Positions 1-64,000 of a stretch of 64,000 bases of DNA are shown in pieces. How positions within the stretch are numbered: position 1 is the stretch's first letter; every line of letters starts with the position of its first letter. The stretch is taken from positions 1 through 64,000 of the forward strand of contig JAUIKF010000026.1 in NCBI GenBank assembly GCA_030430575.1. Reading direction: 5' to 3'. This DNA is from Bacteroidia bacterium. Lineage in GTDB: Bacteria > Bacteroidota > Bacteroidia > J057. Both the position numbers and the translations under genes were made by a program. The notes beneath the pieces are model-generated. The model was not told the origin of the DNA, did not search any database, and saw only the letters and a program-made list of their open reading frames with translations.

Positions 1-93
1 TCTGATCCTCTATCTCTGACGAATAATAACCCATGGCTGCGCTGATATCTTTTTCCTAAAAAATAGCTCCCAAAAAAACAACATAACCTCTTT

Positions 94-960
94 TTGCTAA
101 ATTACGAACTTATTTCGTACACAATCCATACCCATCAAATTCACTATGTAGACGAAGGTCAGGGCCAAGTCCTGCTCTTCAGTCATGCGCCGCTAGGCTC
201 GTCGTTTATGTTTCGGCGGTTTATCCGCCTCCTAAGTCGGTCCTATCGATGCATCGCCTTGGACTATCCAGGATTTGGGCTATCGAGCGATCAGCCTGAC
301 CAAGCTTACAGTATCGTCACGCAGAGCGAAGTGCTCGACCAATTCATTCAGCACCTCCACCTCAAGGATGTGATCGCCCTTGGCCATGATACGGGTGGGC
401 CGTCTCTCTTCAAAGTCGCTGTGGACCATCCCGATTGGTTCAAAGGGCTTATTTTGACCGATACGCTTATTTTTCCCACAACTGATTATCCTAAGATTCA
501 CACCATGTTGAAGATCGTTGGAAGCAGTTTTCTGCAAACGGTGAATGCCTGGACCAATTTTCTCGTGCGACTGACATTCAGCAAAGGCGTGGTGACGAGG
601 AAATTGTTGAAGGAGGAGATTGCACAGTATAGGACGCTCTTCAACACGGGCGCCAAGCGGCGGCGGATCACACAGTTGCTGTATAGCCTGCGTCAGGAGG
701 CAGCGTGTATGCGCCACATCCAACATGGATTTGAGCAGCAGCTCCGCGACAAGCCAGCTTTGCTGATCTATGGAGAAGATGATCCCGTAGCCCAATTGGG
801 TGTACCCGATCGCATTCATGCCATGTTACCAAATTCAGATTTGTATTTCATCAAAAAGGAAGGGCATTTTCCCCATGAAGGGCAGCCTGAAAACATGACT
901 GAGATCATCGATCAGTGGGTGAGGAAACTACAAGTTGTTGAGCGAGCAGAGGTATTGTAA
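94..960 (+). CDS. Alpha/beta hydrolase, haloalkane dehalogenase/epoxide hydrolase-like
   Basis: A 288-residue cytoplasmic alpha/beta-hydrolase, about the usual length. The nucleophile elbow reads GHDTGG near residues 98-103, so the nucleophile is Asp as in dehalogenases and epoxide hydrolases, not Ser. The acid is probably in YGEDDPV (about 227-233) and the histidine in KEGHFPHEG (about 256-264). The Trp that follows the nucleophile in true haloalkane dehalogenases is Thr here, so dehalogenation is doubtful. The start codon is TTG; the fold begins immediately after it and no earlier in-frame start is visible in the window. It converges on a leftward operon and is separated from it by an inverted repeat. 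The substrate cannot be inferred. Confidence 0.85.
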   Translation: MLNYELISYTIHTHQIHYVDEGQGQVLLFSHAPLGSSFMFRRFIRLLSRSYRCIALDYPGFGLSSDQPDQAYSIVTQSEVLDQFIQHLHLKDVIALGHDTGGPSLFKVAVDHPDWFKGLILTDTLIFPTTDYPKIHTMLKIVGSSFLQTVNAWTNFLVRLTFSKGVVTRKLLKEEIAQYRTLFNTGAKRRRITQLLYSLRQEAACMRHIQHGFEQQLRDKPALLIYGEDDPVAQLGVPDRIHAMLPNSDLYFIKKEGHFPHEGQPENMTEIIDQWVRKLQVVERAEVL

Positions 961-1058
961 GGAAAAGTTCAAGTGCAAATTCAAGCTCAAGTTCAACAAG
1001 AAGCAAGATGAAACTTGTACTTGAGTTTGAACTTGAATTTGAGTTTGAACTTCTCTTA
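961..1058. terminator. Imperfect inverted repeat between convergent genes
   Basis: The stretch right after the hydrolase stop contains runs of AAGTTCAAG-type words. After about 18 bases it is followed by their approximate complement (TTGAACTTGAATTTGAG). The two arms, roughly 30 bases each, could form a long imperfect hairpin between two convergent genes. That position suits a bidirectional terminator. There is no clean T-tract, so termination is inferred. Confidence 0.45.
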
Positions 1059-1802
1059 CTCCTCCTCCCTTTTCCCCCGATACCATTTCTCACCAGGAGC
1101 TTCCCGTTCCGCAAATTCCCCATAATCCAGGTTAAAGAGCGCATTGAGAGAAGGGTCTCGTTTCACTACTTCATCTAGCCGCATCAGTTGGGCGTCAGCC
1201 TCATCCCATTCTTCTGCAGTCAGAAAGAGCCATTGCCCCTCGTCATCGTGCTCGACATAGAGGATGGGCTTGCCGTGATCTGTGAAATGTTTGGTGGTGA
1301 CAACCCCAGCGTTGGGCGCTTCGCGAAATTTGAACAGGTGATTTCTGTCGAGGAGGGGTTGTTGGTAGATGAATTTTTCTTCAAAATCCTCCTCCCACGG
1401 AAGGGTATGGTTGCGGTCTCCCCACACGATCTGTAAGGCAGGGAATGGACCTTGATTGAACCAAATCCCATAACCAAAATAGTCTCTCAAGTTATCAGGG
1501 TGGACTTCCAGAAAGTAGGACTTCCCTTTTTCAAAAAAGTCCCGACTCTCCTCATTGGCCTTTAGGAGAAGGCCTGACTTGGCCATCTCGCCGCCAATAT
1601 TCAGGATGGCGTGCAAGGTCTCGGGCATCAGCCCAAAGCAGATCAGCTCGGGATGCTGATAGTTCTTCCATAGGCCAATGGTATAGGCAAAAGAGGGCAG
1701 ATAACTCGTCGCCCGAAATTGGGCGACATGCCAGCCGTATTCGGCGACATTTTGCTTGATTTTGGCTTCGGCGGCGAGATTGTGCTTTTCGTGGTCTGTC
1801 AT
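1056..1802 (-). CDS. DUF4262 family protein
   Basis: A 248-residue protein matching DUF4262. The N-terminal part has the family pattern YGWHVAQF...PSFAYTIGLW...HPELICFGL (about residues 22-58), followed by a mixed alpha/beta region. The C-terminal third is acidic and has a WDEADAQLMRLDEV helix. No catalytic residues are established for the family. Its start lies only 2 bases after the stop of the DUF1801 gene, so the two are almost certainly cotranscribed leftward. The function is unknown. Confidence 0.8.
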   Translation of the reverse strand: MTDHEKHNLAAEAKIKQNVAEYGWHVAQFRATSYLPSFAYTIGLWKNYQHPELICFGLMPETLHAILNIGGEMAKSGLLLKANEESRDFFEKGKSYFLEVHPDNLRDYFGYGIWFNQGPFPALQIVWGDRNHTLPWEEDFEEKFIYQQPLLDRNHLFKFREAPNAGVVTTKHFTDHGKPILYVEHDDEGQWLFLTAEEWDEADAQLMRLDEVVKRDPSLNALFNLDYGEFAEREAPGEKWYRGKREEE

Positions 1803-1804
1803 GT

Positions 1805-2167
1805 TTATTTCCCATCTTGCATCTCAAGCCACACTTTCACAACAGTCTCCAAATCGCCTTTGCGCGCTTCTATTTCTTCCAAGCTCCCAAATTTGGCCAC
1901 ACGGCCTTCCTTTCCGTCTCCTTGCAGGAGGCCCGTGCTGTCTGGGATGGTCGCTCCCTTGTGAAACATCAGGCTCACATGCTTCTTCGCATTCATGAAG
2001 TAAGAGGCCATATTGCCTTTGTACATAAAGGTCGGACTCTTCCACTTGATCGTCTCTTCGATCTCAGGATGGACGGCCAGGATGATCTCCCGCACCCGCT
2101 GAATTTCAGCGTTCATGGGATGCGCCTTTTCGATCAAGTAATTGTCTACAATCGGATTTTTATTCAT
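1805..2167 (-). CDS. DUF1801/YdhG-like small protein
   Basis: A 120-residue single-domain protein with the YdhG/DUF1801 pattern: an N-terminal helix with a REIILAVHPEIEETIKWKSPTF segment (described by position, about residues 26-47), then MYKGNMASYFMNAKKHVSLMF and a C-terminal helix. The fold is related to the CyaY/YjbR group, but no iron or DNA role is proven for this subfamily. It is first in a two-gene unit with DUF4262. Its upstream region is occupied by a four-hairpin repeat element. The family call rests on pattern recognition alone. Confidence 0.75.
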   Translation of the reverse strand: MNKNPIVDNYLIEKAHPMNAEIQRVREIILAVHPEIEETIKWKSPTFMYKGNMASYFMNAKKHVSLMFHKGATIPDSTGLLQGDGKEGRVAKFGSLEEIEARKGDLETVVKVWLEMQDGK

Positions 2168-2211
2168 CGTTGTTGTTGAATTTGAACCATATAGGGTATC
2201 ATGTAAACTAG

Positions 2212-2363
2212 AAAGTAAAAATTGGCCTTTTTCTCCTATTGCGACGGACTAAAGTCCAGTCGCAATAGTTCTTTGTCTGTCATTTTATACTATTGCGACT
2301 GGGTTTCAACCCGTCGCAACAAGGCAAAAGTCCTTAAAAGGACTTTTCGGAGTGGCCTCAACG
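2212..2363 (+). repeat. Four-hairpin dispersed repeat, copy A
   Basis: This is a modular repeat shared with 9475-9614, 35803-35950 and (truncated, reversed) 27001-27078. In order it carries: a degenerate AAAGTCAA/TTGACTTT hairpin; a TTGCGAC...GTCGCAA stem enclosing GGACTAAAGTCC; an ATTGCGAC...GTCGCAA stem enclosing GGGTTTCAACCC; an AAAGTCCTTAAAAGGACTTT hairpin; and a GGAG...GGCCTCAACG tail. The layout is REP/BIME-like. It fills the spacer between a methyltransferase end and the DUF1801 start. Confidence 0.8.
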
Positions 2364-2390
2364 TTTGAACGTTATTGAACACTTTAACCA

Positions 2391-3026
2391 TTAACCTTGC
2401 TTCTTCCCAATCATCACCAAATCCACCACATCTTCCCCATCAGGCATCGGCGATACGATTCGCTTCTCCACTCGTACCTCAAATCCATTTTCCTCCAACA
2501 TGGCCCTCAAATCCTCCGCCTGATAAAAATGCATAAAGATCTCATCGCCCGTACTCCCCTTCTTGAATTGGGAGTTGCTATAATCGTCTTCCATCGTGCT
2601 GAGGTACAACAAGCCACTTGGACGCAAGAGACTAGCTGCGTCGCGGATCAACTGAAGTGTCTCCTCCATCGACAGATAGGGCAAAAAGAAACCACACATG
2701 ATCGCATCAAACTGCTGTTCCAACTGCCCGATGGCCCGGCCATCCATGACTTGGAAGGTGGCCGTGGGGTTGTTGATCCGCGCGAGGTCGATCATGTTGG
2801 GGGCGAGATCGATGCCGAGGACCTGCAGGTCAGGCCGCTTGGTGAGTAAATATTTGGTGATATTGCCTGGGCCACAGGCGATTTCGAGGACGGAAGGATT
2901 GGGCTTCTCAATCTTTTCGCAGAAAAAATCGAAGGTATCGCCGTACAGGGACACGTCCATAAACTTGTCCTGGTAGCCTTGGGCTAGCTTATTGAAGATC
3001 CTGACGGCTTGTTGGTTGTGGTTCAT
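2391..3026 (-). CDS. Class I SAM-dependent methyltransferase
   Basis: A 211-residue soluble methyltransferase of the Methyltransf_11/25 type. Motif I reads EIACGPGNIT (about residues 48-57), the acidic residue after strand 2 is in GIDLAPNM, and the motif after it is FQVMDGRAI. The loop DAIMCGFFLPYLS matches motif IV. A C-terminal strand pair completes the Rossmann fold. The start codon directly abuts the stop of the DUF2625 gene with no gap, so the two are translationally linked. The substrate is not predictable; a small-molecule acceptor is likely from the size. Confidence 0.85.
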   Translation of the reverse strand: MNHNQQAVRIFNKLAQGYQDKFMDVSLYGDTFDFFCEKIEKPNPSVLEIACGPGNITKYLLTKRPDLQVLGIDLAPNMIDLARINNPTATFQVMDGRAIGQLEQQFDAIMCGFFLPYLSMEETLQLIRDAASLLRPSGLLYLSTMEDDYSNSQFKKGSTGDEIFMHFYQAEDLRAMLEENGFEVRVEKRIVSPMPDGEDVVDLVMIGKKQG

Positions 3027-3776
3027 TTACTTGTCTTTAACTTGATCAAATAATTGTTTTCTCACCTCCTGACATAAGGTCCACAATTCTTCTATTGGCA
3101 CATCTTTCTTGTTTAGTGCTTCAAGGTCTTCATATTCTGTCCAAAGGAAGGGATAAAAAGACATTCCCCTATCGGCTCCCATTTCTTTGACCTCTTTTTC
3201 CCAATTTTTCCACCTCAATCCTTCATAAAACTGCGCCAAGTCTCCTGTGAATGTCCAATAGATAAAATCTGAATAGCCTATTTCGAGCGATTCCCAGGCT
3301 AAATTATCTGGCGACAGATAATAGATATTCCCCAAATCCTCTCCAAACGCGCCGCCGTTTAAAGCAAAAAAGCCTCCAATCGCATCATCAGCGATTAGAA
3401 GAAATGGAGGTCGTTCTCCGAATTCCCCGAATGCTTTTCCCTTATTCCATTCAGGCAAACCTCTGGTCATCTTTTCACTACCTGATCCCAGAATTCTGAT
3501 CCATCCATGGTCTACTAAAATTCCACCTGTCTCATAAATAATGCCCCCCATAGGCGACCTGGTGGTTACCTGTGTCTGGACCAAGGCAGTCCTTGCCCGC
3601 GCAGTGTCTCTCGGCAGCACTTCAATCTCGTTGGTAGCTTCTTTCATCCATTCCAGGACCAACTCCCATCCTGGCTCATCGGTGTTGATTAATTCATCTA
3701 GGGAACGCATATCTTGTTTCTGACAAAATCCGAGTTGGAGGTAAAGGAGGAAGGATAATAGGGGAATGTATTTCAT
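3027..3776 (-). CDS. Exported DUF2625 family protein
   Basis: 249 residues with an N-terminal signal peptide (MKYIPLLSFLLYLQLGFCQ) followed by a DUF2625-like domain. Recognisable elements are GGILVDHGWIRILGSGS, the FLLIADDAIGGFFALNGG segment (about residues 126-143) and YSDFIYWTFTGDLAQFYEG. These resemble the SUKH/SMI1-like phrase 'ADD..GG.FA.NGG', so a structural link to immunity or inhibitor proteins is conceivable but not shown. It immediately precedes the methyltransferase. The biochemical role is unknown. The cysteine near the signal end (FCQ) is not a good lipobox. Confidence 0.75.
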   Translation of the reverse strand: MKYIPLLSFLLYLQLGFCQKQDMRSLDELINTDEPGWELVLEWMKEATNEIEVLPRDTARARTALVQTQVTTRSPMGGIIYETGGILVDHGWIRILGSGSEKMTRGLPEWNKGKAFGEFGERPPFLLIADDAIGGFFALNGGAFGEDLGNIYYLSPDNLAWESLEIGYSDFIYWTFTGDLAQFYEGLRWKNWEKEVKEMGADRGMSFYPFLWTEYEDLEALNKKDVPIEELWTLCQEVRKQLFDQVKDK

Positions 3777-3824
3777 TTGCTTGATATTGATGGGCTAAAA
3801 ATAAGGCGAGCTTTAGGAGAAATA

Positions 3825-4496
3825 TTACCAACTATTTGCTTTTTTCATCAGACGTTCTATTTCCTCAATCACCACAATTCTATTTCGTTCAACTGAGAAA
3901 TCGAGTGATTGATATTGGCCTTTTAGGGCTAAAATATCATGAGGTTTTATGCCCGTCAATTTTCTGATTGCCGGCAGATTCCAATTTCCCGCCTCCATTT
4001 CGCTTAATACCTCACTCAACCCGTTTCTGGTATTTTCTTTCCGCTCCAATTCCCCCAGCATTCCCCAAGATACCATTTGTACTTTGTAATCTTTTTTGGA
4101 AATCATGAATCTAGGTGCACCGCCAAATACCTCCATTTCACTTGCTTCCATAGGTCGTTTGGGTACCACCTCAAAGTCAATATACCAATGAGCAAAGTAC
4201 TCCTTAAGGTCATCATCAAAGCTATATTCATAATCTGGGTGAAAAGGCTTTTCTCGATTGAGCTTGTCAATATATGCCTTGGCTATGGCGATGACTTCTG
4301 CCTTTTCCACATACACCGATTCCCCCCCATCCCAATAACACTTCTCACACCGCCCCTCCACAAAATGATGTTCACAGTTTTCGTAGCCATAGAGATGGTG
4401 TGCACATTCAGGGCAGATTGCGGCCATTTTTGAGGTGTGAGCAAAATAAAGACTTCGGCACTCGTCGCAGGTCTTGGTTGTTTGTTCTTTAGGCAA
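3825..4496 (-). CDS. Zinc-ribbon protein with YrhB/Imm35-like middle, unknown function
   Basis: A 223-residue protein with a Cys-rich head: CDEC (residues 10-13), CPEC (28-31) and CEHH...CEKC (41-53), likely binding one or two zinc ions. The middle part (about 67-145), with AIAKAYIDKLN, IDFEVVP and GGAPRFMISKKDYKV, resembles YrhB/Imm35-like immunity domains. The C-terminal third is helical. It lies 14 bases after the next upstream gene, so they share a transcript. An immunity or inhibitor role is only a guess, since no toxin gene is adjacent. Confidence 0.6.
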   Translation of the reverse strand: MPKEQTTKTCDECRSLYFAHTSKMAAICPECAHHLYGYENCEHHFVEGRCEKCYWDGGESVYVEKAEVIAIAKAYIDKLNREKPFHPDYEYSFDDDLKEYFAHWYIDFEVVPKRPMEASEMEVFGGAPRFMISKKDYKVQMVSWGMLGELERKENTRNGLSEVLSEMEAGNWNLPAIRKLTGIKPHDILALKGQYQSLDFSVERNRIVVIEEIERLMKKANSW

Positions 4497-4510
4497 AATG
4501 ATCCATTACA

Positions 4511-4999
4511 TTAACTCACTTCTCTTTCTAAATTTTTGTCTAGCATAAATTTAGTTGGCGTAATCAAAAGCGTGGCATCAGGATCATTCCCATTAGAACC
4601 ATTTATCACAGCTTTTGCTTTAATGGAAGCAATGACCCAGTTTTCCTTAACTTCTATCAGTTCAATTTCTATCTTTTCAATTGAGTCATGTGCAAAATAA
4701 TAGAAATTGGAGAGGTATATTTCTCGCTCATAATCATAGCCTTCCTTTTGGCTAATGATTCGCCCATTATACAATTCAAGCGCATCAAGGGGTAAAATGG
4801 CGGCGGCTTCAAAGTGTGGACGTGTATCTACTACCTCTTCCAATTCTTCAGACCGCTTGAGGGCACCATTTGTAATGAAACTGACAAGGAATTCCCATTT
4901 TTCATCATCTGGTTTGGACAAATTATATTTAGCCTCTGCAATGCTAAATTGCTCCTCTCCAAATTCATCGTGATTAATAATGAGCAGGTTTTCTTTCAT
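4511..4999 (-). CDS. Hypothetical protein
   Basis: 162 residues, soluble and acidic, with no signal peptide and no recognised domain. The C-terminal half (SIEKIEIELIEVKENWVIASIKAKA, described by position about 104-128) looks like a beta-rich sheet. It sits between the secreted cyclophilin upstream and the zinc-ribbon gene downstream, all leftward and closely spaced. Co-transcription with the zinc-ribbon gene is likely from the 14-base gap. No function is proposed. Confidence 0.6.
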   Translation of the reverse strand: MKENLLIINHDEFGEEQFSIAEAKYNLSKPDDEKWEFLVSFITNGALKRSEELEEVVDTRPHFEAAAILPLDALELYNGRIISQKEGYDYEREIYLSNFYYFAHDSIEKIEIELIEVKENWVIASIKAKAVINGSNGNDPDATLLITPTKFMLDKNLEREVS

Positions 5000-5021
5000 G
5001 CTATATGACCTTTATTATTCC

Positions 5022-5849
5022 TCACCTTACCACTACCTGCGTCCGATAGAAAGTATTGCCCTCATTCACCAACAGAAAATAAACCCCCGCAGGCAAAGCC
5101 CTTTCCCTCAATTCCGAAAACGGAAGCTGATTCAGGCCTCGTACAAGCTGTGCCTCCTGGGAAGCCATCTGACGCCCTAGCTGGTCATAGAGAGAAATGG
5201 ACACCGTCTTGGCGCGGTCCGCCGTGATGGCAATCAGGCTACGCGGCGTGAGTGGATTGGGGTAGACTTGTATGTCCATGGCTTCGCCAAGGCTAGGCAA
5301 ACCCGTCGAAAACGGCGAATAGGTCACGCGTACACTGTCCATGACCACCGGAACGATGGGCCGATCATTAGCGTCGGTAGCCACGCGCCCGATGGCCTTC
5401 ACCGTGTCCCAGTTGGCGACGACAATGCCAAATACAGCGTGCCCGTTGATGGCGGGATTGGTGTAGTCGAGTCGTGTATTGTCGACGAGGTTGAAGAAAA
5501 ACTGGCTGCTGCCAGAGTGTGGCTGGCCCGTATTGGCCATGGATATCGTCATCTCCACATTGCTCATCCGTGGATCAAATTCGTCCATGATCAAGTGATT
5601 TGGACCGCCGGCTCCTGTGCCCGTAGGGTCACCGCCCTGAACTACAAAGCCATCGATGATGCGGTGAAAGATCACGCCGTCGTAGTAGCGGATATTGGTC
5701 AGGCGAATGAAATTGCCTGTGGTATGTGGCACAATGGTATCGGCCATTTCCACTTCAAAATCTCCCATCGTTGTATAGAAGGTAACGATTGTCTGACCTT
5801 GGAGAGAAGTAAGGGAAAGGAGGAGGAAGAGGGTAAAGAAATGTTTCAT
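5022..5849 (-). CDS. Secreted cyclophilin-type peptidyl-prolyl isomerase with T9SS sorting domain
   Basis: 275 residues in three parts. There is a signal peptide (about 1-18, ending LQGQ). Next is a cyclophilin domain (about 19-175) with the core phrases FHRIIDGFVVQGGDPTGTG and SGSSQFFFNLVDN. In the second, the catalytic-site Arg/Phe/Gln residues of the fold are visible. Last is a T9SS type A sorting domain (about 190-275) with YPNPL, GRQMASQEAQL and PAGVYFLLVNEG. It would act in the outer layer or outside the cell, assisting proline isomerisation in exported proteins. Most bacterial cyclophilins are periplasmic or cytoplasmic, so the T9SS tail is the notable part. Leader words of the TGATAGAATGAG type lie just upstream. 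Confidence 0.9.
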   Translation of the reverse strand: MKHFFTLFLLLSLTSLQGQTIVTFYTTMGDFEVEMADTIVPHTTGNFIRLTNIRYYDGVIFHRIIDGFVVQGGDPTGTGAGGPNHLIMDEFDPRMSNVEMTISMANTGQPHSGSSQFFFNLVDNTRLDYTNPAINGHAVFGIVVANWDTVKAIGRVATDANDRPIVPVVMDSVRVTYSPFSTGLPSLGEAMDIQVYPNPLTPRSLIAITADRAKTVSISLYDQLGRQMASQEAQLVRGLNQLPFSELRERALPAGVYFLLVNEGNTFYRTQVVVR

Positions 5850-5889
5850 AAGAGAATCAATGATAGAATGAGTGGATGAGAGAATGAGA

Positions 5890-5983
5890 GAATTGAAAAG
5901 GGAAAAGAGACCGCTTCGCTAAGGGAAAAGAGACAGGACTTTCTTCCTCTCTGTTCTCTATTCCCTATTCTCTTTTCTTAAAA
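5890..5983. repeat. Purine-rich inverted repeat with GAGACCGCTTCGCT core
   Basis: A purine-rich left arm (GAAAAGGGAAAAGAGACCGC) is followed by a pyrimidine-rich right arm (CTCTGTTCTCTATTCCCTA). The arms are partly complementary. Related copies sit at 23694-23792 and 36838-36954 and share the AGACCGCTTTGCTAAGAG word. This copy fills the gap between the cyclophilin start and the mutS2 end. Confidence 0.55.
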
Positions 5984-6009
5984 CATAGAACCTAAAACTT
6001 AGAACTTGA

Positions 6010-8433
6010 TTACGCTTTGAGCTCCACCACCGTCCAGCCCGCACCGCCAGCCTCGATGGTCTCGTCTCGTAATTGCTTAACGGGATCAAGGCCGCTAAGG
6101 TAATTGCGAATGCTTTCGCGCAGGATGCCAGTGCCTTTGCCGTGGAGGATGCGGATAAAGGGGAGGTTGTTGAGCAGGGCTTCATCTACGAGCTTTTCCA
6201 CTTCCACCAATGCCTCCTCTGCCCGCATGCCCATCACGTCTAGTTCTGTCCGTGTCTGGCCGATTCGCCGTTTGATGCCTGTGCCTTTATTGCGGGTTTT
6301 CTCTGCTTGGGGTGGGCGAATTTTGGTAAGTTGGGCCAATTTGACCGTCAGTTTAAGTTCACCTACTTCTACGACAGCGCGCTTGCCCTGAAGTTCGACG
6401 AGCTTGCCGTGGGAGGCAGAGTTTTTGAGTTTGACAAAATCGCCTTCAACTGGCGTCTCGTCTGGCAATAGTTCAATTGGAGAAGGCTTGGCCATCGCTT
6501 TGCGCTTTTTCCCTTTTCGGGAAAGGGTGAGCGTAGCGCCTTCTTCCACCTCCACCACTTCTGGCGAAGCCGCCGCCAATTCCTTGCGCAGTTTCTTGGT
6601 GAGTTCCTTTTCCGCTTGGGTTTCTTTGATCTGGCGGATCGTCTGCTCAATGCGCTTATTGGCGTCTTTGATGAGCTGCTTCGCCTCTATCTGTGCTTCG
6701 CGAATGATGAGTTTGCGGTTCTGGGTCAGTTCTTTTTGTAAAGCCTCATTTTTTGTCACCAAATCAGTCAGGCGCGCTTCTTTTGTCTGGTTTTCCGTGA
6801 CCAAATGTTCCAGTTCGCTGTTTTTCTCCTCTAGCTGGCGCAGCAACTGCTCAGAGGTCAATTGGCGCTTGCCGAGCTTCTTGCGCGCATTGCGCAAGAT
6901 AGTGTAATGAACGCCCACCTTCTTGGCGATCTCAAAGGCGTAACTACGCCCAGGAAGCCCTTCCACCAAGCGGAAAGTGGGTTTCAGCCCTTTGGTATCA
7001 AACTGCATCGCTGCATTGGTGATGCCGTCAGAGGTCTCCGCATAGTCTTTGATATTGCCATAATGCGTCGTGATGATGCCATAGGCCCCTTGGCGCACAA
7101 AGCGGTGAAGGAATGCTTCTGCGATGGCGCCGCCCAGTTTGGGGTCGGTCCCCGTCCCAAATTCATCAATGAGGAACAGCGACTCGCTATTCATATTGTC
7201 CCCCATAATGCGCATTTGCGCCAAGTGGGAGGTATAGGTACTCAGGTCACTTTCGATAGATTGCTCATCGCCAATATCCAAAAACAGGCTGTCAAATAGC
7301 CGAAACTCCGACCGTGCATCCACGGGCACCAGCATGCCACATTGTAGCATGAGTTGAAGTAAGCCAATCGTCTTGAGCGAGACCGATTTGCCCCCGGCGT
7401 TGGGACCAGAGATGACGATGATGCGCTGCTCCTCATTGAATCCCACATCTAGCGGGATGACGTTGATCTTTTCCGTTTTGGCTTTCAGCACCAGCAAGGG
7501 GTAATAGGCTTCCCGCAAATTGAAGCGCTTCGCTTCCGGATTAACCACGGGCAATACCGCATCTATGTCCACGGCCAGTCGTGCACGGGCTCGCAAGAAG
7601 TCCAGTTGGACCATGACATGGGTGAATGCTTGGAGCGGTTCCAGGTGTTCCGCTATTTTGCCCGAAATCTCCTGCAAGATGCGGATGATCTCGTTTTGCT
7701 CGCCTATTTGCAACTCACGCAGGCGATTGTTCATAGGCAGTGACTCTGCAGGTTCCACAAAGACGGTATTCCCGGAAGAGGATACATCTTGCACAAATCC
7801 CGCGATGCGGCCTTTCGCATCCGTCTTCACAGGGATGACCAGTCTGTCGTTTCGGATGGTGATCTCCGAGGCTTCAGACCAGCGGTTTTCGTTGGCCTTG
7901 CGCAAGATGCGTTGGAGTAGACCGCGCAGCTCGCCAGAGACCCTTCGGATCTCATGTCGGATGCGACTGAGTTCGTGGGAAGCATCGTCGCGCAAGTTCC
8001 CTGCGGGATCTATGACCCGCTTGATCGCAGTGATCAAGGATTTCTGAAAAGCGTCGGGCAGGATGAGGCTATAGAGCAATGGGAATTTTTCCCTTCGGGT
8101 ATGCATGTAAGCACGTACTTGCTCAGCGGTCTGCAACCAGCCCAGCAAGGTGCGTAGCTCTTCGAGGCGTAGCCAGTTGCCTTCTAAGGTCAATTTCTGC
8201 AAGGCAGCACCTACCGATGGCAGGCGATCCAATGGAAAGGGATCATCAAAAAGGAGAATTTCACGAAATTCATTGACTTTTTGTAGCTCGTCTAGCAAGG
8301 TAGGCGTGTGCGTAATAGGGCGCAATTCGCGCGCTTGCTCGCGGGCCTCTTCACTCAAGCAACGCCGGGCCAATTCTTCCAGCATCACATTAAATCCAAG
8401 CTTCTCGTAGGTATGGGCGTTATAAGTCTTCAA
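6010..8433 (-). CDS. mutS2: Endonuclease MutS2
   Basis: 807 residues, full length for MutS2. An N-terminal clamp/lever region leads to the ATPase with Walker A GPNAGGKS (about 343-350) and Walker B SLFLIDEFGTGTDP (about 417-430). A long charged coiled coil follows (about 510-640), then a KOW-like linker. The C-terminal Smr nuclease domain (about 728-807) carries ELDVMGMR and HGKGTG. In the family the protein suppresses recombination and acts on branched DNA or stalled ribosomes; it lacks the mismatch-recognition domain of MutS1. The start is TTG. It is transcribed alone leftward, and its upstream region holds a 100-bp structured repeat. Confidence 0.95.
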   Translation of the reverse strand: MKTYNAHTYEKLGFNVMLEELARRCLSEEAREQARELRPITHTPTLLDELQKVNEFREILLFDDPFPLDRLPSVGAALQKLTLEGNWLRLEELRTLLGWLQTAEQVRAYMHTRREKFPLLYSLILPDAFQKSLITAIKRVIDPAGNLRDDASHELSRIRHEIRRVSGELRGLLQRILRKANENRWSEASEITIRNDRLVIPVKTDAKGRIAGFVQDVSSSGNTVFVEPAESLPMNNRLRELQIGEQNEIIRILQEISGKIAEHLEPLQAFTHVMVQLDFLRARARLAVDIDAVLPVVNPEAKRFNLREAYYPLLVLKAKTEKINVIPLDVGFNEEQRIIVISGPNAGGKSVSLKTIGLLQLMLQCGMLVPVDARSEFRLFDSLFLDIGDEQSIESDLSTYTSHLAQMRIMGDNMNSESLFLIDEFGTGTDPKLGGAIAEAFLHRFVRQGAYGIITTHYGNIKDYAETSDGITNAAMQFDTKGLKPTFRLVEGLPGRSYAFEIAKKVGVHYTILRNARKKLGKRQLTSEQLLRQLEEKNSELEHLVTENQTKEARLTDLVTKNEALQKELTQNRKLIIREAQIEAKQLIKDANKRIEQTIRQIKETQAEKELTKKLRKELAAASPEVVEVEEGATLTLSRKGKKRKAMAKPSPIELLPDETPVEGDFVKLKNSASHGKLVELQGKRAVVEVGELKLTVKLAQLTKIRPPQAEKTRNKGTGIKRRIGQTRTELDVMGMRAEEALVEVEKLVDEALLNNLPFIRILHGKGTGILRESIRNYLSGLDPVKQLRDETIEAGGAGWTVVELKA

Positions 8434-8502
8434 CTGTCTGGGCGTATTTTTTAGGGTTTTAGATTATTCTACCTAGTCTATCTGAGGTGATATTCCTATA
8501 CT

Positions 8503-8602
8503 TGTGCGGCTGGGGTGAAGCGAGCGTGCGCGGACGGCTAGCAGGGCTGGCCTTGGTTGGCTCGCTTCGATTTTTTGGTTACTTTTTTCTAAAAAAAGTA
8601 AC
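8503..8602 (+). repeat. 100-bp structured element, copy 1
   Basis: This copy and the one at 9691-9790 are both exactly 100 bp and differ at 11 positions. A 9-bp stem (GAAGCGAGC with GCTCGCTTC) closes a loop of about 34 bases. It is followed by ATTTTTT and then a second hairpin (GTTACTTTTTT/AAAAAAAGTAAC). The two stem positions that differ between copies change in pairs (G-C to A-T and A-T to G-C), so base pairing is preserved. It lies 66 bases before the neuA-like start, in the same orientation as in copy 2. Confidence 0.75.
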
Positions 8603-8668
8603 AACACAGTGAGAAATCCTAACTTCAAAATTCTTGTTTCAAGACAAAATTAAATTAAAGATAGCAAC

Positions 8669-9412
8669 ATGCATACATTATCCCAATCAGCTCATCCCAA
8701 CATTCTCATCACGGTATGTGCACGAGGTGGGTCCAAGGGGGTTCCGGGAAAAAATATCAAACCGATCTTGGGAAAACCCCTGATCGCGCATACGATCAAC
8801 ACGGCACAGCTTTTTGCCAAAAACCATCAAGCAGACATCATTCTTTCTACTGATGATGACAACATTCAAGCGGTCGCAGCGGATTACGGCCTTGATACAG
8901 ATTACCGTCGTCCCGCAGAACTAGCCACAGACCAGGCGGGAAAGGTAGGGGTCATTCGACACGCCTGGCAGTATGCAGAAGCTACCTTGAACAAGCAATA
9001 CGATTATGTACTGGATTTGGATGTCGCATCGCCCCTCAGAACGCAAAAAGATTTGGAATTAGCCCTAAAAAAGATTCAATCGACGCCTCAAGCGATCATT
9101 TTGTTTTCGGTAAATGAAGCAGCGCACAATCCCTATTTCACCATCGTGGAAGAAGCTGACCATGGAACCGTAAAACTCTCCAAACGCCTTGATCAGCCAA
9201 TTCTAGGCCGTCAGGCCGCGCCGCGCGCTTATGATTTGAATGGTGCATTCTACTACTACAGTCGCGCTTTCCTCGACGGCGCATATACCAGCGTCACCCT
9301 CGATGGCCAATCCACTATCTATGTGATGCCTCATATCTGCTTCGATATCGACACGCCCCTCGATTTTGCGATGATGGAATTTGTGTTGGAGAAGAAATTG
9401 TTTGAGTTTTAA
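8669..9412 (+). CDS. Acylneuraminate cytidylyltransferase family protein (NeuA-like)
   Basis: 247 residues. The N-terminus has the CMP-sialate synthetase signature ARGGSKGVPGKNI (about 18-30), followed by PLIAHTI and the metal/nucleotide region STDDDNIQAVA. DLDVASPLRT and the C-terminal ICFDIDTPLDFAMME complete the pattern of the family. The enzyme would activate a nonulosonic acid or Kdo-like sugar with CTP for surface glycans. Whether the sugar is Neu5Ac, legionaminate/pseudaminate or another acid cannot be read from the sequence, and no neuB/neuC is beside it. Copies of the 100-bp element flank it on both sides. Confidence 0.85.
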   Translation: MHTLSQSAHPNILITVCARGGSKGVPGKNIKPILGKPLIAHTINTAQLFAKNHQADIILSTDDDNIQAVAADYGLDTDYRRPAELATDQAGKVGVIRHAWQYAEATLNKQYDYVLDLDVASPLRTQKDLELALKKIQSTPQAIILFSVNEAAHNPYFTIVEEADHGTVKLSKRLDQPILGRQAAPRAYDLNGAFYYYSRAFLDGAYTSVTLDGQSTIYVMPHICFDIDTPLDFAMMEFVLEKKLFEF

Positions 9413-9418
9413 AGGCGA

Positions 9419-9441
9419 GGTTCAAGCGTTGGGCTTGAACC
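9419..9441 (+). terminator. Short hairpin after the neuA-like gene
   Basis: GGTTCAAG and CTTGAACC form an 8-bp perfect stem around a 7-base loop, starting 7 bases after the stop codon. No T-tract follows, so this may be a degenerate terminator or another repeat word. The same TTCAAG/TTGAAC words recur in other spacers. Confidence 0.35.
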
Positions 9442-9474
9442 ATCGAACGCTAAGTTCACTTCTGAAAGTCAAAT

Positions 9475-9614
9475 TTGACTTGTTCCCTTCTTGCGACGGA
9501 CTAAAGTCCAGTCGCAATAGTTCTTTGCCTGTCAATTTCTCCTATTGCGCTTGGGTTTCAACCCGTCGCAATAAGGCAAATTCCTTAAAAAGAATTTGCG
9601 GAGCAGGCTCAACG
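9475..9614 (+). repeat. Four-hairpin dispersed repeat, copy B
   Basis: The best preserved copy: an AAGTCAA-AT-TTGACTT hairpin, then TTGCGACGGACTAAAGTCC with its GTCGCAA partner, then GGGTTTCAACCC inside an ATTGCG/CGCAAT stem, then GCAAATTCCTTAAAAAGAATTTGC and the GGAGCAGGCTCAACG tail. Together with copy 2 of the 100-bp element it occupies most of the 420-base gap between the neuA-like and AAA genes. No gene is seen in that gap. Confidence 0.8.
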
Positions 9615-9690
9615 TTCGAACTTTCGAACCCCTTTCTAGTTGTCTATTCATCCTTTTTAGCACCAACAAATACTTACTCCCATTAAAAAC

Positions 9691-9790
9691 TGTGCGGCTG
9701 GGATGAAACGGGCGTGGGCGGACGGATAGGAGCGATGGCCTTGGTTGGCCCGTTTCGATTTTTTGGTTACTTTATTCTAAAAAAAGTAAC
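9691..9790 (+). repeat. 100-bp structured element, copy 2
   Basis: The partner of 8503-8602. The main stem is GAAACGGGC with GCCCGTTTC, so both differing stem positions are compensated relative to copy 1. The second hairpin (GTTACTTTATT...AAAAAAAGTAAC) is nearly identical. It ends 42 bases before the start of the AAA ATPase gene, again on the coding strand. A transcribed 5-prime leader structure or a mobile palindromic element are both possible. Confidence 0.75.
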
Positions 9791-9832
9791 ACATCAAGAG
9801 AAATAATCATTCAAAAAAATATACTCCCCAAC

Positions 9833-11350
9833 ATGTCAAATATAACATCCCTCACCCAAGCCAAAACCCTTGGAGAACTCAAAGCCTCTGGCTACCAAAG
9901 CAAAAGCATCAAAGACGAATTACGTGAAAACCTGATCCTGAAATTAAAACGTGGCGATACGCTTTTCACAGGTGTTTTGGGCTATGAGGAAACGGTGATT
10001 CCCGACCTTCAGCGCGCCATTCTGTCGCGCCACAACATCATCCTGCTCGGCCTTCGCGGCCAGGCGAAAACACGCATTGCGCGGCAGATGGTGGCCTTAT
10101 TGGATGATTATATCCCCATCGTCGCGGGCTCTGAGGTCATGGATGACCCATTCGCTCCGCTGTCGCGCTATGCGCGCGACGTGATCGCTGAGAAGGGCGA
10201 CGATACCCCCATCGCGTGGGTACACCGCGATGAGCGCTATGCGGAGAAACTGGCGACGCCTGATGTGACGGTCGCAGACCTGATTGGGGATGTTGACCCC
10301 ATCAAGGCAGCGACGCTAAAGTTGCCGTATTCGGACGAGCGTGTATTGCACTTTGGCATTATCCCACGCTCGCACCGCTCCATCTTTGTGATCAATGAAT
10401 TGCCTGATCTACAGCCTCGTATCCAAGTAGCCTTGTTCAATATTTTGCAAGAAGGCGACATACAGATCCGAGGCTTTAAGTTGCGTTTGCCGCTGGACAT
10501 TCAGTTTGTCTTCACCGCCAACCCCGAAGACTACACGAATCGTGGCAGCATCGTGACGCCGCTCAAGGACCGCATTGAAAGCCAAATTTTGACCCATTAT
10601 CCTAAATCAGAGGAAATTTCCCTAGAGATCACCAAACAGGAAGCGCGCATCCCTCAAGATCAGCAATCAGCCGTGACGATTGATCCGCTCATGGCGCGCC
10701 TGATCGAGCATATCGCCTTTGAAGCGCGGGAAAGTGAATTTGTCGATGAAAAAAGTGGGGTCTCGGCGCGGATGACGATCACGGCTTATGAAAACCTCTC
10801 CAGCGCCGTTGAACGACGCATCCTCATCAATCGTGAGAAGTCAGGCTATAGCCGTGTGGGGGACTTGATAGGGGTAATCCCTTCTATCACTGGGAAGATC
10901 GAGCTGGTCTATGAAGGTGAGCAGGAAGGCCCAGCCATCGTCGCTCAAAAGCTGGTCAGCAAAGCCATTCGGACCCTGTTCTCGGAATATTTCCCCAATC
11001 CCGAAACCCTCCGTCGCAAGGAAATCAATAACCCTTATCGGGAGATCACGGGCTGGTTCAGTAAGGGCAATACCCTCGACCTCACAACAGATCTCCCACA
11101 GCAGGCTTATGAGAAGGCACTCGACCAGGTGCCTGGGCTGAAGGAGACGGTGAAGCATCATCACAAAACCACTAGCGATAGCGAGCGTTATCTGCTGATG
11201 GAATTTCTGTTGCACGGGCTGGCTGAGTATTCTCAGCTAGGCAAGCAGGGGCTTGAGGCAGGAACGCAGTTCAAGGATTTGCTGGGCAGTATGCTGAATA
11301 ACCTGGACTTTGACGATGATGACGAGGATGGGTATTATGAGAAAAGGTAG
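9833..11350 (+). CDS. MoxR/Mg-chelatase-like AAA+ ATPase
   Basis: 505 residues, cytoplasmic. Walker A is GLRGQAKT (residues 73-80) and the Walker B-like segment is IFVINELPDL (about 183-192), with Asn-Glu in place of Asp-Glu. FVFTANPEDYTNRG resembles the sensor-1/pre-sensor insertion of Mg-chelatase and sigma-54 activator relatives, and LKDRIESQI the arginine-finger region. MoxR-type ATPases usually work with a von Willebrand A partner encoded next door; none is here, the next gene being an AbiEi-like protein. The tail ends in a run of Asp/Glu. A chaperone-like remodelling role is likely; the client is unknown. Confidence 0.8.
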   Translation: MSNITSLTQAKTLGELKASGYQSKSIKDELRENLILKLKRGDTLFTGVLGYEETVIPDLQRAILSRHNIILLGLRGQAKTRIARQMVALLDDYIPIVAGSEVMDDPFAPLSRYARDVIAEKGDDTPIAWVHRDERYAEKLATPDVTVADLIGDVDPIKAATLKLPYSDERVLHFGIIPRSHRSIFVINELPDLQPRIQVALFNILQEGDIQIRGFKLRLPLDIQFVFTANPEDYTNRGSIVTPLKDRIESQILTHYPKSEEISLEITKQEARIPQDQQSAVTIDPLMARLIEHIAFEARESEFVDEKSGVSARMTITAYENLSSAVERRILINREKSGYSRVGDLIGVIPSITGKIELVYEGEQEGPAIVAQKLVSKAIRTLFSEYFPNPETLRRKEINNPYREITGWFSKGNTLDLTTDLPQQAYEKALDQVPGLKETVKHHHKTTSDSERYLLMEFLLHGLAEYSQLGKQGLEAGTQFKDLLGSMLNNLDFDDDDEDGYYEKR

Positions 11351-11443
11351 TGTTTTCAGTCATTAGGGCTAGGCCTTGTTGCAAAGCGGTTGCTTTTGTT
11401 GTTCGTTTTTTTTAGCTTGTTCTAACAATAAGAATCAGCCTGA

Positions 11444-12496
11444 ATGACTATGCTTCCAAACGAACAGGTTCTACTTAATTTAGCTATTGAAAGGCTTCAA
11501 AGAGAAGCTGGGTTATCTTTAAAATTTATCCAGAGTCAGCTTAATTGCGAGCCAAGCAATCAATTAGATGGGACGCTTGAAGTAAATGGTCGCTTTATTT
11601 TTGGGGTAGAAGCCAAACAATATATTCGCAAAAAGCAGTTAAATGGTGTTATTGATCAAATAAAAACCCTTAATGAGGTTTATCAGGCACATCCTATTCT
11701 GTTGGTGACAGATTATCTAAGTCGCCCTATCCAGGAACAACTTCGTGCCAATGATATATGTTACCTTGACTTGGCCGGGAATGCTTACCTTGAATCAAAA
11801 GACTTCTTTGTACGGATTGATGGTGACTATAAAGGCGTAATACCAAACTTCAAGAAGGAGGGATTTTTCACCCCTGCAACCCTCAAACTCGCATTTGCTT
11901 TACTGGCAGACCCTAATATTTTACCCCTACCATTTCGAGAAATTGAGCCGCTTTCAGGAGTCGGGAAAGCGACTATTTCATCTTTTTTCACCCATTTAGA
12001 AAAAGAAGGGCATCTTGAAATTGACGGTAAAAAGCGATTAGGTTTTCGTAAAAAAGAGACGCTTGCTAGTCTTTGGACACAAGCTTATGGAAAGGCCCTT
12101 AGGCCTAAGCTCTCCCTAGGTCATTTTCGTTTCTCAAACAAGAAAGCATATCACGATTGGAAATCAAATTGGCCTGGAGAACTTGACACCTTGTGGGGCA
12201 GTGAACCCGCCGCAGATCTCATCACAAATTATCTTTCTCCCGGTAAATGGACAATTTATTCTCATCTATCAAAAGTGGAACTGATGAAACGGTTTCGTTT
12301 AATCCCTGATGAAAAAGAAGGGAATGTCCATTTAATACAAACTTTCTGGCCTGAAGCTTTATCCCAGCACTTAAAGCTCCAGAAAACAGTTCCTCCATTT
12401 CTTATTTATTCGGACCTTCTTTTGTCAGAAGATTCTCGCAATATCGAAACAGCCCAACTTATAAAACGTGACTACTTGGCATATCTCTTTGGATGA
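11444..12496 (+). CDS. AbiEi-like type IV antitoxin/regulator with restriction-like N-terminus
   Basis: 350 residues. The N-terminal half looks like a PD-(D/E)xK restriction-like fold: D42, then VEAK with E56 and K58, followed by a helix and the TDYLSRP and LDLAGNAYLE strands. The middle (about 150-195) is a winged helix with SGVGKATISSFFTHLEKEGH. This layout fits AbiEi-type regulators paired with nucleotidyltransferases. The gene overlaps the next by 29 bases. Base composition is visibly more AT-rich than in neighbouring genes, suggesting transfer. By family precedent it represses or counteracts the nucleotidyltransferase; nuclease activity of the N-terminus is untested. Confidence 0.7.
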   Translation: MTMLPNEQVLLNLAIERLQREAGLSLKFIQSQLNCEPSNQLDGTLEVNGRFIFGVEAKQYIRKKQLNGVIDQIKTLNEVYQAHPILLVTDYLSRPIQEQLRANDICYLDLAGNAYLESKDFFVRIDGDYKGVIPNFKKEGFFTPATLKLAFALLADPNILPLPFREIEPLSGVGKATISSFFTHLEKEGHLEIDGKKRLGFRKKETLASLWTQAYGKALRPKLSLGHFRFSNKKAYHDWKSNWPGELDTLWGSEPAADLITNYLSPGKWTIYSHLSKVELMKRFRLIPDEKEGNVHLIQTFWPEALSQHLKLQKTVPPFLIYSDLLLSEDSRNIETAQLIKRDYLAYLFG

Positions 12497-13268
12497 TTGG
12501 GGGCGCAGTTATCTACGTCCGCACTTTCAAGCTTTGAATCGAGCTCAACAAGCCTTGGGATGCTCGTTTTGTTTAGTGGGTGCACTAGCGAAGGACCTGT
12601 GGATCGAAGGGATTCTCCAAAAACATCCTTCAAGGCTCACCAAAGATATTGATATCGCTTTCCTAGCTATTGATTATGCTGCTCGGCAGAAAGTAATTGA
12701 CTATCTGACCAAATCCGAAGGTTTTCGTTTAGTGCCAAATTCCCAAGTGGGGCTGCTAGGGCCAAACAATTATCGCTTAGATCTTCTCCCTTTTGGGCCA
12801 ATTGAAGAAAATGGATTTGTTCAACTTCCTGGGAAAAATGGGGATCTTCCTGTTCATGGTTTTGAAGAAGCGTGTAAATCTGCTGATCTCGTATTTTGGG
12901 ACAATCAATTTGCTTTTCAGGTGCTCAATCCGCCGGGAATTGTTTTGCTAAAGCTTATTTCATTTGATGATCGGCCAGATCGGCGAGGGCATGACTTAAG
13001 TGACATTCGAGAGCTTGCTACTCATTATTTTGAATTGGTTTCAGAATCTATTTATGATGTCCATCACGACCTGCTGCTACTGTATGATGAGAATGACTTA
13101 CACGGCTATCCGCTAAAAATTGGGAGTCATTTGATCGGACGCAAAATGGCAGGGTTACTTCTTCGAAATTTGCCTCTAAAACATCGAGTTCAGGGTATTT
13201 TGAGGAGGTTAATGGATCAAAAGCGAAATGGGCCTTGGTCGGCAATACTAACTGGCTTGATGGAATAA
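12468..13268 (+). CDS. Nucleotidyltransferase-fold protein, AbiEii-like putative toxin
   Basis: 266 residues starting at a GTG inside the end of the AbiEi-like gene. The pol-beta-type nucleotidyltransferase signature is visible: LVGALAKDLW (about 36-45), the metal-binding pair TKDIDIAF (Asp60, Asp62) and a third Asp in YRLDLLPFG (about 107). A C-terminal helical region follows. AbiEii-type enzymes add nucleotides to target RNAs and arrest growth, and are held in check by the AbiEi partner. The overlap implies coupled translation. The alternative is a sugar or antibiotic nucleotidyltransferase, less likely given the partner. Confidence 0.7.
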   Translation: MTTWHISLDDWGRSYLRPHFQALNRAQQALGCSFCLVGALAKDLWIEGILQKHPSRLTKDIDIAFLAIDYAARQKVIDYLTKSEGFRLVPNSQVGLLGPNNYRLDLLPFGPIEENGFVQLPGKNGDLPVHGFEEACKSADLVFWDNQFAFQVLNPPGIVLLKLISFDDRPDRRGHDLSDIRELATHYFELVSESIYDVHHDLLLLYDENDLHGYPLKIGSHLIGRKMAGLLLRNLPLKHRVQGILRRLMDQKRNGPWSAILTGLME

Positions 13269-13318
13269 ATTCAGGTCTTCGATTCAATCTTATCCTCCAA
13301 AAAGGATTTACTCCATTA

Positions 13319-14053
13319 TCAATCAATAATTCCCCCAATCTTCCCGCCCTGTCGTACCACCACCTCAGACCCTTCAGCTACAAACACTGATACAGGCGTC
13401 ATTTCTTTCAGTTCGGCAAATTCTGCCCCGTATAATGCGCCTGGGTCGAAGTCAATCCTGTGGTCCAGGACTTCATACACCTCCCAACGAGGGTGTTCTA
13501 CCTGATACTCAATCGTCTGCTGAGCAGCGTACCTGCTGTAGCCCCAAAAATGCTCTGTGATGAACTCCGCTTCGCTGCCTTCGGCTAAGGGGGACGGCTG
13601 GATGGCCGTTTTTACTTCAAATTCATTCCACTTTCCGCGATGTTTCCATCCATAATTGATGAGTCGATGGTCATCTTTTTCCTCCCAGGCATGACGCATA
13701 GGCATGGTCTGGTAATGCTCCTTGTACAAGGTGTTGGCGACGAGGGTGATGGCTGCTTTGGGCACTATTTCTTTGATAAAAACGACGCCTCGCTTCCATT
13801 CTCCGCCATCCTGATAGCGGACATAGAAGCGTAAATTGACTTCTTCGAAGTTGACGTGAAAGGGCACTTTTAGCCCCAAAACTCGGGTATTGAGGAACAT
13901 GAATCCTACCAAACTCACATAACAGCGGCCTCGCCAGAAGTCTAGTTCTGTGCCATATGGCACATGTGGCTCCAAGATCGATGGGTCGATCACATAGTTG
14001 GCCATGGCGAGCTTGCGCCATTCAGCGCGGAGGAAAGTCTTTTTGGGAGGCAT
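13319..14053 (-). CDS. DUF2071 (YqjF-like) family protein
   Basis: 244 residues matching DUF2071, a relative of acetoacetate decarboxylase folds. Typical phrases are the N-terminal EWRKLAMANYVIDP, FLNTRVLGLKVPFHVNFEEVNLRFYVR (about residues 53-79) and GVVFIKEIVPK. LINYGWKH and AEFITEHFWGYS follow. It is cytoplasmic with no signal peptide. It converges on the nucleotidyltransferase gene with only 50 bases between them. The substrate is unknown for this family. Confidence 0.85.
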   Translation of the reverse strand: MPPKKTFLRAEWRKLAMANYVIDPSILEPHVPYGTELDFWRGRCYVSLVGFMFLNTRVLGLKVPFHVNFEEVNLRFYVRYQDGGEWKRGVVFIKEIVPKAAITLVANTLYKEHYQTMPMRHAWEEKDDHRLINYGWKHRGKWNEFEVKTAIQPSPLAEGSEAEFITEHFWGYSRYAAQQTIEYQVEHPRWEVYEVLDHRIDFDPGALYGAEFAELKEMTPVSVFVAEGSEVVVRQGGKIGGIID

Positions 14054-14169
14054 GTTGGGTGTTAAATTTTGAATGATTGAATGCTTGTCCTGAGTCTATC
14101 GAAGGATTGAATTTTGAATGAAAGGCTTGATTCAATCACCCAGGTCATATTTTCATTTTAACTTTCATT

Positions 14170-15228
14170 TTAATTTTCATTTCGATTTATGCCCAGTGCT
14201 TCTTTGATTCTATCTGCAAAAACTCTGTGGGCCGCGGCGCTAGGATGCCCATCATGTGGCAAGAGGGTATACTTAGGATCATCAAAGTCGATTGCCAGGT
14301 CAATTGTTTCGATTTGATGGTTTTGGCAAAAACGCTGAAGGTTTTTTGCCTGCTTATCTTGGGTCATAATGCTGACCATGAGGCGAATGTTGTGTTGTTG
14401 GCAAAGATTGTGGAGAGCAGCCACGATCCCCTGGGTCACCTTGTGATTCCTTTTCCGACTAAATAGAGTAGCCAAATTATTGAAAATGCCCTCCACCTGA
14501 TTCACAATGGCCAACTGACGCCTGAAGGGGAAGTGATCATACACTTCCAATGCCTTGACTCGGTGTGTCTGTAGTGAATCGCCTTCCATGCTGGCAAAGG
14601 TATATCCCCATTCTTCAAATGGAAATGCAAACTGCTGTTCTTTCCATAGGAAGCCTTCATTGAGCTCCAAAGCGAGTTGGAGCTGTTCGCGGTAGCGGCG
14701 AGAGAAGCTATTGCGCTCGTCGTGAAACCGAAGGTAATTGAGGATCAAAACAGATGGTCGGTGGCCTGCCTTGAGCTGCTCAATGGTCATGAGCAAGGCG
14801 GGTAAGGAGCCAAAGCCTGGTACAGCATAATTGGTCACAGCATAGTCCGTCTCTTGGTGCAATAAATACGGATAGGTGAGGCTGTCATCGATGCCCAGGC
14901 CATAGGTAAATGAGCATCCATGCATGTAAAGCTTTGGTGCTTCCTTGAGGGAAATAGATTTGTCAATATGCGTGATACGTGTCCCATCTATCCCATGCGT
15001 CACCTGGAAGGAAAGCGAGTCGTTTAGGGTGACATCATAATGCCCAGGATTCGGGTTCAGTCCATAAGATTGGCTGGGGAGTAAGCATCCTGCGGGATGT
15101 GCTTGAATTTTGTAATGATGTGGTATATAAGGCCCCAATCCTACCCATCGCAAAGCCAGTTCTAACACAGCCAAAAAAACAATTATTCTAAAGCCAAAAG
15201 ATATGATTCTCATTATTACAGCTTTCAC
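14170..15228 (-). CDS. Membrane-anchored SGNH/GDSL-like hydrolase or acyltransferase
   Basis: 352 residues with one N-terminal membrane segment (about 8-26, SFGFRIIVFLAVLELALRW). The extracytoplasmic domain has a GDSL-like block HGCSFTYGLGI (about 100-110) with the nucleophile Ser, and a closing DGHPS block (about 327-331) with Asp and His three apart. Such proteins often process acyl groups on surface glycans or alginate-like polymers together with MBOAT acyltransferases, but no intact MBOAT gene is nearby. The start is GTG; an ATG five codons later (15213) is equally credible. Confidence 0.7.
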   Translation of the reverse strand: MKAVIMRIISFGFRIIVFLAVLELALRWVGLGPYIPHHYKIQAHPAGCLLPSQSYGLNPNPGHYDVTLNDSLSFQVTHGIDGTRITHIDKSISLKEAPKLYMHGCSFTYGLGIDDSLTYPYLLHQETDYAVTNYAVPGFGSLPALLMTIEQLKAGHRPSVLILNYLRFHDERNSFSRRYREQLQLALELNEGFLWKEQQFAFPFEEWGYTFASMEGDSLQTHRVKALEVYDHFPFRRQLAIVNQVEGIFNNLATLFSRKRNHKVTQGIVAALHNLCQQHNIRLMVSIMTQDKQAKNLQRFCQNHQIETIDLAIDFDDPKYTLLPHDGHPSAAAHRVFADRIKEALGINRNEN

Positions 15229-15643
15229 AAAGAGTCGGTTTTTTTCATTCTTTCAGCTTGGAAAATCTTTTGAAAAGTGAAAATAAATAAATATCTTTGG
15301 TTAAATAGGTTTTCGATATTCAAGACAATCTATTTTGACCTTCTCAATTTAGTCTATTTCTCTAAAGCCAGCCACTCCAATACTGCAATAAAGACTAAAA
15401 CAGGAAAGCACCACCTGGTTTCCGGAATATGATATATATAAGATTTGATCATATTCATACAGTACCCACGCCTAGCATTTAGGCCAATCACAAACAAAAT
15501 GTAATTCCTTGGTAGAAGCAACGTGCTTTTTATCATATAATTTTTGAGGAATTTATCACAGAAACATTGAAATGTCTCTTATTCTCCCTTATTAATTCTT
15601 CATTCACTCTGTCTCACTTCATCACTACCTAAATCTCTCACTT
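15229..15643. other. 415-base gap with a possible gene remnant
   Basis: No convincing gene is seen. A 60-codon leftward reading frame at 15354-15536 ends in a hydrophobic segment followed by LEWLALEK. This faintly recalls the C-terminal 'EW' ending of MBOAT acyltransferases, which often neighbour SGNH proteins. It could be a decayed remnant or chance. The stretch is AT-rich, and no clear promoter was found before the multicopper oxidase gene. Confidence 0.3.
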
Positions 15644-18600
15644 ATGAAACGCATCCACCTCTTACTCGCGATTATTTTAGGAGGAATTGGGCTTTCTTCC
15701 AATGTCTTTGCGCAGTTGGCCCCAGAAAATCTTTCTGGAGACACCGTTTTCATCGATATGGTGGCGCTCGATCAGCCATTTATGTACAACCGAATGGGCG
15801 CAGCACAGCCTACAGGGATGATCTTCGCCCTTACAAGCGATGTAGAGGCCAAGCGTGGCAGTACCCTTGCACCAGGCAATGTACAACTCCGCAATGATAA
15901 GCGTCCCCGCCCCATTGTACTCCGCTGCAATAAGGGCGACATCCTGGTAATCAAGTTCACCAATTACCTTCGCCCTTATCGCGCCAATGACACGGTCCAA
16001 TTTTACCCTAATTTCGGCACCCATCAAGGAGACGTAAACAGCATTTACCCTGCAACCCGCGAAGCAGGTGTCCATATCCTGGGCATGCAATTGGTGAATA
16101 GCATAGCAGATGATGCATCTAATGTGGGGAGCAATGCCAGCAGCCTGGCAAAACCCGGTGAGACCAAAACCTACACCTTATTTGCTGGGGAAGAAGGTGC
16201 ATTCATCCTTCACAGCACAGCTGATGACCTAGGCGACGGCACGATCCGTGCAGGTCAAATCTCCAATGGCCTTTTTGGTTCACTCAATGTCCAGCCACCA
16301 ACGGCTGAGTGGTACCGCTCGCAGGTGACTGCCGATGAGCTATATGCTGCTACCGATCACTGGATAAATGAGTATAATCAGAAAGTGGAAAAGCCTCAAT
16401 CTGGCGATAAAGATTTTGAGAAGAAAACCCTCGCTTATCAGCTCAATGCGCCAGGATTTCCCATGATCAATTATGATGCAACGGATGCCAATGGCAAGCC
16501 TATCATCAAGATGTATGAGCAACTCCGCCCAAATGCACGAAGACTCGTGCATTCAGACCTGACAGCCATTATCGCTGGACCTGAGGATGGGTTTTTCCCA
16601 TTAGGGATAAATGATCCAGCTTTCAGCAATGTGCCTGCACAGCCAAACCGTCGTCAGCCTTTCCGCGAATTTTCTATTCACTACCACGAAGCACCGTATG
16701 CTGTACAGTCTTTCCCTGTTTTTTATGACGAAAATCCAGATACCATTGCCAACGTTACCCAGACCCTTCAAGGTGGGGTAGACCAGTTTGCTATTAACTA
16801 TGGAACAGGGGGCATCGGTGCGGAGATTTTTGCCAACAGAATCGGTGTCGGCCCTATGGCCAATTGTATTGACTGTATGTATGAGGAGTTTTTCCTCAGT
16901 GCCTGGGCCGTAGGAGATCCCGCCCAGGTGGTGGACATTCCCGCCAATGCAGCAGCAGACATCATGGAAAGAGAAAGAGAGAAAAAAGCCCTTCAAAGTG
17001 TCAATGAGACCCTCCAAGAGCAAATGTTGCGGGAAGCAGCCTTGCTTAATGGTGACCTAGAAGGTCCAGTAGCTTCTCAGGACAATACCATTGTCAGTGC
17101 TAGCAAAGCCTATTTTCCCGATGATCCTTCCAATGTCTATCACAGCTATATGAATGATCGGGTCAAATTCAGGATCAATCATACAGGCGCGGGCATCACC
17201 CATGTACATCATCAGCATGCCCACCAGTGGCTACATTCTCCTAACAGCGACAAAGGGCATTATCTCGATAGTCAGACGATAGATCCAGGTTCTAGCTATA
17301 CCCTGGAGATCACCCATAATGGAAGTGGGAACCTCAATAAAACCGTCGGTGACCAGATTTTCCACTGCCACTTCTATCCCCACTTTGCCCAAGGCATGTG
17401 GTCTATGTGGCGGGTCCATGACGTACTGGAAACTGGTTCTGTCCTCGACAAAGCCAATCGGCCAGTAGAAGGAACTAGGGCCCTGCCCGATGCAGAGATC
17501 AAAACAGGCACCCCGATTCCTGGCCTTGTACCTATGCCTGGCCTAGCGATGGCGCCCATTCCTGGAAAAGTGGCCATCAAGGATGGACAGGCCGTTTTAT
17601 TTAATGACAGCCGCAGCCCGGGTTACCCTTTCTATATTCCAGGTGTCGCTGGTCAACGTCCTCCTCACCCACCGATGGACTATGCCATAGGTCCTCGTTC
17701 TATTACCGATGAAAATGGCAATACGATCGACCTCGGTGAAGGAGCCATGTCAGGTGGTTTGCCTCGTAAAGTGACAATTGGCGGAACTGTCCCATTTGAA
17801 AACCACACCAAATATGATTGGACAAAGATCACCGATTCACTGAAGATCGTCGCCTTGCCAGAAGATGGGACGTATTATGAAAAACTAGCGATGAAAGCAC
17901 ATGCTACGCGGACCCATCAGACACTTACCCCTAGTGGAAGGGTTTCTAACTTTACCCTAAACGGACTTCCTCCTGCTCCAGGTGCACCCTACGCAGACCC
18001 TGCCATTGACGCCAATGGTATTGCCGTAGGCAAAGTAAGACGCTATAAAGCGGCCAATATCCAAATAGACGCCGTCCTCAATAAGGAAGGCTGGCACTAT
18101 CCTCAGCAGCGCCCTATCGTCCTTTGGGGAGATGTAGCTTCCACTGTCGCAGGCGACCGCCCACCGCAGCCCTTCTTCTTCCGCGCCAATTCTGGCGAGT
18201 ACATCGAATATTGGCACACCAACCTAGTGCCTGAATATTATGAGCTGGATGACTTCCAGGTCAGGACACCTACTGACGTGATTGGGCAGCATATTCACCT
18301 CGTGAAGTTCGATGTGACGTCTTCTGATGGAGCCGCCAACGGCTGGAACTATGAAGATGGAAGCCTTTCGTCTAAAACCGTGCGCGACCAGATCGAGCAG
18401 ATAAATAAAGGCGACTACCTCAGTCCCCCGCTCAATACAGGCTATACAGGTTCAATTGTAAGCCGCGCTGAGAGGACCAATCGCAGAGGACAGTATCTCT
18501 ATAAAAAAGATACGACCTTGGTCCCTTATAACCCCCTTCCTGTGTGGGGAAAAGCGCCCAAAAATCAAGACTGGACAGGGGCTCAGACGACCATTCAGCG

Positions 18601-21454
18601 CTGGTATTCAGACCCATTATTTGACAATGAAGGCAATGATCGCACCTTGCGTACCGTCTTTACCCATGATCACTTTGGCCCTTCTACCCACCAGCAGATA
18701 GGTCTTTATGCGGGTCTTTTGATCGAACCCAATGGCTCTACCTGGAAAAACCCCGAAAATGGGTCTCTCCTTGGGTTTGCGGAATTGGATACCACCCGAA
18801 ATGTGCCCACAACTTATCGCGTAGATCCTGCGACAGGTGTCCCTACTGCAACCGCTACGATGCCTGTAAGTGATGGAGGTCCTACCAACTGGCAAGCTAT
18901 CATCGAAACACTAGACAAAAGCGATAGCTATCGTGAATTCATGTTCGAGTTCCAAGACAATCAGCAAGCCTATACCAAGGATAGCCGCGCAGAGCCAGAC
19001 CTTTATCCCGAGTATTTTTATGGAACCAATAAGGGAACCAATTTTAGAGATAGTGTCAACAATAGCTATCGCGGATGGATCGACCATGAGCATGTCATTA
19101 ATCCTCCGCCTGCGCAAGCTGGGCAATTTGTGACGCCAGAACTGGTCTCGACCGGTAACAGAGGCTCACTCTCTACCAACTATCGGAATGCGCCGCTTCC
19201 GCTTCGCGTGCAAGGCGCACGCCAGCGTTCTCGTGCAGGCGATTTGGCCTTTGTCTTCAGTTCGCTACCGACAAGAGGGATCGCTTCCCTCAACTCACAA
19301 CCTACGCCAGGCTATATTGCCAAGGGCAAAAATAAGTTTACCTGGCCCGTCCAGCCGATCTCGTCAGGCATGCTTGGCGGAGACCCTTATACGCCGCTGG
19401 CACGTGCCTACAATGGGGACAAGATTCAAGTCCGGACCTTGGTAGGCTCTCACGTGAATCCGCATTTCTTTAATATTCATGGAGTAAAATGGCTATTTGA
19501 GCCAAGTTTTGAGAATTCAGGCTGGCGTTCAACCCAGATGATGAGTATCTCGGAGCACTTCGAAATGAATTTCCGCCTGCCCAATGCCGAAGGCAATGGG
19601 GATGGGATCACCGATTACCTCTATAAGACCAGTGCCGACATGACAGGCATGCAGAACGGTATGTGGGGACTCATGCGCTCGTATGATTCTACCCAGAACA
19701 ATCTGCAACCATTACCCAATAACCCGATCTCCAGAATAGACGACGCACGCAGAAATCCTGCCCAAGCACAAAACTGTGGGTGCCCAGCAGATGCGCGTGT
19801 TCGCGAATATGATGTGACTGCCATTTCGATCGATAAGCATGATATTCTGGGTAAAAATTGGGGAAAACTCCTTTACAACCAGACATTCAGGAATTTTGAT
19901 TCGAAGGCGATCATCTTCCTCCGCACCGAAGATGTACATGCTTTCATGCATGAGCCTGGATTTGAACCAGAACCATTGGTTCTTCGTGCAGCCGCTGGTG
20001 AATGTATCAAAGTGACCCTTTGGAATGACATCACCGATAAGTTTGTAGCTAATTCCTCTGCTGTAGGATTTTCCACCTCTTCCAATAACCAGTCAGGCTT
20101 CCCGTATACGACCTCCTATATCGTAGGCTTACACCCCGAATTGCTTTCCTATGACGTCAGTAAATATGATGGAAGCAATGTAGGGGTAAATGAACCAGGC
20201 AAGCAGACCCTTCCTCAAGGGGATGGTTCTGTGACTTATGAATGGTATGCAGGTCAATGGGTTGAGACAAGTGAAGGCGGATATGCGGCCCAGCCTGTTG
20301 AATTTGGTTCTTGCTTGCTTACCCCTCCTGATCCGCTATTGCAATATGTAGCAGGACTATTTGGGGCGGTGATTGTAGAGCCAGCAGGTACGTATTGGGT
20401 AGAGGATAAAAATGAATTTACCTCCTATACTTCTGCCAATGTCTACGAAAGTGAAGCTGCGTTTAAGAATGGTGCGAAGCCGATGTTCCGTGAATTTGTC
20501 ATGATCTTCCAGGACAATTTAGACCTACTCGCAGAGCCGATCGGTGATCACACGGGAGCCATCGCTTCTGCAGGACTGAATTATAAATCAGCTCCGCTAG
20601 GCAGCCGCCTGTTCAAAGATCCAGAAGGGGACATCAACTTCAACCAAGTAGACGTTTCAGCCATTACTTCCAACCTCACTATCCTCAATGAACCTGCTAC
20701 GCCTACCTTCGCTGCTACGGCTGGTACGCCTATCCGCTTCCGCCTCCTCCATCCAGGAGGATCAGGAGATGGCATCAACTTCATCCTTCACGGCCACAAC
20801 TGGCAGGAAGAGCCTTATACCGATGGTTCTACCAAACTAGGCAACAACGAGCTTTCCCAGTGGCTGGGCTATCGCGGGCAATTGGGTTCGCTGAATGCAT
20901 TTGATTTATTGATCAATAGTGCCGGAGGCAAATTTGGCGTGGCGGGAGACTATCTCTACCGCGATTATAGAAATGCACCATTCCAGAATGGCACCTGGGG
21001 CCTCTTCCGCGTTACCAGCGGAAAAGATGCGCCGATCATCACAAGCATCGACGACGATCCTGTGAAGAATACCTTCTGGGGAACCAATACAGTAGATCCC
21101 AATACAGGCTTCTATGCGACCAAAGTAAGCCTGATGAATGGAAGTGTGGAAGTCGCCAGTGCCGATGTGGATCAAGCCAATGGCACTTGGTTTATGCCAG
21201 ATGTGAATATCCCTGCGGGACAACCGCTTACCATCACTTCGACCCTCAGAGACGGCAGTCAAGGCGGCAGCCGCACCTATTCGGTAGAGGAGCTAGAAGC
21301 CCTCGGCGAACTTCCAGAACGTGTCATCATGGCGCCTATCGTCCGTCCCGCTGCCAAGCAAGTTGAACCCGGTGAAAACAATAGTCGCGGCCAGAGCAGA
21401 GGCAGAGCGCCCAAGCGGACTCCTGGCCATAATACGAGAATCAATCGAAAGTAA
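15644..21454 (+). CDS. Giant extracellular multicopper oxidase, MofA/MnxG-like, permuted copper motifs
   Basis: 1936 residues with a signal peptide (about 1-24, ending NVFAQ) and repeated cupredoxin-like domains. Copper motifs appear in permuted order. First is HVHHQHAH (H520, H523, H525: HxxHxH). Next is HCHFYPHFAQGM (574-585: HCHxxxHxxxxM, the type 1/type 3 motif), then QHIH (883-885) and HDHFGPSTHQQ (1008-1018). Degenerate cupredoxin copies follow (H1270/H1274/H1279; HGHNW at 1716-1720). The first domain has only HILGMQ, so it is probably copper-free. An NCIDC pair (about 409-413) has no heme histidine. The C-terminus is basic, without a T9SS motif. It oxidises a substrate with O2; Mn(II) is the best guess from family resemblance and from the neighbouring SCO and cytochrome genes. 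Confidence 0.88.
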   Translation: MKRIHLLLAIILGGIGLSSNVFAQLAPENLSGDTVFIDMVALDQPFMYNRMGAAQPTGMIFALTSDVEAKRGSTLAPGNVQLRNDKRPRPIVLRCNKGDILVIKFTNYLRPYRANDTVQFYPNFGTHQGDVNSIYPATREAGVHILGMQLVNSIADDASNVGSNASSLAKPGETKTYTLFAGEEGAFILHSTADDLGDGTIRAGQISNGLFGSLNVQPPTAEWYRSQVTADELYAATDHWINEYNQKVEKPQSGDKDFEKKTLAYQLNAPGFPMINYDATDANGKPIIKMYEQLRPNARRLVHSDLTAIIAGPEDGFFPLGINDPAFSNVPAQPNRRQPFREFSIHYHEAPYAVQSFPVFYDENPDTIANVTQTLQGGVDQFAINYGTGGIGAEIFANRIGVGPMANCIDCMYEEFFLSAWAVGDPAQVVDIPANAAADIMEREREKKALQSVNETLQEQMLREAALLNGDLEGPVASQDNTIVSASKAYFPDDPSNVYHSYMNDRVKFRINHTGAGITHVHHQHAHQWLHSPNSDKGHYLDSQTIDPGSSYTLEITHNGSGNLNKTVGDQIFHCHFYPHFAQGMWSMWRVHDVLETGSVLDKANRPVEGTRALPDAEIKTGTPIPGLVPMPGLAMAPIPGKVAIKDGQAVLFNDSRSPGYPFYIPGVAGQRPPHPPMDYAIGPRSITDENGNTIDLGEGAMSGGLPRKVTIGGTVPFENHTKYDWTKITDSLKIVALPEDGTYYEKLAMKAHATRTHQTLTPSGRVSNFTLNGLPPAPGAPYADPAIDANGIAVGKVRRYKAANIQIDAVLNKEGWHYPQQRPIVLWGDVASTVAGDRPPQPFFFRANSGEYIEYWHTNLVPEYYELDDFQVRTPTDVIGQHIHLVKFDVTSSDGAANGWNYEDGSLSSKTVRDQIEQINKGDYLSPPLNTGYTGSIVSRAERTNRRGQYLYKKDTTLVPYNPLPVWGKAPKNQDWTGAQTTIQRWYSDPLFDNEGNDRTLRTVFTHDHFGPSTHQQIGLYAGLLIEPNGSTWKNPENGSLLGFAELDTTRNVPTTYRVDPATGVPTATATMPVSDGGPTNWQAIIETLDKSDSYREFMFEFQDNQQAYTKDSRAEPDLYPEYFYGTNKGTNFRDSVNNSYRGWIDHEHVINPPPAQAGQFVTPELVSTGNRGSLSTNYRNAPLPLRVQGARQRSRAGDLAFVFSSLPTRGIASLNSQPTPGYIAKGKNKFTWPVQPISSGMLGGDPYTPLARAYNGDKIQVRTLVGSHVNPHFFNIHGVKWLFEPSFENSGWRSTQMMSISEHFEMNFRLPNAEGNGDGITDYLYKTSADMTGMQNGMWGLMRSYDSTQNNLQPLPNNPISRIDDARRNPAQAQNCGCPADARVREYDVTAISIDKHDILGKNWGKLLYNQTFRNFDSKAIIFLRTEDVHAFMHEPGFEPEPLVLRAAAGECIKVTLWNDITDKFVANSSAVGFSTSSNNQSGFPYTTSYIVGLHPELLSYDVSKYDGSNVGVNEPGKQTLPQGDGSVTYEWYAGQWVETSEGGYAAQPVEFGSCLLTPPDPLLQYVAGLFGAVIVEPAGTYWVEDKNEFTSYTSANVYESEAAFKNGAKPMFREFVMIFQDNLDLLAEPIGDHTGAIASAGLNYKSAPLGSRLFKDPEGDINFNQVDVSAITSNLTILNEPATPTFAATAGTPIRFRLLHPGGSGDGINFILHGHNWQEEPYTDGSTKLGNNELSQWLGYRGQLGSLNAFDLLINSAGGKFGVAGDYLYRDYRNAPFQNGTWGLFRVTSGKDAPIITSIDDDPVKNTFWGTNTVDPNTGFYATKVSLMNGSVEVASADVDQANGTWFMPDVNIPAGQPLTITSTLRDGSQGGSRTYSVEELEALGELPERVIMAPIVRPAAKQVEPGENNSRGQSRGRAPKRTPGHNTRINRK

Positions 21455-21476
21455 ATCGATGATGGACTGACTGATC

Positions 21477-21506
21477 AAAGGGTTTGGCCACGGCCAAACC
21501 CTTTTT
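21477..21506 (+). terminator. Rho-independent terminator after the multicopper oxidase
   Basis: A 12-13 bp near-perfect stem (AAAGGGTTTGGCC with GGCCAAACCCTTT) runs into a short T-run, 23 bases after the oxidase stop codon. It would separate the oxidase transcript from the propeller-SCO-cytochrome genes, at least partly. Confidence 0.8.
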
Positions 21507-21577
21507 AAAAAAGTCATTTCGACGACCGAAGTGAAGAGAAATCTATACTTTAGTCTGCGTAAAAGCCGTATTGACTA

Positions 21578-21655
21578 AACCATATAAGGCATATAAGAAC
21601 ATATAAGAAAATGCCCTATTTTGACCTTAAATGCCCTTAAATGTCTTATATGGTT
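21578..21655. repeat. Inverted repeat with ATATAAG words
   Basis: The arms AACCATATAAGGCAT (21578-21592) and ATGTCTTATATGGTT (21641-21655) are complementary with one mismatch. The interior repeats ATATAAGAA and AAATGCCC words. It occupies the centre of the 301-base gap after the oxidase. No gene is seen there. Confidence 0.6.
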
Positions 21656-21755
21656 CAATAAATGTCCTAGGAGTAAACAGGCAACCTATCAAGGCTAAAA
21701 TCTAACAACCCTCTTTCTAATAGCATTACCCTTATCAATTTTGATTTATTCTTAA

Positions 21756-23693
21756 GTGAAGGATTTAAGCATTTTCTTTTCTCTAAGGTATTCAATAGGT
21801 GTTTTCTTGCTCACATGGTTCTCCCTGCCATTTTTCACACTGGCACAACCATCATCAGATACGCCATCACCTAATACCCAAACCGTCATCGACGAAGGCA
21901 TTCAAATTGCCTTCAGCATGATACATGTGGACAGCACAAAGACGCCTGGCGTCTTCTTTGAAGGCGACGACATCCTCTTTCGATTTGAGATCACAGATAC
22001 CCTCACCGGGCAAGGCATCTCAGGTGCAGCCCCTGCGGCATGGATGGAGCCTGGCACTAGCGCAGATGCAACAGAATGTAAGCAGAAAATAAGCGCTTTT
22101 GTAGGAGGTAGCATCTTCAGCCGTGCGGAGTTAGACCTCAATGTCTACTATGTGCTTGTCATGAATGATGATGCCACCATTACCGTCGTAGATCCCTTGT
22201 TCGGATTTGGAGGAACTCAATTGCTGGCGCTGATCGGGCTGGAAAGCCCAGGGATGGATTGGGCAAAAGGGAAAAAACAAGAAAAAATCTTTGTGAGCCT
22301 TCCTTTAGTGGGGAAAGTCGCTGTGATCAACACCTTCAACTGGAAAGTGATGGAGTACATCCCACTCAACGCAGAGCCCTACTCCACGACGATTCAGCCA
22401 GACGGGGCTTATTTGTGGGTCGATTTCACGTCGAATAAAATTGAAGGCTTCTCAGGCGTAGCAGTCATTGGCACGGACAATCACCTACTCAAGAAGACCA
22501 TACAAACGGGTGCTGGCGCACACGAGGTTGTCATCACCGATGACAACCGCTATGCCTGTATCACCAATGCCGATGCCCAAACGGTCTCAGTCATCGACGT
22601 AGCTACGCTCCAAAAAGTCAAAGACATTTCGCTTGATGAGAAGCCCGTTTCGATGACTTGGTCATCTTTGGCAAAGGCAGTGTATGTAGCGGCAGCCAGT
22701 GGCAAAATCTGGGTCATCGACCCTGAGCGGCAAAAGGTCATCACTATGGTTCAGGCACGAGCAGGCCTCAGTCAGCTCAGTTTTGAGCCCACGGGTCGTT
22801 TGGCATTTATCGTAAATACCCCACAAAGCCTCATACAAATCCTCGACGCTGCGAGCAACCGCATCGTACAGACAGGAGACATGGAGCCTGAGCCTGACCA
22901 GGTAATGTTCTCAGATGAGATTGCTTATGTACGCCACAAAGCCAGCGAACAAATCCTCATGATCCCCTTGGATCAGGTAGGACAAGAAGGCCAACGCTTG
23001 CAGGCAGCAGACTTTCCGGGCGGACAACATCCCGCTGGCAAGTGTGACATGCCTAGCCTGGCACCTGGCATGGTCCAGGCACCTGGCGGCAGCGCCATGC
23101 TCCTCGCCAACCCGATGGACAAAGCCATTTTCTACTACATGGAAGGCATGGCTGCCCCCATGGGGAGCTTCTCCAATTATAATCGGACGCCGAGAGCCGT
23201 AGAGGTCATCGACCGTAGCTTGGAAGAACGCGCCACAGGCGTGTATGAGACAGTAGCCAAGATTCGTGGCTATGGTGAGTATGATATCGCTGTCTTTTTG
23301 GATGTCCCTAGAGTCACACATTGCTTTGAAGCTTTTGTGCAAATAGATGAAGACAAAGAGATCGAGCGGAAAAGGGAAAAGATCGGCAACGTCGCCGTCG
23401 AACATTTAACCTCCACCTCATCCCTTAAAGCCAATAAAAAACATCAACTCCGCTTTCGTTTGATAGACCCCTTTACCAAAGAACCCTTGGTAGGACTCAC
23501 AGATGTAGCAGTCCGTGGAACCTCTCCCAGCAATTGGTTTTTTGAGGAAGTGGCTGACGAGCAAACGGAAGAAGGGGTCTATACCTGTGAAGTAGAATTG
23601 CCTGATACAGGCATTTATTATATCTATGTAGGGTGCCCGTCCAAAGGACTGGCATTTAACAATCCTCAGTATTTGGTACTGAGGGGAATTTAG
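21756..23693 (+). CDS. Secreted YVTN-type beta-propeller protein of the copper oxidase locus
   Basis: 645 residues; GTG start followed by a hydrophobic export signal (about 8-30, ending TLAQ). A short beta domain (about 45-150) precedes a propeller (about 165-400) with YVTN/YncE-like blades: KVAVINTFNWKVMEYIPL, GAHEVVITDDNRYACITNADAQTVSVIDVAT (about 251-281) and SGKIWVIDPERQKV. A Met-rich stretch follows (about 430-480, including YYMEGMAAPMGSF), then an Ig-like C-terminal domain. The Met-rich part and the context suggest a partner, scaffold or copper handler for the oxidase, but no cofactor motif (no CxxCH) is present. It precedes the SCO gene by 116 bases. Confidence 0.75.
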   Translation: MKDLSIFFSLRYSIGVFLLTWFSLPFFTLAQPSSDTPSPNTQTVIDEGIQIAFSMIHVDSTKTPGVFFEGDDILFRFEITDTLTGQGISGAAPAAWMEPGTSADATECKQKISAFVGGSIFSRAELDLNVYYVLVMNDDATITVVDPLFGFGGTQLLALIGLESPGMDWAKGKKQEKIFVSLPLVGKVAVINTFNWKVMEYIPLNAEPYSTTIQPDGAYLWVDFTSNKIEGFSGVAVIGTDNHLLKKTIQTGAGAHEVVITDDNRYACITNADAQTVSVIDVATLQKVKDISLDEKPVSMTWSSLAKAVYVAAASGKIWVIDPERQKVITMVQARAGLSQLSFEPTGRLAFIVNTPQSLIQILDAASNRIVQTGDMEPEPDQVMFSDEIAYVRHKASEQILMIPLDQVGQEGQRLQAADFPGGQHPAGKCDMPSLAPGMVQAPGGSAMLLANPMDKAIFYYMEGMAAPMGSFSNYNRTPRAVEVIDRSLEERATGVYETVAKIRGYGEYDIAVFLDVPRVTHCFEAFVQIDEDKEIERKREKIGNVAVEHLTSTSSLKANKKHQLRFRLIDPFTKEPLVGLTDVAVRGTSPSNWFFEEVADEQTEEGVYTCEVELPDTGIYYIYVGCPSKGLAFNNPQYLVLRGI

Positions 23694-23792
23694 GGAGAGA
23701 AGGGAGCAGAGAAAAGAGAGAAGGGAAATGAAGGTTTTTTATCCCTGTTCTCTATTCTCTTAGCAAAGCGGTCTCTATTCCATATAAATCTT
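23694..23792. repeat. Purine-rich inverted repeat
   Basis: A left arm rich in GGGAGCAGAGAAAAGAG faces a right arm TCCCTGTTCTCTATTCTC, with the shared word AGCAAAGCGGTCTCT (reverse complement AGAGACCGCTTTGCT). It is the same family as 5890-5983 and 36838-36954. It sits between the propeller and SCO genes. Confidence 0.55.
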
Positions 23793-23809
23793 TCAAAATT
23801 GAATCTGAC

Positions 23810-24910
23810 ATGAACTCACTCAAACATACCTTTCTTTTGGCAGTGGCCATGATCTGGCTCGGAAACATAGCCCTTGGGCAGAAGTCCTGCTGTGAGCCTG
23901 GCAACGCAGAGACCAGCGTCAAAATTGGCGATGTCACCATCTCCGATGTGAGCCTCCTGAATCAGGAGGGCGAAACGGTCAAGTTCCATGAACTTGTCAA
24001 GGACAAAGTCGTGGCGATGAACTTCATCTTTACGACCTGTAAGACAATCTGTCCACCCATGGGCGCCAATTTTGCCCAGTTGAAGAAACGCATGGAAGAC
24101 CATGTCGGAAAAGACTTGGCGATGATTTCTATTAGCATAGATCCTCAAAATGACACCCCAGAACGCCTCAAAGCCTGGAGTGAGAACTTCTCCGCCGGGC
24201 CAGGCTGGACGCTCTTGACGGGCGATAAAGCCACCGTCGATCAGCTCCTCAAAGACCTCAAGGTCTTTACGCCCTTGAAGGAAGAGCATGCGCCCATCAT
24301 CCTCATGGGCAAGGAATCTGGAGGCGACTGGATTCGCACCAATGGCCTTGCAGCGCCTGACAAACTGGCTTCCCAGCTCGAAAAATATTTTGCCGTGGAA
24401 GAGCCGCTTGACGCAAAAGGCCGGCAAGACCAATCCTATTTCACAGATACCTACCTCGTCAATCAACATGGGGAGTCTTTTCGCCTCTATTCTGACCTGA
24501 TGCGTGGAAAGGTCGTCGTAATCAATCCGTTTTTTGCGGAATGCCCTGGTTCGTGCCCAGCGATGCACACGACGTTGAAGGAGGTGCAGCGTCATCTCGG
24601 GGAGAAGATGGGCAAAGAAGTGGTCATTTTGTCAATCACAGTAGATCCCCTCACAGATACCCCTGAGAAGCTAGCTACTTACGCTGAACAGTTTGAAGCA
24701 GGTGCAGGCTGGCATTTCCTATCGGGGAAAGTGCAGAATGTACAGGTGGTATTGAAAAAATTGGGTAAATATGTAGAAAATCGAGAAGCCCATGACACCA
24801 TCTTTTTGATGGGAAATATGGATACAGGCCTATGGAAAAAGGCCAATGGGCTGGCTGCGCCTGGGGATATCATTGAGGTATTGAACTCGGTGATCGAAGA
24901 TAAACTGTAG
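23810..24910 (+). CDS. Tandem SCO1/SenC double-domain copper chaperone
   Basis: 366 residues: a signal peptide (about 1-23) and then two SCO1/SenC thioredoxin-fold domains. Domain 1 has TTCKTICPPM (C77, C81) and a distal His in KEEHAPI (H160). Domain 2 has AECPGSCPAM (C245, C249) and H328 in REAHDTI. Both CxxxC + His copper sites are intact. DPQNDTPERL and DPLTDTPEKL are the matching loops. SCO proteins deliver Cu or reduce disulfides for cuproenzymes, and the neighbouring multicopper oxidase is the obvious client. A CC pair at residues 27-28 near the mature N-terminus is an extra potential metal site. A fused duplicate is unusual. Confidence 0.9.
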   Translation: MNSLKHTFLLAVAMIWLGNIALGQKSCCEPGNAETSVKIGDVTISDVSLLNQEGETVKFHELVKDKVVAMNFIFTTCKTICPPMGANFAQLKKRMEDHVGKDLAMISISIDPQNDTPERLKAWSENFSAGPGWTLLTGDKATVDQLLKDLKVFTPLKEEHAPIILMGKESGGDWIRTNGLAAPDKLASQLEKYFAVEEPLDAKGRQDQSYFTDTYLVNQHGESFRLYSDLMRGKVVVINPFFAECPGSCPAMHTTLKEVQRHLGEKMGKEVVILSITVDPLTDTPEKLATYAEQFEAGAGWHFLSGKVQNVQVVLKKLGKYVENREAHDTIFLMGNMDTGLWKKANGLAAPGDIIEVLNSVIEDKL

Positions 24911-25101
24911 GGGGAATTTCTCGCATGGTATGAGCTATCTACAAGGGTGTCATCTGACGCTGGCGAGGAATGCTATAGGCCGTTGGGAACAAATGAAAAT
25001 GAAAGTTAAAATGAAAATGAAAAAACCAACAGCAAAGCTGTTGAGAAAAAAGGCGGCTTTTTATCAGAGCAAAGTATAAATACGAAACAAAAAATACTCC
25101 C

Positions 25102-25545
25102 TTGAACCTAAAACTCAGAACCCTGAACTTTCTTCTCCTCCTCCTCTGCCTTAGCTTCGCAGTGGAGATGGACCTCTCGCCAGCGGAAGCGGCGGGAAAG
25201 AAGCTGTATATGACGGGCAAAGGAGCATCAGACCAGCCGGTAACGGCATTGATGTCGGGGGTTTCGGTACCTGCTACGGTGATGCCTTGTGTGAACTGTC
25301 ATGGGAAGAAGGGATTGGGGCAAAGTGGCGGGGAAATGGCTCCGCCGAATATCACTTGGAAAGCACTGAGTCATGCCACCGAATCAGCAGATAGGCAGCG
25401 CCCATCTTACACAGAAAAAACGCTCAAACGCGCCATCACGATGGGACTCAACCCTGACGGAGAAGCCCTGAAACAAGTAATGCCGCGCTACCAAATGACG
25501 ATGGAGGATATGACTAATTTATTAGCGTATTTGAAGCAATTATAA
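25102..25545 (+). CDS. Small secreted cytochrome c
   Basis: 147 residues with an export signal (about 8-21) and one heme motif CVNCH (residues 63-67). The likely distal Met is in QVMPRYQMT (about 125-133). It is monoheme, class I-like. The TTG start is chosen because it includes the signal peptide. The start region overlaps repeat words (CCTAAAACTCAGAACC). It lies downstream of the SCO gene in the same direction and could accept electrons from, or donate to, the oxidase/propeller system, as the cytochrome encoded with mofA is thought to do. Confidence 0.85.
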   Translation: MNLKLRTLNFLLLLLCLSFAVEMDLSPAEAAGKKLYMTGKGASDQPVTALMSGVSVPATVMPCVNCHGKKGLGQSGGEMAPPNITWKALSHATESADRQRPSYTEKTLKRAITMGLNPDGEALKQVMPRYQMTMEDMTNLLAYLKQL

Positions 25546-25560
25546 CATGAAGGAGGAATT

Positions 25561-27030
25561 ATGAAGAAGATGATTCGCATCATACATGACATGAAGGATT
25601 TAGCGCCGTTAGTCGGTGGAAACGGGAACTACGTGCGTGCTGACCTTCTTGGAGAGACGGACCTCCCAGCACACATTTTTTCGGGTGAAACAAGCATATA
25701 TGCCTTGCGGAGTCAGGCCGAAGGAGGCGCTTATCTGGGCAGCCTTGCTACTCGTCATGAAGCGCTTGTACAGGCTGCAGCATCTTTCAACCTAATCGAA
25801 TTGGAAGGAGAACGGGACCTGGTGCCATTTGTCTTGAAGCATATTTCGCCTGCTCAGCGGCTGATTTCATGGCATGGAGCTGCTAGCAAGCTAGAGGCCC
25901 TTTCAGCGCGCTTGGCGCGCTACCGTCAGGTCCCAGCGGCCTATTATCAGTTGGTACCTTTTGCTACCCGATCAGGGGACGAGATTCCTCCTTTAGCCTT
26001 ATTATCTCAACAATCTTCTCCTAAAGACCTCATCACTTATGCCGCAGGACCTATCGGTCGCTGGACGCAGATAGTGGCCGCTTTTTTAGGCGCGCCAATG
26101 GTTTATTTTGTGGAAGAATCAACCCCTGCAGAAACATTTTTCACCCATACCCAACTCGTCTCAGACTACCATTTACCCAATACTTACCCCATCAAACAGT
26201 TATTTGGGATTGTGGGGAATCCTATTTTCCGTTCGCTTTCTCCTCGACTCCACAACCATGCCTACCGCCAACTGGGCTTGCCCTATTTGTATTTGCCTAT
26301 GCAGGTAGAAGTCTTTGCAGATTTTTGGAAAATGATCAAAAGTAACCAGGCAAGCTCGCTATTGGGCCTGGAGTTTTGCGGTTTCACGACCGTTTCCCCC
26401 ATGAAAGAAATGGCATTCCAAACTGCTGACACTTGTCACAATGACCACGTCTTGGCTTCTCAGGCTAGCAATCTGTTGGTGAAAAGAGGGCAGAAATGGT
26501 TGGCAAGCTCAACAGATGATTTTGGACTAAAAAAAGCATTAGAAGACGCAGAAATAGCCATATCAGGGTTAAAAGTAGCAATTGTCGGATGTGGAGGGGC
26601 AGGCAGGACAATGGCTGCCTATCTGAAAGCAAATGGTGCCCAAGTCACCCTGGTGAATCGCTCACTCAAGCGCGGACAGTTTGCAGCTCAACAATTAGTC
26701 CTTCCTTTTACCCTAAAAAAGGCCTTTTCCCCTGGCACCTACCAATTGGTGATCAACGCAACTCCGCTGGGCAAGCGGCCAAACCAACTCGCTTTTGACC
26801 CTAATTTAATGCCTTCAAATGGCATTGTCATTGACATGTCTTACGCGCCTCATGAAACACAGATGATTCGCATGGCGCGCCTGCGAGGGCTAAAAGCTAT
26901 TGATGGCCGTCAGATGCTCCAGTATCAAGTGGCGCAGCAGTTTCAGGAGATGACGGGGGAGGCGGAACGTTCGAGTGTTCGATTGTTCGAGGGTTCGAGT
27001 GTTGAGCCTGCTCCTAAAACTCCTGTTTAA
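25561..27030 (+). CDS. aroE: Fused 3-dehydroquinate dehydratase-like / shikimate dehydrogenase
   Basis: 489 residues. The N-terminal part (about 1-195) resembles type I dehydroquinate dehydratase: H105 in SWHG is at the catalytic His position. The Schiff-base Lys position appears to be Gln130 (YYQLVPFA), so this half may be inactive. The C-terminal part (about 213-470) is shikimate dehydrogenase: GIVGNPIFRSLSPRLHN (215-231), the catalytic Lys282 in TVSPMKE, STDDFG (317-322) and a GCGGAGRT nucleotide loop (343-350). The order is that of plant DHQ-SDH bifunctional enzymes. The last 20 or so residues are read from a dispersed repeat. It starts 15 bases after the cytochrome stop, probably by chance rather than function. 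Confidence 0.82.
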   Translation: MKKMIRIIHDMKDLAPLVGGNGNYVRADLLGETDLPAHIFSGETSIYALRSQAEGGAYLGSLATRHEALVQAAASFNLIELEGERDLVPFVLKHISPAQRLISWHGAASKLEALSARLARYRQVPAAYYQLVPFATRSGDEIPPLALLSQQSSPKDLITYAAGPIGRWTQIVAAFLGAPMVYFVEESTPAETFFTHTQLVSDYHLPNTYPIKQLFGIVGNPIFRSLSPRLHNHAYRQLGLPYLYLPMQVEVFADFWKMIKSNQASSLLGLEFCGFTTVSPMKEMAFQTADTCHNDHVLASQASNLLVKRGQKWLASSTDDFGLKKALEDAEIAISGLKVAIVGCGGAGRTMAAYLKANGAQVTLVNRSLKRGQFAAQQLVLPFTLKKAFSPGTYQLVINATPLGKRPNQLAFDPNLMPSNGIVIDMSYAPHETQMIRMARLRGLKAIDGRQMLQYQVAQQFQEMTGEAERSSVRLFEGSSVEPAPKTPV

Positions 27031-27078
27031 AGGAGTTTTGCCTGATTGCGAAAAGAGAAAAAGTAAAAGTTGACTTTC
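27001..27078 (-). repeat. Four-hairpin dispersed repeat, truncated reversed copy D
   Basis: On the minus strand it reads AAAGTCAAC, then TTCGCAATCAGG, then an AAACTCC/GGAGTTT hairpin and the GGAGCAGGCTCAAC tail. The two central GTCGCAA stems have been lost by an internal deletion. It overlaps the last ten codons of the aroE-like gene, whose stop codon lies inside it. Confidence 0.65.
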
Positions 27079-27185
27079 CAGAACAGCCGCATTAAAGATT
27101 AAAGTAAAAATAACTAACAAGAATTTACAAAGTACAAAGTAAACCCTCAGACCCTCAAACAATCAGACAATCAAACTCTCTTCCA

Positions 27186-27590
27186 ATGAATTACACTAAA
27201 ACAGAAGACTTACTGGGCACAGTAGATGGCCCGCTTGAGATAGACTTCACCCCTTACCTGGGCGATTGGATAAACACCAATCCAGAGACGGGATTGGCAA
27301 AAAAACTGTCTTTGGGAGTAAGGAATGGCACCCTCTATTTAACAGCCTATGGGGTGGGCAAAGATGGCCTTATCGAATGGGGGGAATCGCCATGCATCCC
27401 TTTTACCGACGCTGTAAACTCGTCGACAGTTCTCGCTTTTAGGACCGAATATGACTTTGAAACCATGAAAATTCAGATGGTATCTAATGTCAAGCGAGGT
27501 ACGCTGGTCTTGCAGTTATACACCACCTTCAAAGACGGAAGCCCTCGTTTCAACTATTACAACCGTGAATTCTTCGCGCCAGCGGGATGA
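27186..27590 (+). CDS. Lipocalin-like small protein, first of a pair
   Basis: 134 residues, cytoplasmic, beta-rich. The N-terminal phrase YLGDWINTNPETG recalls the GxW start of lipocalin/avidin-like barrels, and the end NREFFAP matches IREFFHK of the 117-residue protein encoded at 27874. The two are paralogues that share the spacing of GxWxNTN, an alternating-strand middle and an REFF C-terminus. It may bind a small hydrophobic molecule or cofactor; this is inference from fold appearance. A GAGACCGCT-family repeat begins directly after its stop codon. Confidence 0.6.
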   Translation: MNYTKTEDLLGTVDGPLEIDFTPYLGDWINTNPETGLAKKLSLGVRNGTLYLTAYGVGKDGLIEWGESPCIPFTDAVNSSTVLAFRTEYDFETMKIQMVSNVKRGTLVLQLYTTFKDGSPRFNYYNREFFAPAG

Positions 27591-27828
27591 GAGACCGCTC
27601 GGGCTTCGCCCTTGCTGTCAGATCGTTCGCTGTCGCTCACTGTCAGACCGCTGCGCTATCAGACCGCTCGGCTTGAAGACTCGCCTCGCTGTCAGACAAG
27701 AGACTTGCTTGCCTTTAGTCTGACAGCGAGTCTTCGAGCGATCTCGTAGCGAAGGCTGAGCTTGTCGAAGCCTGAGCGGTCTGACAGTGAGGCCCAGAGG
27801 CCGAACAATCTGACAGCGAAGCGCTCTC
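27591..27828. repeat. GAGACCGCT-core repeat block
   Basis: A 240-base block of alternating words: GAGACCGCTCGGG, CTGTCAGA, GACTCGCCTCGCTGTCAGAC, then their complements TCTGACAGCGAGTCTTCGAGC and GAGCGGTCTGACAG. As a whole it is an imperfect palindrome and belongs to the same family as 29420-29973 and 54267-54373. It fills the space between the two lipocalin-like genes. No gene is seen. Confidence 0.7.
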
Positions 27829-27873
27829 TCTTCATTATTAATTTTTCATTCTTAATTCTCCATTCTCTTCTCT

Positions 27874-28227
27874 ATGTCTCAACCACACGACTTCGGATAT
27901 TTGCCAGGCACCTGGCGAAACACCAATAAACTCACCAAAGGCATCATCACCTTTACGCTTGAAGCAGCAGATAATCAACTAATGCTCACTCTTCAAGGAG
28001 CAGCAGGCGGCTACTTTTCTCCTGAGATGGGCACTGTCGAGATGCAATGCTTTCACGCGGCTCCCGACAGTTCCAAGGTGATTGGATTCTTCAGTGCGCT
28101 TCAGGATGCTGATCAGGAACTCAAACTTGCCTGCAACCTCAATAAAGGCTTGATCATCATTGCCACTTATATCACTGTCGGCAGCACTTCTTTTTTCATC
28201 CGTGAATTTTTCCACAAAATATCATGA
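27874..28227 (+). CDS. Lipocalin-like small protein, second of a pair
   Basis: 117 residues and a paralogue of the gene at 27186: LPGTWRNTN (about 10-18) near the start and FIREFFHK at the end. Its stop codon overlaps the ATG of the flavoprotein gene (ATGA), so translation is coupled and a functional link to that enzyme is likely. It could act as a carrier or accessory barrel for the flavoprotein's substrate. Strand-rich composition and the absence of a signal peptide suit a cytosolic barrel. No precise family name is asserted. Confidence 0.6.
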   Translation: MSQPHDFGYLPGTWRNTNKLTKGIITFTLEAADNQLMLTLQGAAGGYFSPEMGTVEMQCFHAAPDSSKVIGFFSALQDADQELKLACNLNKGLIIIATYITVGSTSFFIREFFHKIS

Positions 28228-29456
28228 GGCCACAATCACCTAACTCCTATCAACAAGCATTAGTAGCCAAGGCACGAGAAATCGCCCAAGCCCGCCTTGC
28301 GGCGCGGGCAGATCATCACGATCGTGAGATGGTTTTTCCGAAAGAGAGTCTTCAAGACCTCTCTGAAGCAGGCTTGACAGCCAGCCTGGTAGACAAGGCC
28401 TTTGGCGGTCTTGGGCTAGGTCACCACCGAGGAGACATTCTCACTCACTGGCTGATTGTCAAAGAAATCGCCAAGGCTGATATGGCCCTGGCGCGCTGCT
28501 TTGAGGGCCATGCCAATGCCATGCTGCTCATCGACTGTATCGCCGACGATGCCCAAAAGGCCCGTTGGTTTGAGGGGGTTGTGAACCATGGGCATAACTG
28601 GGCTGTGTGGAGCGGCGAGCCACAAGTCGTAAAGCCTGGCCAAAAGCAACGCTTTGGCACGTATGTGAAGGAAACGACGGACGGCTATTATGTGGATGGG
28701 AGCAAAGTATTTTGCTCCAGTGCACCGGGTGCCGACTGGGCGATCTTGATGGTCAGTACCAAAGGCCCTGGCGGCGCACGGCATGCCACATCAGCCCAAG
28801 ACCTGATCATGCTCGCTTGTGACCTTCGTGATCCGTCCGTCACGGTCGACGACTCATGGTGGGACCCGATGGGCATGAAAGGTTCTGTGAGCTATCTGGT
28901 ACGCTTTGAAGAGACTTTTATTCCCAAAGAAAACCTAATCGGCACCCCCGGCCAATACCTGCATGAAGACTGGCAGACGCGCTTTACGCCCCAATATACA
29001 GCCACTTTTCTGGGAGGCGCAGAAGCTGCCTATGAATACGCCTTAGCCTATATCCAGAAACAGCAATCTCAGCAAGACCCTTATGTTCAGCATCGAATCG
29101 GTAAGATGGCCATCCACCTCGAAACATGCCGTATGTGGCTGGCACGCACCGCACACCTGTGGGAAACAGGTGAGATCCAGGAAGCCAAACTGGCCGGCAA
29201 TAGCACTCGCTACCTCGTCGAGCAATTGACGATGGAAGTGGTCAATCATGCCATTCACATTTGTGGGGCACGCAGCTTGATCCGCCCCAGTGCATTGGAA
29301 CGCATCTACCGCGATCTCTCCTTTTATGTCCGTCATGACAATGATGACCAGGTCCTGGCGATGGTAGGAAAAGCGAACCTGGGCGTAGCTCACGATGCTT
29401 CTTTCTTTCATGCAGGGAAGGAAGACCGCTCGGCCCGAGGACGGGCCTCGCTATGA
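28224..29456 (+). CDS. Acyl-CoA dehydrogenase-fold flavoprotein, possibly a monooxygenase
   Basis: 410 residues with the acyl-CoA dehydrogenase layout: an N-terminal helical part (about 1-125), a middle beta domain (about 126-230; VDGSKVFCSSAPGADW) and a C-terminal four-helix part. DKAFGGLGLG and HICGARSL are family phrases. The usual catalytic Glu is not evident, so this may be a DszC/SfnB-type flavin-dependent monooxygenase or desaturase. Two LLM monooxygenases downstream and the coupled lipocalin-like gene upstream support an oxidative pathway. The last ten residues (DRSARGRASL) are translated from a dispersed repeat. Confidence 0.75.
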   Translation: MRPQSPNSYQQALVAKAREIAQARLAARADHHDREMVFPKESLQDLSEAGLTASLVDKAFGGLGLGHHRGDILTHWLIVKEIAKADMALARCFEGHANAMLLIDCIADDAQKARWFEGVVNHGHNWAVWSGEPQVVKPGQKQRFGTYVKETTDGYYVDGSKVFCSSAPGADWAILMVSTKGPGGARHATSAQDLIMLACDLRDPSVTVDDSWWDPMGMKGSVSYLVRFEETFIPKENLIGTPGQYLHEDWQTRFTPQYTATFLGGAEAAYEYALAYIQKQQSQQDPYVQHRIGKMAIHLETCRMWLARTAHLWETGEIQEAKLAGNSTRYLVEQLTMEVVNHAIHICGARSLIRPSALERIYRDLSFYVRHDNDDQVLAMVGKANLGVAHDASFFHAGKEDRSARGRASL

Positions 29457-29458
29457 AC

Positions 29459-29506
29459 CCCGTTTCCCGTAGGGTCACGATATATCGTGACCCTACGGGA
29501 AACGGG
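29459..29506. repeat. Perfect 48-bp palindrome
   Basis: The two 24-base halves, split between 29482 and 29483, are exact reverse complements with no loop; the centre is TCACGATATATCGTGA. It begins 3 bases after the flavoprotein stop codon and lies inside a GAGACCGCT-family block. The GTAGGGTCACGAT/ATCGTGACCCTAC core resembles in layout the GTAG...CTAC palindromes at 60448-60473 and in 43138-43188. It might act as a terminator or cruciform, but no T-tract follows. Confidence 0.85.
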
Positions 29507-29622
29507 ACTCGCTGTCAGACAAAGAGACAAAAAGAAATGCCTTTAACCCTTCGGCAAGCGTTCGACTGAGCTCACGCCGAAGTCTCAGGACAAGTCTGAC
29601 AGCGAAGGCGAGTCTTCGAGCC

Positions 29623-29973
29623 GAGCGGTCTCTTGTCTGACAGTGAGCGCAGCGAACGATCTGACAGCGAGGGCTGAGTCTTCGAAGCCCGAGCGGTCTC
29701 TTGTCTGACAGTGAGCGCAGCGAACGATCTGACAGCGAGGGCTGAGTCTTCGAAGCCCGAGCGGTCTCTCGTCTGACAGTGAGCGCAGCGAACGATCTGA
29801 CAGCGAGGGCTGAGTCTTCGAAGCCCGAGCGGTCTCTTGTCTGACAGTGAGCGCAGCGAACGATCTGACAGCGAGGGCTGAGTCTTCGAAGCCCGAGCGG
29901 TCTCTCGTCTGACAGTGAGCGCAGCGAACGATCTGACAGCGAGGGCTGAGTCTTCGAAGCCCGAGCGGTCTCT
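29623..29973. repeat. 68-bp tandem repeat array, five units
   Basis: Units begin at 29623, 29691, 29759, 29827 and 29895, with a partial unit at 29963. Each starts GAGCGGTCTC and contains two CTGACAG words. The visible variation is TTGTCTG versus TCGTCTG (units 1, 2 and 4 versus 3 and 5), so the array is recent or homogenised. Looser copies extend left to about 29510 and include an AGACCGCTCGGCCCGAGGA word at 29420. It fills most of the 572-base gap before the transporter-phosphatase gene. Long open frames across it are an artefact of the repeat. Confidence 0.9.
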
Positions 29974-30028
29974 TTCATTCTCCATTATTCATTCTTAATT
30001 CTCCATTATTCATTCTCCTCACCTCCTC

Positions 30029-31543
30029 ATGCTTACCTCACTTCGAAAAATACCGATAACCATTTGGGGCCTTGCCTTTGGCTATTTTGCTTTCTATGTG
30101 CCATATGGCGCCTTGACCAAGGCCCTATCGCGTGGGCTTGTCCCAGGCGTAGAAGGGCCCATTTCAGGCTTTGAAATGCTACCAACCGTGGTCATAGGGA
30201 CCTTTTTTGCCCTTGTCATCATTCTGTCCATTATGGGTTGGTGGAAATATGCGAGCCACCATAAAGTCCTTGGGGTCAATATCCCATTTGTCAGTAACCG
30301 ATGGACCCTTTTTTCTGGGCTCGGCACGGCCTTTATTATCATGACCACTACGCTGGCCTATAGCTTTACAGGAATTTCGATTGTATTTGCGGCCCTGCTC
30401 ATGCGCGGCGGGGTATTGCTATTGGCTCCTGTAGTAGATCTGGTTTTTGGGCGAAAGGTGCACTGGTATTCGTGGATAGCGCTGGGGCTGAGTTTATTGG
30501 CGTTACTGCTGATATTCGCGGAAAAAGGAGGCTATCAGTTGACGATTGTTGCAGGCTTAAACATTGCCTTTTACCTCTCAGGCTATATTTTTCGCTTGCA
30601 ATACATGACCCATATCGCCAAGTCCAAGGACCGTGAAACCAACTACCGTTTCTTTGTGGAAGAAATGCTGGTTGCCATGGCAGCTATCGTCCTGATTCCC
30701 GCCATCCTGGCCCTGATAGGCTATGGGAATATCATGCAAGACCTGCAAACGGGTTTTGTGACATTCTTAGCGACACCTATAGCCCTTCCAGCCCTTGGGA
30801 TCGGTGCTTTATATGCCTGTCTGTACATCTTTGGGACAAGGATTTATTTGAATAAAAGGGAAAACACTTTTTGCATTCCCATCAACCGCTGTGCGAGTTT
30901 GCTTGCGGGCGTGGTGGCTTCCTTGTTATTAGGCCTAATCATCGGCGAAAGCTTTGTCTCCTCAGCCCAGTTGTTTAGCGCTAGTATCCTTGTTTTAGCG
31001 ATTTGCTTTCTGAGTTTCCCTGTTTTTCAGCAGTATTTTGGATGGGGAAAAATGGGCAGCCTTGCCGCAGCTCCCAAAGCGGTATACCTCTTTGTATGCC
31101 CAGGCAATACGGGCCGCTCACCGATGGCCCAGGCCATCTGCGAGTCACAACTCACAGCTCAGTTACATCAGCGAGGCATCAATATCGACAAAGCAGGCAT
31201 CCAGGTGGTCAGTGCAGGCATTTCCCCCAAGGAAGGCACCCCTCTGAGTCAGGATGCCCATGATGCATTGGTAGAATTGGGCGTGAAGCCGCCAATTCAC
31301 TTTTCCCAGCAACTCACGACTCAACAAATAAGAACAGCCAATAAAATTTTCTGTATGTCAGAAGCCCACCGTACAGAAATCATTCGAAGATACCCCCCTG
31401 CCATTCTTAAAACTTTTTGCCTGGATCCAGCATCTGACGTCCCCAACCCACACGGCAAAGGCGTTGCGGCCTATGTCGCCTGCGGAAAGCGGATGCAAGA
31501 ACTGGTCAGTAAGGCGATGGAGGCAAAATTAATACAGGTCTGA
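30029..31543 (+). CDS. EamA/DMT-like membrane transporter fused to low-molecular-weight protein tyrosine phosphatase
   Basis: 504 residues. Residues 1-340 contain about ten hydrophobic segments in a drug/metabolite-transporter-like arrangement. Residues 350-504 form a cytoplasmic LMW-PTP/arsenate-reductase-like domain. The P-loop VCPGNTGRSPMAQ has the Cys357-x5-Arg363 signature, and the general-acid loop is LDPASDVPNPHG (Asp466). VVSAGISPKEGTPLSQDA is the typical middle segment. The Cys that usually precedes Arg in this loop is Gly here. Possible roles are phosphatase control of export or detoxification of an exported anion. The fusion is uncommon and there is no frameshift at the junction. 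Confidence 0.8.
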   Translation: MLTSLRKIPITIWGLAFGYFAFYVPYGALTKALSRGLVPGVEGPISGFEMLPTVVIGTFFALVIILSIMGWWKYASHHKVLGVNIPFVSNRWTLFSGLGTAFIIMTTTLAYSFTGISIVFAALLMRGGVLLLAPVVDLVFGRKVHWYSWIALGLSLLALLLIFAEKGGYQLTIVAGLNIAFYLSGYIFRLQYMTHIAKSKDRETNYRFFVEEMLVAMAAIVLIPAILALIGYGNIMQDLQTGFVTFLATPIALPALGIGALYACLYIFGTRIYLNKRENTFCIPINRCASLLAGVVASLLLGLIIGESFVSSAQLFSASILVLAICFLSFPVFQQYFGWGKMGSLAAAPKAVYLFVCPGNTGRSPMAQAICESQLTAQLHQRGINIDKAGIQVVSAGISPKEGTPLSQDAHDALVELGVKPPIHFSQQLTTQQIRTANKIFCMSEAHRTEIIRRYPPAILKTFCLDPASDVPNPHGKGVAAYVACGKRMQELVSKAMEAKLIQV

Positions 31544-31631
31544 GTGTCTGATAGTCTGATTGTCTGAACGTAATGCTTATGCTAATCAGACATCCAGACT
31601 ATCAGACGTTCAGACACTCAAACGTTCAGAC
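31541..31631. repeat. Inverted run of GTCTGA / TCAGAC words
   Basis: Left: GTGTCTGATAGTCTGATTGTCTGAACG. Right: CAGACTATCAGACGTTCAGACAC. These can pair across an 18-base spacer and end directly at the ATG of the first LLM gene. A longer in-frame N-terminus for that gene would be translated from this repeat, which argues for the ATG at 31632. Confidence 0.55.
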
Positions 31632-32714
31632 ATGTCTTTTCTCAGATTTCATTGGAGTATGTCAGCTGCGGGAGATCACTTACGTGGTTCTAAGGCTCGA
31701 TCTGCTGTTTCGGGCGTGCCTGATATGGCAGCACATGTGGCGTTTTGTCGGCAAGCCGCTGATAGCGGGATAGAGCACCTGTTGACGGCCTTTGGCTTTC
31801 ACAGAGCAGATCCCGTGGCCTTGGCCGCAGCGCTTGGTCCTCAGACCGATAAGGTCAGCTTCCTAGTCGCGACGCGCTCTGGCGTCGCTTCTCCTACCCT
31901 ATTCGCCCAGCAAATCAACTCAATCTCCACTGTGGCAGGGGGCAGAGTCTGTATGAATATGGTGGCAGGTCATTCGCCGAAGGAGTTTTTGTATTATGGC
32001 GATACATTGCCCGCAGATGAACGCTACGATCGCACGGATGAGTTCATGACCATTTTGCGGGCCTTCTGGGCGGGGAATGGGCCGGTGAATTTTTCGGGCA
32101 AATATTACGACATTGTAGATGGACAGCTCAATACGCCTTTTGTTTCCCCTACCCAAACGCGCCCTGAAATCTACCTAGGTGGCAAATCCGCCCGAGCCAT
32201 AGAACTCGCAGCCAAACACGCCGACTGCTTGCTCACTTTCCCAGAAGCCCCTGAAACATTGGCACCCAAAATTCAGCCACTTTTAGCCCAAAACACCGCT
32301 GTTGGCCTGATCGTCTCCATCATCGCTAGGGAGACTCGAGAAGAAGCCATTGAGGCTGCCTATGAACTCATACGCCCTTTGGGCGAATCCTCCATCAAAG
32401 CCCACCAAGACTTCGCCAAAGGCTCTGTCTCAGAAGCGTTTAACCAGACTTTGGCCTTGGGAGAAAAACCAGAACACTGGCTCACCCCATGGCTGTGGAC
32501 AGGCGCAGTTCCCTATCTGGGTCCTACGGGGATCAGCATAGTAGGCAGTTATGACGAAGTCACAGATGCCTTTCTAGCTTTTCAGGAAATCGGCGTGACA
32601 GAGTTTTTGCTGAAAGGTTGGCCTGACATGGACGAGATGAGGATTTTTGGGGAGCATGTCTTGCCGAATGTAAGAAGAAAAGAAAATGGAGAATTGAGAA
32701 TGGAAAATGAATAA
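31632..32714 (+). CDS. LLM-class flavin-dependent monooxygenase (SsuD-like), first copy
   Basis: About 360 residues from the ATG at 31632, a TIM-barrel luciferase-like enzyme. Phrases shared with the second copy are FHWSM at the start, FLVATRSGVASPTLFAQQ, GRVCMNMVAGHSPKE, YYGDTLPADERYDRTDEF and LTPWLWTGAVPYLGPTG. It is closest in appearance to alkanesulfonate monooxygenases, which use FMNH2 and O2 to oxidise organosulfur or related compounds. No flavin reductase is adjacent. The tail RRKENGELRMENE is repeat-derived. It precedes the second LLM gene by about 70 bases. Confidence 0.82.
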   Translation: MSFLRFHWSMSAAGDHLRGSKARSAVSGVPDMAAHVAFCRQAADSGIEHLLTAFGFHRADPVALAAALGPQTDKVSFLVATRSGVASPTLFAQQINSISTVAGGRVCMNMVAGHSPKEFLYYGDTLPADERYDRTDEFMTILRAFWAGNGPVNFSGKYYDIVDGQLNTPFVSPTQTRPEIYLGGKSARAIELAAKHADCLLTFPEAPETLAPKIQPLLAQNTAVGLIVSIIARETREEAIEAAYELIRPLGESSIKAHQDFAKGSVSEAFNQTLALGEKPEHWLTPWLWTGAVPYLGPTGISIVGSYDEVTDAFLAFQEIGVTEFLLKGWPDMDEMRIFGEHVLPNVRRKENGELRMENE

Positions 32715-32783
32715 TTATTCTACCATTTCCCCCTCCTTGAACCCTGAACATAAAACCTAGAACCTAGAACTAACCCTTCCCTT

Positions 32784-33878
32784 ATGATACAATTTCATTG
32801 GCGACTATTACAAGGAGGCGAACCGCGAAATGTAAGCCGTTCGCGCCAACTCGAACTGGACAGCGTAGCTCGTCCAGATGTCAAGGCTCAGGCCGAGTTT
32901 TGTGCCAATGCAGAAGCTGCGGGCATGGAAGCCATGCTGACAGATATCAGCTATGGGAAGCCCGATCCCTTGATGCTAGCCAGTAGCATCGTGCCATTTA
33001 CAGAGTCCATCAAGTTTTTGGTGGCCATCCGATCGGGCATGATCTCCCCTACTTATTTTGTCCAGCAAGTCAACACCTTCTCTGCCTTCACCAACGGGCG
33101 TATCCTGCTCAATATCGTCGCAGGTCACTCTCCCAAGGAGCAGGGCTACTATGGAGACTTTCTACCCCATGACGAGCGCTATGCGCGTACAGAGGAGTTT
33201 CTGGCCGTTTGTCACGCCTTTTGGCGAGGGGATGGCCCCGTGAACTTTGACGGGAACTATTACAAGATTGTAGATGGACAAATACGCACTCCCTTTGTAT
33301 CTCCAGACCGAAACCATCCTTACCTATTTGTTGCGGGAGGATCTGAGGCTTCCCGTCGCGTAGCGATCACCCAAGGAGACTGCTGGATGCGGCTACCAGA
33401 CACCCCTGAGCGGATCAAGGAAGACGCCCAGCCTGTCTTACAGGCTGGTAAAGAAGTAGGTCTCCGACTGTCCATCATCGCACGAGACACCAAAGAAGAA
33501 GCCGTCACAGCAGCCTATAAATTGGTCGAAGGCGTCGATGTAAACCTGAATGAAAAAGGAAAAGAGAAGAACTTTGTTAAGGGTTCGGACTCTGTCATGA
33601 TGATGAAAATGTATGAGACGGCACGTAGCAAAGAATGGCTCACCCCATGGCTGTGGACAGGGGCCGTACGCACCTTTGGTGCGCCCACCATCGCCATGGT
33701 AGGCACCCCCGAAGAGATCTCTGATGCCATCATGGAATACCGCGAAGCGGGTATCACCCAGTATATATTCTCTGGCTGGCCCAAGGAAGAAGAGATGATT
33801 TATTTTGGCAAAAAAGTACTCCCCCTGGTTCGAGAGAAGGAAAAGAAGCGCGCCCAGGAATTAATGTTGAATGAGTGA
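32784..33878 (+). CDS. LLM-class flavin-dependent monooxygenase (SsuD-like), second copy
   Basis: 364 residues, clearly paralogous to the preceding gene (FHWRLLQGGEPR, FLVAIRSGMISPTYFVQQ, NIVAGHSPKEQGYYG, LTPWLWTGAVRTFGAPT). The two may form a heteromeric pair or act on successive steps. An insertion (VDVNLNEKGKEKNFVKG, about 252-268) distinguishes it from the first copy. The tandem arrangement and the upstream acyl-CoA-dehydrogenase-fold protein suggest a flavin-based oxidative route for a small molecule. The cluster's product is not inferable. Confidence 0.82.
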   Translation: MIQFHWRLLQGGEPRNVSRSRQLELDSVARPDVKAQAEFCANAEAAGMEAMLTDISYGKPDPLMLASSIVPFTESIKFLVAIRSGMISPTYFVQQVNTFSAFTNGRILLNIVAGHSPKEQGYYGDFLPHDERYARTEEFLAVCHAFWRGDGPVNFDGNYYKIVDGQIRTPFVSPDRNHPYLFVAGGSEASRRVAITQGDCWMRLPDTPERIKEDAQPVLQAGKEVGLRLSIIARDTKEEAVTAAYKLVEGVDVNLNEKGKEKNFVKGSDSVMMMKMYETARSKEWLTPWLWTGAVRTFGAPTIAMVGTPEEISDAIMEYREAGITQYIFSGWPKEEEMIYFGKKVLPLVREKEKKRAQELMLNE

Positions 33879-33899
33879 ATGTTGAATTTTGAATAAAAA

Positions 33900-33993
33900 T
33901 TGACTGTCAGTCATTCGACCATTTTCTCATTTATTCATTTACTCATCTACTCATTTCCTTCTATCATTCTATCATTCTATCATTCAAAACTAC
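33900..33993 (+). other. Leader of TCATT/TATCATTC words before a glycosyltransferase gene
   Basis: The leader consists almost entirely of TCATT, TCATC and CTATCATT words and ends directly at the GTG start. Related leaders precede 37035, 38595, the cyclophilin gene and kdsD. They contain no Shine-Dalgarno sequence. Confidence 0.5.
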
Positions 33994-34935
33994 GTGCGCA
34001 TCCTCTTCACCTCCTACCACAAATACCCTGGCCGCCTACATGGCGTTGCCGCTCATTGTGTCCACGATTACCTCGTCAAAGGACTTGCCGAATTAGGACA
34101 CGAGGTCTACTATAAACTCAAAGAAAACCCTATAGGTCTATTGCCTGAGGGCGTGCATTTTACCTCACTCATGCCTTCAGGCGTAGACCTTATTCATCTG
34201 AATGACGGCCCTGTAGACGGGGTTCCAGAGACGGATCACCCTTGGGTCAGAATTCTGCATTCAGACTTGCGGATTCAAGGCAAAAGCCTTGATATGGCAG
34301 TAGACAACTGGATTTATGTCTCCCAGACACTCGCCACACTTTATGGCTCGGATCGGTATGTCTATAATGGCATCGATCCAGATGAGTTTATTTATTCTGA
34401 GACAAAAGACGATTATTTCTTTTTTATTGTAGGAGGAATCAATCGAGCGGAAAAAAAGGGACTTGACATCGCCTTGGCGATCGCCAAGCAAACAGGCATA
34501 CGCCTGCTTGTAGCAGGAAGTAGCGATGACCCTGCAGCTTTGCAGATATTTGGCGATCGCTGCAAAGCCCATGGCGCGACCTTCGTCGGCCAAGTGTCCG
34601 GCACCCAAAAAGCGGAGCTTTTTGCAGGCGCTAAAGCCGTACTTTTCCCTTCTCAGTACAATGAAGCTTGTCCTCTAGTCCTTGCAGAGTCCCTCATGTC
34701 GGGTACCCCTATTATCACCAGTGCCAATGGCGCTATGCCAGAACTGATGGAGGCATCTGTGGGCTGTGTATGTGACACGATAGACGACTATGTCCGAGCT
34801 ATTGACCTGGTTGAGGACATTCATCCCCATGCCTGTCGCGCTCTGGCGATGGAGCGCTTCCACTACCTCAACATGGCCAAAGGCTATCTGGCACAGTATA
34901 GACAGGAGATAGCAGATTCAAGGGTTCACCTATAG
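33994..34935 (+). CDS. GT4-type glycosyltransferase
   Basis: 313 residues, GTG start. A shortened GT-B fold: the N-terminal half starts MRILFTSYHKYPGRLHGVAAH; the C-terminal donor domain has GGINRAEKKGLDIALAIAK and LFPSQYNEACPLVLAESLMSGTPII (about 214-238, with the E-x7-E-type nucleotide-sugar motif), then ANGAMPELM. It is cytoplasmic. It is the first of four genes for glycan assembly or modification running rightward (34.0-38.5 kb). Donor and acceptor are unknown. Confidence 0.85.
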   Translation: MRILFTSYHKYPGRLHGVAAHCVHDYLVKGLAELGHEVYYKLKENPIGLLPEGVHFTSLMPSGVDLIHLNDGPVDGVPETDHPWVRILHSDLRIQGKSLDMAVDNWIYVSQTLATLYGSDRYVYNGIDPDEFIYSETKDDYFFFIVGGINRAEKKGLDIALAIAKQTGIRLLVAGSSDDPAALQIFGDRCKAHGATFVGQVSGTQKAELFAGAKAVLFPSQYNEACPLVLAESLMSGTPIITSANGAMPELMEASVGCVCDTIDDYVRAIDLVEDIHPHACRALAMERFHYLNMAKGYLAQYRQEIADSRVHL

Positions 34936-34973
34936 AATTTATAATCAATAATCTATCAATTAGTAATTTCTTC

Positions 34974-35765
34974 ATGTCTTTCATCTCAACTGCTACCCTG
35001 CAATTCCCTTATTTTGACCATCAACTCGGTCACCCTGATTGGCGGGGCAAAAAAGTCCTCGACTTTGGGGGAAATGTGGGCAATATCCTCGGCGACCCCA
35101 AGTGTACCATTGACCACGACCATTACTGGTCCCTAGATGTATCCCGAGATGCCATTGAGGAAGGGAAGAGGCGCCACCCAGCGGCGCATTTTGTGTTTTA
35201 TGACCGCTATAATTTTTCCTTTAACCCTACAGGTATTCGGGATCTTCCTATTCCCGATTTAGGGGAAAGGTTTGATTATATCATCTCTTACTCTATTTTT
35301 TCCCACACAGGGAAAAAGGAATTGCTGGATACCATTGCAGAATTGCGGAAGTTTCTCGCCCCTGATGGAAAGCTCATTTTCACCTACCTTGATCCAGACT
35401 TCAATGCATCCACCGAACACCCAGGCTACCTGGACATGACGAATTTTGAGAAGCGCGTACGCCGCTTAAATGACGGTGTCCTCCGGCCAGAACTCATGGC
35501 CCAGAATCGGGATGCCGACTGGAGCATTCTCCTCAACCGTGACGACCTCTACATCGAGCAAGACGATCATCAGCCCTATAACCTGGCTGATCAAGACACG
35601 TATTTCTCCTTTTTCCGAACAGCTTATATCCACACCCTATTTCCCACAGCCATTACCTTACCTCCGCCTGCTTTTCCCTATCCGCCAGACTATCCTGCGG
35701 AGATGCAGCATGCGTGTATATTGAAGCGTTCAACGGATGAAGGTTCAAGTGTAAGCGATTTTTAG
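34974..35765 (+). CDS. Class I SAM-dependent methyltransferase
   Basis: 263 residues. Motif I is KKVLDFGGNVGNIL (about 26-39), followed by WSLDVSRDAIEEGK; FDYIISYSIFSHTGKKEL is motif IV and LRKFLAPDGKLIFTY motif VI. It probably methylates a sugar or glycan precursor, judging from the flanking glycosyltransferase genes. The final residues (TDEGSSVSDF) come from the repeat words found at other gene ends. It follows the GT4 gene by 38 bases, so they are probably co-transcribed. Confidence 0.82.
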   Translation: MSFISTATLQFPYFDHQLGHPDWRGKKVLDFGGNVGNILGDPKCTIDHDHYWSLDVSRDAIEEGKRRHPAAHFVFYDRYNFSFNPTGIRDLPIPDLGERFDYIISYSIFSHTGKKELLDTIAELRKFLAPDGKLIFTYLDPDFNASTEHPGYLDMTNFEKRVRRLNDGVLRPELMAQNRDADWSILLNRDDLYIEQDDHQPYNLADQDTYFSFFRTAYIHTLFPTAITLPPPAFPYPPDYPAEMQHACILKRSTDEGSSVSDF

Positions 35766-35802
35766 GGTATATTTACTTTGTTGAACTATGAGTTTATTCC
35801 AG

Positions 35803-35950
35803 AAAGTCAAACTTGACTTTTTCCTCATTGCGACGGACTAAAGTCGCGTCGCAATAGTTCTTTGTCTGCCATTTTTTACTATTGCGACCGGGTTTCAACC
35901 CGTCGCAATTGGGCAAATTCCTTAAAAGGAATTTTCGGAGCAGCCACAGC
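35803..35950 (+). repeat. Four-hairpin dispersed repeat, copy C
   Basis: A perfect AAAGTCAA-AC-TTGACTTT hairpin, then ATTGCGACGGACTAAAG with GTCGCAAT, then ATTGCGACCGGGTTTCAACCC with GTCGCAAT, then an AAATTCCTTAAAAGGAATTT hairpin and GGAGCAGCC. The inner GTCC of the second hairpin has drifted to GTCG while the outer stem is kept. Confidence 0.8.
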
Positions 35951-35976
35951 CCTTGAACCTTTGAACCCTTAAACCC

Positions 35977-36837
35977 TTGAACCCTCTTCCTCCTCCTACC
36001 TATTCCATCGGCATATATGAAGGGGAATCTCCCTTTGATTTACACCCTGCCTCAGCAGTTGAGAATCCCGTGATCTCACGCCAGAATTTTCCAAAGGATA
36101 CGGTCAATTTTGTGGCGGACCCATTCCTGATTCAGGAAAAGGGGCGGTGGCATATGTATTTCGAAATCCTGCCGATGGGCAGTCGCAGGGGCATCATCGC
36201 GCATGCGACGAGCCAGGATGGCTTCGCCTGGGGTACTCCTCAGACAGTCCTGGAAGAAGACTTTCACCTTTCCTATCCGTATGTGTTTCGGTGGAAGGAT
36301 GACTTCTACATGATCCCAGAAACCTACGAGACAGACTCGATTCGCTTATATAAGGCTAATCCTTTTCCTCATCAGTGGGTCTTTGTGAAGGAGTTGCTGC
36401 ATGGCACCTTTGTCGACAGTTCTATTTTTGAATTTCGAGGTAAATGGTATTTATTCACTTGCCCGAAGCCAAAAACCCATGACACACTCGAATTGTATAT
36501 GGCTGATAGTCCGCTTGGCCCATGGCTTCCCCATTCTCACAGCCCTGTCCATCGTGAAAATGCCAGTGTTTCTCGACCAGGTGGGCGCGTGCTAGTCTGG
36601 GGAGACCGGATCATCCGTTTTGCCCAAGACTGTGAGCCTTTTTACGGCGCACAAGTGCGCGCTTTTGAAGTAACAGCACTCAGCCCGACGACCTATTCTG
36701 AACGAGAACTCCCCCAAAGTCCTTTTCTCTCCGCCAGCCATCTCCATAACTGGAACCACAAAAGCATGCACCACATAGACCTCCAACAGCTCTCCAATGG
36801 CCGCTGGCTAGCCGCCGTCGACGGACGAAGAAATTAA
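35977..36837 (+). CDS. Five-bladed propeller protein, GINT1 N-domain/GH43-like
   Basis: 286 residues. The pattern NFVADPFLIQEKGRWHMYFE (about 44-63), LSYPYVFRWKDDFYMIPE and GTFVDSSIFEFRGKWYLF is that of the five-bladed domain found at the N-terminus of glucosamine inositolphosphorylceramide transferase and in some sugar-formyltransferase proteins; it is also GH43-like in fold. It is probably a glycan-active enzyme or binding module. The TTG start lies in repeat words (CCTTGAACCC), so the first residues (MNPLPPPTYS) may not be original. Flanking genes are glycosyltransferase and methyltransferase genes. Confidence 0.7.
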   Translation: MNPLPPPTYSIGIYEGESPFDLHPASAVENPVISRQNFPKDTVNFVADPFLIQEKGRWHMYFEILPMGSRRGIIAHATSQDGFAWGTPQTVLEEDFHLSYPYVFRWKDDFYMIPETYETDSIRLYKANPFPHQWVFVKELLHGTFVDSSIFEFRGKWYLFTCPKPKTHDTLELYMADSPLGPWLPHSHSPVHRENASVSRPGGRVLVWGDRIIRFAQDCEPFYGAQVRAFEVTALSPTTYSERELPQSPFLSASHLHNWNHKSMHHIDLQQLSNGRWLAAVDGRRN

Positions 36838-37034
36838 GAATGGAAGAGGGATAAGGGAGCAGAGAATAGAGAAAAGGGAGCAGGGATAAGAGCGTTTGGG
36901 TGGCTAGTCCCTTCTCCCTGAGCGAAAGCGGTCTCTTCTCCCTTCTCCTACCCAACATTTAATCATTTATTCATTTTATCATCTAATCATTTCCCTTCTA
37001 TCATTCCCTCATCCAATCATTCTATCATTTCCTC
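36838..37034. other. Repeat-filled leader: purine-rich inverted repeat plus TCATT words
   Basis: The first part (36838-36954) has GGGAGCAGAGAATAGAG and GGGAGCAGGGATAAGAG, followed by CTGAGCGAAAGCGGTCTCTTC, i.e. the GAGACCGCTTTCGCT core. The second part (36957-37034) is a chain of TTTATCATC, TCATTC and CTATCATT words leading into the ATG at 37035. No gene is seen. Confidence 0.55.
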
Positions 37035-38495
37035 ATGCGCGCCTACTGGATCATAGACTACAACTACCGCCTACCAGCCTACGTGTCTGTGAGCAGTTTT
37101 TTGCAGTATCATGAGGTACCAGTGACCGTGATGTATGTAGGGGAAAAGGGCTTTGACGAAGCAGAAGAAGTGTTCTCCACCCTATCTACCCTCGTATCGG
37201 TAGTGCGGAAGGAAGTCCCAGATACGGTCCCTCCTGGGGATTCTCAGGCCACCATCGGCAATCGCCTCTTGCGGATGGAAATAGTCGCTACCGCTGATGA
37301 AGACATTGTACTTCTACTAGATGCAGACTTGTTGTTTGGGGAAGGGTCAAAAGCTTTGATAGAAATGCTCCAAAGCGCGGAAGTCAGCCCAAGTCCCCTC
37401 GTTTGGGGCTGTGCAGAGACGCCTGTCGCCTACCACAACTACTTGTATTTCAATGTGCGAGACGCCAATGGTCGCGACGTAAAGCTATCCGATATGGAGC
37501 AAGCGGAACGTTACTCAGCCGTGTTTGGCACGGCATGGCCGAACCTGCTAGGCGGCTTTGGGCTCAACAATGGCGTACTCGCTTTTCGAAATGCACAAGC
37601 TATCGCCGAGCGGTGGCGCAGCTTCTATCTCAAAGGGCTAGATCAGCCCTTTGTCAATCCTGCCGATGACCAATTGCCGTTGGCAGCGGCCTTGAAAGCT
37701 GAAAGCTGTACCCCACGATTGCTCCCTCAGCACCTCAACTCCTTAGGAAACATAACCGGCGATTTTGGGGTGTACCATGCCTTTTCGGGCATTTGGGAGA
37801 TGCAGTATAAAGCGGAAAATTTGCTCGCAAAGCCTCCCAAATTTTCCGGTGTGACGCCTGATCGGGCCAACAGGTCTCTTTCCCAATCGACCTTTCCGTT
37901 TTCCTCTTTTTCCAAAATTGCCCAAGTACATTTACAAGATGCGCCTCAAGGATGGAAATCGGAGCTGTTGGCAAAGCCAGACAAGCCCTTTCATTTCCAC
38001 ATATTTCCTGGATCATTTACCTACAAACACCTCTTCTTAGACATAGTCGATGGTCTAGAACAAGGGTACTGTGTAGAAGCTGGGGTAAATGGAGGGAAAA
38101 GCACTTGTTTCATGGCTGAGTTGGTAGCACTTTCAGGGAAGGCTATCCGATTTGATGCGGTCGCTTGGGCAGGGACAGAGGAATTGGCAGCTACTTTTCA
38201 GCAGTTAGGGTTGGATCAATTTGTCCACTTCACGCCAATTCATTCCGCTACTTACCCCGCTGAAAGTCTGGACTTTGTCTTCATCCATCACAAGCCCGAT
38301 TACGATTCTCTCTTACATGAAATGGAACGCTGGTATCCCAGGCTAAAAAAAGGAGGAATCCTGGCAGGGATGGACTACACAGCCCAAGACGGCCTTAGCT
38401 TTGGACAAGCTTGCGCGACCTATGATTTCTGCGAAAAATATGGCCTTTCCTGTCGCATCGACTTTGATATTTTTTTGATTGAGAAAAAAATCTAA
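37035..38495 (+). CDS. Glycosyltransferase-like protein fused to a class I methyltransferase
   Basis: 486 residues. The N-terminal part (about 1-280) looks like a GT-A enzyme: YWIIDYNYRLPAYVSVSSF, a metal-binding IVLLLDADLLFG (DxD-like, about 92-103), and GGFGLNNGVLAF. The C-terminal part (about 330-486) is a Methyltransf_24/CmcI-like domain: YCVEAGVNGGKSTCFMAEL (about 351-369), DFVFIHHKPDYDSLLHEM and LKKGGILAGMDY. The fusion would let one protein transfer and methylate a sugar, or methylate a glycan next to the site of transfer. It is the last gene in the local glycan group. The two halves could equally have separate roles. Confidence 0.72.
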   Translation: MRAYWIIDYNYRLPAYVSVSSFLQYHEVPVTVMYVGEKGFDEAEEVFSTLSTLVSVVRKEVPDTVPPGDSQATIGNRLLRMEIVATADEDIVLLLDADLLFGEGSKALIEMLQSAEVSPSPLVWGCAETPVAYHNYLYFNVRDANGRDVKLSDMEQAERYSAVFGTAWPNLLGGFGLNNGVLAFRNAQAIAERWRSFYLKGLDQPFVNPADDQLPLAAALKAESCTPRLLPQHLNSLGNITGDFGVYHAFSGIWEMQYKAENLLAKPPKFSGVTPDRANRSLSQSTFPFSSFSKIAQVHLQDAPQGWKSELLAKPDKPFHFHIFPGSFTYKHLFLDIVDGLEQGYCVEAGVNGGKSTCFMAELVALSGKAIRFDAVAWAGTEELAATFQQLGLDQFVHFTPIHSATYPAESLDFVFIHHKPDYDSLLHEMERWYPRLKKGGILAGMDYTAQDGLSFGQACATYDFCEKYGLSCRIDFDIFLIEKKI

Positions 38496-38594
38496 GCAAT
38501 TCTCCTTATTTTATCATTTATTCATCTTCTCATTTACTCATTTCATTCTATCATCCTATCATCCTATCATTCACTCATTCTATCATTTCTCCCC
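38496..38594 (+). other. Leader of TCATT/TATCATCC words
   Basis: After the stop of the fusion gene, the spacer is a chain of TTTATCATT, CTCATTTACTCATT and CTATCATCCTATCATCC words running up to the ATG at 38595. It resembles the leaders at 33900-33993 and 36957-37034. No promoter or Shine-Dalgarno sequence was recognised. Confidence 0.5.
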
Positions 38595-39113
38595 ATGACC
38601 CCAAAAGACGAAACCGCCTCCTTTGTCCTGCGCTTCACGCAGAAGATATTTGAAGATGAACAGGGTGAATCCCATGTCCAATGGCGGGGGCATATCCGCC
38701 ACGTCCAGGGCGGCGAAGAGCAGCGCTTTTCAGAGTTTGGAGAGGTCGTAGACTTCATCCAGAGCCAGCTCGCCAAGCTGACCATCCAGGCTATGCAGGA
38801 CAAGTCCTCTACTGAGCAGGAGAGCATCCTCTCTAAGAGTTTTGACCTCTGGAAGCGCATGTCTGCGACCTACCCCAAGATGATCCTCGATACGATCAAA
38901 GACCCCAAAAGCCAGCTCAAGTCTGTTCAGGACCAGATTCAAGATCAGGTCAGTCAGGTCAGCGAGGCGATCGGACAGGGCCTAGATCCCAACGCCTGGA
39001 AACCCGCTTCCAAGGCGGACTTCCAAGAGTTGATGACGACCCTTTCTGCCCTCAACAACAAATTGCAACAATTGGATCAAAAGGTCGACGCCCTTAGTCA
39101 AGGACAAGATTGA
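38595..39113 (+). CDS. Coiled-coil protein of unknown function
   Basis: 172 residues. An N-terminal beta part (about 8-45; FVLRFTQKIFEDEQGE, VQWRGHIRHVQGGEEQ) is followed by helices and a C-terminal coiled coil (about 150-170; LSALNNKLQQLDQKVDAL). There is no signal peptide. Its stop codon overlaps the ATG of the SARP-like gene (TGATG), so the two are made together. A partner or target of that regulator is a reasonable guess. A phasin-like or scaffold protein is an alternative, unsupported by motifs. Confidence 0.6.
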   Translation: MTPKDETASFVLRFTQKIFEDEQGESHVQWRGHIRHVQGGEEQRFSEFGEVVDFIQSQLAKLTIQAMQDKSSTEQESILSKSFDLWKRMSATYPKMILDTIKDPKSQLKSVQDQIQDQVSQVSEAIGQGLDPNAWKPASKADFQELMTTLSALNNKLQQLDQKVDALSQGQD

Positions 39114-39925
39114 TGCAATTTGACGAAAGTCATATAGCGGCCGTGGTGCATAAAGCCACGCATGCCCCCCTTCGTGTGCAGACGATGGGGCAGTTCGCCG
39201 TGTGGCGGGGGGACACCCAAATTCCCCCCAAAGCATGGGGACGAGATAAGACGGTTCAGCTATTTCAATTTCTTGTGACCACTCGTCATCGCAAGTCCAT
39301 GCACAAGGAGCAGATCATCTACCGGCTTTGGGAAGATGCTGATGTAGATGCGGGAAACCGCGATTTCAAGGTCGCCCTCCACGGTATCCACAAGACCCTT
39401 GAACCCGAACGGAAAAGCCGTACAGAGGCGCATTTTGTCCTCCGCCAGGGCCTCACCTACCATCTCAATCGGGAGGATATTTCGATAGACGCTGATGCGT
39501 TTGAGCGGTTGATCAAAATTGGGAACCACTCCCTGGAAGAGGATCCTCTCCTCGCCAAAACGGCCTTTGAGGCGGCATTGCCATTTTATCAGGGCGAATA
39601 TCTGCCTGAACGGCTATTCGAAGATTGGACGAGTGATGAGCGCGAGCGCCTCCAGGTGCTTGCCCTAGGGGCCATCATCACACTCGCCGAGCTCACGCTT
39701 GATGAAAATCCTCTGGAAAGTGTGCGGCTGGCCCAGCAAGCCTTGCTCATCGACCATGCCTGGGAGGATGCCTATCGCGTTCAGATGCAGGCCTATTTCC
39801 AAAAAGGCAACCGCCCCATGGCCATCAAAACCTATCAGCAGTGCTGCAAGGTCCTAGACGAGGAGTTTGGGATAGGGCCCTTGCCGCAGACGAAGGCGAG
39901 CTATCGGGAGATGATGGAGGAATGA
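39113..39925 (+). CDS. SARP-like transcriptional regulator with BTAD domain
   Basis: 270 residues from the ATG at 39113, preferred over a TTG one codon earlier because it overlaps the upstream stop. The N-terminal winged-helix part (about 20-100) has VQTMGQFAVWRGD, WGRDKTVQLFQFLV and HKEQIIYRLWED. The BTAD tetratricopeptide-like domain (about 115-265) has DADAFERLIKIG, YQGEYLPERLFEDW and AIKTYQQCCKVLDEEFGIGP, all standard phrases. SARP/BTAD regulators control secondary metabolism in actinomycetes. In Bacteroidota the targets are less known; the upstream glycan genes and the coupled coiled-coil gene are candidates. Confidence 0.85.
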   Translation: MQFDESHIAAVVHKATHAPLRVQTMGQFAVWRGDTQIPPKAWGRDKTVQLFQFLVTTRHRKSMHKEQIIYRLWEDADVDAGNRDFKVALHGIHKTLEPERKSRTEAHFVLRQGLTYHLNREDISIDADAFERLIKIGNHSLEEDPLLAKTAFEAALPFYQGEYLPERLFEDWTSDERERLQVLALGAIITLAELTLDENPLESVRLAQQALLIDHAWEDAYRVQMQAYFQKGNRPMAIKTYQQCCKVLDEEFGIGPLPQTKASYREMMEE

Positions 39926-39965
39926 TTGCAGAGTAATGATTGCTTGCCCTGAGCTTCGTCGAAGG

Positions 39966-40034
39966 GCAGAACAAGGATTTTGGAAGAGAAGAGGGATTTC
40001 TACATCAAAACTCACTATTCCTTGTTCGATATTC
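39966..40034 (+). repeat. ACAAGGATT/ATTCCTTGT hairpin repeat, copy 1
   Basis: Starts GCAGAACAAGGATT and ends ATTCCTTGTTCGATATTC; the ends pair (GAACAAGG with CCTTGTTC). The middle reads GGAAGAGAAGAGGGATTTC and TACATCAAAA. A reverse-oriented homologue lies at 54432-54500. It sits between convergent genes. Confidence 0.7.
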
Positions 40035-40044
40035 ACCATTCTTT

Positions 40045-41013
40045 TTACCCAATCACTTCTTTTTTAAAGTACTTCTGAAAAAAAACATCTTTCCCTGCTG
40101 TATAGGCTCCTCGGTCATTCTTCAAATTTCTCCAGAGGCGTAGTTTGAGCCGACCATATTCCTGGGCGAGTTCGGGGTTCTTACGCAGCGTATCGCGAAA
40201 GTGCAGATGGGCCGCCCATTTGGGGTTGGTCTCTTCAAACACATGCAGGTGGTGGGTTCGCTTTTCTCCTTGTTCTTTGACAAAATAATGCCTTCCAGGA
40301 ATCCCATTTTCTCCCCTATGCCTATAGCCCATGGCTTCCAGCGGTAATATCAAGGCTTTCGCCTTTTTTAAGCTTTTAACAGCGATACATATATCGATAA
40401 TAGGTTTTGCGGGGATCGTTGGAATCGCCGTACTTCCAATATGCTGAATGTCGAGAACATGTTTGGCTACCGAACCAAGTAATAGACGCCTTTCCGCTTC
40501 AAATGCCTCTTGCCATAGGAAGGTATGAGGCATCAAAGAAATAGAACCATTTGTAAGGCCAAGCAGTTTTTCAGGGGTAAAAAAATTGGGCAATGCCTGT
40601 GGGGTCAAATAGGCATGATATTCCCAATCGAGGAGCAAGGCTTCTTCGGCATTTAACCATCGATAACATGCTTTCATTCCTCTATCGCCTCCTTTTCCTT
40701 TGACTTTATGCTCCCATGTATCAGGTAGCGTTTTAGGCCCTTTAAACATAAAGAAATGGCGCTCTACCGTCTTTTTAAGCTTGGGTTTATAATAGCTATA
40801 AGTCCCTAGCTTTTGAATCAGTTTGAGGTCTTTCAGACCGCTTTCTTCCCACAATTCTCGAACGACCCCAGCCTTGACAGGCTCTCCAAGGTATACCGTT
40901 CCCCCTGGCAATTCCAACCTATTTTGGGGATTGCCCTTCCACTCGAAAGCTAGTAACTGTGGAGCTGTCTTAGGTCGCCGAAACACCAGTGCTGTTGCTT
41001 TTTGAACAAACAT
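40045..41013 (-). CDS. NUDIX hydrolase fused to GrpB/UPF0157 domain
   Basis: 322 residues. The N-terminal NUDIX domain (about 1-140) carries the full Nudix box from GGTVYLGE to REL and WEESGL (G-x5-E-x7-RE-x2-EE-x-G), so pyrophosphohydrolase activity on a nucleoside diphosphate derivative is likely. The C-terminal GrpB domain (about 160-315) has DIQHIGSTAIPTIPAKPIID (about 187-206). It resembles nucleotidyltransferase-fold GrpB proteins, whose role is not settled. Leftward, with no close partner. The domain fusion implies linked nucleotide chemistry. The start ATG is immediately preceded by repeat words (AATTTTCCATTTTTCATTCC on the coding strand). Confidence 0.85.
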   Translation of the reverse strand: MFVQKATALVFRRPKTAPQLLAFEWKGNPQNRLELPGGTVYLGEPVKAGVVRELWEESGLKDLKLIQKLGTYSYYKPKLKKTVERHFFMFKGPKTLPDTWEHKVKGKGGDRGMKACYRWLNAEEALLLDWEYHAYLTPQALPNFFTPEKLLGLTNGSISLMPHTFLWQEAFEAERRLLLGSVAKHVLDIQHIGSTAIPTIPAKPIIDICIAVKSLKKAKALILPLEAMGYRHRGENGIPGRHYFVKEQGEKRTHHLHVFEETNPKWAAHLHFRDTLRKNPELAQEYGRLKLRLWRNLKNDRGAYTAGKDVFFQKYFKKEVIG

Positions 41014-41122
41014 GGAAGAGAATGGGGAATGAAAAATGGAAAATTAAGAATTAAAACTGAAGCACCCTTTCGCTATATTGAGATTTCAGTTGAACGGCTT
41101 GAACTTTTGAACGACTTGAACT

Positions 41123-42949
41123 TTATTCTTCTCCCCTCATCCGTTGGATGTGCGAGGCTATAGCGCTGTAACGCGCATTGAGCTTCGCAAGTTGTGCCTC
41201 TTCCTGATCGAGTAAGACGTCAAAATTGAGGAAATTCTCGTCGATTTTGTGCTTAATGTCTTCGATATAATGATTGAGTTTGTCGCTGATGTCTACCTCA
41301 AGGCGTTTACGGCTTTTGTTGATTTCAGCTTGATATTCGTCAAGGATTTGGCGGCGCTTGAAGCTCACGGTCGCGCCTGCAAAGAGTAAGCCGACGCCCG
41401 TAATCAGTCCCCCCGTAACGTCTAATACCGTCGAATTGGCGAGGACGGTGAGCGCTACGCCTATCGCTGCGATTCCGCTACCTTTCACCATGGTTGGGGA
41501 GAAGTTGGGGTCTTGGTCAAAGACGGCTTCGCCTACAAAATTCTCACTACGGTCCATGAACGTCCCAAACTGCGCTTGCAGTTCCTGCAGCACCTCGCTC
41601 CGCTTGTCGGCGATTTGCCCAAATACCTCATGATCGTGCTTGAGCACGGTTTCGCTCTGACGGATTTTGAGGTCTATCAGCTTCGCCATTTGCTGGATAC
41701 TTCCCGCAATGTCCACGACGCCCTGGCGGAGTTTTTTGTCAAAACTATTATTCAAATCCTGTTCTAGCTTTGTAGAAAGCTCATTCAGCCAGGTCTTGAT
41801 CGGCGGTTTTTTGCTAAAAACAGATTGAAAGCTTCGCTTAGCAAGAGAGAAGAAACTCAACTCCTTGCCCAGCATTTCCTTGCCTTCATTCGTATGGCGG
41901 TCATATTCTGCCAGCAGATTTTCTACCAACAAATTCACCTGATGCTGAGAACGCTGGGCTTGGTCCTCCAAGGTATCCTTTACTTCCTGACGGAACTGCC
42001 TATCGGCAGCAAGCTGTGCCTCGCGGTCATCCAGCCCAGATCGGATACGTTCTCCGATCGTCTGCAGGGTCTGCAAGTTGTTTTGCAATTTGAGCATGGG
42101 GGCCTTTCCCCCCGTGATATGCGTGGTGATATAGTCACGCATAGGGATATACCCACTTTCGTCCTTATGTCCTTCCAATTCTTGCTTGGCAGACACCGCA
42201 AAGACATTGGGGGTTTCGATCCCTTTCTTGATGGCCTGCTTCTTGACGCCCTCCACATTGATCGCCAGGTCATCTGCTGACATAAGGTCCGCTTGCTGAA
42301 GGATAAAGACCATTTTCTTCCGCCAGTCTTGGTGGATATAGTCAAAAAAGTCCCATGCTGACTGTCTATAGGGGTTTTTGGCTTCAAACACAAAGACGAT
42401 CAAGTCACTCGCTGGGATAAAGTCTTCCGTGATCTGCTGATGGTGTTCTATGATGGCATTGGTGCCAGGCGTATCGACGATCGCGATGTCACGGAGGATC
42501 TCTACAGGAAGAAGGATTTTCTTTAGAAAGGGATTCAGGACAATGGTCTCTTCTCGTTCTCCATAAATCACCTGCTGAATGGTATCCGTGCAAGGATCAG
42601 GAGCCACTTTTACGACTTCTTTGCCTGTGTTCAACAAGGCATTCACAAAGCTACTTTTGCCCGACTTCACCTCCCCGACAATCACAAACATGAAAGGCTC
42701 ATTGATGCGATTGCGTAGTTCGCTCAGCGTGCGTGCCAGCTCCTCATGGCCGATGTCCAAGGTCAAATGATGCATTTCCTTGACCAGCTCGTCTACTTCA
42801 GCACGCCGTGCCTGCAGGTGGGGATTGAGAATATCAGTGCTCAAATCTGTGGGTATTTGGATCAAATATAGGGAAGTAATGGAGAATTGACTAGAGAAAA
42901 GAGAGCAGAGAAAAGGGATATGCGCTTTTTTCTTTACTTCTAGGACCAA
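41123..42949 (-). CDS. Dynamin-like GTPase
   Basis: Up to 608 residues. G1 is GEVKSGKSS (about 92-100), G3 DTPGTN (about 158-163), and the G4 position reads LQQADLM with Gln for Asn. Long helical stalk regions follow. A hydrophobic segment (about 490-530; IAAIGVALTVLANS, GGLITGVGLLFAGATVSF) may form a membrane paddle. Bacterial dynamin-like proteins remodel or protect membranes. The first 25-30 codons (MVLEVKKKAHIPF...) are read from a dispersed repeat, so the true start is more likely a TTG at 42865 or 42844; a TATATTTG -7-like element lies beside these. Confidence 0.82.
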   Translation of the reverse strand: MVLEVKKKAHIPFLCSLFSSQFSITSLYLIQIPTDLSTDILNPHLQARRAEVDELVKEMHHLTLDIGHEELARTLSELRNRINEPFMFVIVGEVKSGKSSFVNALLNTGKEVVKVAPDPCTDTIQQVIYGEREETIVLNPFLKKILLPVEILRDIAIVDTPGTNAIIEHHQQITEDFIPASDLIVFVFEAKNPYRQSAWDFFDYIHQDWRKKMVFILQQADLMSADDLAINVEGVKKQAIKKGIETPNVFAVSAKQELEGHKDESGYIPMRDYITTHITGGKAPMLKLQNNLQTLQTIGERIRSGLDDREAQLAADRQFRQEVKDTLEDQAQRSQHQVNLLVENLLAEYDRHTNEGKEMLGKELSFFSLAKRSFQSVFSKKPPIKTWLNELSTKLEQDLNNSFDKKLRQGVVDIAGSIQQMAKLIDLKIRQSETVLKHDHEVFGQIADKRSEVLQELQAQFGTFMDRSENFVGEAVFDQDPNFSPTMVKGSGIAAIGVALTVLANSTVLDVTGGLITGVGLLFAGATVSFKRRQILDEYQAEINKSRKRLEVDISDKLNHYIEDIKHKIDENFLNFDVLLDQEEAQLAKLNARYSAIASHIQRMRGEE

Positions 42950-42956
42950 ATACCAT
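42908..42956. repeat. GGGATATGCGCTTTTTTC repeat, copy 1
   Basis: Shares about 38 bases with 48117-48176: AGAGAA(A/C)AGGGATATGCG, then CTTTTTTCTTTA, TAGG and AAATACCATG. It overlaps the annotated N-terminus of the dynamin-like gene on the opposite strand, which is why that start is doubtful. Confidence 0.65.
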
Positions 42957-43051
42957 GTTAAAAGAGGTTCTGTGTTTTATGTGCTTTGTTCTAGGGGATA
43001 TCTCTTGACCTAAAACTTAGCACATAAAACATAGAACCCATAATGTACCCC

Positions 43052-44992
43052 CTATTTCTTCACCACCTTGATGCGCTTGCGCGCATCAGCCGTCCGCACC
43101 TCCAGGAAGTAAATGCCTGCGGCTATTTCCTGGGTGTTGATCACCGCTGTAGAGGCGTTGGAATCCAACGCCTCTACAGCGGTGATCACGCGACCTGTCA
43201 GGTCCAGCAACGACACCTGATAATGTGTCCCGACAGCCACGCCTTCCACCTGGAAGGCCAACTGATCCCCAAAGGGATTGGGGTAGGCGATGATGGTGAC
43301 CTGGTTCATCACATCGCTATCAGCAAAGCGATACGCCGTGCCATTGATGGAGAAATTGTCAAATGTGAATACCTTGGGGTTACCCGTTCCGCCCTTACTG
43401 GCAGCGATGCCTGCCTCATAAGTCCCTGGCAACATCATATGGGTTGTCCCAACATATATCCAAGAATTGGATACACCAGTCCTAGATTGATAGGCAACTA
43501 CTGAATGGGTCGTACTGGAATAGCTCAGCCTCAGCCATAGGTTGACACGTTTCTTGCCCACTTTGGTGGCGGCGGTAGCTGTTGTACCTCCTTTGCTTCC
43601 GCGTTTGAGCAGCTTAAGTTGTTTTTGCCCATTCATGATCAACGATACATGAGCCGCATCTGCGTCCTTTCCATCACGCAACATCAGCCCAGCCTGACGG
43701 TTGCTATTATTCTGAATACCTGTGACCCGCACGATCATATCGATGTCCCCTGTGTGGGACTGAGAGATATAGTGAAAGCCGTCGGCAGTGCCTTTGATGC
43801 CTCTGCCAGAGGTGGTCACGGTGTATACGCCACCGTCATAGTAGACAGTACCGGTGGTACCACTTACGTCTCCGATGTCAGTACTGGTGATGCCTGTGGG
43901 TAGCAGGCCTGCTAAGTCAAAGGCTCGTGCATGGCCCGCAAAATTACCCGCGTCGTCATTGCTATTTCCCCCTGCTACCAGACGGCTCCCGTCGGAGGAG
44001 AGTGAGACTGCAATGCCAAATTGATCCCCCGAAGCCTCTCCATCAATGTCGGAGCCTGCCTGTACCCAGGCTGCTCCATTCCAATCATAGATTCTCACAT
44101 AGCCTTCGCCACCATTATCCCGTGCCCCCACTGCCAGCCGACTTCCGTCAGCGGAGAAGGAAACCGAAATGCCGAAGTTATCATTACTGGATATTCCATC
44201 GATGTCAGCCCCTGCCTGTACCCAGGCTGTCCCATTCCAGTCATAGACCCGCACATGGCCTGCATTAGAACTTGTGCCGTTATTGCGGCGCGCCCCTACC
44301 GCTAGGCGGTTCCCGTCGGCGGAGAAGGAAACGGCAGAGCCGAATCGATCATCCCCAGCTTCACCATCAATATCTGCCCCTACCTGTATCCAGACCGTCC
44401 CATTCCAGTCATAGACTCGTACATGGCCTGCATTAATGTCTGTGCCGTCATTATCAGGTGCTCCCACCGCTAGGCGGCTCCCGTTAGCTGACAATGAAAC
44501 CGACCAACCAGATTTATCGTCCGCAGTTTCTCCATCAATGTCGGAGCCTGCCTGCACCCACGCTGACCCATTCCAGTCAAAGACCCGCGCATAGCCCGCT
44601 TCAGGGTCCGTGGCGTCATTAGAAATCGCACCCACTGCCAGGCGGTTCCCGTCAGCGGAAAGTGAAACATCTCTTCCAAAGTTATCAAGAGCAGCCTCCC
44701 CATCAATATTCGCACCTACCTGCACCCATGTTGCTCCATTCCAATCAAAGACCCGAACATAGCCGCCACCAGATGCCCCTACAGCAATCCGGCTTCCGTC
44801 TGAAGAGATTGAGACTGAATTTCCAAATCCATCAAACTCCGCTTCTCCATCGATGTCAGCGCCTAGCTGTAGCTGGGCGTATGTCCCTGGCAGGAGGCAA
44901 AGGCAGCAGGCATATAGAAAAAGCCTTCTGAAAAATCTAAGTGAATTTACATGCAAGGTAAAGGATTGGAAATCAGTGGATTGTTTTTTCAT
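43052..44992 (-). CDS. Secreted FG-GAP-like repeat protein with T9SS sorting domain
   Basis: 646 residues from the ATG at 44992, chosen because the export signal (MKKQSTDF...LLPGTYAQ) starts there; an earlier in-frame start adds 20 unlikely residues. Six beta-propeller-like repeats of about 54 residues follow (DIDGE..D.FG.SVSLSADG.RLAVGA.). A beta-sandwich region (about 370-560) has TSGRGIKGTADGFHYIS and VFTFDNFSINGTAYR. The T9SS type A domain has YPNPFGDQL, DLTGRVI and GIYFLEVRT. It is probably a surface adhesin or scaffold. Inside the sorting domain lies a 51-bp palindrome, and the last 270 bases are almost identical to the end of the gene at 45086. Confidence 0.85.
   Translation of the reverse strand: MKKQSTDFQSFTLHVNSLRFFRRLFLYACCLCLLPGTYAQLQLGADIDGEAEFDGFGNSVSISSDGSRIAVGASGGGYVRVFDWNGATWVQVGANIDGEAALDNFGRDVSLSADGNRLAVGAISNDATDPEAGYARVFDWNGSAWVQAGSDIDGETADDKSGWSVSLSANGSRLAVGAPDNDGTDINAGHVRVYDWNGTVWIQVGADIDGEAGDDRFGSAVSFSADGNRLAVGARRNNGTSSNAGHVRVYDWNGTAWVQAGADIDGISSNDNFGISVSFSADGSRLAVGARDNGGEGYVRIYDWNGAAWVQAGSDIDGEASGDQFGIAVSLSSDGSRLVAGGNSNDDAGNFAGHARAFDLAGLLPTGITSTDIGDVSGTTGTVYYDGGVYTVTTSGRGIKGTADGFHYISQSHTGDIDMIVRVTGIQNNSNRQAGLMLRDGKDADAAHVSLIMNGQKQLKLLKRGSKGGTTATAATKVGKKRVNLWLRLSYSSTTHSVVAYQSRTGVSNSWIYVGTTHMMLPGTYEAGIAASKGGTGNPKVFTFDNFSINGTAYRFADSDVMNQVTIIAYPNPFGDQLAFQVEGVAVGTHYQVSLLDLTGRVITAVEALDSNASTAVINTQEIAAGIYFLEVRTADARKRIKVVKK
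43138..43188. repeat. 51-bp perfect palindrome inside a T9SS gene
   Basis: 25-base arms around a single central A at 43163; the arms begin TGATCACCGCTGTAGAGGCG. It is read in-frame as VITAVEALDSNASTAVI within the sorting domain. The sister copy at 45172-45222 differs at one paired arm position (GAGGCG/CGCCTC versus GAGACG/CGTCTC), so pairing is preserved. Confidence 0.9.
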
Positions 44993-45085
44993 GATAAATA
45001 AAGGTGTTAATGGAAATGAAGACTGGTACAACAAGACCATTGTACCAACCAATGAAGAGATGTTTTTTGAAATATGTCAAAGGGG

Positions 45086-46759
45086 TTATATTTTCACCAC
45101 CTTGATGCGCTTGCGCGCATCAGCGGTCTGCACCTCCAGGAAGTAAATGCCTGCGGCTATTTCCTGGGTGTTGATCACCGCTGTAGAGACGTTGGATTCC
45201 AACGTCTCTACAGCGGTGATCACACGACCTGTCAGGTCCAGCAAGGACACCTGATAATGTGTCCCTACAGCCACGCCTTCCACTTGGAAGGCCAACTGAT
45301 CCCCAAAGGGATTGGGGGAAGCGATGATGGCGAATGGATTCATCGCATCGCTACCCAAGCGGTAAGCCGTTCCATTCACCGACACATTATCCACTTCAAA
45401 TTGAGCGGTCTGCCCAGGAGTGGTAATAGAAGCTGCTATACCCACGAGGTAACTGCCCGAAATTCCAGCCGCTTGCTGGTTGATCTGTGTCCAGGTGCTG
45501 CCGTCGGTTGAAACGGAGGAATAATAGACCGATCCTATTTTCTGCAAGCGCACCCAGTATGCTGGGCCAGATAGGGTGGGGCCATTTGTTCCCAAGGCAT
45601 ATCCTCCTGTAGAAGGCCGATTGACCATCAGCGAAGCGTTGTTGCCTTTGAGGAGGGTCGAAACGCTCGCCGCGTTATCTGCATTGTTTTGGCGAATCAT
45701 GACGCCTACTAGTGCTTTAGGCTTGGGTGAATTGACCAAAATACGTGCGATGATGTCTGTCGCGGCATCGTTGCTTGAAAGGGAGATAAAATGGAACCCA
45801 TCTGAATAAGCACCAATGCCACTGCCAGACGTTAAGATTTCATAGCTTCCGTGTGTCGGGTCGTAGCAATTTTTGCCTATCACCCCTCCCGTATTTCCAA
45901 TGTCTTCGCTACTCATGCCTGCGGGCAAAGCCCCACAATTTTCTGTCACAGTGACGTCAAAGGCACAGGGGCCTACATTGCCGGCTTTGTCGGTAGCGGT
46001 GGCATTGACGGTGGTAGTTCCGAGGGAAAAGGTACTTCCACTCAAAGGAAACACGTCAATCACGATTTTCTTCTTTCTGGTGCAGTTGTCTACTGCTTCC
46101 AGCGCAGGCCAAGTATGTACTTGACCCGTAGCACCAAATGGCAGGACATAGTTAGCATTGGGAGGGCAATTGAGGAAAACAGGCGCTTCGCGGTCACGGA
46201 CGCGTACATTGAAGGTACAAGTCCCTGTATGGCCACATTTATCGGAGACAGACCATGTCACAGTGGTTTTTCCCTTGGGGAACGTTTCTCCTTGAAGGGT
46301 AGACAAGCCGTTGAAGTCATTGGTGCCTTCCCAGTAATTGTCCGAAGCGGGGTCCAAAGTGTCGTCGGGGACGGTATAGATCGCGCATTGCCCGGGATCG
46401 AGGTCGAATTTGACCGTGCCCGTCGGGCAGGTGAAAGAAAGAGGACCCGTAATCTCTTCTTGGCTGTTGCAGCCGGGGGCGTTATTGTAAATATTGATGT
46501 CCCCAAATATTTTATCAGGAATAATATCTTCCAATACACAGCAGTCGTCCAGGAAAGGATTATTGGTCACATCTAAATTTCGCCCGACCGTATCTACCTG
46601 TGCCAATCCTGAGATGTCATTGAGCGAATCATTACTCCTAATCCATAAAAATGCCAGGACAGAGTCAATATTTGCCAGATCGTCGAGGTTTTTTAAGCGG
46701 GTCATGCCATGAACTTCCAAGGTGCCACCTACCTGATGGACATTGCTGAGCGCACTCAT
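45086..46759 (-). CDS. T9SS multidomain surface protein, C-terminal fragment of a frameshifted gene
   Basis: The frame is open back to about 46825 and continues the protein at 46798-47913 after a one-base frameshift. It holds the end of a leucine-rich region (MSALSNVHQVGGTLEVHGM...), then two HYR-type beta domains (about 105-270; CGHTGTCTFNVRVRD, APVFLNCP, AVDNC). Next is a DUF1349/concanavalin-like sandwich (about 290-465) and the T9SS domain (SPNPFGDQL, GIYFLEVQT). The sorting domain contains a palindrome as in the neighbouring gene. On its own this piece has no signal peptide and would not be exported, which supports its being part of a larger gene. Confidence 0.8.
   Translation of the reverse strand: MSALSNVHQVGGTLEVHGMTRLKNLDDLANIDSVLAFLWIRSNDSLNDISGLAQVDTVGRNLDVTNNPFLDDCCVLEDIIPDKIFGDINIYNNAPGCNSQEEITGPLSFTCPTGTVKFDLDPGQCAIYTVPDDTLDPASDNYWEGTNDFNGLSTLQGETFPKGKTTVTWSVSDKCGHTGTCTFNVRVRDREAPVFLNCPPNANYVLPFGATGQVHTWPALEAVDNCTRKKKIVIDVFPLSGSTFSLGTTTVNATATDKAGNVGPCAFDVTVTENCGALPAGMSSEDIGNTGGVIGKNCYDPTHGSYEILTSGSGIGAYSDGFHFISLSSNDAATDIIARILVNSPKPKALVGVMIRQNNADNAASVSTLLKGNNASLMVNRPSTGGYALGTNGPTLSGPAYWVRLQKIGSVYYSSVSTDGSTWTQINQQAAGISGSYLVGIAASITTPGQTAQFEVDNVSVNGTAYRLGSDAMNPFAIIASPNPFGDQLAFQVEGVAVGTHYQVSLLDLTGRVITAVETLESNVSTAVINTQEIAAGIYFLEVQTADARKRIKVVKI
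45172..45222. repeat. 51-bp perfect palindrome inside a second T9SS gene
   Basis: 25-base arms around a central T at 45197, encoding VITAVETLESNVSTAVI in-frame. It is a homologue of 43138-43188. The substitution in the left arm is matched by the complementary change in the right arm. Confidence 0.9.
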
Positions 46760-46797
46760 CGAAAGCAGAGAATCACAATCGGAAAGGCTAATCTGGT

Positions 46798-47913
46798 CTA
46801 GGTAGGTAAGGGACGGAAATCCCCCAAGTCCCTGAGTCTTTTTACCTGTCGAATGCTTATGCCAAAACTATCCACAAGCGGAAAACCGCCGAGTCCGAGC
46901 GGCTCAAAATTATCGGAATTCCATATCAAGAGACTACCCATGTCCTTCAAGACTGGAAAGCCGCTGGTCCTTTTCAATTTGCCTACATCTCTCAACCAGA
47001 GAATCCCTATGCTGGTAAGGCTATTAAAGCCTTTCACTTCTTCTAAGTTGCGGTCATTGTCAAAGGTGATGAAGTCTGCCGTCTTCAGCCTATTGGCCCC
47101 ATCGGTATGGATCAGGCCACGGTTGTTCACAGAAGTGATGGTGAGGACTTCTTCGAGTCGCCAAAGACTAGAGAGGTCTGTGGTGGTATAATCATTCTCG
47201 ACAAGAAGATCATTGATCCGCACACACTCGCAGGGTATCCTCGTCCAAGCGCCATTGCCCGATTCGGTAATGTTGCCACAATAGCGCAAAGGCGAATAAT
47301 CGCCTGCCAAGGGGCTCCCTACGTCATTATTGGTCGCAGTAAATACCTCCGAATCAGCCGTGCTGTTATTTTTCTCGTACCCCAGCGTTCCCGAGGCCGC
47401 GTCATTGCCTGATAGATTGATGACGGTCCCGCCTTTGCTTCCCCAATTGGTCACAGGGTCACAAAAGCTATGGTCGTATTCTAGGAAGGTGGCCTTTCCT
47501 GTGGATAGGCCCCCATTATAGGCAAGGCGCCAAATCTCATTGGCCGCGTTATCTGCCAGGATGATCTCATCATCGGTATTGGCATTGGTGAAGTTTACTT
47601 GGATGACCTTGGCATTAGCGATACCCCCAAGCCACAGTGCCTCAAAGGCAGTTTTGTTTCGTGCCAAAATCAGGTAGGTACCTGAACCCATGAACAAATT
47701 CGAACTGCTGATCAGCACATCTCCTGAGTCATCGTCTTTGATCCGCCAGTCTTTGATATTTTGCGTTGTGGGACTGTAGTTGTAAAGTTCTATCCATTCG
47801 TTATCACTATCAGTACCATTGGGGTTAGCGATAAATTCTGTAATGGCGATTTGGGCAAGAGAAAGGTGACAAATTAAGCAAAGTGCAAGAAGGGAAAGGA
47901 AGTGTTTTTTCAT
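46798..47913 (-). CDS. Surface protein N-terminal fragment: signal, lamin-tail domain, leucine-rich region
   Basis: 371 residues. Signal peptide MKKHFLSLLALCLICHLSLAQ is split here as MKKHFLSLLALCLICH plus LSLAQ. A lamin-tail (LTD) domain follows (about 20-150; IAITEFIANPNGTDSDNEW, WIELYNYSP). A receptor-L/BspA-like leucine-rich part follows (about 215-365; LTSIGILWLRDV, GSLLIWNSDNFEPLGLGGFP). The frame ends with RDLGDFRPLPT and stop. Reading one extra G gives GGFPSLTYLDQISLSDCDSL, which continues the repeat pattern into the next fragment. The original product would be about 940 residues with a T9SS tail. Confidence 0.82.
   Translation of the reverse strand: MKKHFLSLLALCLICHLSLAQIAITEFIANPNGTDSDNEWIELYNYSPTTQNIKDWRIKDDDSGDVLISSSNLFMGSGTYLILARNKTAFEALWLGGIANAKVIQVNFTNANTDDEIILADNAANEIWRLAYNGGLSTGKATFLEYDHSFCDPVTNWGSKGGTVINLSGNDAASGTLGYEKNNSTADSEVFTATNNDVGSPLAGDYSPLRYCGNITESGNGAWTRIPCECVRINDLLVENDYTTTDLSSLWRLEEVLTITSVNNRGLIHTDGANRLKTADFITFDNDRNLEEVKGFNSLTSIGILWLRDVGKLKRTSGFPVLKDMGSLLIWNSDNFEPLGLGGFPLVDSFGISIRQVKRLRDLGDFRPLPT
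46821..46825 (-). other. Homopolymer frameshift site (G5 where G6 restores the frame)
   Basis: On the coding strand the run TTGGGGGATTT has five Gs. Six would join the two surface-protein fragments into one open frame. It may be a sequencing or assembly error, a true mutation, or a slippage-based phase switch. Confidence 0.75.
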
Positions 47914-48116
47914 GGGGAAAGGTAATAAAATGGGGTTAATGTTCCCAATATAGGGAAAAAAGCATTAATGTAATGCCTGTAAATTGGATATATGGTAACC
48001 TAGAGGTTTCCATTATTAGTATTATGGTGTTTTTCGCCAAATCGTAACTATTGAAAAACATCAAAATGAAAACCAACAAAGATGTTTATTCATCAGATCT
48101 AAGATATTCACAGATA

Positions 48117-48176
48117 AGAGAACAGGGATATGCGCTTTTTTCTTTATCTTTAGGTTCAAATGAACCTAAATACCAT
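48117..48176. repeat. GGGATATGCGCTTTTTTC repeat, copy 2
   Basis: The same word order as 42908-42956, here with AGGTTCAAATGAACCT added before AAATACCATG. It ends at the start codon region of the Uma2 gene, so the first codons MNLNTM may be repeat-derived and the second ATG (48175) may be the real start. Confidence 0.6.
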
Positions 48177-48759
48177 GGCTGAAAAAGCACTAGGAAATAG
48201 TACCTATGAGGACTACTTGGCTTTGGAAGCCGAGTCGGATGTGAAATATGAATATCACGATGGGTTTATCGTAGCAATGGCGGGTGGGACGCCGCTTCAT
48301 GGCAAGGTGTGTGGGAATTTTATCTCAGCAGTCAATAATGCGTTAGAAAAAGCCAATAAACCCTGTGACATTTATACAAGTGATGTAAAAGTCCATATCG
48401 AAGCTATCAATAAAACTTTTTACCCTGATGCCTCTGTAACGTGTGGTGAAGTTCAAACTAGTGAAAAAGATAAAAATGCGCTAATCAACCCAATTTTGAT
48501 TCTTGAAGTACTGTCGAAATCTACTGCTGCTTTTGATAGAGGGGACAAATTCACTTATTATAGGCATTTACCCTCCCTCCAAGAATATATAATCGTTCAC
48601 CCTTCAAAACCGATAGTGGAAATATTTTACCGTAAAGAAGCTGATCTATGGCAAATTCAAACGATCACCACACTAGATGAGGTTATAGCATTACGGTCTT
48701 TGGGTATTGAAATTGAGATGAGGTCAATTTATAGAAGAGTGCCTGGTGTTACGATGTAG
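48160..48759 (+). CDS. Uma2 family (DUF820) restriction-like protein
   Basis: 199 residues of the Uma2 family, PD-(D/E)xK fold. YEYHDGFIVAMAGGTPLHGKVCGN (about 30-53) is the family start; FYPDASVTCGE (about 87-97) holds the catalytic-type Asp; PILILEVLSKSTAAFDRGDK (about 110-129) holds the ExLS and K region. The usual ExxSxST/DRxxK order is retained. Such proteins are abundant in cyanobacteria and some Bacteroidota; their natural role is not settled. It stands alone, AT-rich compared with neighbours. Confidence 0.85.
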   Translation: MNLNTMAEKALGNSTYEDYLALEAESDVKYEYHDGFIVAMAGGTPLHGKVCGNFISAVNNALEKANKPCDIYTSDVKVHIEAINKTFYPDASVTCGEVQTSEKDKNALINPILILEVLSKSTAAFDRGDKFTYYRHLPSLQEYIIVHPSKPIVEIFYRKEADLWQIQTITTLDEVIALRSLGIEIEMRSIYRRVPGVTM

Positions 48760-48853
48760 AAGGAATTTAAAGGGGAATAAGGGACAGAATTTGCAAAATA
48801 TACTGGACAAAAAGCCTCCTTCCATTCTCTCATTCTCTCATTCTCTCATTCTC

Positions 48854-49630
48854 TCATTGGATAGCTCCCCTCACCCGCATCACCTTCTCCAAGATCGGCC
48901 CCAGTCGATCCAGTTGCAACATCGTAGCCGAATCGCTCTTAGCGATCCCAGGCTCGGGATGTGCTTCAATGAACAGGCCATCAGCGCCTGTCGCCACTGC
49001 CGATAAAGCGATTGTCTCGATCATACGGGGATCGCCTCCCGTGGTACCCACCGTGCGGTTAGGTTTCTGGGTAGCATGTGTGCAATCCATGATTACTGGT
49101 ACGCTCAGCTCCTTCATCCGCGCAATGGCTGTCGCATCTACGATGAGGTCATTATACCCAAAGGTGGTTCCGCGTTCACAGAGCCAGACATTCTGATTTC
49201 CCGTGGATTGCACCTTTTCCAAGGGGAACTTCATGGCTTCGGGCGAAAGGAATTGCCCTTTTTTAATATTGACCCCACAATTGGTGTTACCGGCAGCGAA
49301 AAGCAGCTCTGTCTGGCGGCAAAGAAATGCGGGAATCTGCAGGTGATCTACATATTGGCTGACCATGGGTGGATCGGCACTTTCATGCACATCAGTCAGC
49401 GTCTCGACGCCTACGTCTCTGCCGACGCGTTGGATGATTGATAAACCTTCTTCCGCAGGAATGCCCATAAAACTGTCTTTGCTGGTGCGGTTGGCTTTTT
49501 TGTAGCTCGCTTTGAAGATATAGCGAATGCCATGCGGTTCGCACAAGGCTTTGACGGTAGTCGCAATATGGTGGGCCGTATCATAATCTTCGATGATACA
49601 CGGGCCGCAGATCAGGATAAATGGGTTCAT
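48854..49630 (-). CDS. kdsA: 3-deoxy-8-phosphooctulonate synthase
   Basis: 258 residues from the ATG at 49630, which overlaps the kdsD stop (ATGA). Condenses arabinose-5-phosphate with PEP to Kdo-8-phosphate, the committed step for lipid A-core Kdo. The N-terminal CGPCIIED places a Cys at residue 11, as in metal-dependent KdsA enzymes. KASYKKANRTS (about 42-52), GTTFGYNDLIVD (about 150-161), CTHATQKPN and GLFIEAHPEP are the active-site strands. The TIM-barrel length is typical. A 52-residue upstream extension is in frame but overlaps kdsD and lacks homology to the family, so it is not used. Confidence 0.95.
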   Translation of the reverse strand: MNPFILICGPCIIEDYDTAHHIATTVKALCEPHGIRYIFKASYKKANRTSKDSFMGIPAEEGLSIIQRVGRDVGVETLTDVHESADPPMVSQYVDHLQIPAFLCRQTELLFAAGNTNCGVNIKKGQFLSPEAMKFPLEKVQSTGNQNVWLCERGTTFGYNDLIVDATAIARMKELSVPVIMDCTHATQKPNRTVGTTGGDPRMIETIALSAVATGADGLFIEAHPEPGIAKSDSATMLQLDRLGPILEKVMRVRGAIQ

Positions 49631-50220
49631 GATTTTTTTGCCTGTTGGCCGAGGTAGCCGCTGTGATGCCGGAGGGCGTAGTCTTCTTTGGTAAAGCCGA
49701 TTTTTTCCATCAATAATACCGTCACCAAGTCGCTGATCACGGCCATGACCGTGGTGGATGTCGTAGGCGTAAGGCCCAACGGACATATCTCCTTCGTGTC
49801 CCCCGTGAGCAAGACGGCTTTGGCGTGATTGACCAACTCACTCTTGGGGTTCTTGGTCATGACAATGATGCTAATGGTAGGGTATAAATGCTCAGCTAGC
49901 GCCGCCAGTTCCAACATTTCACGCGTCTGGCCTGAATTGGAAATGAGGATCAGGACATCGTGGGGCTGCAGGATTCCCAGGTCTCCATGCTGCGCTTCCA
50001 GCGGACTGAGAAAACAGGCAGCTGTTCCTGTAGAGCTGAGCGTCGTGGCGAGTTTCATGCCGATCTGTCCCGCTTTCCCTACGCCTGAGACGATGACTTT
50101 ACCGTCCTTTTGATGCACACATTCATACAATACCTCCACAGCTCGCTCTATGCCGCCATCCAATGGGATTTGTCGCAAAGCTGCTATTTCTTGCTCGATA
50201 AGGTCGCGGAGGTGAGGCAT
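49627..50220 (-). CDS. kdsD: Arabinose-5-phosphate isomerase, SIS-only form
   Basis: 197 residues, a single SIS domain: KVIVSGVGKAGQIGMKLATTLSSTG (about 40-64), then LSPLEAQHGDLG and ILISNSGQTREML (about 90-102) with the sugar-phosphate-binding Ser residues. HHSGYLG near the end is typical of KdsD/KpsF. The two C-terminal CBS domains of E. coli KdsD are absent. It converts ribulose-5-phosphate to arabinose-5-phosphate and directly feeds the overlapping kdsA. Upstream lies a TCATT-type leader. Confidence 0.9.
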   Translation of the reverse strand: MPHLRDLIEQEIAALRQIPLDGGIERAVEVLYECVHQKDGKVIVSGVGKAGQIGMKLATTLSSTGTAACFLSPLEAQHGDLGILQPHDVLILISNSGQTREMLELAALAEHLYPTISIIVMTKNPKSELVNHAKAVLLTGDTKEICPLGLTPTTSTTVMAVISDLVTVLLMEKIGFTKEDYALRHHSGYLGQQAKKS

Positions 50221-50357
50221 ATGGGAATGATAGAATGAGTGGATGAGGGAATGATAGAATGGGGAAGAAAATGAGAAGATGAATAGATGAGAAAATGATT
50301 AAATGGAAGAATTCTTTTAGGAGACCTTTTCCCAAATCCCTCTTCAATTGTTCATTT
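50221..50357 (-). other. Leader of TCATT/TATCATTC words before kdsD
   Basis: On the coding strand, the 80 bases before the kdsD ATG are chains of TCATTTTC, TCTATCATTCCCTCATCC and CTATCATTCC words. The same word style precedes genes at 33994, 37035, 38595 and 5849. The far end is made of TTTTTAATTCTTAATT words that also form the last codons of the dehydrogenase gene. Confidence 0.5.
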
Positions 50358-51758
50358 TTAATTCTTAATTTTTAATTCCTCCACTTTCACCTTCGGCTCA
50401 GTCACGCCCAAGACGGTAATCTTGTCTCGGTTATGGGTGACCCCGTTGGTCATGTTTCGGGTGTCGATGATGTAGCGGGAATGGTTGACAATTTCCTCCA
50501 CATCAAAAGCATCGTGATCGGTGATCAGCACCACACAGTCATAAGACGCCAACATTTCTGGGGTAATATCTACAGAAGGGTATTTTTTCCCACCTACCGG
50601 GAAGTAGTCTACCCACGGATCTGTGACATCAATCTGTGTCACTCCCTGCTCCAATAGGCGGAGGATCACCGCCTCGGAGGTCGAGTTGCGGATGTCTTTG
50701 ACATTTTTCTTAAAAGACGCCCCCACGATCAGCACCTTTGCATCATAGAGCGAAATGGGCTGTCGCGCAATGGCCTTCACAACAAGGTTCGCCACATGGT
50801 AAGGCATGCTCTCATTGGTGTTGGCGGCGAGGGTGATAAAGCGCGTTTCGAAGTCGTGCTCACGGGCTAGCCACGAGAGGTAGTATGGGTCTACAGGGAT
50901 ACAGTGGCCACCCACCCCTGCCCCAGGAGTAAATTTCATGTACCCAAACGGCTTGGTCGCCGCGGCTTCGATGACTTCCCATACATCAATGCCCCCCATG
51001 CGCTCGCAGAGCATGGCGAGTTCGTTGACGAGGGCGATGTTGACGCTGCGGAAGATGTTTTCGAGCAATTTTTCGAGTTCCGCCACTTTGGGTGAGGAGA
51101 CGACATAGACTTTCTCGATGATCTGGTTATTGGCCAAAGCGGCGAGGATGCCGCCGGCTTCTGTGACGCCGCCTACAACGATAGGCGTGTTACCAGTGTG
51201 CCAGGTCGTATTGCCAGGGTCTACGCGTTCTGGGCTAAAGGCAAGATAGTATTCCCCTACCTTATAGCCACTCTTGTCAAGAATAGGGGCAAAGGATTCT
51301 TCTGTGGTTCCAGGGAAGGTCGTGCTTTTCAGAATAATCAGCTTTCCGGGCTGTAGGATACTGGCAATGCCTTCACCTGCGGAAAGGATATAACTCAAGT
51401 CTGGGTCCTTATTGGCATCAAAAGGGGTCGGGACAGCCACATAGATGACATCGGCGTCGGCGAGGGCTTCATAAGAGGTAGAAGCGCGCAATCGGCCATT
51501 TTGGACCATTTCATTCACCTCTTCATCCTTCAGGTCTTCGATGAAGTTCTCGCCTCGATTCAGTGCTTCGACTTTTTTCTCCGAAACATCCACGCCGATG
51601 CACTGGAAGCCTTTTTTGCAAAATTCTAAGGCAATGGGCATGCCTACATAGCCTAGGCCTACTACGCCAATCAAAGCTTGTCCGCTTTGAATGCGATCTG
51701 CTAGTTCAGTGGCATTGGCATCCAACTGACCTAGCTCCTCGTGGGAATACAATCTCAT
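50358..51758 (-). CDS. Nucleotide-sugar dehydrogenase, WbpA/UDP-N-acetylhexosamine type
   Basis: 466 residues. The N-terminal NAD fold has GVVGLGYVGMPIAL (about 31-44). The middle helical part holds PFGYMKFTPGAGVGGHCIPVDP (described by position, about 260-281) with the catalytic Cys. The C-terminal domain has VLIVGASFKKNVKDIRNS. The GGHCIPVDPYYL variant is typical of UDP-GlcNAc/ManNAc 6-dehydrogenases rather than UDP-glucose dehydrogenase (which reads GGSCFPKD). It makes UDP-aminosugar uronates for surface polysaccharide. The last residues (VEELKIKN) derive from a repeat leader. A TACTTTTG element lies 25 bases upstream. Confidence 0.9.
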   Translation of the reverse strand: MRLYSHEELGQLDANATELADRIQSGQALIGVVGLGYVGMPIALEFCKKGFQCIGVDVSEKKVEALNRGENFIEDLKDEEVNEMVQNGRLRASTSYEALADADVIYVAVPTPFDANKDPDLSYILSAGEGIASILQPGKLIILKSTTFPGTTEESFAPILDKSGYKVGEYYLAFSPERVDPGNTTWHTGNTPIVVGGVTEAGGILAALANNQIIEKVYVVSSPKVAELEKLLENIFRSVNIALVNELAMLCERMGGIDVWEVIEAAATKPFGYMKFTPGAGVGGHCIPVDPYYLSWLAREHDFETRFITLAANTNESMPYHVANLVVKAIARQPISLYDAKVLIVGASFKKNVKDIRNSTSEAVILRLLEQGVTQIDVTDPWVDYFPVGGKKYPSVDITPEMLASYDCVVLITDHDAFDVEEIVNHSRYIIDTRNMTNGVTHNRDKITVLGVTEPKVKVEELKIKN

Positions 51759-51782
51759 AAATCGTTAAAAAATTTGGTGGGG

Positions 51783-51790
51783 CAAAAGTA
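51783..51790 (-). promoter_or_regulatory. Candidate Bacteroidota -7 element (TACTTTTG)
   Basis: TAnnTTTG on the coding strand of the nucleotide-sugar dehydrogenase, about 25 bases before its ATG. A TTTTTG about 23 bases further upstream may be the -33 part, slightly beyond the usual spacing. Confidence 0.4.
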
Positions 51791-51807
51791 AGGAAATTTA
51801 TGCTGTT

Positions 51808-53040
51808 TTATCCCAAAAACTTGATATTGAGCATGGTGATGTCGTCCACTACAGGGGTATCATCAGCATAGCTCAAAAGCGCGTGTTCAAAATGGTTGAC
51901 GATTTCCTTTGAACTTTTATCTGCTGCTTCCATCAAGGTTTGGATAATGCGATCCGTCCCAAACATCTCTTCCTTGGGATCTTCTTGCTCGACGATTCCA
52001 TCGGTAAACATAAACAGGTTGTCTTGTGCCGTGACGTCAATGGTCTCCGTGCTGATGCCAATCTCTGGCATGATTCCCAGCAGCATACAGCCTTCGGAGA
52101 GTTCTTTATATCCGTTTTTCTGGACCAAAATGGGGTAGTTGTGCCCTGCGTTTACATAGGCAAATTGTTTTTCATCTTGATCTATCCGTGCCAGGAAAAA
52201 GGTGACAAATCGCTCACCTTGGGTAATATTAAAGATGATTTTGTTCAGTTCGCGTACGATCAGGACGATGTCTGTGTGCTGGGCACATAAGGCCCGGAGG
52301 TTGGCCATGAGATTGGACATGAGCAGGGCGGCGGCGATGCCTTTTCCTGCTACGTCGCCGATGGCGACGAAGGTCGTGCCTTTGCCTTTCTTGATCACAT
52401 CATAAAAATCTCCACCGATCTTGTGGTGGGGGATATTTAACCCAAACACATCTATTTCCTTGAATTTAGAGAAATCAGAGATCAGCAATTGTTTCTGAAT
52501 GGTCTCTGCCACTTCAAGTTCTTTGCGGATATACTCCTGCTGAATACGCTCCTTGATCAACTGGCGGTTGCGAATCGCAACGTTGAGGATATTGCCCAGC
52601 GTGGCAATAAAGATCAGGTCGTTTTGCTCCTCCATTTCACTCACGGCAAAATCCGCCACCACAAAATAAGCGCTCGGCTCTCCCCTATTGATAATAGGCA
52701 CCACAAATTCGGCCTCCATCTCAAATAATGAAGGGGCAAATCCCGCCGTGACACGGGTCGTCTTCGTGAATTGGATCAATTCCTCAATCGCATCCAAGCT
52801 CATTTCGTCAAACGCCAAGCGGATGCCTTCCACCCAGCGGCCTTCAAACTCATAAAAAAAGATGACTCTTTTTACGCCTAGTTGGGCACGCAGGACGTTG
52901 CGCGCGATGAGGCAGAGCTTGCTGATGTCTACTTCGGTGTGATTGATGGTCCGCAGGACGTCCAATAGGGAAGCCGTCTCCAGGCGCTTCAGCTCCAGCA
53001 GTTTTTGGGGGTCCGTAGTATCGTACACATTTTTCATCAC
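51808..53040 (-). CDS. GAF-like/SpoIIE PP2C-type serine phosphatase
   Basis: 410 residues. The N-terminal helical/GAF-like sensor region (about 1-165) is followed by a coiled linker (KERIQQEYIRKELEVAE). The SpoIIE phosphatase domain (about 195-410) has the metal-binding motifs IGGDFYDV, AIGDVAGKGIAAALLMSNL, VNAGHNYPILV, FMFTDGIVEQ and DDITMLNI, all intact. It dephosphorylates a Ser/Thr protein, commonly an anti-anti-sigma partner; no STAS or anti-sigma gene is adjacent. Its start overlaps the ABC permease stop by 4 bases (ATGA), an unusual pairing. Confidence 0.9.
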   Translation of the reverse strand: MMKNVYDTTDPQKLLELKRLETASLLDVLRTINHTEVDISKLCLIARNVLRAQLGVKRVIFFYEFEGRWVEGIRLAFDEMSLDAIEELIQFTKTTRVTAGFAPSLFEMEAEFVVPIINRGEPSAYFVVADFAVSEMEEQNDLIFIATLGNILNVAIRNRQLIKERIQQEYIRKELEVAETIQKQLLISDFSKFKEIDVFGLNIPHHKIGGDFYDVIKKGKGTTFVAIGDVAGKGIAAALLMSNLMANLRALCAQHTDIVLIVRELNKIIFNITQGERFVTFFLARIDQDEKQFAYVNAGHNYPILVQKNGYKELSEGCMLLGIMPEIGISTETIDVTAQDNLFMFTDGIVEQEDPKEEMFGTDRIIQTLMEAADKSSKEIVNHFEHALLSYADDTPVVDDITMLNIKFLG

Positions 53041-54134
53041 AACTTCACATCAAAAGCATCTCGCAGTCCAATTCCGATCAAATTAATAGAAATTACGAGA
53101 AATATCAGCGCGGCGCCGGGAAAAATTGCCAGCCACTGCCCATTCTCAAACATAATAAAGGTATATCCTTCATAGATCATGCGTCCCCAGCTCGGAATAG
53201 GCACTTCTACACCTATGCCCAAAAAACTCAATCCTGACTCGATCAGTACCGCTGCACCAAAATTAGCTACTGCTACCACGATGATCGGGCTGGTGATATT
53301 GGGCAAAATATGGCGAAACATGATCCGCCCAGACGGATACCCCAAGGCTCGGCCCGCCTCAGCCATAGGGAGTGCCCGCACACTCAGCACCTGGCCCCGC
53401 ACGATACGCGCCAGCTCCACCCACATCGAGAGACCGATGGCCACAAATAATTGCCAAAATCCTTTGCCCAGTACAAAACTGATCGCCAAGGCCAGTAACA
53501 ACGTCGGAATAGACCACATCACCGATACCAACCACATGACGATCTTATCTATCCAGCCCCCATAATAGCCAGCGACGATCCCTAAACTGATGCCAATCAC
53601 GAGGCTGATAAGAACCGCCAAAAAGCCTACGGCCAGGCTTACCCGCGTGCCGATCATGATGCGGCTCAGCAAATCTCGTCCATAACTGTCCGTCCCCAGC
53701 AAGAAGCTGACCTCTTTGACGTAGGCTTGTTGAATGCTTTCGATGGTATTGTTTTTTGGAAAAGCAGTCAGGGACATGCTATTAGTAGCACCTGAGAGGG
53801 CGGTATAGTGGAGTTGGTTTTCCGAAATCGTGAGGTCGTTGGAAGGAGCTAAAGGGATGGGGATAAAGGGCTGGGGTTTGCCTGTGAGGAGGTGGATAAA
53901 CGAAAACCCATGCGCTTCTTGCCCTGCCTGCGGCACCATCAGGAGCTTCGCCGTACTCCCTGGCGGCTGCTTGGCGAGTTCCAGCGCCTGAAAGTTGGCG
54001 TTGGGACTGTTGTCGGGGGCGAGGGCGTAGCCCAGCAAGGCTACGATGAGGCATAGCCCTACGTATCCCATTCCCAGCATGGCGGGGAGGTTGCGGCGAA
54101 ATTTTCGCCAGGCGAGACGTGCTGGGCTAGACAT
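53037..54134 (-). CDS. ABC transporter permease, OppC/DppC-like
   Basis: 365 residues. One N-terminal transmembrane segment (about 20-40), a periplasmic loop (about 42-150) longer than usual, then five more segments. It bears the signature FLLGTDSYGRDLLSRIMIGTR (described by position, about 143-163) and the EAA-like loop AEAGRALGYPSGRIMFRHILPN (about 259-280) where ATPases dock. It would pair with an OppB-type permease, two ATPases and a solute-binding lipoprotein to import peptides or nickel. None of these is within the window, so it is an orphan subunit. Confidence 0.88.
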   Translation of the reverse strand: MSSPARLAWRKFRRNLPAMLGMGYVGLCLIVALLGYALAPDNSPNANFQALELAKQPPGSTAKLLMVPQAGQEAHGFSFIHLLTGKPQPFIPIPLAPSNDLTISENQLHYTALSGATNSMSLTAFPKNNTIESIQQAYVKEVSFLLGTDSYGRDLLSRIMIGTRVSLAVGFLAVLISLVIGISLGIVAGYYGGWIDKIVMWLVSVMWSIPTLLLALAISFVLGKGFWQLFVAIGLSMWVELARIVRGQVLSVRALPMAEAGRALGYPSGRIMFRHILPNITSPIIVVAVANFGAAVLIESGLSFLGIGVEVPIPSWGRMIYEGYTFIMFENGQWLAIFPGAALIFLVISINLIGIGLRDAFDVKL

Positions 54135-54266
54135 GTGAGAAGAATGAAAACTTGTGCTGAGTTTATCGAAGTATAAAAATCAAAATTAAAGTGAAAATAA
54201 TAGGAGTTATCACTTTATGTCTGATTGTTTTGCCTGCAAATTATCAAAGGATGGGGGAATTGACAA

Positions 54267-54373
54267 GAGACCGCTCGGGCCGAGGACGGCCCTCGCTGCG
54301 AGAGGCGAGACCGTTCGCTGCGCTCACTGCGAGACCGCTCGGCTCGAAGACTCGCCTCGCTGTGAGACAAGAG
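54267..54373. repeat. GAGACCGCT-core repeat block
   Basis: Contains GAGACCGCTCGGG, a GGGCCG-AGGA-CGGCCC hairpin, GCGAGACCGTTCGC and GCGAGACCGCTCGGCTC. The hairpin matches the GGCCCG-AGGA-CGGGCC word at 29430-29445 with paired substitutions. It lies in the 468-base gap before the PAP2 gene, which otherwise holds the hairpin repeat at 54432-54500 and AT-rich sequence. No gene is seen in this gap. Confidence 0.65.
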
Positions 54374-54431
54374 CCTTTCTCCATCTCGAACTCAATCGCA
54401 TGGCTATCGAGGATTTTAGGTAAAGATTGCA

Positions 54432-54500
54432 GAATATCGAACAAGGAATGATGATTTTTGATGTAAAAAACCTTCTTCCCTTCCACAATCCTTGTTCTGC
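54432..54500 (-). repeat. ACAAGGATT/ATTCCTTGT hairpin repeat, copy 2
   Basis: On the minus strand it begins GCAGAACAAGGATTGTGG and ends ATTCCTTGTTCGATATTC, with GGAAGGGAAGAAGG and TACATCAAAA in the middle. Homologous to 39966-40034 with scattered substitutions. Confidence 0.7.
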
Positions 54501-54602
54501 AATCGATATTCTGCAGTCCATCCAGTTATTTTTGCAAATTTGGTAAAATGAAAATCGGACAGTAATTAATGGCCTAATCCTAATTAACCATTTTCCCTCC
54601 CC

Positions 54603-55610
54603 ATGTTCCAAACCACCTTCCACCACTTTCTCCAGTCCCTCTGGCCCGAGGTCCTCTCCCCCATCATGCAGTTCTTCACTGCCTTTGGGCATGCAGTGGT
54701 ACTGATCGGGATGATTGCAGTGCTGCTCTTTGGGTTGGACTATCGCAAGGGGATTTTGCTGCTCTTGCTGTCGCTGCTCACGGCACTGATCACTACCGGG
54801 TTGAAGGAAAGCTTTGACATGCCGCGGCCCTACCACATCGATCCTGGGATCGAAATTCTGGATGCCTCTCACGCCCAGCGTCACGAAAAACATCCAAGAA
54901 CTGCGTCACGGCTGGACGCAAATAATTTTTTTGCGGCCTTGCCAGCTCCTGGTGTGGCACATTTTCGCAGCTTGGAAGGGACTTCCAATGGGTTCCCGTC
55001 TGGACATACTACCATCACTGTGGTTCTGTGGGGAAGCTTAATGCTCATCTTTCGTCAGCGATGGCTACAGGTAACAGGGATGGTCATGCTAATCATGGTT
55101 CCGCTGTCGCGGATATACTTAGGGGTACATTTTTTGGCGGATGTACTGGGGGGGTATGTACTGGGAGGTATCTTGTTGCTTGCAGCGTATCAACTGCTCC
55201 TCAAACCGCAGCGGATATCCGCCTTTCGTCAACTTAAGGGCTTTGCCTTTCGCCAGTATTGGGCACTTTGGGGAGGTCTTATAGGGATTCCCCTACTCTT
55301 CTGGGGCCTTTTGGGCAATATCGGCGCTGCGATGTCAGGGGCTATGTTGGGCACGGGGCTTTCGTTTATACTAGTAGCTATTCGCGGATTTCCTGATCTT
55401 AAGGGCCTTTGGTGGCATTATATGGCGCGGATGGCGCTGGCCGTCGGGCTATATGTAGGGAGTTTTTGGGTAATGAAGCAAACCATGATAGCCATAGGCA
55501 TTGAGGGGACTGGTGTGGGGACTTTTATCACAAATCTGATCTCGACATTTGCATTTGTAGGGGGAACTACATTGGTGGGTTTTAGGGGAAATGAGCGGAT
55601 GCGTGAATGA
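54603..55610 (+). CDS. PAP2-family membrane phosphatase
   Basis: 335 residues with about eight membrane segments. The three PAP2 motifs are intact: KESFDMPRP (about 68-76; KxxxxxxRP), GFPSGHTT (about 130-137; PSGH) and SRIYLGVHFLADVLGG (about 167-182; SRxxxxxHxxxD). It acts on lipid phosphates such as undecaprenyl pyrophosphate or phosphatidate at the outer face of the inner membrane. The C-terminal four membrane segments (about 220-325) extend beyond the minimal family. It is monocistronic, with a repeat-rich upstream region. Confidence 0.9.
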   Translation: MFQTTFHHFLQSLWPEVLSPIMQFFTAFGHAVVLIGMIAVLLFGLDYRKGILLLLLSLLTALITTGLKESFDMPRPYHIDPGIEILDASHAQRHEKHPRTASRLDANNFFAALPAPGVAHFRSLEGTSNGFPSGHTTITVVLWGSLMLIFRQRWLQVTGMVMLIMVPLSRIYLGVHFLADVLGGYVLGGILLLAAYQLLLKPQRISAFRQLKGFAFRQYWALWGGLIGIPLLFWGLLGNIGAAMSGAMLGTGLSFILVAIRGFPDLKGLWWHYMARMALAVGLYVGSFWVMKQTMIAIGIEGTGVGTFITNLISTFAFVGGTTLVGFRGNERMRE

Positions 55611-55805
55611 TAGGAGGAGAGAATGAAATAAGAAAAGGAGCGCGTCATTTTTTCCTTTTCACTTCCTTATTTCTTGTTATTTATTTTTACTTCTCTTTCA
55701 TTCTCCTTTTTTTCCATGTAACTGAACCTTAAATTTGAACTTATTTTTAACCAGAAGAATTAACTTATTTGGAAGCTGGATGACAGTTATTTGGAATGCG
55801 CTGTG

Positions 55806-55813
55806 TAAATTTG
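55806..55813 (+). promoter_or_regulatory. Candidate Bacteroidota -7 element (TAAATTTG)
   Basis: TAnnTTTG about 55 bases before the start of the T9SS propeller gene. Two TTATTTGGAA words 25 bases apart lie just upstream (around 55765 and 55790); one may serve as an upstream element. The leader between it and the ATG is AT-rich without a Shine-Dalgarno sequence. Confidence 0.4.
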
Positions 55814-55868
55814 TGTAGTTTCCGAATTCATAGTTATTTTACGGAGTAATAATCATAACATAAACCGC

Positions 55869-58724
55869 ATGAAAAGATTCGTTTACCCTTTTATTGCGAT
55901 AATCATTTGTCTCTTTTGCAGTGCCCAAGTGCTTGCCCAATACAATTGGCAACATTTCGGCCCAGAAGGTTTGGGAGAAAAGACCCGGACCATCCTGTTT
56001 GACGCGAATGGCGATCTGCTAGCTGGCTCTTCTGGTGGAGGACTTTGGAAGTCTGTCAATGAAGGCCTTTCTTGGTTCAAAGTACAATCGTACACTGGTA
56101 ATCCTACCATTACTTATATGGTGCGCAGTGGCAGCACCATCTATGTAGCAACAGGAGAGACCTCCTTTATCCCTTATGCCTTGCTAGGTCGCTCAGATTT
56201 CGATCCTTCCTCTCCTGACGGAGCCATCGGCTATATGGGCTTGCCTGGTTCAGGCATCTATGTGTCTACCGACAACGGTAGCACCTGGTCCAATGACAAT
56301 GCATTGACCGATCCTGCTAATTTCCCTACCCTGGATAATGATGGCCCTTTCCTCGGCATCCAGAAACTGGAAATCGCAGACAATGGGCGTCTGCTTATTG
56401 GTTCTCGGGAAGGCATCTATTATTCAGGCAATAGCCTAAATACCGTGGAAAAATCTACAGGACCGGCCTCCTTCGAGTCTTCTATCATTTATGATATAGA
56501 GACGAGTGGAAACACTGTATTGGCAGCCACCAAAGACTCCTTGTATATTTCACAGGACAATGGAGCATCTTTTGTCACTGTTATGGACCCTAATTTATTT
56601 GTGCGGAATGCCTTCAGCGATGGCCGTGTACAGATAGAAGTAGCTCCATCCAATCCTGATGTTATTTACGTAGCTAGTTCTCGCCGTTCTAGTGGCACCC
56701 AGCTCAATGGAGTCTGGCGTTCTGCTGACCGTGGACAGACCTGGGAGGTGTTTGCCCCTAGGGGAGGCCCAGGATTCTCTCCCTTGGGATCATCCTCATT
56801 GGATGCTTTTGTCCTCAAGGTATTTCCTGAAGATGAAGACGGTGTCGTCATCGCTGGCCAGAACTGGTTTGTCTATGACAAGACCAAAGGATGGGACCAG
56901 TCCGCTCAGTCTTTCAACCCCAATTCCTTGGCACGCAATTATCTACCAAGTCCTATCTATACAGTAGCTTTTCACCCTGAAAATCCTAAAATACTCTACG
57001 TAGGGACGGGTGGCAAAATCTTCCGTAGCGATGACCGCGGGGAGACGTTTTATCAGCGGACCAAAGGATATGGTGCCACGCTTACTTATAGCGTAGGATC
57101 TATAGGCCTACAAGGTCAGGAGTCCATCATTGCTGGGACTAGAAGTCATGGTTCAATTTTGAATAATAATTTCTGGAAGCAGCCTTATGACGCGACTACT
57201 AACCCTACAGGGCCTCCGTCCCTGAAAGGATTTGGAACAGTCAATCGTGCCAATAATGGCCAGGTTGCCGCTTCATACCTTTTCCAAGGGAGTGTCATCG
57301 TAGAGGGAACTGACAATGGAGTTACCCGTTCGGACGGCTCATTTGCAAGTACTTTTGAGCGCTTCTATGGACTCCCACTAAATGCCGACACCTCAGGTGT
57401 CCGGCCGCTCATGGGTATTGAAACCAACCTCAGTTGGATCGTAGATCGTAGTTCAGTAGACAATGAAGGAGGCGGGATGAATGACAATGGCAAATTGTCT
57501 CCACAGACCCAATTCGTCCTAGACGAGTATATTCCAGACGGCGTGGTTGCGCCACCGAGTGTGACCAATCCTGCTGATCTCAGACAGTATCCAGGCAAGG
57601 ATTCTTTGCAAAACATTCCTCACTACCTCTTCCTAGCTTCCAGCGAGTTTATCTGGATCGGAAATTATGCATTGGGACAAAAGGATGGTCTTTTGCCTCG
57701 TTGGGATCGTCTGACCAATAAGATTCTTGGAAATGCAGGGGACGAGTACTTTACAGCGCTGACCGTTTCAGGAGATGAAAACCATATCATCTATGTAGGT
57801 ACGAGCAAAGGTCGACTCTTCCGAATTCAAGGGGCTACTGATTTCTCAACTTTTGATGCTTCACTCACCCAGAATGTGGCAGAATTGACTCAAAATGCAA
57901 TGCCTCCATTTGCAGTTATGGCAGGACGTTGGATTTCTGATATTGATGTGAATCCCAAGAACCCAGACCAGCTTGCGATCACTTTTGCTGGGTATGGAGG
58001 GGTTACCCCTTTGAGTTATACTTGGGTGGTAGACAATGCGACGACTTCACCACAGTTTTTCTATATGAGCAATGCCCCTAAAGAGCCAACCTATACTTGC
58101 TCTTGGGTGGAATATCAGAAAAGCCCTAATAGCTCGGAAACTGACGTGGCGCTATTTATTGGAACAGAGACAAGTCTTTTCTCTACTCGTGATGTCAACC
58201 CAGCTACTCCAAACCCGATTCTTTCCAATATGTTCACAGATGAGTTGCCAGCTACTTATGGCAATATCCCTGTGTATGATATTTTTGTGCGGAAATATGA
58301 AGGCGTTATTACTGATGAAGAAACTGGTGACTACGTCCTTCGCAACGACAATACCCTTTTCATTGCTACCCATGGATATGGCATCTGGTCTACTAAAGAT
58401 GCGAAATTTACTTTCCGCCAAGGAGATGAAACGCCCACTGGCCCTTCCTTTAGCGATGTGAATGCGGTTGTATTCCCCAATCCTACCAATGGATCTGCCA
58501 CCCTCCGTATGGAGTTGCCATATGATGCACAAGTCCAGGCGACAGCCTTTACGTTGACTGGCCAGCGGATTGGCACCTTGGTTCAGGCTCAAGGGCAGGC
58601 AGGACTTCAGAAGTTTGATTTTGAAACTGAAAGCCTAAATCCAGGCGTCTACCTCCTGAAAGTTGAATACACTTCAGAAGATAAACCCGAATCTCAGACC
58701 ATCAAACTGGTAGTAACTAAGTAA
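55869..58724 (+). CDS. Secreted VPS10/BNR-like beta-propeller protein with T9SS sorting domain
   Basis: 951 residues. Signal peptide (about 1-23, ending VLAQ). The bulk is a sortilin/BNR-type propeller with recurring Asp-box-like phrases: GLWKSVNEGLSW, GIYVSTDNGSTW, LYISQDNGASF, GVWRSADRGQTWE, KIFRSDDRGETFY. The end is a T9SS type A domain (about 865-951) with VVFPNPTNGSATLRM, LTGQRIGTLVQ and NPGVYLLKVEYT. It is probably displayed on the surface and may bind glycans or proteins. It ends in a clear terminator, so it forms its own transcription unit. Confidence 0.88.
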   Translation: MKRFVYPFIAIIICLFCSAQVLAQYNWQHFGPEGLGEKTRTILFDANGDLLAGSSGGGLWKSVNEGLSWFKVQSYTGNPTITYMVRSGSTIYVATGETSFIPYALLGRSDFDPSSPDGAIGYMGLPGSGIYVSTDNGSTWSNDNALTDPANFPTLDNDGPFLGIQKLEIADNGRLLIGSREGIYYSGNSLNTVEKSTGPASFESSIIYDIETSGNTVLAATKDSLYISQDNGASFVTVMDPNLFVRNAFSDGRVQIEVAPSNPDVIYVASSRRSSGTQLNGVWRSADRGQTWEVFAPRGGPGFSPLGSSSLDAFVLKVFPEDEDGVVIAGQNWFVYDKTKGWDQSAQSFNPNSLARNYLPSPIYTVAFHPENPKILYVGTGGKIFRSDDRGETFYQRTKGYGATLTYSVGSIGLQGQESIIAGTRSHGSILNNNFWKQPYDATTNPTGPPSLKGFGTVNRANNGQVAASYLFQGSVIVEGTDNGVTRSDGSFASTFERFYGLPLNADTSGVRPLMGIETNLSWIVDRSSVDNEGGGMNDNGKLSPQTQFVLDEYIPDGVVAPPSVTNPADLRQYPGKDSLQNIPHYLFLASSEFIWIGNYALGQKDGLLPRWDRLTNKILGNAGDEYFTALTVSGDENHIIYVGTSKGRLFRIQGATDFSTFDASLTQNVAELTQNAMPPFAVMAGRWISDIDVNPKNPDQLAITFAGYGGVTPLSYTWVVDNATTSPQFFYMSNAPKEPTYTCSWVEYQKSPNSSETDVALFIGTETSLFSTRDVNPATPNPILSNMFTDELPATYGNIPVYDIFVRKYEGVITDEETGDYVLRNDNTLFIATHGYGIWSTKDAKFTFRQGDETPTGPSFSDVNAVVFPNPTNGSATLRMELPYDAQVQATAFTLTGQRIGTLVQAQGQAGLQKFDFETESLNPGVYLLKVEYTSEDKPESQTIKLVVTK

Positions 58725-58760
58725 CCTATCAGATTTCCAAACCAAAAGCTGATACTTAAA

Positions 58761-58790
58761 AACACCTCTTTTATAAGGGGTGTTTTTTTT
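58761..58790 (+). terminator. Rho-independent terminator after the T9SS propeller gene
   Basis: AACACCTCTT, a TTAT loop, AAGGGGTGTT and then a run of Ts. The stem is 10 bp with one G-T wobble. Confidence 0.85.
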
Positions 58791-58834
58791 GTTTATTAGT
58801 ATCTAATGTTGAATGAAGGAATATTGAATTTTGA

Positions 58835-59338
58835 ATGAAAACACTTGTACTTTGTCGCCACGCCAAGTCTGATTGGCCTGTAGGCGTAGATGATATTGAT
58901 CGTCCTTTGAAAGGACGTGGGATTGCGGATGCTGACCGTCAAGGGGCATTGCTCGCTTCTCATGGGTTCCAACCAGATCTGATAATCAGTTCCCCAGCCA
59001 ACCGTGCGCTCACAACAGCACAGCTTATCGCCAAGTCTGTGGGGTATGATCCTGATACCATCCGTGTAAAGAAAGACATCTATTTCCAAGGCCTTAGTGG
59101 GCTGTTTGGACAAATCGAACAGCTCCCTCAGCGCGCTGATACGGTGATGATATTTGGTCACAACCCGACCATGGAGGAGGCCGTGCGGCGTATCATCCGC
59201 TCAGATGCGCCGTATTCCATGCCTACCTTGGGCATGGCCTGCCTGGAAGGTACGTATGCCACCGATTGGAAGAAGTTCATGAATTCCTATGTGTCCTTGC
59301 GGTGGATCTTGATCCCGAGGTTGGCGAGGAAGGAGTGA
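58835..59338 (+). CDS. sixA: SixA-type histidine phosphatase
   Basis: 167 residues of the histidine-phosphatase superfamily. The catalytic CRHAKSDWP (about 7-15) replaces the usual RHG with RHA, as in SixA phosphohistidine phosphatases. DDIDRPLKGRG and ISSPANRALTTAQLIA (about 50-65) complete the pattern, and MIFGHNPTMEE holds the second active-site His. It removes phosphate from phosphohistidine in relay or PTS proteins. The start region lies directly behind repeat words (TTGAATTTTGAATG), so the leader is repeat-derived. Confidence 0.88.
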   Translation: MKTLVLCRHAKSDWPVGVDDIDRPLKGRGIADADRQGALLASHGFQPDLIISSPANRALTTAQLIAKSVGYDPDTIRVKKDIYFQGLSGLFGQIEQLPQRADTVMIFGHNPTMEEAVRRIIRSDAPYSMPTLGMACLEGTYATDWKKFMNSYVSLRWILIPRLARKE

Positions 59339-59403
59339 AGGAGGTTTAAGCCGTTCAAAGGTTCAACATTGTTCAATTGTTTAGGAGGAGGCTGTTCAAT
59401 TTT

Positions 59404-59600
59404 TGGTTCTCTGACAAATTCCGTGGGAAGCTTGTCGCTTCTGGCAAACACATCCCCGATCGCACAAGCCTCAACCCCTTCAAAGGGGTTTTCGCGCCAA
59501 CCAGGGCTTGTGGGAAGTCCTCTTTGAAGAGGACGGGGCCTGCGGGGATCAGGAGATGTGAAAGCCAAAGTGGGCACTCCACTAAAATTGTCAGAGAACC
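59404..59600. mobile_element. MITE-like imperfect palindromic element
   Basis: The outer ends are GGTTCTCTGACAA (59404-59416) and TTGTCAGAGAACC (59588-59600), an exact 13-bp inverted match. Complementarity continues imperfectly over about 65 bases (CTTCTGGC..ACACATC, CCCGATC). Inside are two small hairpins (CCCCTTCAAAGGGG and TCCTCTTTGAAGAGGA). It has no coding capacity, and no flanking target duplication was seen. The GGTTCTCTGACAA end resembles ISL3-type ends, which is inference. Confidence 0.55.
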
Positions 59601-59845
59601 CAATTTTTCATTGATTGGGTGTAGCAGTTTGTATGACCCAATCGCGGATTACCCACAAGCAAGGGCAGCAAGCCGAAATCCACGACAGCGCGCTTTAAGC
59701 GCGCTGCGTTGCACATAAAAGATGCGCTGGACTGGATTTCCAGATAGTGTGTTGGCCCCGTGCGTAATCGATACCCAGGCACTTGGCAGTTGGGTGCGTC
59801 TATATAAATGACACCTTTTTTATTCACTTTTTACTAAAATTTGAT
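59601..59845. other. Structured non-coding stretch before the beta-barrel gene
   Basis: Contains ATTGGGT...ACCCAAT, GCGCGCTTTAAGCGCGC and CTGGA...TCCAG hairpin words. It has higher GC than the surrounding spacers. It looks like another repeat or mobile-element remnant. No gene, tRNA or known RNA was recognised. Confidence 0.4.
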
Positions 59846-60451
59846 ATGAAAAAACTGCTCCTTCTTGTCGCAATCATTATAACCCTTTTTTCTACTACTC
59901 AAGCTCAACTCCAATTTGGGATCAAGGCCATTCCTACCTTTTCCACTTCCCTTGGAGACAATGATACCCCTTTTGGCGAATCCCTTCAGTTCAACCTCAA
60001 CGGTGGTTTGGTCCTGCTTACGGGCGTGCAAAAGAAAATTGGTTTTGAGACAGGGTTGTACTGGATGACGCGTGGGGTAAGGCTTATTGAGCAAAGAAAT
60101 ACCAGTTCTGCTTTAATAGGGGACGTAAACAATCTTCAATATCAACAACTCCAAATCCCAGCAGGCCTCCGCGTACGGTTAGGTGATAACTATTTAGCCT
60201 TTCATACTGCTTTGGAATGGGCCTTTAGGGTTGGCTATAATAAGGAGGGGGAAGTCACTACCTTCTCAGGATCATCTATTAGCTACCCTATCAACATCCC
60301 CCTCGGACTCACTGTAGGACGCCGATTTACTTTAGCAGAGAAATGGGGGCTAGACCTTGAGGTGCGATCTAGCATGCAATGGGCAGCTCCTCTACCAGGG
60401 CCATCTGACCTGTTGAATATGGGCATCGGTGTGGCGCTTATGCGGTTGTAG
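59846..60451 (+). CDS. Outer-membrane beta-barrel protein, PorT/OmpW-like
   Basis: 201 residues from the ATG at 59846, chosen because the signal peptide MKKLLLLVAIIITLF...TQAQ begins there; an upstream in-frame start adds 21 residues from non-coding repeat DNA. The mature part is alternating-strand with YWMTRGVRL, LQIPAGLRVRLGDNYL and PLGLTVGRRFTL, and it ends in LMRL. It probably forms an eight-strand barrel of the kind common in Bacteroidota. The function is unknown. Its TAG stop codon is inside a palindrome. Confidence 0.8.
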   Translation: MKKLLLLVAIIITLFSTTQAQLQFGIKAIPTFSTSLGDNDTPFGESLQFNLNGGLVLLTGVQKKIGFETGLYWMTRGVRLIEQRNTSSALIGDVNNLQYQQLQIPAGLRVRLGDNYLAFHTALEWAFRVGYNKEGEVTTFSGSSISYPINIPLGLTVGRRFTLAEKWGLDLEVRSSMQWAAPLPGPSDLLNMGIGVALMRL

Positions 60452-60473
60452 ACGCGATAAATCGCGTCTCTAC
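60448..60473. repeat. GTAGACGCGAT/ATCGCGTCTCTAC palindrome overlapping a stop codon
   Basis: GACGCGAT and ATCGCGTC pair perfectly around AA, with flanking GTA/TAC. The stop codon TAG of the beta-barrel gene is its first part. It could act as a terminator, but no T-tract follows. It resembles in layout the palindromes at 29459-29506 and 43138-43188. Confidence 0.75.
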
Positions 60474-60493
60474 TAGCACAAAATTCTTTTGCC

Positions 60494-60501
60494 TATCTTT
60501 G
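60494..60501 (+). promoter_or_regulatory. Candidate -7 element (TATCTTTG) for a near-leaderless gene
   Basis: TAnnTTTG placed only 5 bases before the ATG of the DUF4112 gene. If it is the real -7 box, transcription would start at or very near the start codon. No good -33 TTTG is visible at the usual distance. Confidence 0.45.
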
Positions 60502-60506
60502 CGGGC

Positions 60507-60992
60507 ATGAGTGAAGCTCCTATCTTTGAACCCATCCCTGAACTCCAGTGGATCGAGCGCATCACAGAGTTGATGGACAGCAAGTTTCGCATTCCAGGGA
60601 CCAAGCTCAACTTTGGGCTGGATCCCATATTTGGTTTGATCCCATTTTTGGGAGATATTATCACCTTGCTGATCTCTAGCCTACTGGTCATGACCATGGC
60701 ACGACATGGCGCCAGTGGGAAGATCGTGATTTTGATGCTCCTCAATCTAGCAGTAGATTTTTTGTTGGGATTCATCCCTTTCTTTGGTGATGCCTTTGAT
60801 TTTGTCAATCGCGCCAATACCCGCAATTACCGGTTGTTGCGTGAACATTATGTAGCCGGAGAACACCAAGGCAGTGGTTTTTGGATATTGGGCGTGATCT
60901 TTCTGGGCATTCTTCTGATGATTGGCCTGTTAATTTATCTGGCCATCCAATTGCTTTCCTGGACCTATGCCTCTGTGGCGGGGCTGTTTTAA
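60507..60992 (+). CDS. DUF4112 membrane protein
   Basis: 161 residues from the ATG at 60507; a TTG 6 codons upstream overlaps the promoter-like box and is rejected. DUF4112 pattern: LNFGLDPIFGLIPFLGDIITLL (about 35-56), LLNLAVDFLLGFIPFFGDAFDFVNRANTRN (about 79-108). Two or three amphipathic membrane hairpins are followed by a C-terminal transmembrane segment (about 128-155). The function is unknown; it is an inner-membrane protein. Confidence 0.88.
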   Translation: MSEAPIFEPIPELQWIERITELMDSKFRIPGTKLNFGLDPIFGLIPFLGDIITLLISSLLVMTMARHGASGKIVILMLLNLAVDFLLGFIPFFGDAFDFVNRANTRNYRLLREHYVAGEHQGSGFWILGVIFLGILLMIGLLIYLAIQLLSWTYASVAGLF

Positions 60993-61048
60993 GAAAGATA
61001 GGCAAATAAGGGAAGCCTTGTGCTCGTTTGTCATAAGATCGAGGGCAA

Positions 61049-61079
61049 CTTTTTCAACTGCGTCCATGCGTTGAAAAAG
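61049..61079 (+). other. Perfect 10-bp hairpin before the LVIVD-repeat gene
   Basis: CTTTTTCAAC and GTTGAAAAAG pair around an 11-base loop, ending 29 bases before the ATG at 61109. It may be the terminator of the DUF4112 gene (though no T-tract follows the stem) or a leader structure. Confidence 0.45.
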
Positions 61080-61108
61080 GCATTTTGTATACGATTATCT
61101 ATCTGACA

Positions 61109-62563
61109 ATGAACCTTTCAACGATTGTCACCAGTCTACTTTCCCTGTTATTTTCTACTATTTCATTTGCCCAAGTCCCCGACAGTATTCACTTTGACTT
61201 CAAAGGTGAACACGAATACACGTCCACCTTCTCGTGCTATACAGCACTATTTGACCTCCAAGGCAGACCCTACCTCTACACTGCCAATAATCAATTGGGG
61301 GTCGTAGTGTTTGACATCGCAGACCCGGCAATGCCAGTGCCTGTAGATACCCTGCTACCGGCTGTTTTTGGGGGACTTCGGCCTACCCATTTGTGGCTAG
61401 ACTCGACACATTTATATGCCTCCCTTGGCGGATTCCAAGGGCTTGTTCCACAAAATGCAGGCATGGCCATCATCGACATTCACACCCCAGACCAATTGAA
61501 CCTTGTGAGTCAATGGGATTCTGTAGCCTTCAGGCAAGGGGCAGCTATCGTCCAAGTTTATGACGACTATGCTTACCTAGGCGCCATGGAAGAAGGCCTC
61601 TTGATTTTGGATGTTTCGGACAAAACGGACATTCACTTTGTCTCGCAGATGGTTCCCGACCCCAATTTTCCACGTGTCCCTGGCCTCTTCTCCCATCCTA
61701 ATGCCCGCGGCATGGCGGTTTCAGGAGACATACTTTGGCTCTGCTACGATGCTGGGGGGTTGCGGTCTATTGATATTTCAGATAAAAAAAATCCCATAGA
61801 AGTCGCCCAGTACATCAATGCGTCTATGGACAGCCTGACACAGTCGGCCTATAATAATGCCGTCGCAGTGGATGATTATCTATTTATCGCAATCGATTAT
61901 TGTGGATTGGAGGTAGTCAATATCCACCAGCCAGATTCTCCGTATACAGTCTTCTGGCACAATCCATGGGATTGTCAGCCTACAACTTGGGCAGGAAGTC
62001 CTGGCCATACCAACCAGCTCGTTGCCAGTCCTGACGGCAAGCTGCTGTTTATGTCTGGTGGGGACAGCGAGGTCTTGGCCTTTGACATCTCTATCCCCAC
62101 TTCTCCGAAACGCATAGGCACCCTGGCCCATGTCGGGGATAGCCTTGTGACCTGGGGGCTTGATGTACGCGGCAATCAAGTGGCACTTGCCTTTGTAGAC
62201 GTCTCAGGTGTATTTATTCCAGGGGTATCGCCTTATTATTCAGACTATGGCGGCATCCAGATATTTGAATGGAAAGATGTTTCTACCTCCATAGGTGCAC
62301 CTTTTTCTCCATTTTCCCTGATCCTTTCCCCTAATCCTTTTCAACAAACTACCCAGCTAAATCTCAACCTTCCTGCGCCTAATACTATAGAAATAGCCAT
62401 ATTTGGTGCATCTGGTAAGCAATTGACCAGTCGAAATATGACCTTTTTGAGAAAGGGGGCTCATCAAATCCCACTGCCCCTTCACCATTTGCCACAAGGG
62501 GTGTATTTAATTCGTGTGCGTGTAGGGGATGGAGTTCAATGGGTGAAGGGACTAAAAAGGTGA
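61109..62563 (+). CDS. Secreted LVIVD-repeat propeller protein with T9SS sorting domain
   Basis: 484 residues from the ATG at 61109, where the signal peptide MNLSTIVTSLLSLLFSTISF begins (ending AQ). The body is a propeller of LVIVD-type repeats: LGVVVFDIADPAMPVPV, YLGAMEEGLLILDVSDK, GLRSIDISDKKNPIEVAQY, SEVLAFDISIPTSPKRIG. The C-terminal T9SS domain (about 400-484) has LSPNPFQQTTQLNL, ASGKQLTSRN and PQGVYLIRVRVG. It is a surface-displayed protein of unknown ligand. Downstream are repeat words and a convergent lipoprotein gene. Confidence 0.85.
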   Translation: MNLSTIVTSLLSLLFSTISFAQVPDSIHFDFKGEHEYTSTFSCYTALFDLQGRPYLYTANNQLGVVVFDIADPAMPVPVDTLLPAVFGGLRPTHLWLDSTHLYASLGGFQGLVPQNAGMAIIDIHTPDQLNLVSQWDSVAFRQGAAIVQVYDDYAYLGAMEEGLLILDVSDKTDIHFVSQMVPDPNFPRVPGLFSHPNARGMAVSGDILWLCYDAGGLRSIDISDKKNPIEVAQYINASMDSLTQSAYNNAVAVDDYLFIAIDYCGLEVVNIHQPDSPYTVFWHNPWDCQPTTWAGSPGHTNQLVASPDGKLLFMSGGDSEVLAFDISIPTSPKRIGTLAHVGDSLVTWGLDVRGNQVALAFVDVSGVFIPGVSPYYSDYGGIQIFEWKDVSTSIGAPFSPFSLILSPNPFQQTTQLNLNLPAPNTIEIAIFGASGKQLTSRNMTFLRKGAHQIPLPLHHLPQGVYLIRVRVGDGVQWVKGLKR

Positions 62564-62644
62564 AATGAGAATTTCAAGTGTCAAGCGCAAGTTCAAGTTC
62601 AAAAAAGAGGAACAATGATACATGAGGTGCCCAGCACCCAAAAC

Positions 62645-63208
62645 TCAAAACTTCTTCAAAACCGCCCGCTGAAGGACCTTCAGCGGATAGGAACGAACGT
62701 TTTCAACGTTAATGCTGTCAGGCAAGGTTTCCCCACTCATCCTGGGGTCGTCCATCGGCCCAGTGACAATTTCATTGATGAGCTGATTTCCTTCCAGGTA
62801 GTAGCTGGCCAGGAGGAGGGTATTATCCACGGCAAAACGGCTCATCATATGATTGCCGATCAGGTATTGATCGAGGAGGATGGAGTTGTTTTCATCCAGG
62901 ATAAAGTGACGATAGGTCGAGTCTTGGGCGATCAGGGTATAAGGTCGCACATCGTTAAGGCTGCTATCCCGGTAGGTGATAGTCCAGCTCCACTGGCCGG
63001 CTGTGTCTGTATCAGCAATATCAAGGGACATATTTACTTCACGCTTGCGATCATTGTCTGCAAAGCTGAGCGTGACCGTGCCTTCCCAGTGGCCGAGCCA
63101 GGCGTCGGGCCAGATGGCAGTTTTGGCTACATCGGATGTGGCAGATTCTGTTGAAGGGGATTGGCAAGCGAGAAGCAAGGAGAGGAGGATAAGGGTAAAT
63201 ATTTTCAT
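62645..63208 (-). CDS. Lipoprotein of unknown function
   Basis: 187 residues with a lipobox: MKIFTLILLSLLLAC, then QSPSTES, so Cys15 is the lipidated residue. The mature domain is beta-rich (WLGHWEGTVTLSFADN, QWSWTITYRD, YTLIAQDSTYRHFILDEN), like a small lipocalin- or FABP-like barrel. No Bacteroidota lipoprotein export signal is clear after the Cys. It converges on the LVIVD gene and stands alone. The 288 bases upstream (63209-63496) hold no gene. Confidence 0.7.
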   Translation of the reverse strand: MKIFTLILLSLLLACQSPSTESATSDVAKTAIWPDAWLGHWEGTVTLSFADNDRKREVNMSLDIADTDTAGQWSWTITYRDSSLNDVRPYTLIAQDSTYRHFILDENNSILLDQYLIGNHMMSRFAVDNTLLLASYYLEGNQLINEIVTGPMDDPRMSGETLPDSINVENVRSYPLKVLQRAVLKKF

Positions 63209-63496
63209 GAGGAATATTGGTGACTTTAGGGGGAAACAACCTGTCTTAATGAGGAATTACCAGTTATAAATTCATCCTTGCCACCTATACATTCTAGGTC
63301 GTTTAATATTAGGTAATTACGTTTTTTTGAGTCAAGATAAAAAAAAATAAAAAAATTGTTGATGAGCAGGTTGCCGTTACGTCTAATGGGGATAAATTGA
63401 TTTTTTGCAACAAAAATAAGCATCAATCTACCTGCTCTTTTCACTTCTCAGCCCTAATGATTAATCTAATCCCTTATAATGTTTAATCATCTTTAC

Positions 63497-64000
63497 ATGA
63501 CCCTCTCTAAAAAAAATTACGCTTTAATCCTATTATCTCTTGTTTTCTCTCTGACCCTGTCTGCCCAGCAAGGTGGCAATGACCTCATCATCTCTGTATC
63601 TTCCAATGATATGGGGTATAAAGTCCAGCTGGCCATGGGAATAGACTCCTTTTTCAATAATAACGTACCGCTTCCTGATGCAGTCGTTCATGCAAATGGC
63701 TGTGGGGTAATGAGTTTGGTACATAATGTCGCCGTTACAAATACAGGTCCGTGGAGTCAATATGATACCTTCAAAACGAGAATATTTGTTAAGTCTACGT
63801 CTCATTCGTTTAACCTCAATTTATTTACGGATTCCTCCACAGCTTACGAGCCTTATATCGAAACGGCACTGATGCAGATGACACATTGCTCTACTCCTTC
63901 TTCCTGTGGATATTCGGGCAATTTTTATACGCTGAATGGAGCTACTCCTTCATTCGGATTTTACAACTCCACCCAGCAGGAATTTCTGACCTGTGCTTCA
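63497..64000 (+). CDS. Secreted protein, truncated by the window end
   Basis: The frame is open from ATG 63497 through the last base (168 codons, no stop). It begins MTLSKKNYALILLSLVFS, a signal peptide ending LSAQ (about residue 24). The mature part begins QGGNDLIISVSSNDMG and contains the Cys-bearing words ANGCGVMS, MTHCSTPSSCGYSG and FLTCAS, suggesting disulfide-stabilised extracellular beta domains. It may continue to a T9SS tail outside the window. No family is recognised from this part. Confidence 0.7.
   Translation, partial: MTLSKKNYALILLSLVFSLTLSAQQGGNDLIISVSSNDMGYKVQLAMGIDSFFNNNVPLPDAVVHANGCGVMSLVHNVAVTNTGPWSQYDTFKTRIFVKSTSHSFNLNLFTDSSTAYEPYIETALMQMTHCSTPSSCGYSGNFYTLNGATPSFGFYNSTQQEFLTCAS

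Follow-up and report, generated by a model that had tools for sequence, protein, structure and literature searches.

An mnxG-type operon in a Bacteroidia genome that runs into candidate genes for small-molecule tailoring

The genome of a Bacteroidia bacterium (assembly GCA_030430575.1, contig JAUIKF010000026.1) encodes a multicopper oxidase of the MnxG type that is the first gene of an mnxG-type operon, and this operon runs, without a change of strand, into genes for putative enzymes of the kinds that usually tailor and glycosylate small molecules. The window, meaning the whole stretch of 64,000 nucleotides that was analysed, carries fifteen plus-strand genes between positions 15644 and 38495, of which 11 lie beyond the genes for the oxidase, a beta-propeller protein, an SCO protein and a cytochrome. 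This downstream cluster is the more unusual part of the locus, rather than the oxidase, and the best explanation of the whole is probably that an exported, glycosylated small molecule from the cluster works with the MnxG-type oxidase. What manganese oxidation does for the cell is, according to the available text of PMC11930936, still unknown; an oxidase branch that travels with biosynthetic genes is a testable handle on that function, and the cluster suggests a tie between metal oxidation and small-molecule production. The fifteen genes are the following.

15644 to 21454, plus strand: MnxG-type multicopper oxidase, 1936 aa, with an N-terminal Sec-type signal recognised by eye
21756 to 23693, plus strand: YVTN/cytochrome-d1-like beta-propeller protein, 645 aa, with a weak YtkA-like match at the C-terminus
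23810 to 24910, plus strand: protein with two SCO1/SenC domains, CxxxC in each
25102 to 25545, plus strand: mono-haem c-type cytochrome, short form, with one CxxCH
25561 to 27030, plus strand: dehydroquinase-like and shikimate-dehydrogenase-like protein
27186 to 27590, plus strand: predicted calycin (lipocalin/avidin-like) 8-strand barrel protein 1
27874 to 28227, plus strand: barrel-family paralogue 2
28224 to 29456, plus strand: acyl-CoA-dehydrogenase-like flavoprotein with weak likeness to SfnB, DszC and methanesulfinate monooxygenase
30029 to 31543, plus strand: membrane protein with, by eye, many transmembrane segments and a fused low-molecular-weight tyrosine-phosphatase domain
31560 to 32714, plus strand: luciferase-like (SsuD-like) FMN monooxygenase 1
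32784 to 33878, plus strand: luciferase-like (SsuD-like) FMN monooxygenase 2
33994 to 34935, plus strand: glycosyltransferase (group 1)
34974 to 35765, plus strand: SAM methyltransferase
35977 to 36837, plus strand: GINT1_N-type protein
37035 to 38495, plus strand: protein with a C-terminal Methyltransf_24 domain

Four motifs of the oxidase are taken here, by analogy with known multicopper oxidases, to provide its copper ligands.

17201 to 17218, plus strand: HVHHQH, residues 520-525, putative T1, T2 and T3 histidines, conserved in 90 of 90 aligned rows
17363 to 17398, plus strand: HCHFYPHFAQGM, residues 574-585, putative T3/T1 ligands and axial Met
18290 to 18298, plus strand: HIH, residues 883-885, putative T2/T3 ligands
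18665 to 18673, plus strand: HDH, residues 1008-1010, putative T3 ligands

In an alignment of 90 oxidase rows that includes the window protein, H520, H523, H525, H883, H885, H1008 and H1010 are present throughout, H574, C575, H576 and H580 in all rows except one with a gap (89/90), and M585 in 88; the predicted ligand set for four coppers is complete. The fourth motif extends to HDHFGPSTH (residues 1008-1016), in which H1016 is common (84 of the 90 rows), yet not within the usual HxH ligand pairs. An earlier note on this DNA had placed the four motifs correctly, at 520-525, 574-585, 883-885 and 1008-1016, and its remark that the first domain has lost the HxH is consistent with the absence of any HxH ahead of residue 346. 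Because the long T1 motif, HCHxxxHxxxxM, appeared in none of 20,000 shuffles of the oxidase protein, the motifs are not attributable to chance, an origin that this test rules out; HxxHxH arose in 524 of the same shuffles. The oxidase may act outside the cell, as the earlier note inferred; its N-terminus resembles a Sec signal by eye, and no type IX sorting domain was found in it with Pfam. Such domains are present in three other proteins of the window, which makes an origin in Bacteroidota probable from the sequence itself.

The oxidase scores 1073.2 bits against the NCBIfam MnxG model NF041487 (E printed as 0). It stays far below the curated cut-off of 3100, which an MnxG equivalog must exceed, and is by its sequence a member of the MnxG-type family outside the curated MnxG equivalog. 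Among its relatives, the protein of Pseudomonas jinjuensis reaches 3818 bits, above the cut-off, and that of Priestia 333. The oxidase matches no Pfam family at E<=0.01, and a sequence search of the PDB with a limit of E=1 gave a single match, Bacillus sp. PL-12 MnxG (9bxa, E 1.2e-90). The alignment consists of five colinear pieces, of which two are weak. Counted by hand, H580 corresponds to residue 340 of the 9bxa chain, which is alanine there; the title of the entry is 'Mnx H340A'. A structure model of residues 487-1046 has a mean pLDDT of 72.9, which drops below 50 for residues 89-99, 397-418 and 523-533 of the model, in or beside three of the copper motifs. The best PDB match of this core model is again 9bxa (Z 11.9, 353 residues aligned, rmsd 3.1, 32% identity), and the next are ordinary multicopper oxidases at Z<=10.0. 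The family assignment proposed in the earlier note is upheld by the NF041487 and 9bxa matches and by the gene order of the Pseudomonas putida mnxG operon, and as far as the sequence tells the oxidase would work like MnxG.

In the window oxidase HxxHxH and the T1 motif precede HxH and HDH, and the order of ordinary laccases and bilirubin oxidases, with HxH first and HxxHxH and HCH last, is not found. This reversal had been singled out before; it is present, but it is not special, being a published rule of the family: in the available text of PMC3600357, every six-domain bacterial oxidase that was analysed carries its T1 site in domain 2, and its trinuclear centre lies between that domain and domain 3. 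The same text gives family lengths of 1217-2681 aa, among them PputGB1_2447, the MnxG of P. putida GB-1, which is like the window oxidase in family and in length (1944 versus 1936 aa). At least 1936 aa are found in 13 of the 90 rows, the window included (median 1783, from ORF lengths), and a description of the protein as very large does not hold. Nor do the extra scaffold domains once suggested for it, given the five pieces colinear with Bacillus MnxG across residues 109-1792; the longest of the poorly shared stretches is formed by the last 144 residues (mean occupancy 0.27). Unusual size and permutation were both rejected as novelties, as both are ordinary for bacterial six-domain MnxG-type oxidases. 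MnxG of Bacillus is shorter, at about 1,220 residues, and according to the available text of PMC5622069 it depends on the partners MnxE and MnxF.

The putative mnxG operon of P. putida GB-1, as listed in Table 4 of PMC11409713, comprises mnxG, a YVTN beta-propeller gene, SCO1, a second SCO1, a binding-protein/cytochrome c gene and SurA. The window has the same order of oxidase, beta-propeller, SCO, SCO and cytochrome c, which identifies the oxidase, on gene content and order, as the first gene of an mnxG-type operon. The two SCO units are fused in the window, where one double-SCO protein (23810-24910) stands against two separate SCO genes in P. putida. Whereas the cytochrome of the P. putida operon carries a binding-protein domain, that of the window lacks the periplasmic-binding domain that a longer relative carries; and whereas SurA is the sixth gene in P. 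putida, the tailoring cluster begins at that place in the window. MofA of Leptothrix discophora, compared by its description in the available text of PMC8218464, is likewise a multicopper oxidase of large size, and its operon includes a cytochrome c gene. In that operon mofB is a macrophage infectivity potentiator (mip) gene, and no mip-like domain was found among the window neighbours scanned.

Within the best 80 of 354 stretches that encode oxidase relatives in the genome collection, a beta-propeller homologue occurs anywhere in the locus in 61, an SCO homologue in 59 and a full-length cytochrome in 39; for the 59 loci with at least 6 kb downstream, the corresponding numbers are 52, 50 and 35, with all three in 34. 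Anammox bins (Jettenia and Kuenenia, loci L035 and L087) have an MnxG-type oxidase together with beta-propeller, SCO and cytochrome genes, and Pseudomonas jinjuensis (L092, 9944-25752) has three MnxG-type oxidase ORFs in tandem, the third truncated at the end of the stretch.

The proteins encoded downstream resemble parts of a biosynthetic pathway. In the family of the shikimate-dehydrogenase-like protein, the dehydrogenase Lys and Asp, which we take to be catalytic, are present in every one of 19 rows (17 distinct), and the dehydroquinase Lys is kept in ten of the 19, not including the window protein. The signature of calycins is a barrel of eight strands, a GxW close to the N-terminus and an Arg in the final strand. 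The model of barrel protein 1 has eight strands (pLDDT 91.8), and G26, W28 and R127 are invariant in the 26 rows of the family; the model fits avidin with Z 11.0 over 105 aligned residues (rmsd 2.8), the best Foldseek E-value is just 3.9e-3, and the single PDB match by sequence has E=1. As modelled, barrel protein 1 has the features of a calycin and resembles avidins and lipocalins. Locus L095 has two homologues of the Methyltransf_24 protein in the place of one. Other loci add an FMN reductase, PhyH and TauD dioxygenases, more glycosyltransferases and an acetyltransferase; the family-model search found neither FMN reductase nor dioxygenases in the window.

Genes of at least two cluster families were found in the examined flanks of 19 of the best 80 loci, and none in those of the other 61, a split that is partly circular because the family models were built from these same loci. 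The 19 cluster-linked loci belong to Bacteroidota (eight), Chlorobiota (one), Acidobacteriota (six) and Pseudomonadota (four), and the order and strand of the cluster genes vary among them; 13 of the 19 have the beta-propeller, SCO and cytochrome genes as well. The nearest full-length oxidase, at 59% identity, is that of a Saprospiraceae bin (L040), and named strains of Aquimarina and Aureisphaera carry the cassette.

Cluster-linked oxidases are also grouped on the oxidase tree. On a tree of 90 oxidase rows built from core columns only, the cluster label changes five times, versus 18.4 times when shuffled, and on a tree of 81 rows, which omits L009-L014 as well as L022, L025 and L093 (short), three times versus 18.0; none of 500 shuffles was as low in either case, and near copies contribute to the low counts. 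The tree is anchored to MnxG solely through P. jinjuensis. In the 81-row tree, a group of 16 tips made up exclusively of cluster-linked rows has weak support (62/82), a group of 10 from Bacteroidota and Chlorobiota has support of 100/97, and four of the 20 cluster-linked rows (L021, L026, L031 and L071) lie outside the 16-tip group.

The flavoprotein gene is present in 22 of 65 oxidase genomes examined, which cover 65 of the 80 loci, and absent from 43. It was found in all 15 that had been picked for visible cluster genes, five of which lack it in the stretch first examined, and in seven of the 50 others (E<=1e-50). Three of these seven also have it within the examined stretch; in the genomes of L029, L030, L034 and L049 it lies away from the oxidase, and the oxidases fall outside the grouping on the tree. 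The idea that the cluster accompanies every MnxG-type oxidase is refuted by these genomes and by the 61 loci without cluster genes in the examined flanks; an oxidase of this type thus does not in itself require the cluster.

The oxidase and the cluster do not follow taxonomy either. Neither the oxidase (E<=0.001) nor the flavoprotein gene (E<=1e-30) was found in any of 39 relatives, and among 395 genomes of the phylum the oxidase occurs in one, the source genome itself (8.16 Mb); a distribution that follows taxonomy was rejected on these counts. The flavoprotein gene was found in the centre genome only among 395 genomes of the order of Aquimarina. Seven of 297 Acidobacteriota genomes have the oxidase, and two of these seven, one of which was the centre of the sample draw, have the flavoprotein gene. 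Barrel matches of at least 55 bits, a line drawn after the weak matches were known, occur in the same two genomes, and the other five oxidase genomes had neither; weak partial barrel matches of 39.6-50.2 bits in five Acidobacteriota genomes without the oxidase were set aside.

These distributions bear on the explanation, rather unlikely in our estimate, that the protein is a plain Mn(II) oxidase like MnxG of P. putida and that the cluster is a mere neighbour, placed there by chance or by the transfer of one island. The first four genes do reproduce the mnxG operon, cluster genes are missing from the examined flanks of 61 of the 80 loci, and absence of both oxidase and flavoprotein gene from the relatives is expected of one transferred island. 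However, cluster genes stand near the oxidase in four phyla, in differing orders and on differing strands, and the cluster-linked oxidases are grouped on the tree. The linkage makes a joint function of oxidase and cluster likely but unproven, judging from genome sequences.

Plasmids provide a second setting for the cluster genes. Of 72,556 plasmid records, two encode flavoprotein homologues of more than 55% identity, from Nostoc UHCC 0926 and Gloeothece verrucosa PCC 7822; the remaining nine that match are at 28.5% identity or less, and the barrel query hits the same two records exclusively. Both are absent from the 30 plasmid records matched by the window oxidase. About 22 kb of the Gloeothece plasmid (L115) encode homologues of the flavoprotein, one luciferase-like monooxygenase, FMN reductase, four barrels and a glycosyltransferase together with a multicopper oxidase, so that flavoprotein, monooxygenase, glycosyltransferase and barrels are shared with the window cluster. 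In the Gloeothece oxidase the motifs follow the ordinary order, and the ORF encodes 593 aa (fewer in the annotation), in contrast to the MnxG-type order and 1936 aa of the window oxidase, and no homologue of the beta-propeller, SCO, cytochrome, shikimate-dehydrogenase-like, GINT or membrane-phosphatase proteins was found at that locus. In Nostoc the flavoprotein and barrel genes are far apart, with no T1 motif near either; a barrel pair (L132, 17527-18333) is situated there amid ORFs that look nitrogenase-related by eye. The membrane-phosphatase protein has plasmid matches limited to its membrane part, in two regions of which the other cluster-family models found nothing, and the shikimate-dehydrogenase-like protein has no plasmid match at E 1e-25.

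Taken together, the linkage in the 19 loci and the Gloeothece locus suggest, short of proof, that an oxidase belongs to the pathway. The Gloeothece locus also speaks for another explanation, equally doubtful to us, in which the oxidase finishes the organic product of the cluster in the manner of a laccase and a metal is not its substrate: there the cluster homologues and the FMN reductase surround a multicopper oxidase of ordinary motif order. This support comes from one locus, however, and 13 of the 19 cluster-linked loci retain beta-propeller, SCO and cytochrome; among characterised proteins, those closest to the window oxidase oxidise Mn.

Oxidation of Fe(II) or Cu(I) is common among multicopper oxidases. 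It is nevertheless improbable that the window enzyme oxidises copper or iron to detoxify or take up metal, with a metallophore as the small molecule. This general frequency, the SCO domains nearby and, next to the Nostoc flavoprotein gene, ORFs that by eye resemble a siderophore-type ABC importer speak for it, but the Nostoc reading concerns one locus, and Pfam revealed no metallophore receptor in the 36 window proteins scanned, all from the part up to 54134.

The favoured explanation, joint action of the MnxG-type oxidase and an exported glycosylated small molecule, can be set out as follows. The oxidase would be exported through the inner membrane and its copper loaded with the help of the SCO domains. 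Its T1 copper would take single electrons, foremost from Mn(II), with Fe(II), Cu(I) and organic donors as further possibilities; O2 would be reduced to water at the trinuclear centre, and the cytochrome may relay electrons. The neighbouring enzymes would make and glycosylate the small molecule, which, once exported, may be a ligand of Mn(II)/Mn(III) or a compound finished by the oxidase. A more speculative extension, which we consider less likely than not, is a novel pathway in at least five phyla with a dedicated multicopper oxidase as an integral part. Its product, a glycosylated metabolite, would either receive its last step from the oxidase or carry the Mn(III) that the enzyme forms. The oxidase of this pathway would usually be a giant MnxG-type protein with a copper-loading operon, replaced by an ordinary multicopper oxidase in a cyanobacterium; the other parts would be a shikimate-dehydrogenase-like enzyme, flavin-dependent and in places 2-oxoglutarate oxygenases, paired calycin barrels, glycosyl- and methyltransferases and a membrane exporter. 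No published report of a linkage between an MnxG-type oxidase and a biosynthetic cluster was among the literature matches listed, from a search that mostly did not extend to subscription journals.

Several other genes surround these loci. Proteins of a family of about 700 aa adjoin cluster-linked oxidases at L027 (11508-13607), L068 (16304-18460), L036, L053, L066 and L082; the single member scanned matched no Pfam family at E<=0.001. In the window, scans for Rfam families and for tRNAs found none. Ahead of the oxidase, at 11444-13268, an AbiEi-like antitoxin gene is followed by a weak AbiEii-like toxin match, likely a type IV toxin-antitoxin pair. Right after the cluster, at 39110-39925, the window encodes a BTAD-domain (SARP-like) protein that could be a cluster regulator.
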